Source of the DNA: Diogma glabrata
Taxonomy: Eukaryota > Arthropoda > Insecta > Diptera > Cylindrotomidae
Direction: 5' to 3'
DNA: 64,000 nt
NCBI GenBank assembly: GCA_963693315.1
Contig: OY856188.1
Location: 193,698,322 to 193,762,321 of the forward strand
The translations under genes were made by a program, and so were the position numbers. The notes under the pieces are model-generated. The model worked only from the letters and a program-made list of their open reading frames with translations, ran no database searches and was not told where the DNA came from. Below are positions 1-64,000 of the stretch, one piece after another (position 1 is the stretch's first letter; each line of letters begins with the position of its first letter).

Positions 1-1805
1 GTAAAAAGAAACGCGAACACATAAAGAGCTGCATCGAAAACATCAACCAACATGCGGCCAAAGGAAATTCAAAAGAGTGCTTTGCCAATGCACGGCATCT
101 GACAAAAGATTTCCACCCAAGATCTACAGCCATCAAAAATGAAAATAATGAACTCACAATAAGTGAACGTGATGTGCTGGCAGTGTGGCGATCCCACTTT
201 CAAGACCTACTGAATAGGACGAATGAAGTTCATCCTATTCGAGCAATTGCTCCATCAACTGAGGAGATTTTTGTCCCTTACCCAGCAATAGAAGAAGTGG
301 AAGCTGCCATTAAAAAACTGAAAAATGGCAAATCACCAGGTTTCGCTGGAATTCCCGCAGAACTTCTGAAAAATGGAGGAGCAGCTCTGGTCCCACGTAT
401 ATACGATCTGATTCTTGCAATCTGGGACCAAGAAGAACTACCTGCTGAATGGAAAACAGCTCTCATTGTTCCGCTACATAAGAAAGGTGACCGTCTAAAG
501 TGTGCAAATTATCGTGGCATCGCACTGTTGAATACTGCATACAAAATACTAGCTAATGTCGTACTTGCTCGACTCATCCCGTTCGCCGAATCTATCATCG
601 GTGACTATCAGTGTGGTTTTCGTCCCAACCGCTCAACCACAGATAAATGTTTTACATTAAGGATGATTCTGGAAAAATGTTGGGAGTACAACATCAGCAT
701 TCACCAACTCTACGTTGATTTCAGGCAAGCATATGATAGTATCATCCGCGACAACCTCTGGTCCGCACTCATATGCCTTGGTATCCCAGAGAAACTTGTT
801 TCTCTGTGCAAACTCACAACATCGGGATCAAATTGTAGAACAGTAATCGAAGGGTCAGTTTTTGATCCTTTGATATAACATCAGGTGTTTGACAAGGTGA
901 TGCACTCGCGCCCGTACTATTTAATTTGGCGCTGGAGTACGCGATAAGAAAAAGCCGAATTGAGACACAAAACTGCATGTATAACAAATCTAGTCAAGTT
1001 CTTGGCTACGCAGATGATATTGTGCTTCTCGGATGTAGAACAAGCGATATTAAGGATAGTCTCTCTCAGCTTGAAAGAAATGCTAAACGGCTTGGATTTT
1101 GCTAAACTAAAGTGTTAACAACATCTAAGAACATACCTCCTGGAAATCTGGATACTGGCGACTATGAAGTGGAACGCGTGGAAAACTTCAAATACCTCGG
1201 GTCTGTAATAACATCGTCAAATGACATGCAGGCAAATATCAAAGCCCGTGTCTCTGCCGCATACAGAGTTTTCTACGCATACTCAAAACTTTTGCGATCA
1301 AAACATCTTTCGCGGTCGTGTAAACACACACTTTACAAAGCATTAATCCGATCTATATGCTTACATTTGGAAGTGAAAGCTGGACACTGACTTCCTCCGA
1401 TTGTAGAATTTTATCAACTTTCGAGAGGAAGGTCATACGAACAATTTATGGTCCATGTAAAGTTGCTGAAAATCAGTATAGAATCCGAATGAATCATGAA
1501 GTCAGACAGCTTCTTGGAGGCTGCGATTTAATCGGATTCATTTAATCCAACCGGATTAGATGGTTTGGTCATGTAGAAAGGGCTCCATTGGATAGAATGA
1601 TAAAAAAAGCGTCCCAACAACAACCAGCTGGTGTTCGTCGAAGAGGAAGACCTAGACAACGCTGGCGTGATGACATCGTCCAAGACCTTAGTGATAGGAT
1701 GTCGAAACTGGGGTCAACTAGTCATGGAACGAGATGATTGGAAGCTGGTGGCACAGACGCCAAAATCCCTCCATAGGATGTAAACGCCAGAGAGAGAGAG
1801 AGGGA
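1..1805 (+). mobile_element. RTE-type LINE, 3' portion, degenerate
   Basis: The reading frame is already open at base 3 and runs to 878, covering the fingers and palm of a LINE reverse transcriptase: a KSPG motif, the NYRGIALLNTAYKI block typical of the RTE group, CGFRPNRSTTD, and the first catalytic Asp in a YVDFRQAYDS block. A frameshift near 865-880 and a TGA at 890-892 (where GVRQGD would be expected) break the frame. The second catalytic block, YADDIVLLG, is readable in another frame near 1003-1030. C-terminal LINE sequence continues in pieces to about 1780, and the copy ends in a short GA microsatellite (about 1790-1804), as RTE elements often end in simple repeats. The 5' part lies outside the window. 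This is a dead copy; the RTE assignment rests on motif wording only. Confidence 0.85.
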
Positions 1806-2341
1806 CTACATTCATAGGTGCTAAAACCAAACTTATCAAGATTGGCGAATTATTCCAATTCATTCCAAATGCAAATAGAACATGTTTTTTCAGTGCAGAA
1901 AATATGTGATTTTCATAAGTTGACTGTTGACTGAATAAATATATATCAACGAAATTTGAATTTAAGTTAAAGCTACCTAGTTTTTTTAAGATAAGAATCG
2001 ATTAAAATCGAAATAATCAACTGTCGCTGCCGGAAAATCGGTTCTAGTAATCGAAATATATAAAATAAACGTAGGAATCGAGAATCGATTTTTCTATGTC
2101 TTTCCATTCCTTGTCCTGAACTAACAATTAAACATTTTCTCATTATATAATTTTTTGTCTTAACGAATATTTTAAATTGAATAATTTTGTCTCATATGGT
2201 ACTACTAAAACTGTCAAATAAATAGATTTTTTAGTCCAAAAGGAGAACACGTTTATTTTCATTTACTCTTACGGATTAGAAGAAATTAATAAACAAAATT
2301 GTATACAGTCCACAAAATTCGAAGCGAACCGGCGCAACATT
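1806..2341. other. AT-rich intergenic DNA, no feature seen
   Basis: I see no coding, repeat or RNA signature here. Confidence 0.5.
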
Positions 2342-2570
2342 TAAACTCTATTTATTAAACAGTACCAACAGCAGTGAGATATCTTTAGCCAAGGTGATAT
2401 CTTAGGAGTACTGACGGATTAAACGTCATCAGTCATCAGATATCATCCTCAATTTTAATAAAAGAATATTTATTGATAAGATAACCAGTGCCTTGTTTGA
2501 AGAAACGAGCCTTCGTATATCTTTATCTGCCACTAGGCACAGGTTTTCTGCTTTTATCAAATTAGCAACA
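2342..2570 (+). repeat. Unclassified dispersed repeat, copy A
   Basis: This contains the block CAGTGAGATATCT..TAGCCAAGGTGATATCTTA, followed about 100 bases on by GAAACGAGCCTTCGTATAT. The same two blocks occur in the same order in copy B (about 11225-11850). Copies C (about 26619-26745), D (about 53675-53750) and E (about 61205-61460) share other parts. No coding sequence or clear termini were found. It may be a non-autonomous element. Confidence 0.55.
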
Positions 2571-3987
2571 ATATAATGAAAATTGCTTGTTGCGGCAAAT
2601 TAAAAATACATATTTTGTATATAACTCGAAATGGACGATGCCCTGAAAACGAAGTGGACATCGAGTTATAAAATTATAAATTTTATGTCTTTTTGCAACA
2701 ACTAGGTAGTATTTTTCATTATGTTTTTCATAATATTGCATCGAGTCTCCGTGGCAGAAAGTGTTAGTTAAATTAGCAAAATCTTGTAATTGTGTTGGAT
2801 ATAAACAAATGCGTAGCAGTAATTCTAAACGAGACATTTTAAAAGCGAAACCAATACCTAACCAATATGAATTAAACTCTTTTGTCCAAACTAGTCTGGA
2901 GAGTAAGAATGTAACTTCGTGTAAAATTAAAAACATCCAAGAAATAGAATCTAATCAATTCCGTTCTCATGTATTATAAAAAAATTCAATTATTTCCTTG
3001 TTTAAAAAAAACTCGTTTGAACAAATCTATACAAATATTACTAATTTCCATTTATTTTTATTTTAATTGTAATTGATAAAATTAAACCATTTCCCATACA
3101 ATGTGAATATCTAGATTCTAGAAGATACAAGAAACACAAAAAAATATTGTTCATCAAAAACTTAACTAATCAGTCTTTAATTGAATTCAATTTACAACAA
3201 ACAGGTAATCTAGTTTTAAATCCATATCAAAACTACATATAGGGAATCAAACATAACCATCACAACAACAAACTATTAAAATCAGACATCAAACATAAAA
3301 TAACTTAAAAATTAAATTCAATCAAATCATAAATACATAGTTGTACTATCCAAGTTTGGGATTTACGAGGAAAACAAGAACAAGAATCGTCCAGCCATCC
3401 ATCGTCTTTCAAAAAAAAAGAAAAGAAAAATATAAGAAAAATGTCTTTCCTTAATATTATTTGTTGTCCACTTGAAAATTATAATTCCAAAAACAAAGAC
3501 TATTAAATACTATCCATCTTTTGAGAGAAGAATTTTATATAGATTTTTTTTTGGTACGTGATCAGGTAACATAATCAGAAACATTTTATTATTTTTTTTA
3601 TATAAGAAAATCGGTATGAGATAAGGAGATTGAATTGAATACATTTAATACTAAAAAACATTTTGTTTCTGTTCCATTTTTATTTATTTATTTATTTAAT
3701 GTTCGTTCATATTACACAAAACCAGGATGAATTTGTGTGATTCAATTTTTAATAGATTCTTTTCGGTTTATTGTTCGCACGTAACCTAATGTTGTTTTTT
3801 TTTATGTTGAAATGTTGGTACATTTTCTGAACGAGCTCACGTAACCAAATCAGCGCTTCTTCTGCAAATCTTCAATCCGATCGATTGAATTATTAATTTC
3901 ATTCTGTTGGGGTTAAACATTGCTAGAATGGATATGTTGGATAGTTGAATTGCAATTTTTGTAGTAGCAATAGCTAAAAGAACTAAA
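2571..3987. other. AT-rich DNA, no gene seen
   Basis: Short homopolymer runs and a TTTA microsatellite (about 3680-3700). Short open frames here look like chance. The segment ends at the terminus of the gypsy relic, and its last few hundred bases may include a decayed LTR. Confidence 0.5.
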
Positions 3988-4015
3988 CAGTGTTCGCCAC
4001 AACACTCCTCCCCCT
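3988..4015 (-). promoter_or_regulatory. Gypsy polypurine tract and 3' LTR start
   Basis: Read on the minus strand, bases 4015-4004 are AGGGGGAGGAGT, a polypurine tract that primes plus-strand DNA synthesis. It is followed directly by TTGTGGCGAACACTG (4002-3988), which matches the terminal motif at 8525-8511. Terminal TG and an adjacent purine tract are expected for an LTR boundary. Confidence 0.7.
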
Positions 4016-4379
4016 AGTGCCATTGCAGATAGGACGATATAAAAAGTGAAGAAAAGATATTTAGAGTGTAGCATTAAGAAGTAGCATTTAGAAAACGAGC
4101 GAAAGTTCTTGTAATTCGACCTGCTCGGGTAATTGCAGCAGAAGGGTTAAAGGTGAACGTTTGTGGTGTAAGATTAAATTTTACTTTTTTAACCGTTTTA
4201 GTGGCGTCTGCGTTGTGTTTTCCAACTTATGTAGGAGTGAAAGTGAAAGGTAATGACTTGGACGTTGTCTGTATGAGACAATTTTTCGTCTGCATGACTA
4301 AGAGTTGTACTAGTAGTTGAGTTTTATGAAATACGATGACGATGAAATTTGAGTTTTATTTATTAACTTTATATCTTCT

Positions 4380-4870
4380 CTGAAACAAAGTTTTAACCTG
4401 TCGATGGAGACACGAATGTATTAACCTTTGCGACCAATTCCGAAATTCTTTCCGACTAACGACTCGGTAAGGACCTTCGGCTGTAGTTTGTAAGTTGCTT
4501 GCTAAGCCAGTGCGTAAGAATACATGTGAGCAAAATTCAAGGGTTTTGAAAACGAAAACTTTTTCGGAAGAGTGAGTGCCTTGATGCGTGAATGGGACGA
4601 GGGTAATCGAAATGTTGTTTCAGGTGGGAAACAAGATGGAATGAAATTTGAGTTTTTGCTGAAATTCTCCAGGAAGACGGATTTGCGTACCATAAACTAG
4701 TTCTGCAGATGAAGATTTGAAATATTTCACGAAAAGTGGTTCGTAAACCAAGTAGGATTGAAGGTATATCATTGTCCAGTCTGTCCTGTCGTAAACCATG
4801 ATAGCAGATTTGAGTGTTCGATGCCAACGTTCAATGAGACCGTTACATTTAGGATTGCCGCTTGCATAGT
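4380..4870 (-). pseudogene. Gypsy integrase, C-terminal fragment
   Basis: The minus strand reads in pieces as an integrase end: NGLIERWHRTLKSAI (the region around the third catalytic Glu), then PSILLGLRTTFRE and an SSAELVYGTQIRLPGEF-like block in a shifted frame. Stops and shifts are frequent. It joins directly to RT/RNase H sequence at about 4870-4940, so the RNase H body and integrase core are missing. Confidence 0.75.
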
Positions 4871-4942
4871 TCGAATGCTTGAATGGCGTCTTCGGACCAT
4901 TGAATGACTCGTTTGTCTTTCTTCCTAGAACCTTTTAGAAAA

Positions 4943-5526
4943 TCAATATGGATGGCTTGATTGTATGAAGCGACGATAGAAATTAATCATACCAAGAAAA
5001 CGACGGAGTTGCCTTACGGTTTCTGGACGATCGAAATTATTGATCGCATCACCTTCTAAAGTCGGCTTAATTCTAGTCGAGTCAATATAATGTCTTAAAA
5101 AGTCAACGTTGTTTTTTGCAAAGTTGTATTTTTCAACGTTGATGATGAGATCTGCGTTAGAAAAATGCTCGAAAACAGTTCGAAAGTGTGTGAGGTGTTC
5201 CTCAAAGGTTTTAGAAGCAATAAGGAGTTTATCTATGTAGATGAAACAGAAGTCAAGATCTCGCAGAAGTGATAGCATTAATCGTTGGAATGATTGCGCA
5301 GCGTTTCGCAATCTGAATCTCATTCGAACGCATTCTAAGAGTCTGAACGGTATGGATATTGGTGTTCTAGCAATGTCGTGTTCATCAATAGGAATTTGAT
5401 GATAGGCACGATCGAGATGAATGGTTGAAAAAATGTTGCATCCATATAATTGTTGGGTAAAGTCATGCAAGTGAGGAATAGAGTATTTATCCGGAGTAGT
5501 GACATTATTAAGTGGACGGTAATCAC
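4943..5526 (-). pseudogene. Gypsy reverse transcriptase fragment
   Basis: The frame carries FSTIHLDRAYHQIPI (first catalytic Asp), then FIYIDKLLIASKTFEEH, where the usual YIDDLLIAS has changed one catalytic Asp to Lys. It continues with INVEKYNFAKNNVDFLRHYI and LRRFLGMINFYRRFI, the Ty3/gypsy thumb. The loss of the second catalytic Asp makes the copy enzymatically dead regardless of its other breaks. Confidence 0.85.
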
Positions 5527-5741
5527 CGCAAGGTCTTCATTCGCCGTGGAGAGGGGGCTGTTGGAAGGTCGAAAAATGCCTTAAACCAGCATGGTGTGGA
5601 ATTCTGTCTTGGCTATCGCCAATTTGTTCAGTCTACGGTACCTAGAAGAAATGGGAAAACCACGCGTTTCAATAACGTGTGTATCGTTATGCTTGACCGG
5701 TAATGCAAGATCACTTGCAGAAGTTAAATTTTTGAAATTCC

Positions 5742-5969
5742 TTAGAATAACGACAGCAGGGTCAATGATTTGTCGATTGTAGTTAAAGTGGGGACTGAAG
5801 AAGAGGAGCTTTCAGTGACTGCGAATAAATTGGTCAGTGGATCGATAAGTTGTCGGATTTCAATATCCACTAAGAGACCATACTTATTTAAAAAGTCAGC
5901 ATGGCAACGTCCGCGATAATAAAGGTCTGACAAAACGATCGTCTGAGACCAATATGGAAGTGCTTGCAC
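5742..5969 (-). pseudogene. Gypsy retropepsin fragment
   Basis: The frame contains VLSDLYYRGRCHADFLNKYGLLVDIEIRQL. The ADFLNKYGLLVD block follows the flap in gypsy proteases. The active-site DTG is not recognisable. It sits between gag and RT in the expected order. Confidence 0.65.
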
Positions 5970-6309
5970 TTCGGGTCACAGCGTCTTGCATTTTGCTGAA
6001 ATTTATAATGGTAGTAGCATTCACCATTAAAGATTGCACCCTAGATCAAGAATTTTGGCGAAAGCCGTAACTACTTGGGGTACGATCTTGGCTGTAATTT
6101 CGGTCCTTGAACCTACTTCTACTTTTGTTAAAATTATTCGCTGAGATAGCGTTGAAGAAGAGAGGACTGGAGTTCATTGAACTTCGCAGTCAAAGAAGCT
6201 ATTTCATTAGCATAATTGTTTGCAGGAGAGGTAACTGCCATGATAGAATTTCCTACATGGGCAACATAGACGCGATCAGCCAGTTGTCGTTGCCGTAGTA
6301 AGATCAAGA

Positions 6310-8269
6310 TCAGCTACAGCTATAATGATGTGCGTAGGGAGGCAGTAATTTTTCTTCCCAGAGCAGACTGAGAATATCCTCAGAAAAAACATTTTGTGCC
6401 TCACGGGTGATTTCCCTTAGAAGATGAGAATGCTTACGATCGCCGAGATCCACTCCTCTTAACACGTATCTTATGCGGTCCGTAGCGATTGAGGTTAAAC
6501 GTTGAAAAAGGACTGATTTAACCTGGTTGTTGTTGTTGTAGCAATGAGTGCGGTGCAACTCTTCCGGCTACATGTCCAGATTCAGGAACTCTGCTACTGT
6601 CCTAGGGCGGTACCACAAATCTTCCTTCGTCAGGTCAGTTGGATTTTTTGGACAATTGAATAAGTGGTCTGCATCATGCGGCGTGCCCTCACATGCAGGA
6701 CACTTGTCAACAATGTTCTGGTCAATTTTATTCATATTTTATGTAGTTATTTAAGATGCGTGACCAACCGGATTTTAACTGCGCTAGAATGGATCTGGTG
6801 CTGCGCGGTAGTTTGACCTCTTCCGCAGCGACTTGTGGTGGCTTACTATTAAGTACTCGATTTTGGACGTAGTTCCTTATTGTGTCTTCAACAACTTTGG
6901 TATGAATTATTTTTAAGCCCGTTTTATACATAAGCTCGTCGATGTTACCGGTTACTTGGTTGTTTCTGACATCATTCAAGAAACAGTTTGCAGTACGCCT
7001 TATGTCTATAGGTGGTGTAGTCGTGGATAAGGTGTCACTGCAGAGATTTCGCTCTTTGTGACAGGCTCATCGATATTGTTTGGTAAGCATTTCATTATGT
7101 TGACGAACCGACAATATGTTACATTCCTCGTTCAGGTGATCCATCAAATGAAATCCGGTTGCTGTTGGCAAGGCTGCATTTTGTGTTATTTGTAACTTAT
7201 TTCAGTGAGTGTCGGCGATTTGAGGTGTCAATATGGGTGCTGCGTAATGTAAAATAAGTCTTCCTATTGCTTTGTACGTTTTTATGATTTCGGTTTAATA
7301 TTTGCCCCATGAACTACCAGCTAGTACTTTCAATGCGTTGTTCCAGCTTTTCACTCTCGAGTTCACCTGTGTTCAATGTGACCCCTAACCGTTTTGGATT
7401 TTTGATCGAGGGAATAAGTATATTGTCAATGCAGACGTTAAGTGTTGTATTCACCCGCTTCGTCTATGTGGTGAAAAGTATAGAGGTAGACTTTTCAGTG
7501 GAAAATTTCAGTTTTCTGGTTTTAAAACATTCGCTCTGGATGATAAGGAAGGTGTTCCGAGCATTAGTGAGTTGTGTCAGGTTATTTTCGGTTGTAAGCA
7601 CCAAACAGTCGTCTGCATATGACGTGATGGTCATTCCTTCTGGTGGGGCAGGTAATTAGGTAGAGATTGAATAGTGAAGGTGAGACATCTCCACCTTGTG
7701 GTATTCCTTGGTTAGCACTCTCATCTTAGATTTGTAATTATGGAATTCAACGTATGTTTGCCGGCCCCTTAGGTAGTTGCACAACCAGCGCTTTATTAAA
7801 CATCCCAGATTAGTGTTAAATATGTCATTGAGTAATGCAGCTTTCACCTGGTATCATTTCACCTGGTCGTAAGGGTTTGCTTACTTAGGTGCATTAAGAA
7901 CGTTCCAGATAAGATAAGAAATATCTGGTGTGATGATGCCTAAAATATGACCGTATTTGGCATCCTGGGATGTAATTTTTGAAATTCAGAATTGCTCTTC
8001 CAAAATTGTGAACCAGGTGTCTGGTTGGTCTTTCCAGAAAAGAGCAACTTTTACTGAAATTTGGTTGATATAGGTTGCCTCTTTATATTTTGTTCCGCAG
8101 AACAAGTCTGGAATAAATTTTGAGGGCTCTAAACATCGGTGGCAGAGGTTCCTTGAGCTGCGTTAGCTTTGGTCATAAAGGCTCTAGCTGGCTCACTTAC
8201 TTGAACTTGGAGCTCTTCTTCCGTTAAGGAATATTTTTGAGGTGCAGTATAATCGTCAGAAGGGTTCAT
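6310..8269 (-). pseudogene. Gypsy gag, split by a LINE insertion
   Basis: The start at about 8269 reads MNPSDDYTAPQKYSLTEEE on the minus strand. The C-terminal half (6526-6310) has RGVDLGDRKHSHLLREI, a capsid block seen in many insect gypsy gags. The two halves are separated by a LINE at 6527-7841 with near-identical flanks. Several stops are present. Confidence 0.7.
6527..7841 (-). mobile_element. 5'-truncated LINE, same family as 49951-53416
   Basis: This begins on the plus strand with TTGTTGTTGTTG (the element's simple-repeat 3' tail) and is collinear with the first ~1.35 kb of the copy at 49951-53416. It shares the CPACEGTPHDADHLFNCP-like C-terminal block, LNNYI and the AAEEVKLPRSTRSIL block. 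It stops abruptly at about 7841 (5' truncation). Flanks ATTTAACCTGG (6516-6526) and ATTTCACCTGG (7856-7866) differ by one base and fit a target-site duplication. An extra TTTCACCTGG copy lies at 7842-7851. Confidence 0.8.
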
Positions 8270-8525
8270 GGCCGATACCAAAAGGAACCTGCAACCGCTT
8301 TTCCACATCTTAAAAGCTAGAAAGTAAAGTATTGCGGCGAAAAAAATTATAATGGAATGTTGTGTGGCGAATATACAATGAGGAGATGGCGACCAACAAT
8401 ACCCCGAATCAAATAAGAAGTTCCGTAAATATTATGTTCAGTTTTATAAATTTAAAAAAAAAGAAAAAAAGATGCAATTACTAACAAAAAAACTGTTAAA
8501 ATTATATTACCAGTGTTCGCCACAA

Positions 8526-9649
8526 TTTTACTGGTATGAACAACTATTTTTTAGTAAGGAATTTCGGATTTATCATTGAACTCAACCAAGAGTTTTCTAA
8601 AAAAATATAAACTTATATCTATCTGCCTGTGTTTCTTAATCCTAAATCGTTACTTCTTATTGGATCTACTAGCTATCGTTATCGTTTGGTACACATTGGT
8701 GTCACCTTTAAAAAATGTGTATATAAACAAAATCACAATATAATCACGTTTACACAATAATCCCAGACTGTTTTCAATTTAAATGTGCATTAATTTTTTA
8801 TGATTTGGGATATCGCTTCCTAAAAATATATCTGAAAATTCATCAATAACGTAACAGTTAGTTGATTAATGGAATCGAATTTTTAAAACCCATCAATCAA
8901 AATTTAACATTTATACGAACTGAAATATATGTACATATATGGAATTACAATAACCATGTACGATTAAAAGTGTAAATTATAATTTATCTGGCAACCGTAT
9001 TCAAAAATAAAATGTAACAAGAATAAAAATTACGATAAAAATTAACAATACAAGAAATTTTCTTAAAATAGAATATAAATAAAAAAAAATATTCTAGAAA
9101 TAGTAAAACAAGTTAGAATGTCGATAAAAGAGTTTAGCGAGAAAAGTTGATTTTTACATTTTTATTGTTGTTGAGAATAATCAAAGATTGTATCGCAAAC
9201 TTACAATTCCAATTAACCGGTAAGGGTTATATTTTTTTATTTTGTATACATAAATCAGTTTAGAGTTTAAATAAATAAATCGATGCAATTTGATCCAATA
9301 CTGACAAAAGACGCATACTATCCATATTAATAACAATTAGTGGGATAATGGTGTGATCTAAAGAATCACGTCAAGAACTTATCGTTAAGTTAAAAGGTAA
9401 ACATCGCATATGTAAACATAAATACATTAAACGTTGATAACAATAATTGTCGTAATTTTGTTTTATCCATCCAATCTTAATTATTTCCACAACCCTTATA
9501 ATAATATTTGTAATATTAATTTTTCAAACGTATAACCTGAACATTATTGAGATTTCCCGAGAATGGATATCATGTTAAGCAAAACTTCATAATCAGATAA
9601 AAATCCATAATAACCCAGATATCCATTTTATGCATCAATTGATGCCAAA
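8526..9649. other. AT-rich DNA, no feature seen
   Basis: I see nothing coding or repeated here apart from short A/T runs. Confidence 0.5.
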
Positions 9650-11210
9650 TAGTCTAAGATCCGGCTGCAGGATTAGTGCGCTCATCGATTTTTTGCTAAA
9701 ACCAAATTTTTATGTATATTTATAATTAGGCGAATATATATCTACCAGGTTGCCTATCAAAATTTGGCCGCCAGTATTTTTAATTAAATTATTTTTAAGT
9801 GATTTTTGGAAAAAAATTTCGTTCACTTGTTTTTTAAATAAAATATCGTCTACATCACGGCAATTTATATAAAGATTCTAAAAATTCACGGTTGCCGTTG
9901 CGCACCTGGCCGCACCTCTTCGCAGCCAGGTGTAAACAGGTATGATTTCGATAAATTTATACGTTCATAACGTACATTGATTAATTCTATATCATATTAA
10001 AGCTAATTTTTTTCTATTTATTATCATATATGGTTGCCTAATTAAATCCGGCCGCAAATAAGGGTTGCTGGCTGTTAAAGATGATAAATATTTAAGGTAG
10101 AGTGAAAGAGAGCTAGCGCGTAACATCATTTGTCTTCGTTTTCAAAATGACAAATTTAAAAATTACAACAAAAAATGGTAGAATCTTAGTTTATCCCCTC
10201 AAATAAATTTGCGTTTTTTTTTTTTCAGATAAATAGAAAGATTAGGTCCTCTGCATTTTAATTATGAAAAAAAAAATTTGCGGAAATGAGGGGGTCAAAA
10301 GTTATAAAGGATCAAACTTTCAATTTTACCTTGGTCCCGTCTCTGGTTTTTTTTTAGTTTTTTTTTTTTTCCTTATTTTTATTTATTATTTATTTATATT
10401 TTATCACACACTAAAATGATCATACACTTATCACCAAAGGGTCCCCCCTTTGAGTTTTTAGAAGTAACTTGATTTGATTTTTTTTTGACTCGCTTCTGCG
10501 ACCTTGCACAACTTCGATCAAAAATAGTACCGCATGCGAAACCCCCCCCCCCCCCCGCGTCCAGGGGGGACCAAGGTAAAATTGAAAGTTTGATCCTTTA
10601 TGACTTTTGATCCCCTCATTTCCGCAAATTTTTTTTTTCATAATTGGGATGCAGAGCACCTAATCTTTCTATTTATCTGAAAAAAAACGTACATTTATTT
10701 GGGGGGATAAACTAGGAATGTTCCCAAAAAATTAATATTGATTTAACTCTCTTTCACTCTACCTTAAATATTTATCATCTTTAACAGCCAGCAACCCTTA
10801 TTTGCGGCCGGATTTAATAAGGCAACCATATATGATAATAAATAGAAAAAAATTAGCTTTAATTTGATATAGAATTAATCAATGTACGTTATGAACGTAT
10901 AAATGTATCGAAATCATACCTGTTTACGCCTGGCTGCGAAGAGGTGCGGCCAGGTGCGCAACGGCAACCATGATTTTTTAGAATCTTTATATAAATTGCC
11001 GTGATGTAGACGATATTTTTTTTAAAAAACAAGTGAACGAAATTTTTTTCCCAAAAATCAATTAAAAATAATTTAATTAAAAATACTGGCGGCCAAATTT
11101 TGATAGGCAACCTGGTAGATATATATTCTCCTAATTATAAATATACATAAAAATTTGGTTTTAGCAAAAAATCGATGAGCGCACTAATCCTGCAGCCGGA
11201 TCTCGTACTA
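9650..11210. mobile_element. Foldback element with ~650-bp inverted repeats
   Basis: The left arm (about 9650-10345) is repeated in inverse orientation at about 10561-11210. The outer ends are AGATCCGGCTGCAGG (9657) and its complement (ending 11203), and the inner ends lie at the GATCAAACTTTCAATTTTACC block. The spacer (10346-10560) is A/T-rich with a run of about 18 C. The arms differ by scattered substitutions and small indels. No transposase is encoded. There is no clean target duplication (GTCTA against GTACTA), so the superfamily is unknown. Confidence 0.85.
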
Positions 11211-11224
11211 AAACTATTGTCACA

Positions 11225-11850
11225 GATTTTGTTTATTACGAAAATTATTGTGACAACCCCGCGTACTCCAGTCCCTGCTATTGACATACGAGTTAACGTA
11301 AGATATCACATACCACTGGCAATAGCAGTGAGATGTCTCTAGCCAAGGTGACATCTTAAGGGTGGTGGCGGATGAACTGTATTCAGTCAACGGTAGCACC
11401 CCCAATTTTAGCTGTGAAATGTTCCTTGATGGTGAGACGCTATTGCTTCCTCGAGGAAACGAACCTTCATATAATTATTTGTGTGCTCTTATCATCAAGA
11501 AAGACGGTGCGGCACAGGATCAAGGAATATGCAACAGGCTGGATTATTGGCAACTACATTTTCGTTTTGTTTCAGCAAATTTTTGTAAAAAATTTGCTAT
11601 TTCCTTTTTATTTTACTTTTATTTTCTCTATTCTATCATAAAATATTGGCCTATATTATATTTTGTCAGTGATAGGATTTATTGTTTAGTTATCCATTCT
11701 TCAACAAAAAATATGAAAAAGACAAAAAAAGAAAGATTTACGTCCATCAACACCTTTGAACGTATGTTGTTGTGGACCTTGGTCTTAAAAGGTTTTTATG
11801 TGGTGACACATATTATAATTCCTACCAACCACAACACATTTTATTAAAAA
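11225..11850 (+). repeat. Unclassified dispersed repeat, copy B (longest)
   Basis: This holds, in order, GACAACCCCGCGTACT, CACTGGCAATAGCAGTGAGAT, TAGCCAAGGTGACATCTTAA, GAAACGAACCTTCATATAAT, TTTTCTCTATTCTATCAT and a CATCAACACC..ATGTTGTTGTGG block. The parts match copies A, C, D and E. A 161-codon open frame (11362-11847) crosses it but resembles no protein I know and is not conserved in the other copies. Confidence 0.65.
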
Positions 11851-13016
11851 AAAAAATGTTATTTTTTTCCTATTCCTATATTTTTCCTATGTTCCTATGT
11901 ATAATTTTAACATTACCTCTGACTTTGGGAATATTTATTAATTTGTAAATTTTCCAGGAGCTAGGAAAATATTGAGATATAATGCAGCAATTAAATATTG
12001 CAAGCAGAAGCTCTAGTGTGATATCGGGAAATTTTTTAATCATGAAATAGGAAATTAGATCGTTCCCATATGACTTTTTATTATTTAAATTCTTGATAAT
12101 TGCCTTAAAATTATCAACTGTGAGAAGCGGAATGCTTTCGCATGAATGGTTAGATTCAAAGAAATCTTTCAATGTATTTTCGATTAAGTCGTGGTTCGTG
12201 TCGGGACTGGAGAGATTGAAGTACGGTCTTTAAAAAGATTTTTGTAGTGATTCGCGAAGAAGGTTTTGATTTGCTCATCGCTGTTAATAACATTGTCGGA
12301 ATCATCTACAATTGTGGTGGGATTACCTTTCTTCCGGCCGGTTGTTTGACTAATTTGACGAAACATATTATTGGACGGGATAATTTTCTTTAACCACGCC
12401 CTAAAACGATCTTCAAGCACTGCCTCTATATGATTTTTAATCATATTTGAAATAGAATTAGTTTTTGATTTTACAATTTTGTATTTTGTATTTGAGGTAT
12501 TAAGAAAATGGAGATGCAACCGTTTAAGTTGTCTTCTCCAATTCGATCGGATTTAAACATCTTTTTACGAGTTTAGGCATAGAATGAAGATTGTTGTATG
12601 ATGTGGGACTCACTTTTCTTGAATTTTCTTGAAGAGTAGAATTTATCATGATGTTAAATTCTTGGATCACATCCAACTTAGAAATTTCCAAAGTTTTCGC
12701 GAGATCTTAGGCCAATTGGTGAGAGCTTAAGCCAATTGGTGTCTTTAAATGACGAATATTCAGCTTTTTGAAAATTATTTTCAAAAAGACCTGGAGTGCT
12801 GTGAGTTAACTTCAGATGGACCGGATAATGGTCTTAATGAAAAGTTGAAGTGTAACACTGAGAATTATGATTTACTTCAAAGAGTGAATTGAGATTACCA
12901 GTTATAAAAAAGTCAAGGTGACTCTGCAACCTTTTTGGATTTGGCGGATAGAAGATATTGAAAAAGTGGGGATTGTTTGTCCACCACTGATCAATATAAT
13001 CTTACCAATATTGTAA

Positions 13017-13511
13017 CTACCACTTGATAGAACGTGATTTAAAGTCTCCACCAGCGATGAAGGGCACCGATTGTGGGAGGTTGGTGAAGAGGTGATCAAG
13101 AACGCTGTGCACTTCTGAAACCGTACTAGACGGGTGGAAATAGCACGAAATGAGAATTAATTTTTGGGATAACTGAGATAATATAAATGAAATTTCAATT
13201 GGTGTAATTGAAGATTTACCAATATTGAGACTGGGAATTAACTTGTATGAGATATTGTTTGGTATAATAATACCAGTGCCGCAGCCAGAGTTATTTCTAA
13301 CAAACGAATGATTAGGAAATGTGATATTGTGTCTAGGATTGAGATGAGTTTCATTCACTAAAACAATTTTGTTAAGTTTAGCTACAAGAAAATGTTGAAG
13401 TTCCATTCTTTTATGACGTGCTACTATGGAGTTGAGATTTATTGAAACGATTTCGAACAGTCGATTTGGCATTAAATTTGGGAGTTTTGTATTGATGGAA
13501 TTAGCCATCAT
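13017..13511 (-). pseudogene. LINE APE endonuclease, N-terminal part
   Basis: This reads IVSINLNSIVARHKRMELQ (the Asn-containing start of LINE endonucleases), then KIVLVNETHLNP with the catalytic Glu, then a GTGIIIPNN block and FIAGGDFKSRS, where GDFN is expected. The frame breaks afterwards; the SDH motif was not located with confidence. Confidence 0.75.
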
Positions 13512-13829
13512 ATAAATCCATTACGAATGACAGGAAGACGCTTCGTTTATCGTCATTATTGTCTATTTTCTTGTATTGTGAGAGAAAGGATCTGACCTTC
13601 TTCAAAAGTTTCTTGGTGCTTACACCAAATAAATCGACGGATATTTCCATGAACGATGACATAGGCATTTGGTCTTTGTTAATGTTGTTTAATGTTGGGG
13701 TCGGTACACTTTCTCTTCTTTGTCCAGATTGTTGTTTGAGTGCGTCTGCAAAAGAAATGTTTTTATTAATGGTGCTGTTAACGGATTTATAAATAAATGC
13801 TTCTTATTGTTTCATGTTGGCTCTCTTGC

Positions 13830-14712
13830 TGCAACTAATTTTTGATATAAGGAACAACCTTTATAATTCGCTGGATGAGCAAGTTAGCCACAGTTGACGC
13901 AGAAGGGCTGTCTTGAAACTTTATCTTCTTCATTAAGTGGACAATGGACATGTACCTGGATCATGTCTATTTTTGCATTTTACCCACTAGACTGGTCGTT
14001 AAAAATTAAATTTTTCTGAGACGCCCCCTAAAAAAATTCTTTGTGGTCAAAAAACCCAAAGTACATTATTTTTTTTTTTAAATCAAAAGAACACGTGCCG
14101 CAAAATCATCGAAGTTGATTTTTTGAAAAATTCGTAGATTTTTTTCAAATATCTCATAAAATATGCAGATTTAAAAAAAAGTCGTATGAACTTTTTGGTA
14201 GGAAATTTAATTCTCTACGAACAAGGTCCAAGACATTTTTTTCCTAAAACGTATAGTTCTCATGATATTTTGAAAATGAACTTTTAAGTTTTCGTAATTT
14301 ATAAAAAACATAAAAAATAAATGTGACGAAAAAGTCTTAATTTTCTTCTTGTGCTATAGAATAAAATGCATAAAAAAATAATCGTGACAAAAAAAATCGA
14401 AATTAGTACTTTTTTGCTCAAAATTCAATTCGTCTTGGAAAATTTAATTTTTAACGACCAGTCTATTACACACCTATGCTTCATTTGGCAGCAGGATGAA
14501 ACATGACCATAACGCTGGCAATTGTGCAATTGGACACTGCCCTTGTTTTGTGGTTTATGCCACGTTACCGTTTGGTAAGCGATGTGTCGAATTTTTATTA
14601 TATCTTTATTTTTAATGGATGGAATGAAACTAGCCATGAAAATATTTGATTTTATGTTGTTCTTTTTGCTGTATGCCGTTTCTAGTCTGGATATCTTGAT
14701 CACCTGATCCAC
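13830..14712 (-). pseudogene. LINE ORF1 with CCHC knuckles, interrupted
   Basis: The upstream part (14712-14464) ends in NCQRYGHVSSCCQMKHRC, a CCHC zinc knuckle of the type in I/jockey ORF1 proteins. Past the MITE, bases 13905-13840 read CVNC..AHPANYKGC, a further knuckle with one stop. The order fits an ORF1 nucleic-acid-binding protein. Confidence 0.7.
13990..14463. mobile_element. 474-bp Tc1/mariner-type MITE
   Basis: Terminal inverted repeats GACTGGTCGTTAAAAATTAA and beyond (about 27 bp) face each other at 13990 and 14463 and are flanked by TA at 13988-13989 and 14464-14465. TA duplication is the hallmark of Tc1/mariner transposition. There is no coding capacity. It interrupts LINE ORF1. 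Confidence 0.85.
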
Positions 14713-14740
14713 ACCTAGGTACCTCTAAGCTCATTGATGA

Positions 14741-15696
14741 TGTCGTCTTCTGAGTTCTGACGTTGAGAAATGTAGTCCTTTTATTACTGCCGTAACATTT
14801 CGTTCGTCTTTTGAATAATATGTCTACGATAGCACACCACTATCATGGCAGAAAAAAGTTTTCGGGATCGTCAAAGACAGGCGCCTCACGTAGTATAAAA
14901 TATGTGGTAATCATCAAATAAAATCGGCGTGGGCCCAGGGACTAAAAGTATGCTTTAAGTTTTTTGGAAACCACTAAAAAACCAATGATTCAATTTTGGT
15001 AGAAATTGCTTTCTAATTTACGTTAAGATGAATTGATTGTGGCATCTTTCATTTAGATTGGTTTATCCGTTCGTCTGGACAAATTTTGGAAAAATCAGAC
15101 AAAAACCTGGTAGTGGAGCATCCGAAGATTTGTTTTTACATTAAATCGTCGTTTAGAACAAAAAGTAAATGAAAAAAGTAGACAGAAATCACAAATCGTT
15201 CGAAGACTGATCGAGGCACATAACACAATTAAGCCAACATCGACTCAAAATGAGGTCAATTTTTCTATATCGGGCAATTTTGTGCCACTCTTACACCGAT
15301 TTTGAAACTTAATACAGTTCTTTTTAAATGTTCTCAATACCTCGAGAATTCCCGAGAATTGTTTACGGTAAAGCCCGAAACTCGAAAATTGAAATTTTCA
15401 TTAATTCGGGAAATCCCAAATTTCTACGGTTAAAGTGGGATTTTGTTTTTTATGCTATAGATTGCAAACTTTACCAAAAATCTACTTGTGCGTTCGATAT
15501 TTTTCATTATTTAAACAAATAAATATATGGGCGGTATGCATAAAAACCAGTAAACACTAACTAACGTGTAAAAAATCTTGTGCTTTATTTGTAAACGTTT
15601 ACAAGTAATTCAAAATTCAAATCAATAGATGTGTGATCGATAAAAAATGTTCTTTCTTAACTTGACTAACTTTTGTATTTATTTTTATATTTTCAG
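14741..15696. other. Non-coding, probably intron of the AXH gene
   Basis: No recognisable element or coding block. The segment ends with a pyrimidine-rich stretch and TTTTCAG at 15690-15696, the acceptor of the next feature. Confidence 0.5.
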
Positions 15697-16341
15697 GTTG
15701 ATATGGAAGTAAATCCCGAACATCCATTTTTTGTGTATGGTCATGGTTGGGCATCATGTAATCCAGATTCATCAATGCAAATTTTTGGATTAGAATGTCA
15801 AAAGTTACAAGTTGGTGACGTATGTATATCGCTTTATACAAATAGTCCACAAATTCCACAACAAATGTCTCCACTTGCTACAACAGTTTCAGCAACAACA
15901 ACAACATCGTCGTCTCTAACACAAAACCATCCAATACAACTGTCACATCAACAACAATTATCACATCAACAACCGATGACAACAAATTATTTTAACTATC
16001 CCTACTACAACCGTGATGATCTAACATCACAACTCCCGCAAAACTTATCAAGACGTTCAAATACAATTCCAACAACAGCAACAGGTACAACAGTAACCAG
16101 TCGTCCATTATTATCTCATATGGAACAAATTCAACATCATCATCAACATTCATTAAACTCTTCTCTATCATCGTACACATCACCGGCAACAACATTATCA
16201 CTTGCAACATCTACACCATCATCATTATTGCAATCACAACAAAATGACAAATTAGGACAAAATATTATTCGTAATAATGATGACCATTTAAGAAATCCTC
16301 ATTCAATCAGTAAACATTTATATGATCAACAACAACATTTT
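15697..16341 (+). CDS. Atx-1: Ataxin-1-like protein, AXH-domain exon (partial)
   Basis: The exon starts after a TTTTCAG acceptor in phase 0 and stays open until the assembly gap. Its first ~45 residues (about EHPFFVYGHGWASCNP to KLQVGDVCISL) match the second half of the AXH domain of ataxin-1, the RNA- and protein-binding module also used with transcriptional repressors. The first half of AXH must lie in an upstream exon, which I do not find in the preceding 15 kb. The remaining ~170 residues are low complexity, rich in Gln, Ser, Thr and His. HBP1 also has an AXH domain, but the wording here is closer to ataxin-1. The true end is hidden in the gap. Confidence 0.82.
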
Positions 16342-16541
16342 NNNNNNNNNNNNNNNNNNNNNNNNNNNNNNNNNNNNNNNNNNNNNNNNNNNNNNNNNNN
16401 NNNNNNNNNNNNNNNNNNNNNNNNNNNNNNNNNNNNNNNNNNNNNNNNNNNNNNNNNNNNNNNNNNNNNNNNNNNNNNNNNNNNNNNNNNNNNNNNNNNN
16501 NNNNNNNNNNNNNNNNNNNNNNNNNNNNNNNNNNNNNNNNN
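16342..16541. other. Assembly gap (200 N)
   Basis: Exactly 200 N, which looks like a placeholder length. The sequence on the two sides is unrelated: AXH exon before, inverted LINE after. The true gap size is unknown. Confidence 0.98.
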
Positions 16542-16924
16542 AGGTAGCAGATCCTCTCACTGACCGGGATGAATTTCATCACGGCTTCTTGTATGCGTGC
16601 ACCAACAAGAAAGCCAGTACCAAATTCTCTTTGAGAAGGATGACCATTACAGTATAGAGAGTGACTATCCAAATCTTGTTTTCCGATTATCGGCTATCTA
16701 ATTTCTTGTAGAGCAATAATATCCATCCTATACCTCTCAGCCTCTGTTTCTAGACTTATAAGAGCATCAGGAGCGCTCAGGCTGCACACGTTCCACGTTC
16801 CGATTTGGTAGTTTGGTCCTTTTTCACGTCCAGGTAAAATTCTGTTTTTGTTTCCGGGTCTGTTATTCTCTTTCTGATAACCAAATTTAACATATTAGTT
16901 TTTTTTCCGGGGTTAAGGGTTAAC
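16542..16924 (-). mobile_element. RTE-type LINE, 5' endonuclease fragment
   Basis: On the minus strand the sequence reads a LINE start (RYRMDIIALQEIR, with the catalytic Glu), then FGTGFLVGARIQEAVMKF and PVSERICY, a block typical of RTE endonucleases, before running into the gap. The 5' leader continues past the hAT insertion at 20802. It is probably the same broad group as the element at 1-1805, but the two do not overlap enough to say it is the same family. Confidence 0.75.
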
Positions 16925-17047
16925 CTTAGGCCCAGTGGCGTAGCTAGCATGGGTGGCACCCGGGGCGGATATTGTGGTGTCACCCCAAAAATAAAAACTG
17001 TCAATAATAATAAAAAGCCGATAAACGTAATTTATAATTTTTTTCAA

Positions 17048-19420
17048 TTAATACAAATGAGCATTATTATTATAAGCCCGCAAGTAATTTTTAACTAATT
17101 TTAATTTGCTGAAACTCCTCTCACACGAAGCCACTAAGACGCAAATAGTCATGAATAACTTTAGTGCGACCGTAAGATTCGGAAGAAATTCTAAAAAATC
17201 CCATTCTACGATGAATTTCAAAAAGTCTAGGTACACCCAATTAGAAACTGTAACATTGGCCGCTTTTAAATGCCTCCTCACCCTTTGTATCTCTATGAGG
17301 AGTTCTGTTGCCAATAACGCATCATAAAAACCAGTAAATTTTGATACCGATAATTTTAACTCTTCACTGTTCGCCAAAAGCTAAGTGTTTGTCTGCACAA
17401 CCTCGAACAATGAAGCTAAATCTTGAACTGACTTCAGTCTAGTTCGGAGTTCAACACTGAATCGGTCAAGACATTCCAACATGTCCTTTTTAATTTGAGC
17501 TCTCAGTGTCAGTCCAACATCAGGTGCAAACTCACCACCCGTTCGTTTTTTGCGTTTTTATGACGAATTCGGCTTTCCATTGGAATGTCATAGTCCTCCG
17601 ATTTTTTCGCAGCAAGATCTATTGCCTCTTCTACAATGAGACTTCGTTATGAATTGACTCTATTTTTGTAGCTAATTGATCAATATTCAAGCCCGTGCTT
17701 TGCAATCCAATCTGAGCACAGATATTATTTCTCTTAGAATATCATTCCAAAACAAAAGATAGCAAAGAAACGAAAAATCACATGCTGCATTGATAAGGTT
17801 CTGTGCAGCGCCTCTAGTGTCTACATTTTCTTGTTGATCACTTAACTTCTCAATTTCAGCCACAATCCCATCAAATTTTTCGGCCAATACTTTTACTGCA
17901 GCGTAATGAGCACTCCAATGCGCTGTTAAGAGTATTTTAACAGTTGCTTTGTTGTGTTTAGCAAGTACTTCCCAGCGGCTAGTCGAAGCAGAAAAACATG
18001 TAAAAATGGCTTCCACTGACGAGTGTTGGCCGTATAAATTAATTGAATGGTCTTTGCAGCCCACAAAAATTGCTTTGTTATTTTTTGCTTTAATAATAGC
18101 TTGCACTTCTCCATGTATACTACTCATAACAGCTGCATTATCATAACCTTTGGGAGCGACAATTCATAACATCTATACCAGCATTTTCAAGATTTTACAC
18201 TGAAAAAAACATGTCCTATTTCCAATCGAAATGCAGTTGTCTCAACCTCACCGTGCGGGCAGATATGGCGAATCGAAATACGAGATTGATTCAACAACCG
18301 TACAATGATAAGCCGATGCAGTTGAGACAATCACATGAAATATTTATGTGAAAATAAAATATAGTTCAATTAATCTCAAATACTTAAATTTTAAAATGAA
18401 AAATTCATGATATAAGGCCAAAGAAATATGTTTTCATGGAAATAGTTATTAACTTTATTCAACTACGGTTATATTAGATAGCACTTTATATTTTAATTAC
18501 ACCTCATTCTGTTATCAGGAAAATGTTACTGAGTACTGAGTAGTTGTCCCAATCACGGTGAAATTGTTTGTAAATATCTTTTCTTTGCATGAATAATAAA
18601 CTGTCATCTTCGAGATGAGGTTATCATTACTTCAATTTTTTTTCAGTATAAGAATTTCATCGCTTAAATCAGCGGCTTTTTTCCACGTAAAGGAAAAAAT
18701 CCAAGGAATACTTCCTTGATTTCCACTTTACTACCATCAATTTTCACATAACGAATCACTTCTGACATTTGATCAATATGTGAAATGTCAGGTGTGCTAT
18801 CAAACATAATTCCAAAATATTTAACCGATTTAATTTCGTTGACAAGCTTAAACTTTACGTGGATCGCTAAAACATTTATGAACTCATTTTGTATATCTGG
18901 TGACAAATATGATACTTTTGGTGATTTACCATGCTCCAAATTCAAAATGTGTTCTTTTAACACTACATCATACTTTGACAATAGTTTGGTTAGTTCAAAG
19001 AAATTGCCTTTATTTGAAGAACTTTGTCCTTCATCATGTCCACGAAATGCTGGGTTTTGTTTAGATAAAAACAAAGTTATATCCAATAATCTTGATAAAA
19101 GATGTTTCCACTTCTGTTTTTTTTTATATATTAATTGCAAGGCTGCGTCTCGTATCGTTTTATGAATTTTTAACCTCATTTCCAAAGTTTTCCACTTTTC
19201 AAAATTCTCCAGATGTTCATTTGAGGTTTCATGCTCGGCCAATTTGGGATTTAAATTCCACCGCTTCTGATATCCAGTAGTAAATGTTGATTTTGTATTA
19301 TTATTATTGGTGACAGCAAATACACGACAACAGAAGCAATACAGGACGCAAGTTATTATTTACAGGAGAATAAACAATCCATGGCCGTAGAATTTTTTCA
19401 CCATTATTCATCATTTTATA
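17048..19420 (-). pseudogene. hAT transposase (TTF/ZMYM1-like), broken
   Basis: From 19420 downward: a degenerate BED/TTF-type zinc-finger region, then 19242-18664 with HETSNEHLENFEKW and YFGIMFDSTPDISHIDQMSE (first catalytic Asp region, DUF4371-like). Next is 18127-17687 (GCKDHSINLYGQHSS, LTAHWSAHYAAV). Then 17377-17048 with the C-terminal dimerisation block VASCERSFSKLKLVKNYLR. Frames are separated by stops and shifts, so this copy cannot make a transposase. Confidence 0.85.
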
Positions 19421-20039
19421 AAACCATTCTTTAGAAAGATGGCGAACATCACCTTTTATGTCTAACCCGTGTCTAGATACAGTAACAAACGACCCTTCTC
19501 TATTTTGAAAATGTTCACTTTCTTTTTTTATGATTTCAATGCGAACATGTATGTATGTAACCTACAAAAATTTGCAAAACTGCAGTAATTGCATAACTGC
19601 CATTTTATTATACAATAATTATTTTTGTGTCCATTGAAAAACGATCTATTTCAATTTATTCTTTGAGTTTCAAGATAAAGGAAAAAAAATTATTTTGAGA
19701 TCATTTACAAACACGGTAATTTGATTGTTTGTTAGTTTCCATATGTGTTTCCAGACCTGGTCATTAAATAATCATGCTTGCATACTAAATAATATATCGT
19801 AAAAAACGGTCAATATGGTATCTATAGGAATAATCAAAACTATTGAGTAATTGTGGTGATGGGATTCAATGCTCAACATGTTGATTCGATTAATATTGTT
19901 AAAATTTTATTTCACGTAATAACTCAAAAATTTTAAAAAGTAGAATAGATTCTTTTTGAACCAATAACACATTTATAGGACACATTTATAAGTTATCACA
20001 ATTTATAAATTAAAATTATATGGATAACCTGGTTAAAAT

Positions 20040-20740
20040 GGTTTCTAAGTGATTTATCGTTGAAAACATGTGATGGTTTGTTTAAGTTTTTTACGTTCGG
20101 GTGTCACCCCAAAACGGTTTCGAAGTGATTTATCGTTGAAAACATGTGATGGTTTGTTTAAGTTTTTTACGTTCGGGTGTCACCTCAAAACGGTTTCGAA
20201 GTGATTTATCGTTGAAAACATTGTGATGGTTGGTTTAAGTTGTTTACGTTCGGGTGTCACCCCAAAACGGTTTCGAAGTGATTTATCGTTGAAAACATTG
20301 TGATGGTTTGTTTATGTTTTTTACGTTCGGGTGTCACCCCAAAACGGTTTCGAAGTGATTTATCATTGAAAACATTGTGATGGTTTGTTTAAGTTGTTTA
20401 CGTTCGGGTGTCACCCCAAAACGGTTTCGAAGTGATTTATCGTTGAAAACATTGTGATGGTTTGTTTAAGTTTTTTACGTTCGGGTGTCACCCCAAAACG
20501 GTTTCGAAGTGATTTATCATTGAAAACATTGTGATGGTTTGTTTAAGTTTTTACGTTCGGGTGTCACCCCAAAACGGATTCGAAGTGATTTATCGTTGAA
20601 AACATTGTGATGGTTTGTTTATGTTTTTTACGTTCGGGTGTCACCCCAAAACGGTTTCGAAGTGATTTATCGTTGAAAACATAAAACAGTTAAAAACGTA
20701 AAACAGTTTTTTACGTTCGGGTGTCACCCCAAAACGGGTG
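20040..20740. repeat. ~77-bp satellite inside the hAT element, ~9 units
   Basis: Nine occurrences of ACGTTCGGGTGTCACC at 76-78 base spacing. Each is followed by AAAACGGTTTCGAAGTGATT and TGAAAACAT..GATGGTTTGTTTA. The GGGTGTCACCCC core also forms the subterminal sequence next to both hAT ends, so the array grew from the transposon's own end. The last unit runs into the terminal repeat. Confidence 0.92.
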
Positions 20741-20801
20741 ACACCCGGGGCGGACCGCCCCCCCCCCCCCGCCCCCCCCTAGCTACGCCTCTGCTTAGGC
20801 C

Positions 20802-21110
20802 CAACCCAAATTGTCGTGAATGAGTCCGTTCTGCATATTAAGCTCACCAGAAACAACCTTTTTACACGTTTATATAGCGAGCCGCTTGATTCAAGACAGA
20901 CGCTCGCTCCAAGCCGCCCCTAACATAGAGAACAGACGCTTGAGTCGCATTGGTTGTAAGACGCCAATTTGCCGTGATGTAGCGTCATTGACTAAGCAGT
21001 TTTTACTCTGCTTGTCTCCAATACACCAGCCTAATTCCGTCAGCGTTACTCAGGCAGCACGGCGTGGACGTCGAATTTCGGATTTCGCTACTAAAGGTTG
21101 GTTTCTTTCA
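20802..21110 (-). mobile_element. RTE leader continued, 5' of the hAT insertion
   Basis: This continues the minus-strand RTE leader from 16924 across the hAT (same CTTAGGCC site). It is non-coding. Its outer limit is unclear and is set where an LTR-like segment begins. Confidence 0.4.
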
Positions 21111-21120
21111 CATACCTATA

Positions 21121-21231
21121 TGTGGCAACAATGTAAAATGTATTCTACTACTATGTGCAGTGTATAATATGAGCGTATAATAAATCATTACTTAACCACA
21201 CATCCTAAACATTCGTATCATTACATTACAT
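21121..21231 (+). repeat. Possible 5' LTR end and primer site of a gypsy element
   Basis: This stretch begins TGTGGCAACA and ends ATTACA, followed at 21232 by TGATGTCAGATTT, similar to the TGGTGTCAGAAG primer-binding segment after the LTR in many insect Ty3/gypsy elements. A gag start follows at 21389. No matching 3' LTR was found, so the boundaries are tentative. Confidence 0.4.
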
Positions 21232-21388
21232 GATGTCAGATTTTATTTGATTATAATTAATATAAATTTAATATAATTAATAAGAAAGAAATAATAATAC
21301 GACGATAATCAAAATAATAAAATAGTGAATCGAAACGAAAAATAAAATAAATAAAAATACGCAACTCAATAAAGAAAAAATACACAAG

Positions 21389-21995
21389 ATGGCTGACGAA
21401 AGTGGTGCAAATTTTATTAGACCACTTAAATATTTAGATGTAAATAGTCCGATGCCGTTATCGTGGAATAATTGGATACAACAGTATGATTGGTTCACGG
21501 AAGCCACATTGCTAAATAAAAAAGGAGAAGAAATGCAGGTTGCAACCTTTATGTCATCGATTGGACCAGAGTGCGTAAATATTTATAATTCATTTAATTT
21601 AAAAGATGATGAAACTAAGATGTTAAAAAAATTCGACAAAAATTCAACGAGTATTTTACACCCAAGTTAAACCTAACTTTCGAACGGTACACGTTTAACA
21701 AAATCATACAAAATGAGGGTGAGAATTCGATGATTTTTGGACGCGCAAAATTACAAAGTAAAAAGTGTGATTTTAGTCAATTACATGATAGTTTATTGAT
21801 TGATAAAATTATAATAGGCATACGCAATCATGGTTAGAGAAAAACTATTGTCAGAAGATGAACTTTCATTGGATATGGCAATAAAAATTTCTTGAGCTAG
21901 CGAACTAACACTCAAACAATTAGACGAAATAGAAGGAAATGATGTGGTAGCTGTGAGTGAAGTTAAGTTTAAAAATAAAAGAACGGGTCACTGTA
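21389..21995 (+). pseudogene. Ty3/gypsy gag (K02A2.6-like), interrupted
   Basis: The ATG frame reads a capsid N-terminus: WNNWIQQYDWFTEATLLNKKG and EEMQVATFMSSIGPE, then NSFNLKDDETKM. A shift at about 21665 moves the match to another frame (TFERYTFNKIIQNEGENS, then FGRAKLQSKKCDFSQLHD). It stops near 21995 at a non-coding insert. The nucleocapsid resumes at 23542. Confidence 0.8.
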
Positions 21996-23530
21996 GTGCC
22001 AATAAGGTTATAGCAACACTACTATATAATAAAAAATAGTGCCAAATGCCTTGCGTACACTGCTATGTGATAGAATGTAGTGTTTCGGAATTTGGTGACA
22101 CTGCTAAACTTTTGTGAACACCGCTACTTTAATTATGTTCTATTAGAATTAACTGTTCGAATTTGCTTGTACTGCTAGTTGTGTTCTTATAGTAACACTT
22201 CTATTCGTAAATGGTTGAATACACTGTTTGACGATTCATGTGGCTACTTTTATTCGGGCATACCAAATACTGGTTTAGTTCATAAATGCAAAACACACTT
22301 TTGTTTTAGTACTAGTATAAAATTATATTATTCGGTTTTCTTCACTTAGCTTAACAGTTATTTGAAATAGTTCTACTTAAGAGATAAAGCACTTAATATA
22401 ACTTATTAAATCATAAACGATTCACTAGTAAACTGATAAACTAATTTTGGTTTTCTGTTGTAGACCGACTACGACACTGATTAATTATTATTTGTTAGTT
22501 TTATTCAATTAGCTTAACAGTTACTTGAAATAGTTCTACTTAAGAGATAAAGCACTTAATTCCATTTAACTTATTAAATCATATACGATTCACTAATAAA
22601 CTGAGATCGGTTTTCTGTTGCTGACCGACTACCACACTATTAACTATTATTTTTTAGTTTTACCGAATTCGTTAGATTTCTACTGGTCTATTTGACTTAT
22701 TGACCGCCCGATTGTTACTTGTTGTCTCGACTTGACTCTTGTAATTTTTTACCCACGACTGATTTTTCCAAAAAACCGCTTGCCATCGATCAATCAAAAT
22801 ATTCTTTTTTCTAATTGACCCAGTTTTCGTAAAAACCAAAAATTGATTACCAATTTAAATTTCATAATAGTATATTAAGAAACTAGTTTCATAATCGACG
22901 ATTTTATCGCACGCAATCTGTTTGGAAAACGACCCGCGCAGCGGGGAGTTTTCTAAAGGATAAGTGCAATAAAACGCCTTATGAAACGAGTTTTTTATAC
23001 TATTTTTTCTATTTTGCATTTTTTGTCTTGAAATTTTAAAAAATGTGTATTTTATTAAACAGTAGTCAATTTGAAATTTTGTTATTATTACTAATTATTT
23101 TAACTAATTAAAATATTTAACACTAATTTAGATATTCTTATTAATTTTATTTACATAATTATTCGTTTTAATGTTCACTGACGTTTGTATGACCAATGTG
23201 ACCAACCTTGAAAGACAAAACTTTTGCGTACCGTAATGAAAGCCATTTCGATACGCATTTGGGTATCGAAATGACTTTATTTTAGACGCAAAATAGAAAA
23301 AATATTATTATTTGTTGATTTTGTATTTTAATTTTATTTAATTTAAAAAAGTATTTCGCAATAATTGATTTGAAGATTGTTAATTTTGTATTTTAATTTT
23401 ATTTGATTTAAAAAAAGGTGTTTTGTAATGATTGATTTTAAGATCGTTGATTTTGCAAAAATAATATTTATTGAATTCGCATTGGTAATAATTGGTTATA
23501 ATTTGGATAATTGATAAATTGAGATACTAC
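21996..23530. other. Non-coding insert between gag halves
   Basis: The insert holds (i) 22014-22260 with several loose copies of a CACTGCTA-type motif; (ii) a ~160-bp direct duplication (22330-22503 and 22504-22662) sharing AACAGTTA.TTGAAATAGTTC; (iii) facing repeats around 22876 and 22980 (AAACTAGTTTCATAA) and at 23001 and 23289 (TTTTTTCTATTTTGC); (iv) a hairpin CATTTCGATAC..GTATCGAAATG (23239-23267); (v) a ~85-bp direct duplication near 23326-23470. No protein. Element type unknown. Confidence 0.6.
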
Positions 23531-23541
23531 ATCACAAAAAA

Positions 23542-23937
23542 TTGAATAAAAATAAAAAATTCGATAGCAAATCTAGTTCTGAGAAACGTAAAGATTTTGA
23601 TTGCAAAAGATGTGGTACCCGACACGACAGGAAAATTTGTCCAGCATACAATGTCAAATGTTATAAATGTAATATTAAGCGTCATCTGGAAAAAATGTGT
23701 AAAACCAAACAAGCACATGCGATTGAAACGGATTCAAACGAAAAATCATATGAAGAATTTAAAGAGATTATAATCGACTCAATACAAACAGTAAAAGATG
23801 ACGATGAAAATTGGTATGAGCAAATACACGTTAAAAATTTAGAGGTTAAAGTGAAGTTAGATTTCGGAGCCCAGTATAATGTTTTGCCTAAAAGTATTGT
23901 GACTAGATTAAATCTCAGTCAATCAATCACGAACTAG
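23542..23937 (+). pseudogene. Gypsy nucleocapsid and protease
   Basis: Two zinc knuckles, CKRCGTRHDRKICPA and CYKCNIKRHLEKMC, then a linker and the protease start VKVKLDFGAQYNVLP. There the usual catalytic DTGA reads DFGA. The flap and ADFL-like region continue in a shifted frame to about 24100. Confidence 0.8.
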
Positions 23938-24019
23938 GAAATTAATAGCATTCGGGGACAATAAAATTAACGTAACTGGTGAAATTAGTGTTAACTGTCA
24001 GATAAGAAACAAAAAAACA

Positions 24020-24780
24020 AGTCTGACATTCAAAATCATTGATGCAGATGTTACACCAATACTAGGTAAAACAGCTTGTGAAGAAAACAACCTTATAGTA
24101 AGAGTGCATGAGTTAAATCTAAATGAAGACATTTTTAATGGTTTAGTCTGTTTAAAAAACTACGAATACCATATTGACTTAGTGGATAACCCCAAGTTCG
24201 AAATTTACCCGGGGAGAAGAATACTACATTTTTTAAGAAACAAAGTTAAAGAGGAAATCGACAATATGGTAAAAATGGGAGTACTAATAAAAACACAGGG
24301 TGTTACTCCAGTAGTGTCGTCTCCAATGGTAATAGTCTGTAAAAATAACAAATTAAGAGTATGTTTGGATCCAACGGACGTTAATAAAAATATTGTGCGG
24401 TGGCATCATCCTTAAAAAACGTTGGAAGAAATGTCGTCACAGCTTAAAAAGTTGAAGTTTTTCACAATTCTTGACTGTAGTCGAGGTTTTTGGCAAATAA
24501 AAGTTAGTCCAAGAACAGTAAAGTATCTGACAATGGCAACATTGGGGAGAGATACTCTCACAAAAGATTACCATTTGGGTTAGCTTCAGCACCAGAGATT
24601 TCTCAAGATTTGATGAGTCGAACGTTAGAAGGTTTCGAAAATTAAGAATGCTCCATGGACGACGTGTTAATCTTTACGGCCACAAAAGAAGACCATATGA
24701 GGATAACCAATAAAGTGTTGAAAAAATTAAGTGATGTCGGATTAAAGTTAAATAAAGCAAATGTGTGTATTCAGGAATAG
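24020..24780 (+). pseudogene. Gypsy reverse transcriptase, broken
   Basis: 24104-24415 holds the N-terminal RT region (IDNMVKMGVLIKTQGVT, PMVIVCKNNKLRVCLDPTD). After a TAA at 24414 comes FFTILDCSRGFWQIKV with the first catalytic Asp, then decayed palm sequence with CSMDDVLIF near 24650. Multiple stops and shifts. Confidence 0.8.
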
Positions 24781-25380
24781 GACAGCTATTCAGGATGTTT
24801 TGATTTTAAGGAGCTGCAAAGCGGCACGTCATTGGAAGTCACCAATCACTTGAAAGCATGGTTTTCACTACGTGTATTCCAGACATATTGGAATCAGATA
24901 ATGGTCCACAATACGGTTCAAAATTATTTAAGAAATTCGTTACCACGTGGAAGATTCAACATCAAAAATCCAGCCCACTTTATCCTCGTTCCAACGGGTT
25001 GTCCGAGCGCTATGTGCAAATTGCAAAAAACATGCTTTAAAAATGCTCTAAAGATCGATCTGATATAAAGCATTACTAAACTATCGTAACGCTCCAAAAG
25101 ATAAGGTATTAGGTTCACCAAATCAAAGCTTGATGAGCCGTTCTACGAAATCACTATTGCCGATGTCAAAACAAAGTTTGAAACCAAAAATCATCAATAA
25201 TGAAGAGGTTAGCGAGAAAATTACAATGTCTAGAACATTAACAATGTCTAGAACAAACAAAAACATTATGCAGATAGACATACAAAAGCAGCTAAAAGAT
25301 TGATGGTTGGAGACAACGTACGGTTACAAGCTGATCATAGAGGGTGGATAGGTGCAACTAGCACACATGCGTTTTAGTAG
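24781..25380 (+). pseudogene. Gypsy integrase fragment
   Basis: 24858-25040 reads DILESDNGPQYGSKLFKKF, with the second catalytic Asp, then HQKSSPLYPRSNGLSERYVQ, with the third catalytic residue, Glu. LNYRNAPKD and a C-terminal VGDNV-like block follow in pieces. The joint with RT at about 24780 omits RNase H and the start of integrase. A purine-rich TAGTAGAGGAGGCG at about 25375 may be the polypurine tract. Confidence 0.8.
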
Positions 25381-25511
25381 AGGAGGCGTAAATATTTTTA
25401 TTATTGTGGGGTTTATTTTTGGGCATATGATGTTTTGAATATATTTGAATATGTTATTTTGTTTTGGAATATAATCTGACAAATTATGCCTACCTACCAA
25501 TTTTGATTGAG

Positions 25512-25565
25512 GTTTGATAAATCATATTTTGACAAAATAATTTGTCAAAATATGATTTATCAAAC
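25512..25565. repeat. Perfect 25-bp hairpin palindrome
   Basis: The arms 25512-25536 and 25541-25565 are exact reverse complements (GTTTGATAAATCATATTTTG and onward) with a 4-base loop ATAA. Confidence 0.95.
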
Positions 25566-25977
25566 GCTAAATCTTTGGTTTTGATTTATTAAAAAACTAT
25601 TTTGTAAATGAAAATTGAGGATGGACTTTGGATAAGATTTAATTATATTTTCGTTTCTATAGTTCGTTAAGTGTTGTATGGTAATTTGTGATAGTAGAAT
25701 AATGGTCTTAAGAGAATCATTAATAAACGAACGACATCAGACATTTACGGGAGAACTTTTTTTATTCTAATGTTAGGAAATGTCTCGACAGAGGCTAGGA
25801 AATGGGAAAACATTTTGTGATATTTAATTATTTTTCTTCCAATAGAAAGGTGTAAAGAAGTTTCAAAATGAATATGATGTCATTTATGGACTACCTTTTA
25901 TTGTTTTTGTGGGATTGCGATGGAACTGCTTTCAATGGTCTGAATCAAATAAACAAGACAAGACTTTTAGTGACTAA

Positions 25978-26150
25978 ATTTATATATAATACATTTCATT
26001 ACAATACATATATTACAATACAATACATTTCAATACATTCATTACATTACATTACATATTATTACATTACATACAATACATTTCATTTCATTATATTATG
26101 TTACATATTATTATATTACATAAAATACATTTCATTACATTACAAAAATT
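25978..26150. repeat. ATTAC-type pentanucleotide microsatellite
   Basis: Imperfect repeats of ATTAC/ATACA with interruptions cover the stretch. The 94-codon open frame crossing it is a by-product of the repeat. Confidence 0.9.
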
Positions 26151-26301
26151 AAAAAACTGCCAGAAAATTTTGAATATAAAAAATTAAAATATATCAGGTC
26201 CAGGAGATTCCAGTAGGTAATTGTTCTTGAAGTGAATATTCTTTGAGGTACCTGAAAATAAATAAGCAAAAAAACAAGAGAAGTATCTGTATCACAATAG
26301 T

Positions 26302-26432
26302 TATTTATTTATCTAGAACGAAAAGTGAAACTTTAAAGTACGAGCTACTTGTTTACGGCCGAGGCGTCTAGCCGAGGCCGAAATTACTAGTGAGTACCTT
26401 TAAAAACACTTTTCGTTTGAGATAAATACAAA
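26302..26432. mobile_element. Short inverted-repeat element (~130 bp)
   Basis: ATTTATCTAGAACGAAAAGTG at 26311 faces CACTTTTCGTTTGAGATAAAT ending about 26427, with GTAC.TTTAAA blocks also mirrored. It fits a small MITE, but no target duplication was established. Confidence 0.6.
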
Positions 26433-26496
26433 ATTTTATTTCGTACTGAAAATTTATTAAAATAAAAAGAAATGAGTTTTAAATTTTGCTCAAAAA

Positions 26497-26560
26497 GTTG
26501 AACTTTAACGTCCTAGGACTTTATGAAATTTTATAAAGTCCTAGGACGTTAAAGTTCAAC
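26497..26560. repeat. Perfect 28-bp hairpin palindrome
   Basis: The arms 26497-26524 and 26533-26560 are exact reverse complements (GTTGAACTTTAACGTCCTAG and onward) around an 8-base loop GAAATTTT. CCTAGG lies in both arms. Confidence 0.95.
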
Positions 26561-26618
26561 GTTTATGGTAAGTTAGAGTAAGGGATGGCATCGTTGATTG
26601 AAAATACTTCATTCGCCA

Positions 26619-26745
26619 GCACCCCTAAGATATCACTTTGGCTAATTAGATTGCACTGCTATTGCCAGTGGTATACGATATCCCAAGATAACTCATATGC
26701 CAATAGCAGGGAATAAAGTACGCGTGGTTGCCACACCCATAGATC
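26619..26745 (-). repeat. Unclassified dispersed repeat, copy C
   Basis: On the minus strand it shares GCGTACT, CCTGCTATTG, ATACCACTGGCAATAGCAGTG and TAGCCAA.GTGATATCTTA with copy B in the same order. Confidence 0.75.
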
Positions 26746-27500
26746 AACAATTTTAAATTTTACAAATCTCTCTGCGGAACGCTAAGCTATGCGCATTGTT
26801 GCCGTTTACAAATCACTATCGGCTAAGTGCCACCATTTTTAACTATTTTATTTATCATGATTGCCATCCATGTTTAATCATACATAACCTATGCTTCTTT
26901 GTATAGAATTTATGCGATTTCCGTCTCGTAATTGTGAGCTTAAAATCGATATAATCGATGTTATCAAGTATCAAGTTACAAGTATTAAGTCTTCACTTAA
27001 TTTTAGAAACATGTATTATAAGATGATAAAATTTGTAATTTCTTGATGTGCTAAATTCCAATACATATAATTTTGGTTTACAAATGTAATTGTTTCAGGT
27101 TATACTATCTTTCTTACGTTATATTTAGTTTCATAAAAATTATATTCAACAAAAAAAACATTGATCAAAGCAATCTACTATTTAAAACCATAGTTAAATA
27201 AAAAGCAAATTAAGTGTACACAACAACTTCCCAAATTTTCATGATGATTAATGTATTAATGCATAAAGGACAAACAGACATACTTTCAATTTTATATATA
27301 TTCAAAATTTATTTAGCAGGATGACTCGAATGCAAATTGCAAAAGACAGTAGCAATTTAACTTTAAAAAACTACGTTATAGATTTAGAATTAGAATTTTT
27401 AAAATTCGTAAAAAAGAATTTTTATTATTTTTATGAATTCATGAATAAAAAAAATAGTTTTAATGGTATTTAATAAAAATTAAAAAAAAACAATAAAAAA
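26746..27500. other. AT-rich DNA, no feature seen
   Basis: I see no genes or repeats beyond A/T runs. Confidence 0.5.
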
Positions 27501-27504
27501 ATAT

Positions 27505-27578
27505 GTACCACACCAGGAATTAAACTCACGACCTACAGAACATCAATCGAGCGCGATATCCACATCGCAATTTGATAA
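27505..27578 (-). repeat. tRNA-like SINE fragment
   Basis: The minus strand reads GATGTGGATATCGCGCTCGA (A-box-like region), a short anticodon-arm-like stretch, then GTGAGTTTAATTCCTGGTG, a decayed B box (GGTTCGANTCC). A T/A-rich tail follows. The spacing of the two boxes suits a tRNA-derived SINE rather than an intact tRNA; no acceptor stem closes. Confidence 0.45.
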
Positions 27579-27781
27579 ATTAAGAAATGATAGATGTATT
27601 TCATATTTAAAAAAAATATTTTTGTTCTTCAAAAATTCATATTAAAAATGATGACGCGAATATATAAATTTTACCTCATACGAAATTGCACAACGCGCCT
27701 AAAGAAGTTTTCACTTCAAAAATAAACATCAACGTTGAAAATAATATGAATTTAAACAGCAGTGTATGTCATTCTTTATAC

Positions 27782-28182
27782 CAGAGACTGAAACCGAGCC
27801 CGCACCTAAACCCATATGGGTTCAGGTTCGGTCTTTTTATAAACCATGAACCCGAATCCAAAAACTCATTCAGGTTCGGGTTCATAAATAAATATAAAAA
27901 AAAATATTTTCCTACGCAAGCGTAGAGAGGCTTTTTCAGCTTTGAAATTTGTATTGTTATCACAAAGAGCAAATTTAAAAGAAAAAAATTTCAAAAATAC
28001 ATTGATTATTAAATTAAATGAGAATTTTTTGAAAAATAAATAAAGTTTTTTGACAAATAAATAAAATACATTGTACTCTTTTTCTAAATTTTGAACCCGA
28101 ACCCTGAACCGAACCTAATTTTTCTATTTTGATTAACCCGAACCTGAACCTGAACCCAATTTTTTCAGGGTTTCAGTTCTTG
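27782..28182. mobile_element. 401-bp hAT-type MITE
   Basis: The ends CAGAGACTGAAACC and GGTTTCAGTTCTTG (inverted, two mismatches) are flanked by a perfect 8-bp duplication CTTTATAC at 27774-27781 and 28183-28190. Subterminal AGGTTCGGGTTC motifs are repeated several times in both orientations. It has no transposase. Confidence 0.85.
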
Positions 28183-28496
28183 CTTTATACATTTAATTTT
28201 AATCTTTATCAAAATGTTTGAATAAAAAATGAATTTAAATGTCTAAATTTAAGGAATTTCGCTTCATATACGCGCATCTTGTGCACACAACTCAAATTTT
28301 GATTGATGAACTTTTAAATTTTTAGAAATATGCTACTTTTGTTTAAATTATGAAATTCATTTCCTGGCAAATGAGCATAAAAATAATTTCTTAAAAACAG
28401 AAAACTTGTAAAAACGAAATTTTGTAATATATTTACTGGGTTTGCGGATTTTCACTGAATGTTATTTGATAAAATAGTTATATAAAATATAATTAC

Positions 28497-28568
28497 ATCC
28501 ATAGGTATTTCTGCATTTGGAACTCTTTCACTATTTTGATAACACTCTGAAGAGGGTTTTGGTGTATC
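28497..28568 (-). CDS. Possible next exon of the THAP gene
   Basis: A TTTCAG acceptor ends at 28569 on the minus strand. The sequence then reads in phase 0 with the preceding exon's donor: DTPKPSSECYQNSERVPNAE. A GTAATT after 28497 could be the donor; without it the frame runs on to a stop near 28452. No domain is recognised. Confidence 0.4.
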
Positions 28569-28660
28569 CTGAAATAAAAATATTTCTCGCATAAAAATTC
28601 CGAGCGCAAATAAAGCAATGCAATATGTACAATTCATGATGAGTTACACAATACACTTAC

Positions 28661-28880
28661 ATCAATAGTATCCATTTTATTAGGATCAACATTACTAATA
28701 AATTTTGGGACAGCATTCGGTGAAACTTTTGTTCTTTTTTTGGCCCTTATTAGGTCGTTGCTTTCAAAATGGTCCGAGCAAATGGCCTTTTTATTTCTTA
28801 GACTCCATTCCGGATTATTATTTGCTCTTCGAACAAACTCAATCCATTCCTGACGAAGATCACAGCGGTCGGTGGGAAAT
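28661..28880 (-). CDS. THAP-domain protein, exon with C-terminal part of the domain
   Basis: The exon is bounded by a polypyrimidine TTTAG acceptor (28881-28882) and a GTAAGT donor (28660-28655) and is open for 73 codons. It reads FPTDRCDLRQEWIEFVRR, then KKAICSDHFESNDL, then SPNAVPKFI. These are the invariant Trp, the Cys/His pair (CSDH) and the AVP motif of the zinc-coordinating, DNA-binding THAP domain. The first Cys pair would be in an upstream exon, which is not found; the upstream side is occupied by a LINE fragment and array 1. It could be a host regulator or a domesticated or decayed P-type transposase. Confidence 0.7.
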
Positions 28881-29135
28881 CTAAAAAAAAAAGTTGAATT
28901 TGCATCAGTTAATACATTTGAATGCTTTTAAATTTGTATTTGGTATTGTTAAAGGACATATGCCAAACAATCTGCGAAAACTTCTCACCACTAATAGAGA
29001 GTTAATTCAGTAAATTATTTGTGATATAACATCACCCCGATGGAAAATCTCCCATCAAGAATAATATAAGAACTGAATCTAAAAAATTATGGTGCAAATT
29101 ATGAAACTTTTTGCAATCCATACAATTTTAGAGCG

Positions 29136-29219
29136 ATCTAGTTTCGAACCAATGAGAAAATGAGAAAATTTTAAACTTTAAAAAAGTTTATCATTCTCAT
29201 CAGGGCTAGCCGACTAGAT
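29136..29219 (-). ncRNA. Hammerhead ribozyme motif, array 1 unit 1
   Basis: Intact CTGATGA and GAAA cores and GTC triplet. Stem II carries a ~8-base duplication (AATGAGAAAATGAGAAAA), making this copy 84 nt instead of 76. Confidence 0.8.
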
Positions 29220-29598
29220 AAACTCTACCAAAAAATGTCAACGCTAATGTATATAAACCAAAAATTAGGTTACAACACTAGCGAAGTGTAAAAACAAAAA
29301 ATTTACATAAACATACATTTAATAAATTCAGGTTTAGTCAATTAATTTCTCTGGTGATCACTGTTTTGTTATACTCTAGACATTCTAGTATTGAATAACA
29401 AACTTGTATCGGTGAGAGGAAGATGACTAGTCTTCACTTGTGTCTATTGACACATGATCAACAATTAATTCAGTAAATTATTTGTGATATAACATCACCC
29501 CGATGGAAAATCTCCCATCAAGAATAATATAAGAACTGAATCTAAAAAATTATGGTGCAAATTATGAAACTTTTTGCAATCCATACAATTTTAGAGCG

Positions 29599-29674
29599 AT
29601 CTAGTTTCGAACCAATGAGAAAATTTTAAACTTTAAAAAAGTTTATCATTCTCATCAGGGCTAGCCGACTAGAT
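29599..29674 (-). ncRNA. Hammerhead ribozyme motif, array 1 unit 2
   Basis: 76 nt, intact core, same layout as the motif described at 31646-31721. Confidence 0.85.
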
Positions 29675-30235
29675 AAACTCTACCAAAAAATGTCAACGCT
29701 AATGTATATAAACCAAAAATTAGGTTACAACACTAGCGAAGTGTAAAAACAAAAAATTTACATAAACATACATTTAATAAATTCAGGTTTAGTCAATTAA
29801 TTTCTCTGGTGATCACTGTTTTGTTATACTCTAGACATTCTAGTATTGAATAACAAACTTGTATCGGTGAGAGGAAGATGACTAGTCTTCACTTGTGTCT
29901 ATTGACACATGATCAACAATTAATTCAGTAAATTATTTGTGATATAACATCACCCCGATGGAAAATCTCCCATCAAGAATAATATAAGAACTGAATCTAA
30001 AAAATTATGGTGCAAATTATGAAACTTTTTGCAATCCATACAATTTTAGAGCGATCTAGTTTCGAATTGTATGGATTGCAAAAAGTTTCATAATTTGCAC
30101 CATAATTTTTTAGATTCAGTTCTTATATTATTCTTGATGGGAGATTTTCCATCGGGGTGATGTTATATCACAAATAATTTACTGAATTAATTGTTGATCA
30201 TGTGTCAATAGACACAAGTGAAGACTAGTCATCTT

Positions 30236-30982
30236 CAGCGTTGCCACTCAAAACAATTTAAATGTATCCAATTTTATAAAAAAATGTATCCAAATGTATC
30301 CACTTTTTTTAAAAAATGAAACATGATTATTTGATATTTCTAAAGGACTAATTACAATATATGTTTACTACAATTCAGTATCCTGATCACATTTATTTAT
30401 AATATAACAACAAAAAAATCACATTAATTCAAATTTTTATCTGATGATTTCTATATGTGTTTTATTTGATGAATAAATTCCATATACATTTTTTGCACAG
30501 TTTTTGTCACCTCCAAATATTTCTCTTTTTCCAGTTTTTTGTATGCTTAAAATGATTGTACTGCATATCCCATACTTATTTCAGACAATTGTATATGGTT
30601 TTCTTCATTTTCAAAACCTAGCTCATTTACATTCCTCAGATTTAAGAAACGATAAGGGTTTATAAAATTGTGTAAAATGATTTTTAAATCGACTTTTAAA
30701 TTATTAAAAAAAATGTGATCGATTTTCAAAAACTGTTTAAAATTAGTTACACTGCTCGCTAATTTCTGATACTTTTTCTTTCACAAAAAGAGAATAGACG
30801 AACAATATAACAAATTTCATAAACATTTTCAAAGTTTTTGGAAATCCAACACAGCTAAAGGCATATTAATAAAATGTATCCATTCTAGCAGTTTTGTGGT
30901 TTTTTTGTATCCAGTATCCATTTAATAAATTTTTCAAATAATGTATCCAAATGGATACAAATGTATCCAAGTGGCAACGCTG
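30236..30982. mobile_element. 747-bp hAT-type MITE inside array 1
   Basis: The ends CAGCGTTGCCACT and AGTGGCAACGCTG are exact inverted repeats with a perfect 8-bp duplication GTCATCTT at 30228-30235 and 30983-30990. AAATGTATCC motifs cluster in both subterminal regions, as transposase-binding repeats do in hAT elements. A 60-codon minus frame (30547-30729) may be a transposase remnant, but I cannot place it. It inserted after the repeat unit had formed. Confidence 0.9.
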
Positions 30983-31190
30983 GTCATCTTCCTCTCACCG
31001 ATACAAGTTTGTTATTCAATACTAGAATGTCTAGAGTATAACAAAACAGTGATCACCAGAGAAATTAATTGACTAAACCTGAATTTATTAAATGTATGTT
31101 TATGTAAATTTTTTGTTTTTACACTTCGCTAGTGTTGTAACCTAATTTTTGGTTTATATACATTAGCGTTGACATTTTTTGGTAGAGTTT

Positions 31191-31266
31191 ATCTAGTCGG
31201 CTAGCCCTGATGAGAATGATAAACTTTTTTAAAGTTTAAAATTTTCTCATTGGTTCGAAACTAGAT
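31191..31266 (+). ncRNA. Hammerhead ribozyme motif, array 1
   Basis: 76 nt, intact core. It is the first motif in the inverted half and lies 3' of the hAT MITE. Confidence 0.85.
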
Positions 31267-31645
31267 CGCTCTAAAATTGTATGGATTGCAAAAAGTTTCA
31301 TAATTTGCACCATAATTTTTTAGATTCAGTTCTTATATTATTCTTGATGGGAGATTTTCCATCGGGGTGATGTTATATCACAAATAATTTACTGAATTAA
31401 TTGTTGATCATGTGTCAATAGACACAAGTGAAGACTAGTCATCTTCCTCTCACCGATACAAGTTTGTTATTCAATACTAGAATGTCTAGAGTATAACAAA
31501 ACAGTGATCACCAGAGAAATTAATTGACTAAACCTGAATTTATTAAATGTATGTTTATGTAAATTTTTTGTTTTTACACTTCGCTAGTGTTGTAACCTAA
31601 TTTTTGGTTTATATACATTAGCGTTGACATTTTTTGGTAGAGTTT

Positions 31646-31721
31646 ATCTAGTCGGCTAGCCCTGATGAGAATGATAAACTTTTTTAAAGTTTAAAATTTT
31701 CTCATTGGTTCGAAACTAGAT
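31646..31721 (+). ncRNA. Hammerhead ribozyme motif, type III layout (reference copy)
   Basis: Layout: stem III 5' strand ATCTAGT (31646-31652), cleavage triplet GTC ending at C31653, palindromic stem I GGCTAGCC (31654-31661), core CTGATGA (31662-31668), stem II region 31669-31711 closed by G-C, core GAAA (31712-31715), stem III 3' strand ACTAGAT (31715-31721). Stem III is 7 uninterrupted pairs including the required A15.1-U16.1. Stem II begins GAATGA against TCATT..TTC and contains a TAAACTTT/AAAGTTTA hairpin. All invariant core bases are present. Cleavage after 31653 would cut tandem transcripts into 455-nt pieces. Activity is inferred. Confidence 0.87.
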
Positions 31722-32100
31722 CGCTCTAAAATTGTATGGATTGCAAAAAGTTTCATAATTTGCACCATAATTTTTTAGATTCAGTTCTTATATTATTCTT
31801 GATGGGAGATTTTCCATCGGGGTGATGTTATATCACAAATAATTTACTGAATTAATTGTTGATCATGTGTCAATAGACACAAGTGAAGACTAGTCATCTT
31901 CCTCTCACCGATACAAGTTTGTTATTCAATACTAGAATGTCTAGAGTATAACAAAACAGTGATCACCAGAGAAATTAATTGACTAAACCTGAATTTATTA
32001 AATGTATGTTTATGTAAATTTTTTGTTTTTACACTTCGCTAGTGTTGTAACCTAATTTTTGGTTTATATACATTAGCGTTGACATTTTTTGGTAGAGTTT

Positions 32101-32176
32101 ATCTAGTCGGCTAGCCCTGATGAGAATGATAAACTTTTTTAAAGTTTAAAATTTTCTCATTGGTTCGAAACTAGAT
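32101..32176 (+). ncRNA. Hammerhead ribozyme motif, array 1
   Basis: 76 nt, intact core, exactly 455 bases after the previous motif. Confidence 0.85.
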
Positions 32177-32555
32177 CGCTCTAAAATTGTATGGATTGCA
32201 AAAAGTTTCATAATTTGCACCATAATTTTTTAGATTCAGTTCTTATATTATTCTTGATGGGAGATTTTCCATCGGGGTGATGTTATATCACAAATAATTT
32301 ACTGAATTAATTGTTGATCATGTGTCAATAGACACAAGTGAAGACTAGTCATCTTCCTCTCACCGATACAAGTTTGTTATTCAATACTAGAATGTCTAGA
32401 GTATAACAAAACAGTGATCACCAGAGAAATTAATTGACTAAACCTGAATTTATTAAATGTATGTTTATGTAAATTTTTTGTTTTTACACTTCGCTAGTGT
32501 TGTAACCTAATTTTTGGTTTATATACATTAGCGTTGACATTTTTTGGTAGAGTTT

Positions 32556-32631
32556 ATCTAGTCGGCTAGCCCTGATGAGAATGATAAACTTTTTTAAAGT
32601 TTAAAATTTTCTCATTGGTTCGAAACTAGAT
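32556..32631 (+). ncRNA. Hammerhead ribozyme motif, array 1
   Basis: 76 nt, intact core, 455 bases after the previous motif. Confidence 0.85.
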
Positions 32632-33003
32632 CGCTCTAAAATTGTATGGATTGCAAAAAGTTTCATAATTTGCACCATAATTTTTTAGATTCAGTTCTTA
32701 TATTATTCTTGATGGGAGATTTTCCATCGGGGTGATGTTATATCACAAATAATTTACTGAATTAATTGTTGATCATGTGTCACAAGTGAAGACTAGTCAT
32801 CTTCCTCTCACCGATACAAGTTTGTTATTCAATACTAGAATGTCTAGAGTATAACAAAACAGTGATCACCAGAGAAATTAATTGACTAAACCTGAATTTA
32901 TTAAATGTATGTTTATGTAAATTTTTTGTTTTTACACTTCGCTAGTGTTGTAACCTAATTTTTGGTTTATATACATTAGCGTTGACATTTTTTGGTAGAG
33001 TTT

Positions 33004-33079
33004 ATCTAGTCGGCTAGCCCTGATGAGAATGATAAACTTTTTTAAAGTTTAAAATTTTCTCATTGGTTCGAAACTAGAT
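33004..33079 (+). ncRNA. Hammerhead ribozyme motif, array 1, last
   Basis: 76 nt, intact core. It lies 448 bases after the previous motif because of a 7-base deletion outside the motif. Confidence 0.85.
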
Positions 33080-33329
33080 CGCTCTAAAATTGTATGGATT
33101 GCAAAAAGTTTCATAATTTGCACCATAATTTTTTAGATTCAGTTCTTATACTAATAGAGAGATTCATCAAAATAACACAAGAAGAACAAGCTACAGACCT
33201 CCACTTTATAAAAAGTTGTATTCGCAAAAATCCATAATCTATAAAGGCTTTAATGAGTTCAATAAGATGATGGAATATTATAGCCAGCATAATTTCCAAT
33301 CACTGATAAAAAATAAATTTAATATGCTA

Positions 33330-33529
33330 CCCAAGTATAACAAAATGGAACTCAAATTTGAGTTCCATTTTTTTCTTCCGTTTGAATTTGAAGTCAACTT
33401 CATTGTTCCAGATGTTCCAGATTTTGGCGACAAATTTAATACAATTTATTAACTTAAGTTGGAACTCAAAACTTAGTTACGGATTAAGATCCAAAAAATT
33501 GAACAAAAATAGAAATAGTGATACTTGGG
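33330..33529. mobile_element. 200-bp Tc1/mariner-type MITE
   Basis: Inverted ends CCCAAGTAT (33330) and ATACTTGGG (ending 33529) with TA at 33328-33329 and 33530-33531. Removing it restores the LINE frame. It contains a perfect palindrome around GGAACTCAAATTTGAGTTCC. Confidence 0.75.
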
Positions 33530-33566
33530 TATGTAAACAATGCGTTGAAAATCAAATACCGATATA

Positions 33567-34430
33567 AAAATATATTTAAATTTCAAATTTAAGTTACTTA
33601 AAATTAATTAAAATTATTTTCGAAATAAAAACAATTTAATTGTTCTTTTATTATATTAACTTTCGATTTAATTGTATGACAATTTGCATTCCAAATTGTA
33701 ACCCCCAAAATTAATATAACAAGAGAGACGCCATTACATAAAAAAAATTTGGACAACGTAGACCCGAAGCATTCTATTATTGTTTACATTGATTTTATGT
33801 GGTTTTCTTTTGACTTTTCTAAATCAATTTATAAATTCGGGTCTGAAAAGAACAAAAAACAAAAGGTGATGTGAAATATGTTTGTATTAGTGATATTTAA
33901 ATGGCGGTTGTCTACTTTTAAATTTGAAAAATTTCGTATAATAGCATATTATGCAATTGCGTATTGAAATATTTATATTAGTTTCCATTAATTTGTAAAT
34001 AAAATAATTTTGTTTTATTTATCCATATTTGTTTTCAATTTAAATTACTTCATTTTAGAGAAAAGCGTCCTCGTTCTATTCTATGATGCATCTTTTTTCA
34101 TCCACCCAATGAAATATAATATTTTAATTCTAATAAATCCATTTTAGAGTTTTTTTTTTTATTAGGAGTTATTTTATTAAATGTTAGTTACATTATATTG
34201 TATATATAATACAAAACACAATAATTAATTCTTCAAAATTAAACAATTCATAGTTATATAAAAATTGTCGTTAACAAAACGTTTATTTTTTAAATTTTTT
34301 TTGTTAATATTAGTAATGTCAAAAAAATTTACGAAAAAATGCACATTTTTTTTTTATGTAAATCGGAAAAAAAATTGATATTATTACTTATGATAAGAAA
34401 TTTCATCCTGTATATGTTTTTGGTAATTTT
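33567..34430. other. AT-rich DNA, no feature seen
   Basis: Homopolymer-rich sequence; I see no coding or repeat signal. Confidence 0.5.
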
Positions 34431-34645
34431 TACACGTCATTATCACACACTTCATATTTAACGTTTTATTCGTTTGAACCGTTATTTGAATCAGGAAATG
34501 TCATCATTTAATTAATTCAGTAAATTATTTGTGATATAACATCACCCCGATGGAAAATCTCCCATCAAGAATAATATAAGAACTGAATCTAAAAAATTAT
34601 GGTGCAAATTATGAAACATTTTGCAATCCATACAATTTTAGAGCG

Positions 34646-34720
34646 ATCTAGTTTCGAACCAATGAGAAAATTTTAAACTTTTAAAAAGTCTATCATTCTC
34701 ATCGGGCTAGCCGACTAGAT
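34646..34720 (-). ncRNA. Hammerhead motif with broken core, array 2
   Basis: Here the core reads CCGATGA: the U after the first C of CUGAUGA is missing (CATCGGG on the plus strand instead of CATCAGGG). U4 is lost, so cleavage is expected to fail or be poor. The rest of the motif is intact. Confidence 0.8.
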
Positions 34721-34872
34721 AAACTCTACCAAAAAATGTCAACGCTAATGTAAATAACCAAAAATTAGGTTACAACACTAGCGAAGTGTAAAAACAAAAA
34801 ATTTACATAAACATACATTTAATAAATTCAGGTTTAGTCAATTAATTTCTCTGGTGATCACTGTTTTGTCAT

Positions 34873-35131
34873 TGTTTGAGATAATAATTTTCAGTTTAAT
34901 TATTATCTAAACGAAACTCCGGATTGAATTATTTTTATTACAAGATAATTTATTTAATTAATAAATGTAATTCAATTAATCACTAACAAATTTAAAATTC
35001 AAGAAAAAACGTGACTTTCTTTTAAGAAGCAAAAACAGAAGGAGAGATTATATGATTTTGACATTTTAACCTTAACTCAGCAGAACAGCAATATAAAATG
35101 ACTATAGTAGAGAGAACGCCATCTATCAACA
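34873..35131 (-). repeat. Copia 3' LTR
   Basis: 259 bp. On the minus strand it starts TGTTGATAGATGGCG and ends CTCAAACA. It matches the 5' LTR along its length. Confidence 0.95.
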
Positions 35132-35141
35132 CACCTCCTCA
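35132..35141 (-). promoter_or_regulatory. Copia polypurine tract
   Basis: The minus strand reads TGAGGAGGTG directly before the 3' LTR. It overlaps the end of the gag-pol frame. Confidence 0.8.
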
Positions 35142-38100
35142 ATTTAGATTCAGCTCTGCTCTATGTTTCATAAACAAATTTTTTCCAAGAGCTTTTGTCA
35201 TCACGTCTGCTGACTGATTTTCGGACGAGACCTTCTTTAATTCTAATTTTCCTGAAAAAACTTGCTCTCGCAGAAAATGGAACTTCACATCAATGTGTTT
35301 ACTCCTTTTTGTTTCGGACTGACTGGCCACTTGAATGCATCCAGCATTATCTTCAAATAATGGCATTGGTAATGGCACTTCGATTTTTAGATCACAAAGT
35401 ACCTTGTGCAACCAAATCATTTCACAGGTAGCACTTACAGCAGCAACATATTCTGCTTCACAACTTGAAAGTGTGACTATCGGTTGTTTTCGACTTGACC
35501 ACATCACGGTGTTTTCCAAAACCTTCAGAATATAACCAGTGGTTGATTTTCTGTCAGTAGGATCATTTGCCCAATCGGCATCAACAAATCCAACAATCGC
35601 TATCGGATTTCCGGTTTTCTTATACACCAATCCTAGGTCAATTGATCCCTTCACATAACGAACGATTCGTTTTAGATAGTTCCAGTGATTTTCCGTTGCA
35701 TTATCTTGAAAACGACTCAAGTATCCCAATGCATAACAAATATCTGGTCGTGTTCCCAACATTAAGTACATGAGCGACCCAATTAATTCACGGTACGGTT
35801 GATTTGTCTTTTCATGATTTATCGATCCACTCAATTTAAGATTTTGTTCCATTGGAGTAGAGATTTGATTACACGATTCGAAATCAAATCTTTTAAGTAA
35901 TCGTTCGACGTACTGTTGTTGATCAATTTTCAATTCACTTCGATCTTCATTGATTTTAATTCGCAGTCCCATGAAATTCTTTACCGTTCCAAGATCTTTC
36001 ATATTGAACTCATTCGACAATTTATCACGAATTTGATCCAACAACTTTACATTGCTTCCACAAAGCAACATATCATCTACATAGACGACCAAATATACGA
36101 CATCATCACCATAAAATACTGTGTACAAACAATAATCAGATTTTGACTGTTCAAATCCCAATTTCACCATGAAATCGTGAAATCGTTTGTTCCAACATCG
36201 AGGCGATTGTTTCAATCCATACAGGGATTTGCGTAATTTTAGAACACTTCCATTTTTAATATTTATTCCTTGTGGTGGTTGCAGATAAACATCTTCATGT
36301 AGGTCTCCGTTCAAGAACGCTGTTGTCACATCAAGGTGACGAAAAATAAATCCCTTTTGAATACCGATCGCAAGTAGAAGGCGAACAGTTGACATTCGTG
36401 CAACTGGTGCATATGTCTCAGAGTAGTCAATTCCCTTCTTTTGCATGTAGCCACGAGCCACGAGTCGTGCTTTGAATTGAGTTGGATTTCCGTTTTCGTC
36501 AAACTTTCTTTTGAAAATCCATTTCGTGCCAATTTTCTTCACGTTGCCAGGATCATCAACAACATCCCATGTTTTGTTCTCTTCGAGTGAACAAATTTCA
36601 TCATTGATTGCAGATTTCCATTGCATTTCATCTGATCTTCCTTTTACATCATCATACTTTGATGGAGCATCATTCACGACAGTTTCCACCATTAGAGCGA
36701 TGTAAATCTGGTAATCTTCTTGCCAAGCCGGTGGTTTCACATTACGCTGAGGTCGGTTAGAAATCACAGGTGCAGTCTCATCTTGAGAATTAAGATCCGC
36801 TTCAGAATCACCAGCGCTCGCATACTCATCGTCTGACACATTTGGTGTCACTGTGTGATCGTCGTTTTGTTTTTCAGATGTAACTTCAATTTTTACAATT
36901 CGAGATGGACGACTGAAATTTTCTTCGTTAAATTTTACATCGCGTGAAAACACTACTGTTTGTCTTTCAGTATCCCATAAACGATAACCGTTTATTCCAT
37001 AACCAACAAAAATATACTCACGTGCGCGATCATCAAGTTTCTGTCTTAATTGTTTCGGAATGACAGCAAATGCTTGACATCCAAACACCCTTAAATTCGA
37101 CAAATTTGGTTTCTGACCAAACCAAGCTTCGAATGGTGTTTTGCCTTCAATTGCAACTGTCGGACTACGATTCGTTAGATATACGGCAACATTCAATGCT
37201 TCATTCCACAAACATTTTTCAAGACCAGCATCCAACAACATGGCACGGGTTTTTTCAGCTAGCGTGCGATTCATGCGTTCTGAAACTCCATTTAGTTCCG
37301 GTGTGTAGGGCGGTATGAACTCGATTTTTACACCAGTTTTCACACAAAACTTCTTTAAATCATTACTTCGATATTCACCCCCATTATCACAACGTAATCG
37401 CTTCATTTTGACATTGAAGTGTGTAGTTGCCATCGCGTGATATTCGAGAAACTTCTCGACTACTTCATCTTTGGATTTCATCAAGTACACAACGGTCATA
37501 TGTGTGTAGTCATCTATGAATGTGACAAAATACTTGTCACCGTCAACACTAGCAGGAGTTATTGGTCCACACACATCAGTATGAACGAGCATTAAGGGTC
37601 GTTCCGATCTTGATCGTGTTTTTAAAAATGGTGGGCGACACATCTTTGCTTTTGTGCATTCAACACAGAAAGGCAAAACAGTAGATATCGCATCCGATAC
37701 ACCAGTTACCATATTTTCCTTCACTAGTTTGCATACGTTATTCATTTGCAAGTGACCAAGTCGCCGATGCCAAATTTCATTTGCATGCATTTGCGTCATC
37801 GACACATGAATGTCAGCTTCACTTGTCACATTGATTTTTAACCAAAATATGCCGTTTAACATTTCAGCCTTCGCAAAAACTTCACCATTGTACGATATCT
37901 CCGCAGTATTTTCATTAAAATTAACACGGTTACCCTTCTCGGTTAATCGTCGTACTGAAATTAAGTTGTGTTTCAAACCAGGTACATAAATTACACCATT
38001 CAATTTTACATTCACCTCCCCTCCATTGACATGGGTGGTACCATTTAGAAAACCTCCCCTGGTTGCAAGCAATTTCTCACCATCCTTCGCAATTGTGATG

Positions 38101-39011
38101 CTAATAGGTGTCTGAAGTTTACTTGAGCATGTCATTAAATTTTCATCATTGATCATATGCTCCGAACAGCCAGAATCAAGCACGAACAGCGATCCTTCGT
38201 CTTGAGTTTTTGTCGATATCATTGAAAAAGCATTATTTTTCTGTGTATTCGCTATTGATGCACTTCCACCTGAAGCGCCACTTTGCTTCTTGGGACATCC
38301 ATTCTGCAAATGATTTGGTGAACCACAGGTATAACATCTTCGTTGCGGTTTACTTTCATTTTTCTTCTTTTTCCTTGTCGAATTACTTCTATTCGTATTC
38401 ATTGCAATAGAACCTGCTTCATTGTTTACAACAACGGTTGACTTTTGAACGAGACGTACCTCCTCTTCAAGAAGTCGAGTTTTGACCTTCGTTAACGTGA
38501 GATTATCTTCATCAAGTGTTTCCAGTGCCGAAATTACTGGACGATACATCTCTGGCATGAGAATCATTAAACGAACAATCACATTACTGTCATCAAATTT
38601 TTCGCCTGCATTTTTTAATTCACGAATTAAACGTTCAAATCTGGTGAAAAATGACAATAACTTTTCATTTGCTTCAAGCTTCAAATTGTGCAATTCCAAT
38701 GTTAGATAAACTCGCTTTGCAATACTTGGCCGGTTGTATGTATTGTTGATTTTTTGCCACATAGCATAACTTGTTTTACATTCGCGTGTAATCTCAAGTA
38801 AATCATCACTAATACTACGAATCACCAACGACTTTGCTGTACGGTCTTTCTTTAGCCATTCTGGTTTGACAATTTCTGTAGCTTCCGGTTCTGTTGTCAC
38901 TAAATCGAGTAATTCCTTTTCCGAAAGTATAAATTCCATGCGATATGCCCATTCTGTGTAATTTGAACCATCAAATTGCTTAATTCCCAATTTTTCAACG
39001 TTATCAGCCAT
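35139..39011 (-). CDS. Copia Gag-Pol polyprotein, 1290 aa, intact
   Basis: This is a single frame from ATG at 39011 with no stops. Gag (residues 1-200) has a UBN2-like capsid block. The zinc knuckle CYTCGSPNHLQNGC is at 226-239. The aspartic protease active site DSG is at 279. The pre-integrase HRRLGH is at 415-420. The integrase triad is D479, D542, E578. The RT has D894 (HLDVTTAFL) and YVDD at 977-980. RNase H has D1144, E1185 or E1187, and D1221. All catalytic residues expected of Ty1/copia pol are present and in order (PR-IN-RT-RH). Length is normal for one-frame Copia elements. The protein would assemble particles, copy the RNA and integrate the DNA, so this copy may be autonomous. Confidence 0.97.
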   Translation of the reverse strand: MADNVEKLGIKQFDGSNYTEWAYRMEFILSEKELLDLVTTEPEATEIVKPEWLKKDRTAKSLVIRSISDDLLEITRECKTSYAMWQKINNTYNRPSIAKRVYLTLELHNLKLEANEKLLSFFTRFERLIRELKNAGEKFDDSNVIVRLMILMPEMYRPVISALETLDEDNLTLTKVKTRLLEEEVRLVQKSTVVVNNEAGSIAMNTNRSNSTRKKKKNESKPQRRCYTCGSPNHLQNGCPKKQSGASGGSASIANTQKNNAFSMISTKTQDEGSLFVLDSGCSEHMINDENLMTCSSKLQTPISITIAKDGEKLLATRGGFLNGTTHVNGGEVNVKLNGVIYVPGLKHNLISVRRLTEKGNRVNFNENTAEISYNGEVFAKAEMLNGIFWLKINVTSEADIHVSMTQMHANEIWHRRLGHLQMNNVCKLVKENMVTGVSDAISTVLPFCVECTKAKMCRPPFLKTRSRSERPLMLVHTDVCGPITPASVDGDKYFVTFIDDYTHMTVVYLMKSKDEVVEKFLEYHAMATTHFNVKMKRLRCDNGGEYRSNDLKKFCVKTGVKIEFIPPYTPELNGVSERMNRTLAEKTRAMLLDAGLEKCLWNEALNVAVYLTNRSPTVAIEGKTPFEAWFGQKPNLSNLRVFGCQAFAVIPKQLRQKLDDRAREYIFVGYGINGYRLWDTERQTVVFSRDVKFNEENFSRPSRIVKIEVTSEKQNDDHTVTPNVSDDEYASAGDSEADLNSQDETAPVISNRPQRNVKPPAWQEDYQIYIALMVETVVNDAPSKYDDVKGRSDEMQWKSAINDEICSLEENKTWDVVDDPGNVKKIGTKWIFKRKFDENGNPTQFKARLVARGYMQKKGIDYSETYAPVARMSTVRLLLAIGIQKGFIFRHLDVTTAFLNGDLHEDVYLQPPQGINIKNGSVLKLRKSLYGLKQSPRCWNKRFHDFMVKLGFEQSKSDYCLYTVFYGDDVVYLVVYVDDMLLCGSNVKLLDQIRDKLSNEFNMKDLGTVKNFMGLRIKINEDRSELKIDQQQYVERLLKRFDFESCNQISTPMEQNLKLSGSINHEKTNQPYRELIGSLMYLMLGTRPDICYALGYLSRFQDNATENHWNYLKRIVRYVKGSIDLGLVYKKTGNPIAIVGFVDADWANDPTDRKSTTGYILKVLENTVMWSSRKQPIVTLSSCEAEYVAAVSATCEMIWLHKVLCDLKIEVPLPMPLFEDNAGCIQVASQSETKRSKHIDVKFHFLREQVFSGKLELKKVSSENQSADVMTKALGKNLFMKHRAELNLN

Positions 39012-39020
39012 CTTTTACTG

Positions 39021-39037
39021 AGCTGGGGTCCACAACC
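39021..39037 (-). promoter_or_regulatory. Copia primer-binding site
   Basis: Just inside the 5' LTR the minus strand reads GGTTGTGGACCCCAGCT. It resembles the GGTTATGGGCCCAGT site of Drosophila copia, which is primed by an internal piece of initiator tRNA-Met. Assignment by analogy. Confidence 0.65.
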
Positions 39038-39296
39038 TGTTTGAGATAATAATTTTCAGTTTAATTATTATCTAAACGAAACTCCGGATTGAATTATTTT
39101 TATTACAAGATAATTTATTTAATTAATAAATGTAATTCAATTAATCACTAACAAATTTAAAATTCAAGAAAAAACGTGACTTTCTTTTAAGAAGCAAAAA
39201 CAGAAGGAGAGATTATATGATTTTGACATTTTAACCTTAACTCAGCAGAACAGCAATATAAAATGACTATAGTAGAGAGAACGCCATCTATCAACA
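39038..39296 (-). repeat. Copia 5' LTR (promoter side)
   Basis: 259 bp; drives the minus-strand gag-pol. No TATA box could be pinned with certainty. Confidence 0.95.
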
Positions 39297-39527
39297 GTCA
39301 TACTCTAGACATTCTAGTATTGAATAACAAACTTGTATCTGTGAGAAGAAGATGACTAGTCTTCACCTGTGTCTATTGACACATGATCAACAATTAATTC
39401 AGTAAATTATTTGTGATATAACATCACCCCGATGGAAAATCTCCCATCAAGAATAATATAAGAACTGAATCTAAAAAATTATGGTGCAAATTATGAAACA
39501 TTTTGCAATCCATACAATTTTAGAGCG

Positions 39528-39603
39528 ATCTAGTTTCGAACCAATGAGAAAATTTTAAACTTTAAAAAAGTTTATCATTCTCATCAGGGCTAGCCGACTA
39601 GAT
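39528..39603 (-). ncRNA. Hammerhead ribozyme motif, array 2
   Basis: 76 nt, intact CTGATGA and GAAA cores, GTC triplet and stem III. Confidence 0.85.
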
Positions 39604-39981
39604 AAACTCTACCAAAAAATGTCAACGCTAATGTATATAACCAAAAATTAGGTTACAACACTAGCGAAGTGTAAAAACAAAAAATTTACATAAACATACA
39701 TTTAATAAATTCAGGTTTAGTCAATTAATTTCTCTGGTGATCACTGTTTTGTCATACTCTAGACATTCTAGTATTGAATAACAAACTTGTATCTGTGAGA
39801 AGAAGATGACTAGTCTTCACCTGTGTCTATTGACACATGATCAACAATTAATTCAGTAAATTATTTGTGATATAACATCACCCCGATGGAAAATCTCCCA
39901 TCAAGAATAATATAAGAACTGAATCTAAAAAATTATGGTGCAAATTATGAAACATTTTGCAATCCATACAATTTTAGAGCG

Positions 39982-40057
39982 ATCTAGTTTCGAACCAATG
40001 AGAAAATTTTAAACTTTAAAAAAGTCTATCATTCTCATCAGGGCTAGCCGACTAGAT
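39982..40057 (-). ncRNA. Hammerhead ribozyme motif, array 2
   Basis: 76 nt, intact core. One stem II base differs (TAGACTTT for TAAACTTT), which keeps a G-U pair. Confidence 0.85.
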
Positions 40058-40435
40058 AAACTCTACCAAAAAATGTCAACGCTAATGTATATAACCAAAA
40101 ATTAGGTTACAACACTAGCGAAGTGTAAAAACAAAAAATTTACATAAACATACATTTAATAAATTCAGGTTTAGTCAATTAATTTCTCTGGTGATCACTG
40201 TTTTGTCATACTCTAGACATTCTAGTATTGAATAACAAACTTGTATCTGTGAGAAGAAGATGACTAGTCTTCACCTGTGTCTATTGACACATGATCAACA
40301 ATTAATTCAGTAAATTATTTGTGATATAACATCACCCCGATGGAAAATCTCCCATCAAGAATAATATAAGAACTGAATCTAAAAAATTATGGTGCAAATT
40401 ATGAAACATTTTGCAATCCATACAATTTTAGAGCG

Positions 40436-40511
40436 ATCTAGTTTCGAACCAATGAGAAAATTTTAAACTTTAAAAAAGTTTATCATTCTCATCAGGGCTA
40501 GCCGACTAGAT
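40436..40511 (-). ncRNA. Hammerhead ribozyme motif, array 2
   Basis: 76 nt, intact core, 454 bases after the previous motif. Confidence 0.85.
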
Positions 40512-40889
40512 AAACTCTACCAAAAAATGTCAACGCTAATGTATATAACCAAAAATTAGGTTACAACACTAGCGAAGTGTAAAAACAAAAAATTTACATA
40601 AACATACATTTAATAAATTCAGGTTTAGTCAATTAATTTCTCTGGTGATCACTGTTTTGTCATACTCTAGACATTCTAGTATTGAATAACAAACTTGTAT
40701 CTGTGAGAAGAAGATGACTAGTCTTCACCTGTGTCTATTGACACATGATCAACAATTAATTCAGTAAATTATTTGTGATATAACATCACCCCGATGGAAA
40801 ATCTCCCATCAAGAATAATATAAGAACTGAATCTAAAAAATTATGGTGCAAATTATGAAACATTTTGCAATCCATACAATTTTAGAGCG

Positions 40890-40965
40890 ATCTAGTTTCG
40901 AACCAATGAGAAAATTTTAAACTTTAAAAAAGTCTATCATTCTCATCAGGGCTAGCCGACTAGAT
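40890..40965 (-). ncRNA. Hammerhead ribozyme motif, array 2, last
   Basis: 76 nt, intact core, with the TAGACTTT stem II variant. Confidence 0.85.
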
Positions 40966-41500
40966 AAACTCTACCAAAAAATGTCAACGTTAATGTATAT
41001 AACCAAAAATTAGGTTACAACACTAGCGAAGTGTAAAAACAGATTTTTAGATTCAGTTCTTATGTCATCATTTACATTGATGATATTTTAATTCCAACGA
41101 TATCAATAGATGAACATTTTGAAGCATTACGCAGTCTTCGATTTGTTTAGAAAAAAGAGAAAAAATAAAGATTCATTTGATGCAAAACGAAAACCTGCAT
41201 ACGAATATAAAGTAGGTGAGATAGTTTTAATAAAAAATATCACCAATGAAACAGGTCTTAGTCAGAAGTTTTTACCTAAATATAGAGGTCCGTATACAGT
41301 CACTGCTATACTAACAGGCGACATGTTTGTTATTGAAGATTTACCTGGGCAAAGGCTCTCGAATAAACCATTCCATGGTGTGTTCGCCGCTTTTAATATG
41401 AAACCATTTAACAGAAAACACGATTATGCAATCGAGGACGATTGTTGTGTCAGAATGGTGTCAGAATAGTAACCTGAGTTCTAATAAATTTAAATAAATA

Positions 41501-42280
41501 GGAGTGCGTTCGAGAACTTAATGAGATCTCATTTTCATTAAATATTTAATGAACCAATCAAAAAACGCGATGTTCATTTAGTATTCGAACGAATTTCATT
41601 TAATGCATATAATGTCAAATTTGAAAAATTTTGACACTTCTATGAATAAACAAACGAAATTTTGGAGTATAAAAGTTATAATCAAATTAAAATCTTACTC
41701 CTTGTTAATGCATTATTTTTCAATTACTTCCGTCGTAATTAAATTTATTTTAAAAATTTTCAAAAACAAATTGAATTTTAAGATTATAACTAACTCGAAA
41801 ACTTTAAGGAATCTGCAGTTTGAGACTGGTGAGTGAATTGGTTGCAAAAACTTATTCATTAATTTTATTTTCAATCGTTAAATGTAATTGGTAATAGGAG
41901 CTGTTGGTTTTATCTCTCACTAATTTCAAAATTTTCATCCATTTTGTTTGTATTTTTCAATTGAGAATTAATTATTATATATAAATTAATTCCTTAATTC
42001 ATTATAATACAATTAATTCGTAATACCCAATTTGCTAAATTAATTAAAAATTATAAAACAAAATTTTACGGTTTTCGATTTGAAATTTTTTTAAATAAAA
42101 AACTTCATTAAAACTTAAATATGCTATTTACTGCATTTAAAATTAAATGAAAAGAGGCGTGGTTTCATTAAATGAAAATTTAAATGAAATCGGTTTTTCA
42201 AGTTCTCGAACGCTGTCATCTGTCATTCATTAAATGATTCATTAAATGGTTAATATCTCATTTAGTAATCGAACGCACTC
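41501..42280. mobile_element. 780-bp MITE with TA duplication
   Basis: The ends GGAGTGCGTTCGA and TCGAACGCACTC face each other and are flanked by TA. Further mirrored blocks (AATGAGATCTCATT, CATTTAATGAA) extend the inverted repeats. A 77-codon frame inside (41603-41836) resembles nothing known. Confidence 0.75.
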
Positions 42281-42397
42281 TAGTATAACTGTCAAATGTT
42301 AGTAAGCATCAATTTATAATTTTTATATTTGTCCAGTAGATGTCGAAGACATCGATTAAATGAAATATTGTGAACTTACAACAATTATTCTAACAAG

Positions 42398-42510
42398 CTT
42401 TCTTGTTCTTGTGAAAATGTATTTGAGGCAGCACATTGGTTTTCCATTATTGTAAAAAGCTTTCTTGTTATTATTTGTGAAATTGTATTGAGGCAGCACA
42501 TTGGTTTTCC
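42398..42510. repeat. Two-copy ~60-bp direct repeat
   Basis: AAGCTTTCTTGTT followed by TATT.GAGGCAGCACATTGGTTTTCC occurs twice. Confidence 0.85.
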
Positions 42511-42538
42511 TGAAAATAAAATAAATAAAAATAAATGA

Positions 42539-42705
42539 ATTGTTTGATTTAAAAGATGAGTTTATTTAATAAAAACGGAGATTACTACATTAATTATTTG
42601 ATTTAAAAGATGAGTTTATTTAATGAAAAAACGGAGATAACTACAATTAGTTGTTTGATTTAAAAAGATGAGTTTATTTAATGAAAACGGAGATTACTAC
42701 AATAA
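42539..42705. repeat. Three-copy ~58-bp direct repeat
   Basis: TTTGATTTAAAAGATGAGTT followed by TATTTAATGAAAACGGAGAT and ACTACAAT occurs three times, with small indels. Confidence 0.9.
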
Positions 42706-43311
42706 AGAAACCCTATTTACCAAGGAGACCAAACTGCTACTTCTTTTCTACGATAGAAGTTATTCCTTTTTTGTATTGTGGTTCAAAGAATAATAGCTCA
42801 ACTGTCGAGATTCAAACGAATTTAGTACTCTTTAAAACAGTCATTTCTAATTTTTCCAAGATTTTTCTTGAGAAAATCAATTTAATTTTTTTATTATTTA
42901 ATAACTTATTTCTTCAGTTTTATGCTTTTTATTGTGATTGTTAGATTTAAAAGGTAAAAATCTGTATTAAATTTTTTAACAAATATGGATTATAAGCCCG
43001 TTTACACAGAAAATTTAGTACAACTTATCTATTCTAGCCAGCTTCACATCAATTCTTATGTCAAAAAAAAATTCTGTTATTCTCTACTTTGTAGTTGTCA
43101 AAATTTCATAAACACAAAAGTGAAATAAAAAAATTGTTTTTCTTTGTTATACGAAATAAAAAGTAAATATATTGTTATAAACGATTGTGTTGAATTGTGA
43201 AATATTATCAATAATAGTTTTAGCTATAGTGATTTATGTAAATAATAACATAATGAAGGAATATTTACTTTAAAACAATAGAGAATAAAGTGAGGTTATA
43301 TATTTAATATA
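42706..43311 (+). promoter_or_regulatory. Upstream region of Smg1
   Basis: About 600 AT-rich bases between the repeats and the Smg1 ATG must hold the 5' UTR and probably the promoter. I see no convincing TATA box or initiator. An in-frame TGA lies about 21 bases before the ATG, so translation cannot start further upstream without splicing. Confidence 0.4.
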
Positions 43312-46300
43312 ATGAGCTCAATAAATGTCAAATTTAAAAATAAAAATAATTCTAACGATGAACTTGATTTTCCAAAACTAGGAACAAGTTTGGCTAAAGA
43401 CAAAGAAATGTTAAGTTTGGATAATGAGAATAATATTACTAAACTGGCGCGGAATCATAATAGTTTTTATAATTCAAATACAAAGGTCCGCAATATGTCA
43501 AGGTATGATAATGATTCGTGTAAAATAACAGGATCAAACGAATCGTTGATTAATTTAGGTGGGCATAGTAAAATGAGTCTAAGTAGTATCAATTTACCAG
43601 AGGATATGAGAATATCGAAATTGTTGAGACGATTAAGTTTGGAAACGAATTCACAGAATGCGATTGATTTATGTAATAAATTGAAGGTTGTCGTTTGTGA
43701 TTCAGCTAATGCGAGTTATGTAAGGAAATCATTTGATATATTAGCTGAATATATTATTTCAATTTTTAAAAATGGATCATCAGAATATTTGGAACATGTT
43801 GCCCAGGTTTTTGGAAAAATGGGATATGTTGCAAGAAATAATTTTGGTGTATATCAAAGCTGGATTCTGAATAATTATAAACCGCAAAAAAATTTACAAA
43901 ATTATTTGATGATGTCGTTTCTTGAAACTTTTCGTTTGGATGAAGAAACATTGGGATTACACTCAATGGCTACTAAATTGTTAGCGCATTTGAAACGATT
44001 TTTAGAAAATGCAAACACAGCGGACTTGTTTATACAAATTATGAAACTTGTTGAGCAGATTACAAATAACTACCCCGATTCGATTGATGAGTATTTCGGT
44101 GATTATGTTGATATTGTTGTTGGTTGGCATATCGGAGATAACAAAGTTGTGAAATCACATTGCAGTCGGTTTTTACAATGTTTTAAGCATATTTGGCAAG
44201 CTGACGCTAAATTTACGTTGCAGTTGTTGAATCAATTTCTTGAAGATATTGAATTTGAATGTAACAACGATGAACCGGAGAAGTCGTTTGGATCATATGT
44301 TAGCACATTCAACACGGTTTTAAAATGTGTGTTTCAATCACCAGAGTTTTTGGTGTTTTTTGTCGGAAAAGATATGATGGCTGAAAGTTTCAATAAAATT
44401 ACAATGGTTGGTGGTGGGATTCTCGTAACATCATTTGATGAGGAAGTAATTATGTCGATAAATGAATTTTTTTTAATAATTCTTAACTGTTATTCACATG
44501 ATTTGAATATAGATCATGAAATTCTTTTCAATATGATATATTTACAGTTAAATAATGTTAAATATTTTACAGACAATCAAATTCTAAGTTTATTGATTGT
44601 CATACTTAAAACTGTTACAGAAGTGAAAAATCATATAACCGTTGAGTTTTTGAAAAAGATTTTAAACAAAAATAATTTAAATTTTATAAAATTTTATAAA
44701 AGTAAAAAAATTCAAAAATCGTTGATACAAATTTATCATGAGATTTTGAATTTAAAAAAAATCGAACTTTTACAAGAAACTTATCGAATGATTTTGGATG
44801 ATTTGGGCAATGCGATTAAAACATTACCAGAAACTGAATTGATTGAATGGAATATCGATGAAAAAGAGAAAATCGAATATTCAATAAATCAATCAGAGTT
44901 TCTAATTAATTTCTATTTAACAACAATTTCAAATTTAACAACAACAAATAATTCCATAATTGTTATGTTCTCATTGAATCCAACCATTTTGGAACTTCTT
45001 GCCATCAAATTACATCCAACAAATTTCAAAATATGGAAAAATTATAATTTAATTCATTTTTCGATATTAAAATTATTATTCTTACATTGTCGTAAGAATA
45101 ATAATTTCATTCCATCCAGTAATTTGTTGAAGGGCTTAGAAACGAAACTGGATCATGATGATAATAGTTTTAGTCCAACTTCCCAACATTTTGAAATTAT
45201 AATCAAATTTCTTTCAGAAATTTTGAAAATTAAATTATGTTCTGATCGTTTGAATTTGATATTGGATTACGTTTTTTTCCTATTTCAACAAATATCAAAA
45301 TATTCGAATATCTTAAAAAGTAATATGAATTTCGGTTTGATTGTTAAGAATTTGAATAAAATTTCGATTACGGTTACATTACCCGAAGACACGATGGTCA
45401 AATGTATTGATTGCATCGATTTAATTCTAACCACATTTGAAGATATAAATCCGGAACTATACCAATCAATATCAGAAGTATGTTGTATACAAATGTGCTC
45501 AACAAATCTAACTATTCGTGAAAAGTATTCCTGTATTTTTGCAAAACTGCCATTAGAATATTCGTTACAACAAGCTAACGAACCAACTGGATTAAATTTA
45601 GAATTTTCAAACCATATTTTGGTGCTTCAACATTGGATGATAACAAATCAAACAAATATCGGTGAGATTCGTCCCGAATATTTCGCTGAATTTATAAAAA
45701 AAATTGAATTTTCACGAAATTCAGAATTTATCGAGACTTATATGTTGGAAATATTTCAAAATTGTTGGTACCAATCAAATTTCAAGGCATCGGAATTTTC
45801 AAAAATCGCTATAAAAGATTTACGTTGTTTAATTGATTGGGCGCAATGGGAAACAGCACAGTTTTGTGTTAGTAATAAATTAAAAACATCGTTGGGAAAA
45901 GCACAGGATACCTTTTTGAAAATTGAATCGATTATCAAGGAGGATGCTAGAATATTAGCGCTAAAGGAACATAGTCCGACAGATAATTTAAAATCCTTGC
46001 TAGCCAATCAAAAACAGGCAAGGACTTTATTAGGATTTTTAGAGACATTGGAAAAACTAATTTATAACGCTGCTAAAGGAACAGCATTTTCTATGCATTG
46101 CCCAGACAAAATTGTACGAACCTTTTTTCGTGTGAATTCAGGAACATGTGAAGAATGGTTTAATCGTATACGACCTGCAGTAGATCTTGTGGCATTACAT
46201 TGCATGGAACCGAATATGGTTATTCGATACACGGAAGAAATACTAAAACGATGTGTCAAATCGAAACGGATTAATGATAATTTGTTCGAGGAAACGTTGA

Positions 46301-48977
46301 TGTCACACGCTTGGGCGTTATGTCGAAACGGAGAAAGTGATTCATTGTATGGATTATATGCATGGGCGAAAAAAATAACAAACCGAAAAATTTTATGGAT
46401 AAAAATGGTCGCCGAAGTGGCAATCGGAAGACGGGAATCAGCCGCTGAAGGATTTATTTCAATTCTCAACTCTGAAAACTGTCCAACAAGTCAAATTATA
46501 AAAGAATTTATTTTCGATCAAATAATTCTATGTTTAATGTTTACATTCGACATGGTGAAAATAAAAGAACTTTTATTAAACGAAGAAAAATGGTTTTCAC
46601 CACGTATAACAATTCCGATTTATACAATGACTGTAAAACAAATTGATGCTATAATCAAATTTACGACCGATAAAGAACCTAGTTTATTGGAATTATCCAA
46701 CTGGCAATCCCTAGAAACTGAATCACATGCAAATTTTTCTTACTATCAACTTATCTCATTTGCAGAAAACACAATCGATCACACAATCCTGACAAAAAAT
46801 TCCGAAATCGATGATAATTTAATCAAAAAAAATTTTGATATTATCCAAAACTGTCTTCAGGAATGTATTCGAACAAAATCCAAAGAACATCTAAATAACT
46901 TAATAATCTTAAACCATGTCTGGCATAAAGTTGTCAACAAACAAATCTACAACTGTTCAAATAGTGATAAAACATTTGAAATAAAAAAAGATTATGGTTC
47001 CGTTACATTAATGAGACTTCTCAAATGGTCAATATTTCTCGATAAAATGACTCAAAATGGTATACAACAACAAGTAACAGATATACGTTTAGATATGTCA
47101 TCGATGGCAAGAAAGGAGGGAAACTTAAATTATTGCACATCGGAATTAAATTTATATTTCGGAAATTCAGACTACGCAAGGGAGAATAACTTAGTTGGTA
47201 AGTTAACAGTTGATTTAATTCAAGAAAAGTTTATTCAGGAATCCTACATTAACGACATCACTATTTGGAATGAGACACTATCACGAGCATTGTATGAAGC
47301 GTGTAAGTTAACATATTGTTTCCCGAATAAAAAAAATAATGCAATTCAATTAGCTGCAGCGATATCGATGGGAATATCTAATCGTTTGAAAATCAAAAAC
47401 ACAGAATCTTCTGATCTAAAAGAACAAGCATCAAGAGTTCTTTTGACTTTATCTGAATGGTTACAGTTCGAAGCTGATTCACATATTACCGAGAAGAAAT
47501 CAACTCTTGGTTTGCTACTTTCATCTATTTCCGAAATAAAAGAAGAATCGAACGAGTTAACTCCGACAATAATTCCATTAATCGAACGATCAATCGGTAA
47601 ATTAATTCACGAAGGAGTTAAACAGTGTCCTAATTTGGCTAAAGCATGGGCATCATTCGGAAACTGGTGTTATAAATGGGGACGGAAAATGGTTGAAATA
47701 CGAAATGAGGATAACGATAAGGCTGGACTACGTTCCACGGATGTAATTCAAATTTCCAATTTAGTCCCACATGCAACAAATATTGATATCGAAAAAATTG
47801 TTGACATATTAAATCATCATCACGTAATCGCAGAAGACGAAGACATCGATCCAAATGAAATGAGTTCAACCGAAATGATTGAAAATGAATTAAGAAGTTT
47901 ACCGATTCTCTCAAATCAACAACAAGAACATTTACATTCGATTATCGATATTTGGAGACAAGCACATAAATCAGTTTACAGTTATTATGAACTGGCAGCT
48001 GATGCATATTTTAAATTTCTTCAGCTTACAACAACAACTGAAAATGATCGCGACGATAATGTATCATGTACGAATGTAACCGCAACACTTCGACTACTAC
48101 GTTTAGTAGTAAAACATGCTTTAGGATTACAAGAAGTTTTGGAAGAAGGATTAGCCACCACTCCCACCGTACCATGGAAAGCAATCATCCCACAATTGTT
48201 CTCCCGAATGAATCATCATGAGCCGTACGTACGACGTAGAATGTCCGAACTAATTTGCCGTGTTGCCAAAGATGCGCCACATTTGATTATATTCCCAACA
48301 GTTGTTGGTGCTATTCATGGAGTAAAAAACGATCTTGCTAATATATCTATGCCATCATCAGATTTAGAAAATATTGATTTCAATACATCAAATGTCGATT
48401 CTGGTTTGGTTTGTTGTTTCAATTCACTCTTAGAAACGTTATCACAACAGTCTCCAGAAACAGTAAACCAAGTTCAACTGCTTGTCAGTGAGTTAAAACG
48501 AATTACGTTGCTATGGGATGAGCTGTGGTTGGTTACCCTCACCCAAATCTATTCCGAATGGTCAAAACGATTCACAAGCTTTGAACAATATATACAACGA
48601 ACAAAGGATTGTCAAGATCATTTAGTCGATGGAAAATATAACCTAATGATGAAACCCGTAATTTTTGTAATCGAACGATTATTTGAATTAACTTCACGAA
48701 AACCGGAAACTAATAATGAAAGTATGTTCCAAGAAAAATTTACGAAAATAATAGAAGAAACTATAAGAGATTTAAAAAATCCATTTGATGTTGATCGTCC
48801 GCATGTGACATGGGAGTCATTCAAGAAATTATATATGACATTACAACAGAAATCACAACGAAAATCATCGACTACATTAAAAATGATGGATATAAGCCCG
48901 GTGTTGGCACAACTTAAGGATACGGTTATATCGATGCCTGGTGTTGAAGTAACAGGAGAAGAACCGATTTATATCAA
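43312..48977 (+). CDS. Smg1: SMG1 PI3K-related kinase, exon 1 (residues 1-1888)
   Basis: SMG1 (NonC in Drosophila) phosphorylates UPF1 during nonsense-mediated mRNA decay. This exon is open for 1888 codons plus 2 bases and ends at AA|GTAAGT (phase 2). The start is the first ATG after an in-frame TGA. The protein is mainly helical-repeat (HEAT-like) in its first ~1000 residues and FAT-like later. The last ~30 residues (SPVLAQLKDTVISMPGVEV) are the segment just before the kinase in SMG1 proteins and identify the family. The next exon continues the match in phase. The long uninterrupted frame amid transposons argues for an active gene. No truncation was seen. Confidence 0.93.
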
Positions 48978-49950
48978 GTAAGTTTACTTTTTAATATATG
49001 TTTTGAGGCAAAATAAGCGTTATTCGTTAGCGTTTAAACACTATTTTTAGATATGGTAGGGAGGTAGGTTAGTACGAATGAGTTTACATTGTGACCATAT
49101 TGTTAAAAAAAATATCAGTCTCTAAATTTAAATTATGACCTGAAATTTTTTAAATAAATTAAATAAATTCATCAGGGTTATCTCTAGTCAATTTATCTAT
49201 TGATTAATCTCTGTCAGTTAACAATATAAATAATTCAATTTATATGAACTATGAATATTGCAATTTAAGTAAAAGTGGGTATGTGTAGAATCTGGTCCAC
49301 AACATTCGTTGCCCCTATAAAGATGTTGGTTACACAAAATTTCAATGTATAATACACAGACGACTTTTTATTACATATTTACATTTTATAATGCAGTTTT
49401 TACTGATTGTTGTTATTCTAACGATAGATTTGTTTATAGGTTTAGGTTGTTAACTTAACGCCGAACTCTTTCGGGATTTCACCCGCAACTATTAACCTGA
49501 AATAAATTTCAGTTATCAAAGATCCTCAACGCGCGTTAATTGCATCTGAATTTCCGTCAATTTCTTTCGCTCTAAACAGGAAGCACAATTTTGGATTGAT
49601 ATTGAATGCTAAGAATTTATTTGTGATTTCAATCATGTGTGGAGTAAATAGTAATAGTGTTCAAATAATGTGAAATGCAAAGCCTTAGATGTTTTTTTCG
49701 TCGCGTTTCGTCGAACCGTTTACACTGGCATTTATATAGTCTGAATTCTGCAACTGCTTCCGATGCCTGATTGCCGCAAACAATAAATGAGTATATTTGG
49801 CAGCCTCCATGTTTTACTTAATTGGCCAATTTTAATAATCAACTTGGTTCTATAATAAGTGGCTCTTGTGGTTCATTTTAAAGTAAACGTGAACCATAAC
49901 GCAAGTAAAGATGTTGTTATTTGTAAATAAGTTATATGGTTTTTATTACG

Positions 49951-52900
49951 TTGTTGTTGTTGTTGTTGTAGCGACGCGTGGTGGTGCTATTCTTCCGGCT
50001 CCAAGTCCAGATTCAGGAACTCTGCTACTGCCCTTGGGCGGTACCACCGATCTTCCTTCGTCAGGTCGGTTGGTTTCTGTGGACAATTGAAAAGGTGGTT
50101 AGCATCATGTGGCGTGCCCTCACATATGGGACACTTGTCAACAATTTCATGGTCAATTCTACTCATGTAGTTATTCAAGATGCGTAACTAACCGGATCTT
50201 AACTGCGCTAGGATGGTTCTGGTGCTGCGTGGCAGTTTTACCTCTTCGGCAGCGACTTGTGGTTTGCTATTAAGAATTCGATTCGGGGCGTAGTTCTTTA
50301 TTGTGTCTTCAACGGTTTTTGTATGTATATTTTTCAACCCCCTCTTATACGTAGGCTCGTCGATGTTATTTATGTCTTCATTGTTTTTAACATCTTGTAG
50401 GAAGCATTTCGCCGTCCTTCTTATGTCTCTAGGTGGTGTTGTCATGGATAAGGTGTCATTGCAGGGATGTTGCTCTCTATGACAGGACCAAAGATATTGT
50501 TTGGTAAGCATTTCGTTGTGTTCACAGACCGGCAATATGTTACATTCCTCGTGCAGTTGATCTCGGTGGGCCATCAGGTGACATCCGGTTACTGTACGCA
50601 AGGCTGCGTTCTGTGTTATCTGTAACTTATTCCAGTGTGGGTCAGCGACGTGGGGTGTCCATATGGGAGCAGCGTAATTTATGAAAGGCCTTCCTATTGC
50701 TTTATATGCCGTTATTATTGTGTTTTTATCCTTACCCTACGAAGTTCCCGCTAGAGCTTTCAGTGCGTTATTCCTGTTTTTAGGTTTTGTATTTACTTGT
50801 TGAGCATGAGCGTTGAATTTAAGTAGTGGATCGAATGTTACCCCCAGCGGTTTTGGATTTTTCGCAGTAGGAATTAGTATGTTGTCAATGCAGATATTGA
50901 GTGTTGTATTTACCTCCTTCGTCCATGTGGTGAAAAGTGTGGAAGTGAACTTTTTAGTGGACAATTTCAATTTTTTGGTTTTAAACCATTCATTCAAGGT
51001 GTTGAGGTAGGTGTTTAGGACTTTGGTGAGTTGTTCCAGGTTGTTTCCTGTTGCAAGCACCGTGCAGTCGTCTGCGTATGACGTGATAGTTATTCCTTCC
51101 GGTGGTGCAGCTAAACTACTTAAGTAAAGGTTGAATAATGAAGGCGAGAGAACTCCACCTTGTGGAACTCCTTGTCTGAGCACTCTCATCTTAGATCTAG
51201 AGTTACGGAACTCAACGTATGTTTGGCGGCCTCTTAGATAATTGCACAACCAGCGCTTTATTAGACCTGGCAGATTGGTGTTGAATATGTCGTTCAGTAG
51301 TGCAGCATGTGACACTGTGTCGAAAGCTTTTGACAGGTCAAGTGCAACTAAAATTGTTCTAGCACAGGGTTGTTTTTGGTTTAGACCATCGCTGATTTGG
51401 TTTTGGATTCTATGAAGCGCGGTGGTTGTACTGTGTGCTTTCCTAAAACCATGCTGATGTGACGCCAATTTGCAAGATTCTGTTAACCGAGGTAGTAGTA
51501 GTGCTTCTATCAATTTTGCCACTGATGAGAGGATAGAGATCGGTCTATAGGTTTCTCCCTTTTCTTCAGGCTTGCCAGGTTTCAAAATGGGACTTATTCT
51601 AGCCGTTTTCCAGATATTTGGTATCTGGAGCGTATTTAGAGATGTGTTGAGTATGGTAGTGAGGAAGTTCAATCCTTTGGGTCCAATGTGTTTTAGCATA
51701 ATGGCTGAGATGTCATCTGGTCCAATAGCTTTAGATGGTTTGGATTTCTTTATTGCGTTTCCAACATCTTCTTCGGAAAATATGATATCCTCGAGATTTT
51801 CAGTATTATGTTTGCGCATAAGTCTTAATACTGACCTAGTTTCTTTTTCATGTTTACTCTGCTTTTCTGTAAACTGCGTGTTGAATTTTGTTACGCATTT
51901 TCTATGGTTTTCGGTTGGGATATCATCGAAGGAGATCATGCAGTTGTTATACGATTGACGCGGATGTGTTAAACCCTTAATCACCTTCCACAGACTTTTA
52001 TTTGTGCCAAAGTTTGACTTACTCACTAAATCTTTCCATTTGTTACGTTTGTGTTCCATTACTAGTTTATTTATCTACTTGTTCAGGCCCGGAATTCTAG
52101 AATCGGTTGGATCTGCCTTACGGATGTCATCTCTTTGGGAGGAGAGTACACAAGCTTCTTGTGGGAAGTTTGGTTTAATATTTTGTATGCTGCCGGCTGG
52201 AATGAAGCGAGATCTAGCTTTGTTAAAAATTTCTCTGACTTTTCTTTCCCCAGGGGGGAATTGGTAAAGGGCGTCAATTGGTAAAATTTGCTTGCTGAAT
52301 TCCAATTCAGTAAAATTGGTAAAATTATCCCAGTCTGCTTTGTTAAAATTAATGTATGTCTTCTTCTCGGATTTCATTTCGTTTAAGGAACGACTTAAGG
52401 TCATTATGATCGGCACATGGTCTGATCCCAATGCAATTTCAGTTCTCCATTCAGCGAGTGGCATTAGCGACATGCTGGCAAGTGAAACATCTGGAGACGA
52501 GTATGAGTTATTTGTTACTCTTGAGTCGGTGTTAAAGTGTGAGTGCCATAGATCGTGGTGAGCAGTTATGTCGCCGAGAATTAGACAGTCTTTGGTATAA
52601 AATAAATGTCCTATGGACGGTTCATAACCTATATCACAGCTGCTTACTAGCGGAATATAAATATTGACTAGATTTATCTCCGTATTTCCGGATTTTATTG
52701 TAATACCTAGTTTTTCTAGGTGTTTATCAGTTCCCGGTACTGCTGGTAATGTGGTTGTACGGTAGATAATGGTTTTGTGTATGATAAAGGCAAGGCCACC
52801 ACCTTTGTCCTTCCCTCTATCCAGTCTTATACTTCTATAATCACAGATACTATCACTAATCTTAGATCTAACATTTAATTTGGTTTATTGTAAAACCGCG

Positions 52901-53416
52901 ACTAGAATATTGTTTTTGTACATAATAAAGTTGATAATATCATCGATTTTGTTTAATAGTCCATTACAGTTTAGCTGCATTATGATCACATCACCTGGGG
53001 TTTCCGGATGTGTGCTCATTCGCATTGTGTTCTGTTGCGAGCTCGTATTTATATGTTGACTTGATGCATTGCAACATGGCGCTATGTAGTTTTTGGTCCA
53101 TTGCTTATGTGTTGCAAGGCCTGAGCAGTTCTTGAGATGACACCATTCTTTACAGCTATTACACTGGACGGATGTAGTGTTTGCCTTTAAAATGTTTTTG
53201 CATATTGCACAATGCCATATTTTAGTTGGTCCAGGATTTCTTTCAATACCGGCCATGACTAGGAGGATCTGAAGCAGTGAGGCCAGTGACAACTGCTTCT
53301 TTATCCAAAAAATGGAGCGTCGGAGTAGCGCCTTTCGTCGAAATTTTTGTGATGGTCCTTGGTCGGAACTGGGTTCCGAGTACTTCTGAGGCGTAGACCC
53401 GTACATCTTGAGAAGT
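49951..53416 (-). mobile_element. Near full-length LINE (LOA/jockey-like), 3466 bp
   Basis: Flanked by the perfect 12-bp duplication GTTTTTATTACG (49939-49950 and 53417-53428). The 3' end is a TTG/CAA simple repeat (49951 on). The 5' end lies only 10 bases before the ATG, so it may be slightly 5'-truncated. It carries one long frame (see next entry). The truncated relative at 6527-7841 is in the gypsy gag. Confidence 0.92.
49988..53406 (-). pseudogene. LINE ORF2 with 2A-like motif, PHD finger, APE endonuclease and RT
   Basis: One frame spans ~1139 codons with no frameshift and four nonsense codons: TAA at 52882-52884, TAG at 52075-52077, TAG at 50734-50736 and TAG at 50185-50187. Three of these fit TGG to TAG changes. 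Order: hydrophobic stretch then GIERNPGP (residues 53-60, bases 53227-53250), a 2A-like end; a PHD-type Cys4-His-Cys3 finger (about 65-112); endonuclease (MQLNCNG, GDIT, SDHVP); RT (GPDDISAIMLKHIG, ALDLSKAFDTVS, QGGVLSP, YADDCTVLA); and a C-terminal CPICEGTPHDANHLFNCP knuckle. It is inactive as it stands but only lightly decayed. Confidence 0.88.
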
Positions 53417-53428
53417 GTTTTTATTACG

Positions 53429-53674
53429 TAATAGTCATGACTCTTGAACTAAAATTACATTGTAATTGAACTAAACTTTGCTGCTAACTACCAGATTTCA
53501 AAAGGTCGGTGCTTCTATTTTTCTGTTTTCTCAACACAATATAATGGTGTCTGAATCTCTGTCTATCTCCAGGCTGGCTATATTTCCAAACTATTGTTAG
53601 TTTTTATTCGCGTTTAAAATAGACGTTTAACTCATCAGGTTTTGTCCGTTATAGAATTAAATTGGATAGAGTTC
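53429..53674. other. Intron DNA, no feature seen
   Basis: No recognisable signal. Confidence 0.4.
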
Positions 53675-53750
53675 ATCCACCAGCACCTTTAAGATATCGC
53701 CTTGGCTAGTGATATCTTAATGCTATTTCAGTGGTTTGTTTACTATTTAC
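53675..53750 (-). repeat. Unclassified dispersed repeat, copy D
   Basis: The minus strand has CCACTGAAATAGCATTAAGATAT and then TAGCCAAGGCGATATCTTAA and GGTGCTGGTGGATGAAC, matching copy B's TAGCCAAGGTGACATCTTAA..GGTGGCGGATGAAC. Confidence 0.65.
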
Positions 53751-53783
53751 AAGTCAACAAAAACTGATCTCTCCATGGGGTTA

Positions 53784-53863
53784 ACATAATAAAAACACTT
53801 GTTGGCAAAATAACTATTTATGAAAAAATTATTTCATTCAACAAGTGTTTTTCATTATGTTTT
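53784..53863. repeat. 80-bp hairpin element
   Basis: ACATAATAAAAACACTTGTTG faces CAACAAGTGTTTTTCATTATGT, near-perfect over ~21 bases with a ~35-base loop. Confidence 0.85.
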
Positions 53864-54059
53864 GTCTTTTATTTGGATATTGTTAAATTTAGTTTGGATC
53901 GGTGAATTTGTTGTTAAAGAATAAGTAGCCCTTTTTTAGATCAGAGCTTTATAATACATTATTGGTGCAACTAAAATTTCCTATTACTAACATTATTTTA
54001 ATTATTTAATAAAATTCAATTTACCAAGTATGCTCTTTTTTTTTTTAAATTAATTTCAA

Positions 54060-55225
54060 ATTTGGACAAAATGGCGGGGGGTCTCCCGAACACCTCTAAG
54101 TTTAAATCTTCAATAACTTCTAATCCCGGTTTTCGATATTATTGAAACTTGGTATATAAGGTTTTAGTACTGTTTCCAATATTTCTGCATACCGACTTCC
54201 GGTTAAAAAGGTTTTTTTTCAAGTGTTTATCCCTACTGTAACCTACAATTCCCGATCGATTTTCATGAAACGTTGGTAAAAGCTTTCAAGTAACCTGACT
54301 CCTGAGAAAGATTTTATCAGCTTTTGGAGTACATTGGATAAAGGGTTTTGGAGTCCACCATACAACAGATGATTTTTTCCACCATGTTTTTTATGTTTGT
54401 TGGGAGCATACTAGATTCGCTCGTGAATGAATTTTGATGACACTTTGGAAAAAGATGCAAATATGTATGGCAAGGAACTGATTAATTCTTGAGCGATAGT
54501 GAACAAAGTGGTGCGGGGTTTCTGGAGCACCTGTTGTTTTTAAAGCTCAATAACATTTGTACCTAATATTATCAGGCTGATAATCGAACTAGATGAAGCT
54601 TGGTACATAAGCATTTAGTACGGTTCGCAACAGTTCTGTATCCCAACTTCCGTTTTTTACTTCCAGTAAAAAATTTCTTTTTGTAATTTTTTGAAGTTTT
54701 TTCAGTGTCTTTATGCACACTACAGCCTACAATAATGAAGTGATTATGATGATACTTATGGAAAAGGTTTTACTTAGTTGAGTAGATAATTGGGGGTCTA
54801 CCATACAACTGCTGACTTTTCGCACTTTGTTTTTAAAGTTTGTTGGGAGGCATACAGACTTGATTCATTAATCAATTTTAGTGACACTTTGAAAAAAGAT
54901 GGAAACTTAAATGACAAAGAACTGATTAGTTTTTGGACAATATTGGGATAAGTGGGGGCCTCCCCTCCCTAACACCTGTTTACTGTTTCACAATTTTTTC
55001 AATGTTTGGAGCATACAACATTCGTTCGTGAATGCAAATATTTATGGCAAGGAACTGATTAGTTTTTGAGCGATAGTGAACAAAGTAGTGAGGGGGTGTC
55101 CCGAGCACCTGTTTTTTTGAAAGCTCAATAACATCTGTACCTGATAATCGAATTGGATGAAACGGTTCAAAACAGTTCTGCATCCCAACTTCCAGTTTGT
55201 CACTTCCGGTTAAAATTTGTTTTAC
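54060..55225. repeat. Degenerate ~500-bp direct repeats in intron 1
   Basis: Three diverged copies start near 54075, 54510 and 55080. Each has GGGGT.TC..GAGCACCT, AATAACAT.TGTACCT or its variant, a TTGGTA..TAAG..TTTAGTAC block (clearer in the first two), TTCTGCATCCCAACTTCC and a following ACTTCCGGTTAAAA. Non-coding; family unknown. Confidence 0.7.
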
Positions 55226-55639
55226 TTTTTCTCGTACAACAGAATTTATATTTTTTAGGATAGTATTGCTTTCTTTAATATTTTTATAATTAGAACTACG
55301 CGAAATCTATAACATTGGTTAGCCTTTAATGAAAGTATTTGATGGATATTAGCTCACTATATATCCAGAACACTATGTTTCCAGAGCTGTGGTGAAGTCA
55401 ATCTATGCATCAGCAATCACATTCCCTCCTGGTGTTGTGCCTGAGGTATAATCTTACAAAATTTCACTTTATTAACCACACTAAATTTTCCAGATAGTAA
55501 ATCTATTTTATTGTTTTATTTTTTATTGGTTTATATAACATATATTTTTTTATAACAGATATTTTGTTTTATAACTAACTGAACTTTTGTACACTTAAAT
55601 CAGACTGAATCAGACTGTACTAACATATATTTTGTTTTA

Positions 55640-56120
55640 TCAACTGAATTATTACATTTTAATCAGACTGAACTTTCTGTACTTTCATCCCGCACTGACG
55701 GCGTAGGAAGACAAGCCGAACTGATACTCGCAGATTATCACGGTTTGACGCAAATGATAGAGTGTCCCATCCCACTAGAATCCCAGATAATTCACATCAT
55801 TACAATAATTTGCTGGATCTGTTTTTGACAAACGAACCAGATGCTACGAAGACAAAAGTTGAACAACCCCTCGGAACATCGGACCATTTACTAATAGTGC
55901 AATTTACATCACCGACACAATTTAAAGCAATTCCTCGTCGCGTTTGGAATTATAAACGCGCTGACTGGGAGAGACTGAGAAACTTTTATGATGAAACACC
56001 TTAGAAAACTATTTGTTGTGTTGATCAAGATCCTAGCACATCGGCAATAAGAATTTCTGAAATCATAAAAGACGGAATGCGGCGGTTTATTCCAAATCGG
56101 TTAATCACTCCTAAAACTGA

Positions 56121-56151
<31 letters not shown>

Positions 56152-57960
56152 CTTTATTTCAATAATTCAGTACATATTTTTGTTTTATATAAAGCTAAAG
56201 AATACTTTAATTTTGTTCATTTAATTTATACTTAATGACCCTTTTTATTAGAGTACTCTAAATTATTACTATTTATTGTTTAATTTATTTAATTTTTTAA
56301 AAGATCTATGTAATGTATAATGTAACTATAGGTTAGGTTTGCGTTGTGTGGGTGTTTTTTTTTCTTGTTTTGTGCTAGCTATATTTTTTTTTTTTACAGC
56401 ATCGAAAAACAATGTTACGAGGAAGATGTTATTAGGGTTTAAAAGTTTAATAAATATTTAACCACGAAGCTGGGCCTTAACATGCCAACTGTCCACCGCT
56501 ACGGTCAATAATAAAACTCACGGTATTACAGCTCGCATGTCAAAGCCAAACTTAGACAGTTTGGAGTATCGACTTCATTCAATTAGCCACCAGGGCTTGA
56601 ATTGTTGTGCAAATTTGTGTTTTATTTTTCCTGTAATTTCTGTTGGTACATTTATATTAAATCGTATATCTGGATGTGGCAGTTTAGTATTTATGTGTTT
56701 ATTGTATTTTATTGTTTTGTCTGACGATCTACGGTTTATGTGATATATTGTTGGGATATTGTTTATGTCCATTATGTATCCGTGTTCATCTAGAAACACG
56801 AAGGCTTCGGGTGGGATGTATCCTGTTAGCATGGCTTTTTCAAAATAATTTTGATTTGGATATATAATGTGTTTAATTAGAGTATTTTCTACCGATCGGC
56901 ATCTTAGGAAGTGTTGTCTAGTTAGATGAACTATTGTCTGGTCTATACGATAAGTATTGGCGCTGTTATAGATTTTTCTATTACAGATATATTTTTTATA
57001 GTTTGAACTTTTAGATCTGTGTTTATTTAGGGCTGATCTCAGTATTTTTCGCTCAAATACTCTAAGTTTTTCCATATGGGTCGCGTTTATGTTATACCAA
57101 ATCTGGCATCCGTATGTCAGAATTGGTTTGATAATCATATGATAGCATAAGAGTTTTACCTTAGAGTTTAGGTTTTGCGAGAAAAACAATCTTTTTAACA
57201 TTCTGAGCATATTATTAGCTTTACTTAACTGTAGTTTTATATGCTGGTTGTAGTAAAGAAATTGATCTATTACTAAACCCAGATATTTAATTTCAGATTT
57301 CTGCTTTATTAAGTTACCATCTATTTTTACTTGTAAGTTTTTCCAATTTTGTTTTAGGTGGTTATTGTTCGTGACGCTCTAAAACTGAGCCTTGGTTCAC
57401 CCGGGATGTTGATGAGGCAGTGAGAAATAAACGCAAAGCATTTTAGACGTATAACTCAAATAAAACACCTGAAACCTATAGCGCCTATAAGAAAGCCAGA
57501 AATATTAGTAAATACAAAAAAAACTTGGACAAAGACGCGTTTATCCAGAAGAAAGCAAAGAAATTCGCCGAGCACCCATCTGGCTCACGTAGTTTTTTTC
57601 AGGCAGTTAAATCAGTCCAGAGCAATTTTACTCGATCCTATATTCCAACCTTAGTTCTGAATGACATTCCCGTGAGCGACTCAAAAGAAAAGGCGGATCT
57701 TTCGGGTCGTATTTTCGCAGAAAACTCAAATATAGTTGAACCTCCCCATTCTCCCACACTCATTTCCCCAGTTGTAACGAAAATGAAACCAAATATTTTT
57801 CGTTGCAATATTGTACGAAAAATGCTTCTTTCTATCAATATCCACAAATCTGCTGGCCTCGACGGTATTCCACCCCGCATTCTTAAAAACTTTGCTAGGC
57901 AACTAGCTCCAATTTTAACAAAAATTTTCTACTTATCTTATAAAACCGGAATATTTCCCG
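55640..57960 (+). mobile_element. Jockey-superfamily LINE fragment, split by another LINE
   Basis: Segments 55640-56123 and 57392-57960 are collinear. They hold the end of an endonuclease (NNLLDLFLTNEPD, LGTSDHLLIVQF), a linker (RRVWNYKRADWERLRNFY), then WFTRDVD and a start of RT (SINIHKSAGLDGIPPRILKN, LAPILTKIFYLSYKTG). It has stops and shifts and ends near 57960 where a BEL/Pao fragment begins. It belongs to the same family type as the element entering at 63300. Confidence 0.8.
56124..57378 (-). mobile_element. 5'-truncated LINE with poly(A), nested
   Basis: A 28-base T run (56124-56151) is the poly(A) tail on the minus strand. The 13-bp duplication CTAAAACTGAGCC flanks it (56111-56123 and 57379-57391). 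The minus frame 57210-56575 (211 codons) is the C-terminal part of a jockey/I-type protein: HMIIKPILTYGCQIWYNINA and MEKLRVFERKILRSALNKHR. The 5' end is truncated within ORF2. Confidence 0.92.
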
Positions 57961-58760
57961 GAATATTGCAGTCGTTTTGGTGTATATTTTTACTTCTTGT
58001 GCCAGTTGCATTGCTTCATTTTCGTTGTCAATTCTGTAAAGAAACTCTTTAACATAATGATTATCTTTAATCACCTTGGCTGCCATTGGAAATTGACTTT
58101 GGAATTTCTCAGCATTTTTATTTTTAACGTATTGGGCACTATTCGGTGAGCAGGTGGCTCCAAAGGTAATTACTTGCATTATATATGTGTTCAGTTCTAT
58201 AGTTATGTCTTCAGGTCAGTCGTTTCGCCAAATAAATCTTTGCACCTGTTGATCGGTTTGATTAATTTTTACTTGATGAAACATATCTTTTATGTCTCCA
58301 CATATTGCTATTTTACGTTTGCGAAACTAAAACAACACGGATACGAAAGATGCTATCGGGTCCCTTAAGCAACATAGAGTTTAGCGATATTTCATGCGAC
58401 TTCGCTGCAGCATTCCAAACAGTTCGTACTTTTCCCGGTTTGTTTTTATTAACGACTGGGAAAATTGAAAAATACCATATACGATCATATTCTTTTGCAG
58501 ATAATTTGCGAATATCAATATAACCTTTTGCTTCATAATCCTGAATTTGCTTATTCAGATTATCTTTAAGGTTGTGATCTCGATTCATTCTGGTTTCTAA
58601 ACAGTTGAATCGTTTTACGACAATTTCGTAGCTCTGATGCAGCTTTATTTGATCATACTTCCATAAAAGGCCTACTTGAAAACGATTTTCTCTTCGGGAC
58701 ATTCTATCTTTAAGAATTTGGCCTGCTCGACTCGCTGGCAATAGATCTTTAATTGGTTAG
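57961..58760 (-). pseudogene. BEL/Pao reverse transcriptase fragment
   Basis: The minus strand reads IFPVVNKNKPGKVRTVWNAA and SLNSMLLKGPD. Then, in another frame, it reads [15 protein letters not shown] (first catalytic Asp), [26 protein letters not shown] and a YVKEFLYRIDNENEAMQLA block. There YVDDFL is expected, so a catalytic Asp pair is lost. These blocks are diagnostic of BEL/Pao. No LTRs are nearby. Confidence 0.85.
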
Positions 58761-59010
58761 TCTTTCTTACAAATTTTATGTTTTCTCTAAGAGGAACTGT
58801 TTTTTAAACAAAGTTATTGCTCTTCTTCATTTTATTTTTTTTAATAATAAATTACCTACAAATTTATTGGGGATTTTTGAGATCAATTAAACTTAATTAT
58901 GTAAAGAACTAATTGGAATTTTTTCAATTCAAAGTTATGATTGGAAGTTTCTCAGAAAAAACTCCACTTCTCATTTTTCGTGTTTCCGATGAATTCGAAC
59001 CTTCCTCTTC
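58761..59010. other. Intron DNA, no feature seen
   Basis: AT-rich, nothing recognised. Confidence 0.4.
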
Positions 59011-59013
59011 AGT

Positions 59014-59068
59014 GCCTTGTTCGAATCCTCAGACAGACACGCTATCGATTACGCCGTTAAGGCGATAA
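59014..59068 (-). repeat. tRNA-like SINE fragment
   Basis: The minus strand reads GCCTTAACGGCGTAATCGAT (A-box-like), then GCGTGTCTGTCTG and GAGGATTCGAACAAGGC (B-box-like). It resembles the tRNA-related head of a SINE; an intact tRNA cloverleaf is not evident. Confidence 0.4.
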
Positions 59069-59359
59069 CAATTTGGAATTTGAAACTTCTTCATATATTT
59101 ATTTACTTAAGTTGCATTTTTTCACTGTCATTAGGCTGCATATTATGGAAATTTTTTACATTATATATGCGAATTTTTGCATTAAATTTCTAGACAATAC
59201 TTTGTGTGAATTCATAGCATGGGGAAATATTTATATTCTAATTGATATCCTAAGTCACGATTGTATAGTCACTACTGATTGTTTCCAATCAATGTGAAAT
59301 CAATTGCTGACACTTGGTCAATTGTAGTCCTATATGTATTCATATTAAAGGGAATTTAA

Positions 59360-61204
<1,845 letters not shown>

Positions 61205-61460
61205 ACTGAATTTTTTGCAACCCTATTTTAGTTTTGTTCCTGCAATCTTTTAAAACAAATTTGCTTTTTATGTCTTATTTTATTTTTATTTTCTCTATTC
61301 TATCATGAAACATTGATCTAAAATATGAAGAAAACAAAAAAAATTGCGTTCATCAACACCACAGAGTGCATGTTGTTGTGGGATCTAGGTCTGGAAATTT
61401 TTTTGTGTTGTTTTGACACATATTGTAAATCTTACTACATAGCACATTTGTTTAAAAAAA
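61205..61460 (+). repeat. Unclassified dispersed repeat, copy E
   Basis: This shares TTTTCTCTATTCTATCATRA, ATATGAARAARACAAAAAAA and a CATCAACACC..ATGTTGTTGTGG block with copy B (its second half). Confidence 0.65.
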
Positions 61461-62569
61461 ACTGCACTGTCATCGATCATATTCCAATAACAATATTCGC
61501 TTCATAGATCAGCAAACAAGTGCTATTCTGACAATACTATGTATTAATTTTTTTCTGAGCAATTAAGCCTTCGAAGACCGCCAAACATATTGAACCATAT
61601 AGTCTCTCGCCAATCATGCTAAAGAATTTAGATTCCCTCACTGTATCTATCAAACCTTGTCTTTTATAACTTGATCAATGTTGTAAGTCACAGTAAACTG
61701 CTGCTATATATACTTAATTCAACATTTCCACCACCAGCTAGATGGTTTTTTAACTACATTCGTGGCAACTAATTAAAACCCGTGTCCGATTCCCAGTCAA
61801 CTCAATAAGTTTTTCAAATGCCAATTTCGCTGATTAATTGTAAAAGCAATCTATCTATGATCGCTCAAAAATTAAGAGTCATTTTTTTTAAAGCTGGACA
61901 CTTTTGATATTTGATGCCTTCGATTTTCCTAAAATTTTCAGGATATGTTAGTAGTACTGCGATAAGAAATAGTGCAGTTTACCACCTCTTAAATCTGGCG
62001 CGTTTGACCTTGAATAGAGGGCAAAGTTTAAGATTGTTTTTTTGCCTTGTTAGGTGGTTTAATATCTGGTAAGCCCAAAGGTGACCCACAGCAATAACTA
62101 TTGGATTAATTACACAACATGAAAGAACTTAGAAAAATTTAAAACAGCTTGGGATACTCTTGGCTTTAGGAGCTAAACGGTCCCAAAGTTGAAATTTTTA
62201 CAAAAACGGTCAAAGTTCCAGGTCAATAACTCTAGAAACCATCAGTCAAAAAGTTTGAGACATAGCTGTAATTATACTTCATACTGTGTAGTTTAAAGTT
62301 CAGGCTTAAACTCCGTAGGGGAAGTGTTTGTTTTTTTAATACATGCGTTTTTTAAAACGTCCAATATGCGTTTTACAAAATGTATCATTATGCACATTTT
62401 ACACATTTTTCAGATTATTTTTGTTTTCATAATGATAATAAATTAATTTTTTATTAGGGCCATAATCGATTTAGTTAATAACTTCAAAATCGCAATCCAC
62501 AGTACAGGGGACTATACGGAGTGATGTTCCACATCAAACGGATCAAGGCTGTATCCGAAATTCTATCAG
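61461..62569. other. Intron DNA, no gene seen
   Basis: Mixed-composition non-coding sequence. It may be part of a decayed element, since the foldback region follows directly. Confidence 0.4.
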
Positions 62570-63250
62570 TCGTAAAAAATTTGTTTATGGCCCAAATTGA
62601 AGCTTAGTTTATAAAGTTTTTTATGCAGTCTAGAATTTTCCTAAAACTTAAAATGGCGGACAAATATGGCGGCTGCAATTAATTACCTCATCGTGAAAGA
62701 ATATTTTTTCCGATGTTGCACTTGTAAAACTCATCAGATCATGTAATTGAAACCGTTTTATGATGTATCTTTGCTTACTAAATATGAATATAATATTTTT
62801 TTCTGAGTAAGAAAGAATCCTCTTTTTTGTTCCTAACCTTAAAAACTTTCAAAAAAGTTGTGTTTTGGAGTAACGGTCACACAACTAAAATAGTAAAAAT
62901 GTAAAAAATTGCACTGCGATGTAACTGGACACCCCAGTTTCTTATGCGGTCTGACTTTCCTAAAATTCGAAATGGCGGACAAATATGGCTCAAACAGTAA
63001 GGTTATAATCGTATTCAGCAAACAAAGATACATCAGAAAATGGTTTCAATTAAATGATCTGATGAATTTTACAAGTGAAACATCGAAAAAAATATTCTTT
63101 GACTTTCATGTTGAGGTAAGTCACCTTCCAGGCACCATATTTTACCGCCATTTTGAATTTTAAGAAAGCCAGACATAAGAAACTCTATAAGCTAAGCTTC
63201 AATTTGCGCCATAAATGAATTTAAGCTTACTGTTTGAGTCAGTCAGATGT
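62570..63250. repeat. Diverged foldback repeat in Smg1 intron
   Basis: The left arm (about 62570-62790) is mirrored at about 62985-63235. Shared blocks include ATGGC.CAAATTGAAGCTTAG, AAAATGGCGG and ACTTGTAAAA.TCATCAGATC, then AATTGAAACC.TTTT.TGATG. A direct, partial copy of the TTTCCTAAAA..AAATGGCGGACAAATATGG block also sits between the arms (about 62940-62990). Roughly four bases in five match by eye. Confidence 0.8.
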
Positions 63251-63299
63251 AAAAAATTTCAAATTTCACAATAACGGAATTTGCAGGGACAAAACATAT

Positions 63300-64000
63300 A
63301 TGGATCAATAAAAAATTTTAAAATACATGTTCAAAACATCTGCGGATTGAACGCTAACCATGACCACGTGCAACATCATCTTGAGCACGACAAACCGAAC
63401 ATTCTATTCCTTACAGAAACACAAGTTTCTGAAAATTTTCTCTTTATAGAATCGCTTAATTCCAAATATAGGCTCGAATCAGCTTTCAAACTCCATCAGG
63501 GCGTATGCGCATTCATTCATGAGAGTGTTGCGTACACGCGCTTTCCAAATTTTGAACTACACGGTGACGGCTTCAATTCAATGGTTTTAAAGATTTGTCT
63601 TCCAGAAATGACTTTTTTTACAATAGCTTTATACCGGTCCCCCAACAAACGTAACCCAAACTTTTTTAATATACTGACAAAAATTATGGACGAGATTAGA
63701 GCAAAGTCCCCTAATTGTGAAGTTATCGTTACCGGTGACTTCAACGTCCACAACAAATCATGGTTGGAATTCTCCAAATCGACCGACGATGTTGACAATA
63801 GTGGAAAACTGGCAGAAATTTTTGCCGCGTCTCAGGGCCTATTCCAAATTGTTAAAAGCCCGACTTTCACTCCCCGTAATGGCGGTTATAATAGTTTTCT
63901 ACTAGATCTCTATCTTACCACAATGCCAGATATTACGAGTGTCGATGTTGCGAAAGGTAGTATTGGAAATTCTGATCATTATTTAATCTCATCAGTTATC
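63300..64000 (+). mobile_element. Jockey-superfamily LINE, endonuclease region (runs off window)
   Basis: A frame open from about 63323 to the window end reads an APE endonuclease: HVQNICGLNANHDHVQHHLE, LFLTETQVSENF (catalytic Glu), ALYRSPN, CEVIVTGDFNVHNKSW, SPTFTPRNGG, then GNSDHYLI near the end. All core motifs are intact, so this copy is better preserved than its relative at 55640-57960. It sits in Smg1 intron 3 in the sense direction. Confidence 0.85.

Follow-up and report, generated by a model that had tools for sequence, protein, structure and literature searches.

The window, a 64,000-nucleotide stretch of the Diogma glabrata genome, holds two arrays of tandem repeats whose units carry a hammerhead-like motif, and the question it raises is how such arrays are made and whether a ribozyme takes part. 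Tandem Repeats Finder and BLAST bore out the earlier note's description of tandem arrays of about 455 bp: periods of 454-455 were found at 29002-30066, 30983-33150 and 39297-41041, and BLAST with the unit at 31440-31894 added a further unit piece at 34510-34872. We found that array 1 is a single insertion (29002-33149) with its left part inverted, and that array 2 is likewise a single insertion (34511-41063), split by a Copia element at 34873-39296. The ends of arms and arrays are uncertain by a few bases, since the unit pieces were delimited by BLAST. The features are as follows.

28990..29001, no strand: left target-site duplication of array 1, ACTAATAGAGAG
29002..30066, minus: minus arm of array 1; outer end at unit position 416 (tail end)
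30067..33149, plus: plus arm of array 1, interrupted by a MITE; outer end at unit position 352 (no tail)
30236..30982, no strand: hAT-like MITE, foreign to the tandem element, a later arrival in the plus arm of array 1; 8-bp duplication GTCATCTT
31440..31894, plus: reference unit, 455 nt, 29.7% GC; unit position p is window position 31439+p
31646..31721, plus: hammerhead-like motif of the reference unit, probably a chance likeness; predicted cut after 31653
31778..31853, plus: predicted branched stem-loop with the two start sites at its feet
31792..31855, plus: 64-nt "tail" between the two putative reverse-transcription start sites (unit 353-416)
33150..33161, no strand: right target-site duplication of array 1
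34500..34510, no strand: left target-site duplication of array 2, GTCATCATTTA
34511..34872, minus: minus arm of array 2, part 1, closed by the Copia target duplication GTCAT; outer end at unit position 417 (tail end)
34873..39296, minus: Copia LTR retrotransposon, a later insertion in array 2, foreign to the tandem element
39297..41041, minus: remaining minus arm of array 2 (BLAST with the unit)
41044..41063, plus: plus arm of array 2, 20 nt only; outer end at unit position 352 (no tail)
41064..41074, no strand: right target-site duplication of array 2

To describe the insertions more widely, we examined 32 arrays in the D. glabrata genome, those of the window included. The 29 loci outside the window were all the clusters among the matches listed, and 40 of 607 candidates were scored, so that near-identical copies are favoured in the sample. 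The second array of locus L137, which belongs to the same insertion as the first, was counted among the 28 arrays with duplications, the 58 inner ends and the variant class totals, and was excluded from the core-constraint count, the fair-coin test and the genome-wide variant counts. Target duplications of 11-14 bp were observed at 28 of the 32 arrays (27 independent), and every array having a target duplication of at least 10 bp was composed of two head-to-head arms (28/28). The arms ran outward, and in all 28 one ended at unit position 350-357 and the other at 408-421, exactly one of each; if a fair coin decided the ends of each insertion, this rule would hold with a chance of 7.5e-9. Inverted arms were present in 29 of the 32 arrays, namely these 28 and L146. 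The four arrays missing a duplication of at least 10 bp were L134, L141 and L156, in which the inverted arm was also missing, and L146, whose arms ended at 373 and 416. All copies read were near-identical, and the anatomy could therefore reflect a few source elements. Folding of the unit placed the start sites at the helix boundaries of one predicted stem-loop, which beats shuffled sequences modestly (z -2.42; an equally good fold in 2/200).

Inverted arms made of tandem repeats could suggest a foldback DNA transposon or ordinary satellite DNA. However, the two termini never lay at the same unit position (28/28), and hence the target is not bordered by a terminal inverted repeat; an arm may be as short as the 20 nt in array 2, and dispersed insertions with target duplications differ from satellite growth. 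We set this explanation aside as having next to no chance of being right. Inversion of the 5' part, together with target duplications near 12 bp, also occurs after LINE twin priming, and a LINE-like reverse transcriptase is present in the window, so the arrays might have come from such priming, with a linear multimer as the transcript. LINEs vary in their second priming site, whereas the ends here were fixed at two sites in 28/28; the arrays had no poly-A or other 3' tail, and a linear multimer leaves variants shared by all units, beside 182 variants confined to single units, unexplained. LINE twin priming was thus also set aside, as very improbable.

The features of the insertions are those of Penelope-like elements (PLEs): internal starts, a tail at one end, head-to-head arms and a target duplication. 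PLE insertions, as described in the excerpt of PMC3846280, contain an inverted repeat, one copy of which may carry a 31-bp tail, together with duplications of 8-10 bp and mostly head-to-head arms, and PLE biochemistry showed that both strands are extended from two adjacent internal starts in a stem-loop, the interval between which is the tail (PMC11167929). The tandem element shares with PLEs that encode a GIY-YIG endonuclease (Poseidon of anole, PMC11167929; rotifer Penelope families, excerpt of PMC3846280) two putative internal starts with the tail between them, the extension of both target strands, head-to-head arms, tandem copies, AT-rich targets and similar duplications. It differs from PLEs in having no open frame, units of 455 nt and a tail of 64 nt rather than about 30-40 nt, and it had exactly one tail in 28/28 insertions, whereas the tail of PLEs is optional according to the same excerpt.

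Quite probably, each array arose by the insertion of one retroelement that codes for no protein, is not autonomous, has 455-nt units and was mobilised in trans by a PLE enzyme. The scheme that we infer, with a PLE as helper, a circular template and paired priming, would run as follows. The enzyme would cut the two target strands at points some 12 bp from each other, and the 3' end of each strand would prime reverse transcription on the plus-strand RNA, starting at unit position ~352 on one strand and ~416 on the other, positions that mark both ends of the predicted stem-loop. Reverse transcription would then proceed over several unit lengths; the simplest route is repeated passage round a circular RNA that holds one unit, or sometimes two or three. 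Head-to-head joining of the two cDNAs would yield an insertion whose arms are inverted, with the 64-bp tail at just one end and with 11-14 bp of duplicated target.

To understand the template, we compared the variants among units. Apart from site 149, in 13 variant-by-insertion cases all informative units of the insertion carried the variant, and the five cases that were readable in both arms (L150, L151, L152, L153 and L157) agreed between them. The 182 single-unit variants occurred alongside, and most arrays contained only such variants beside the family majority. Ten mosaics were found in all, including ones that recurred at intervals of two or three units (W2 site 238, L145 site 411 and L155 site 230) and non-periodic ones (L137a, L146 and L156). 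Insertion-wide variants beside so many single-unit variants suggest that the template was one unit long, and probably a circular RNA. A Penelope-type insertion could instead have its one-unit bottleneck in DNA, as a one-unit circular DNA or a homogeneous source array. Homogeneous source arrays do exist, and the arrays with single-unit variants only are compatible with them; but a new variant must then first spread through the whole source array, both arms included, whereas the single-unit variants that persist in inserted arrays show no such spread, and the periodic mosaics fit multimeric circles. We consider a DNA bottleneck unlikely. Of the reading in the earlier note, what stands is a tandem element that is mobile, copied from RNA, Penelope-like in its insertion anatomy and probably templated by a one-unit, circular RNA; the hammerhead as its cutter is unsupported.

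The element has no reverse transcriptase of its own, as had been proposed: no open frame of at least 120 aa was found inside the arrays, so it can at most be a non-autonomous passenger. Elsewhere in the genome, RVT_1 and GIY-YIG were located together on one open frame in one case, and there were at least 150 GIY-YIG matches. Comparisons of the unit with 21 PLE loci, mostly 3.2 kb around the endonuclease, showed only weak AT-rich similarity (best E 0.023 and 0.001, the latter outside the start region), and no helper PLE matching the unit was present among these 21.

The hammerhead-like motif, ATCTAGTC-GGCTAGCC-CTGATGA...C-GAAA-CTAGAT, was found in 12 copies in the window, which confirmed the twelve motifs, eleven of them intact and in type III order, that had been reported. 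The copy in 34510-34872 is missing one T of CTGATGA, and the leftmost copy has an 8-bp insertion. The block order is that of a type III hammerhead (CUGANGA, GAAA, NUH) with a stem III of 7 bp, and this core order was kept in 196/200 copies read in the genome. Because the repeats are near-identical, the twelve copies count as one event. Among 100,000 dinucleotide shuffles of the unit (both strands), 348 gave any hammerhead-like arrangement and 32 reached the stem total of the motif, which was 14 in this test, with a two-base loop allowed, and 13 in the shuffle fold-gap test. The motif is unusual for a single unit.

The earlier note had placed a working hammerhead in each unit, which, as in an animal retrozyme, would cut run-through transcripts into 455-nt monomers to be ligated to circles. 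The canonical core letters, their order, the stem III, the rarity of the stem total among shuffles and the one-unit template suggested independently by the variants agree with this. Dimeric or protein-assisted PLE hammerheads have been published (PMC11167929; excerpt of PMC7761336). According to PMC7229834, complementary sequence blocks the type III hammerheads of plants and viroids, and the excerpt of PMC7761336 briefly mentions type III hammerheads in insects. However, stem I of the motif has only 2-3 bp, and base pairs take up most of the CTGATGA core in the best fold, whether of the monomer, the dimer or the circle. The hammerhead fold lay 12-13 kcal/mol above the best fold of the unit (18.6 kcal/mol in the dimer), a gap similar to those of chance hits among shuffles (median 17.2 kcal/mol) and far from the 0-0.8 kcal/mol of 16 viral candidates, which were hand-picked from the best 40 of 159 descriptor matches and are thus good by choice and candidates by sequence only. 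Rfam at E<=10, the covariance check that had been proposed, gave no hammerhead in the window arrays, compared with a hammerhead in 4/6 control loci and none in 2/6; the control matches were all below gathering and some were weak (best E per locus 0.018, 0.00046, 0.21 and 1). At gathering level none of 20 viral loci had a hammerhead, including L001 with its several good descriptor matches, so the same blank for the window carries no weight, and RF00008 and RF00163 had 0 matches in the element's own genome and likewise in 14 control genomes, which makes that result uninformative too. Conservation of the motif beyond background was not apparent: 4/2842 core letters were changed versus 387/73775 elsewhere, 180 of the 387 at one site, which suggests no clear constraint on the core. 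None of the 58 inner arm ends was located at the predicted cut (unit 213-217).

A working ribozyme is thus unsupported, since the fold gap is like that of chance hits and unlike that of the viral candidates and no Rfam match was obtained; on fold gap, controls and Rfam the hammerhead was dropped as the main explanation, and a hammerhead-cut retrozyme appears improbable. The motif is most likely a chance look-alike and a poor candidate for unit-length RNA cutting; hammerhead core letters in the right order (about 3 in 10,000 shuffles) are insufficient for calling a ribozyme. A search of the unit for types I and II on either strand, with one core mismatch allowed and non-circular permutations (excerpt of PMC10085705) outside its scope, returned the known motif only.

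On the best reading, the element has the build of an animal retrozyme but no ribozyme that can be demonstrated. Plant LTR retrozymes (excerpt of PMC7761336) reportedly have LTRs, a primer binding site, 4-bp duplications and Ty3-type mobilisation, all of which the tandem element lacks. Their type III order and blocking by complementary sequence resemble the motif. Metazoan non-LTR retrozymes (PMC7229834) are defined by a type I hammerhead, which was absent from the unit on either strand with one core mismatch allowed, the type III-like motif being all that the tandem element has; their length of ~150-450 bp, low GC and duplications of more than 4 bp fit its 455 bp, 29.7% GC and 11-14 bp. Such retrozymes are also marked by plentiful circular RNA as long as the unit, which in the tandem element is suggested by the variants only. 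The minimal type I PLE hammerheads that reportedly act as dimers (Lunse 2017; Cervera 2014) resemble the element in a hammerhead-like sequence upstream of the starts and a palindromic stem that could pair in a dimer. They are reported to be type I and to lack stem III, whereas in the tandem element stem I is minimal and no type I candidate was found.

How PLE integration is completed to give tandem, inverted and sometimes tailed copies is at issue, and its later steps are still to be validated (PMC11167929). This young family provides a natural experiment, with 27 independent insertions that have the same two ends, one each, and with variants carried through both arms. Tentatively, a paired complex may grip one circular RNA at one stem-loop, begin copying once at both of its ends, with one start per target strand, and then roll onward along the circle. 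In that case Penelope-type integration would always, and not just optionally, leave one tail per insertion, and an animal would be making unit-length RNA circles without a canonical hammerhead. Paired initiation at two RNA sites and rolling copying of a circular template are both directly testable.

Exact unit patterns had 0 matches in viral contigs and prokaryote genomes, and ARAGORN found no tRNA genes in the window. A Pol III promoter was considered and rejected: a B-box-like GTTCGAAAC is present, with no exact A box on the plus strand and eight runs of at least 4 T. Subthreshold matches to mir-1, mir-240, mir-249 and snoZ17 at ~30010-30100 correspond to the inverted junction of array 1.

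Within the window, the unit at 31440-31894 matched two arrays, both of which the earlier note had recognised together with their hammerhead-like motifs. In both arrays the minus arm lies on the left and the plus arm on the right, and the outer ends fall at unit position 416 or 417 on the left and at 352 on the right. The arrays and their later insertions are as follows.

29002-33149: array 1, flanked on either side by the target duplication ACTAATAGAGAG
30236-30982: hAT-like MITE within array 1, termini CAGCGTTGCCACT / AGTGGCAACGCTG, 8-bp duplication GTCATCTT
34511-41063: array 2, flanked by the target duplication GTCATCATTTA and divided by a later Copia element
34873-39296: Copia LTR retrotransposon within array 2, with an open frame of 1291 aa, 259-bp LTRs of 100% identity, 5-bp duplication GTCAT

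By eye, the flank of array 2 at 41064-41480 resembles a Ty3-type fragment, with a YIDD motif followed by an integrase-tail-like stretch.

A search of the genome (1.33 Gb, 1788 contigs) with the unit gave 224 matches from the 40 scored of 607 candidates, and all 29 clusters outside the window among the matches listed were fetched, for a total of 32 arrays. Of the 32, 28 carried a target duplication of 10 bp or more; because the two arrays of one locus, L137 (1173-4232 and 6804-9408), share their target duplication and represent a single insertion duplicated locally, 27 of these are independent. All 28 have outward arms, with one end at unit position 350-357 and the other at 408-421, a spread partly due to letters common to unit and duplication. 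The tail end was at the left side of 12 arrays and at the right side of 16, and the duplications were 11-14 bp long with an AT content of 78%. Among the four remaining arrays, three (L134, L141 and L156) were without an inverted arm, and the fourth (L146) had inverted arms ending at 373 and 416.

Because the starts are fixed beside the target on either side, both target strands would have primed the copying of plus-strand RNA, from a pair of sites separated by 64 nt. Folding of 31770-31870 predicts a branched stem-loop (z -2.42, equalled by 2 of 200 shuffles), in which site 352 (31791) would be the final base of the inner bulge and site 416 (31855) would lie 2 nt beyond the foot. The array ends match the published Penelope signature. 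In an anole Penelope-like element (PLE), both strands are cut and extended, and internal starts at two adjacent stem-loop sites enclose an interval that is the genomic tail (PMC11167929); the two starts at a stem-loop and the extension of both strands would be alike here. Rotifer insertions likewise form inverted repeats with mostly head-to-head arms and have duplications of similar size, 8-10 bp; their tail, on one inverted repeat, is 31 bp and optional (PMC3846280), compared with 64 nt here. That every insertion must carry one tail and no more was not stated in the literature covered by our limited survey.

To characterise the template, variants were tabulated per unit, insertion by insertion. 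Leaving site 149 aside, thirteen variant-by-insertion cases were present in all informative units of their insertion and in few or no units of other insertions (207G is common to two insertions, and 167A and 300A each recur once in another); T at 149 occurs solely in the two arrays of the window. The arms agreed wherever fixed variants were readable in both, namely for 207G in L151 (5 minus and 5 plus units) and L157 (7 and 4), 163A in L152 (1 and 8), 390C in L153 (2 and 5) and 300A in L150 (3 and 1), while L154, L155 and array 2 were readable in one arm only. By contrast, 182 variants were confined to a single unit, and 10 mosaics were counted. Differences per site were 0.0029 within insertions versus 0.0051 between them (206 units). 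Because ongoing homogenisation would erase single-unit variants, the fixed variants were most likely already in the template, and the template was most likely a single unit, repeatedly copied from both target strands. A one-unit circular RNA would be a simple account of such copying. Periodicity was seen in some mosaics: site 238 reads G A G A G along array 2, and the pattern recurs at each third unit for site 411 in L145 and site 230 in L155, as expected of dimeric or trimeric circles. The mosaics in L137a, L146 and L156 were without periodicity.

The earlier note had further proposed that each unit carries a working type III hammerhead. The layout is as it described, with type III block order, canonical core letters and a 7-bp stem III, and the core is intact in 11 of the 12 motifs read in the window; because the copies are near-identical, these twelve are a single observation repeated. 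When 100,000 dinucleotide shuffles of the unit sequence were scanned on both strands with a descriptor of the block order and stems of types I and III, 348 held any hammerhead-like arrangement and 32 reached the observed stem total; the 57.7 kb of the window outside the arrays held none. This low shuffle frequency speaks in favour of a ribozyme. So do published accounts of a protein-assisted hammerhead in the anole PLE (PMC11167929), dimeric minimal hammerheads in other PLEs (PMC7761336), and type III hammerheads of plants and viroids remarked as blocked by complementary sequence (PMC7229834). However, stem I of the motif, GGCUAGCC, has only 2 bp and a loop of four bases (3 bp would mean a two-base loop, which is too tight), so that the loop contacts usual in hammerheads have no space. 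The best predicted fold would pair most of CUGAUGA, together with the GAA after it, with UUCUCAUU; constraining the monomer to the hammerhead cost 12-13 kcal/mol and a dimer of two motif strands 18.6 kcal/mol, and the outer two pairs of stem I had a probability of 0.0017 when the unit was folded as a circle. The unit gap of 12.9 falls within the range of chance hits (n=2441 in 400,000 shuffles: median 17.2, 5th-95th percentile 10.0-25.4; with stem total of at least 13, n=228: 15.0, 7.8-25.8), whereas 16 viral hammerhead candidates, chosen from the best 40 of 159 descriptor hits, had gaps of 0 to 0.8. Rfam listed no hammerhead in the array region at E up to 10; run in the same mode on 6 viral loci, it listed one in 4, though some of these listings were weak. 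Scattered inner arm ends, none of 58 at 213-217 and the closest at 204 and 224, give no hint of a linear RNA starting at the predicted cut. A working hammerhead is accordingly improbable.

The core was kept in 196 of 200 genome copies read, and variable letters numbered 4/2842 in the core versus 387/73775 in the remaining unit (180 of these at one site), but because the family is so young such retention tells little about constraint. One copy, in L149, lacks four letters just past the predicted cut and was counted as neutral. Viral contigs L001, L013, L053 and L104 contain very good hammerhead candidates, several each in L001 and L053, and Rfam at gathering level missed candidates in the viral loci scanned (L001 and L053).

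The element appears to behave like a Penelope-type retroelement. Its build is like that of animal retrozymes, but it is kept out of that class, since tests for the ribozyme that defines retrozymes spoke against it. The pattern described in the earlier note is real, and its view of a mobile, RNA-copied element served in trans is supported, although that view was founded on the weakest feature; as for the enzyme, we infer that a PLE supplies it. At least 150 GIY-YIG matches are present in the genome (150 scored of 4129 candidates), several forming inverted pairs or tandems as judged by coordinates. Contig C598 carries a 620-aa frame with reverse transcriptase and GIY-YIG, and its positions 2654-17122 hold a head-to-tail PLE tandem with six GIY-YIG matches about 2868 bp apart. 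Similarity to the unit was not convincing in any of 21 PLE loci; for most of these the sequence compared ended 1.5 kb from the endonuclease.

Other features of the window are listed below; among them, the SMG1 and AXH-domain genes mark the host as an animal, the AXH domain not being known outside animals.

15670-16563: AXH-domain (ataxin-1-like) open frame, including a run of unknown bases
20035-20682: tandem array of a 77-bp unit, 8.5 copies, matches 96%
43294-48981 and 59360-59779: SMG1 host gene, comprising an open exon of 1895 aa and, beyond intervening retroelements, a downstream kinase exon
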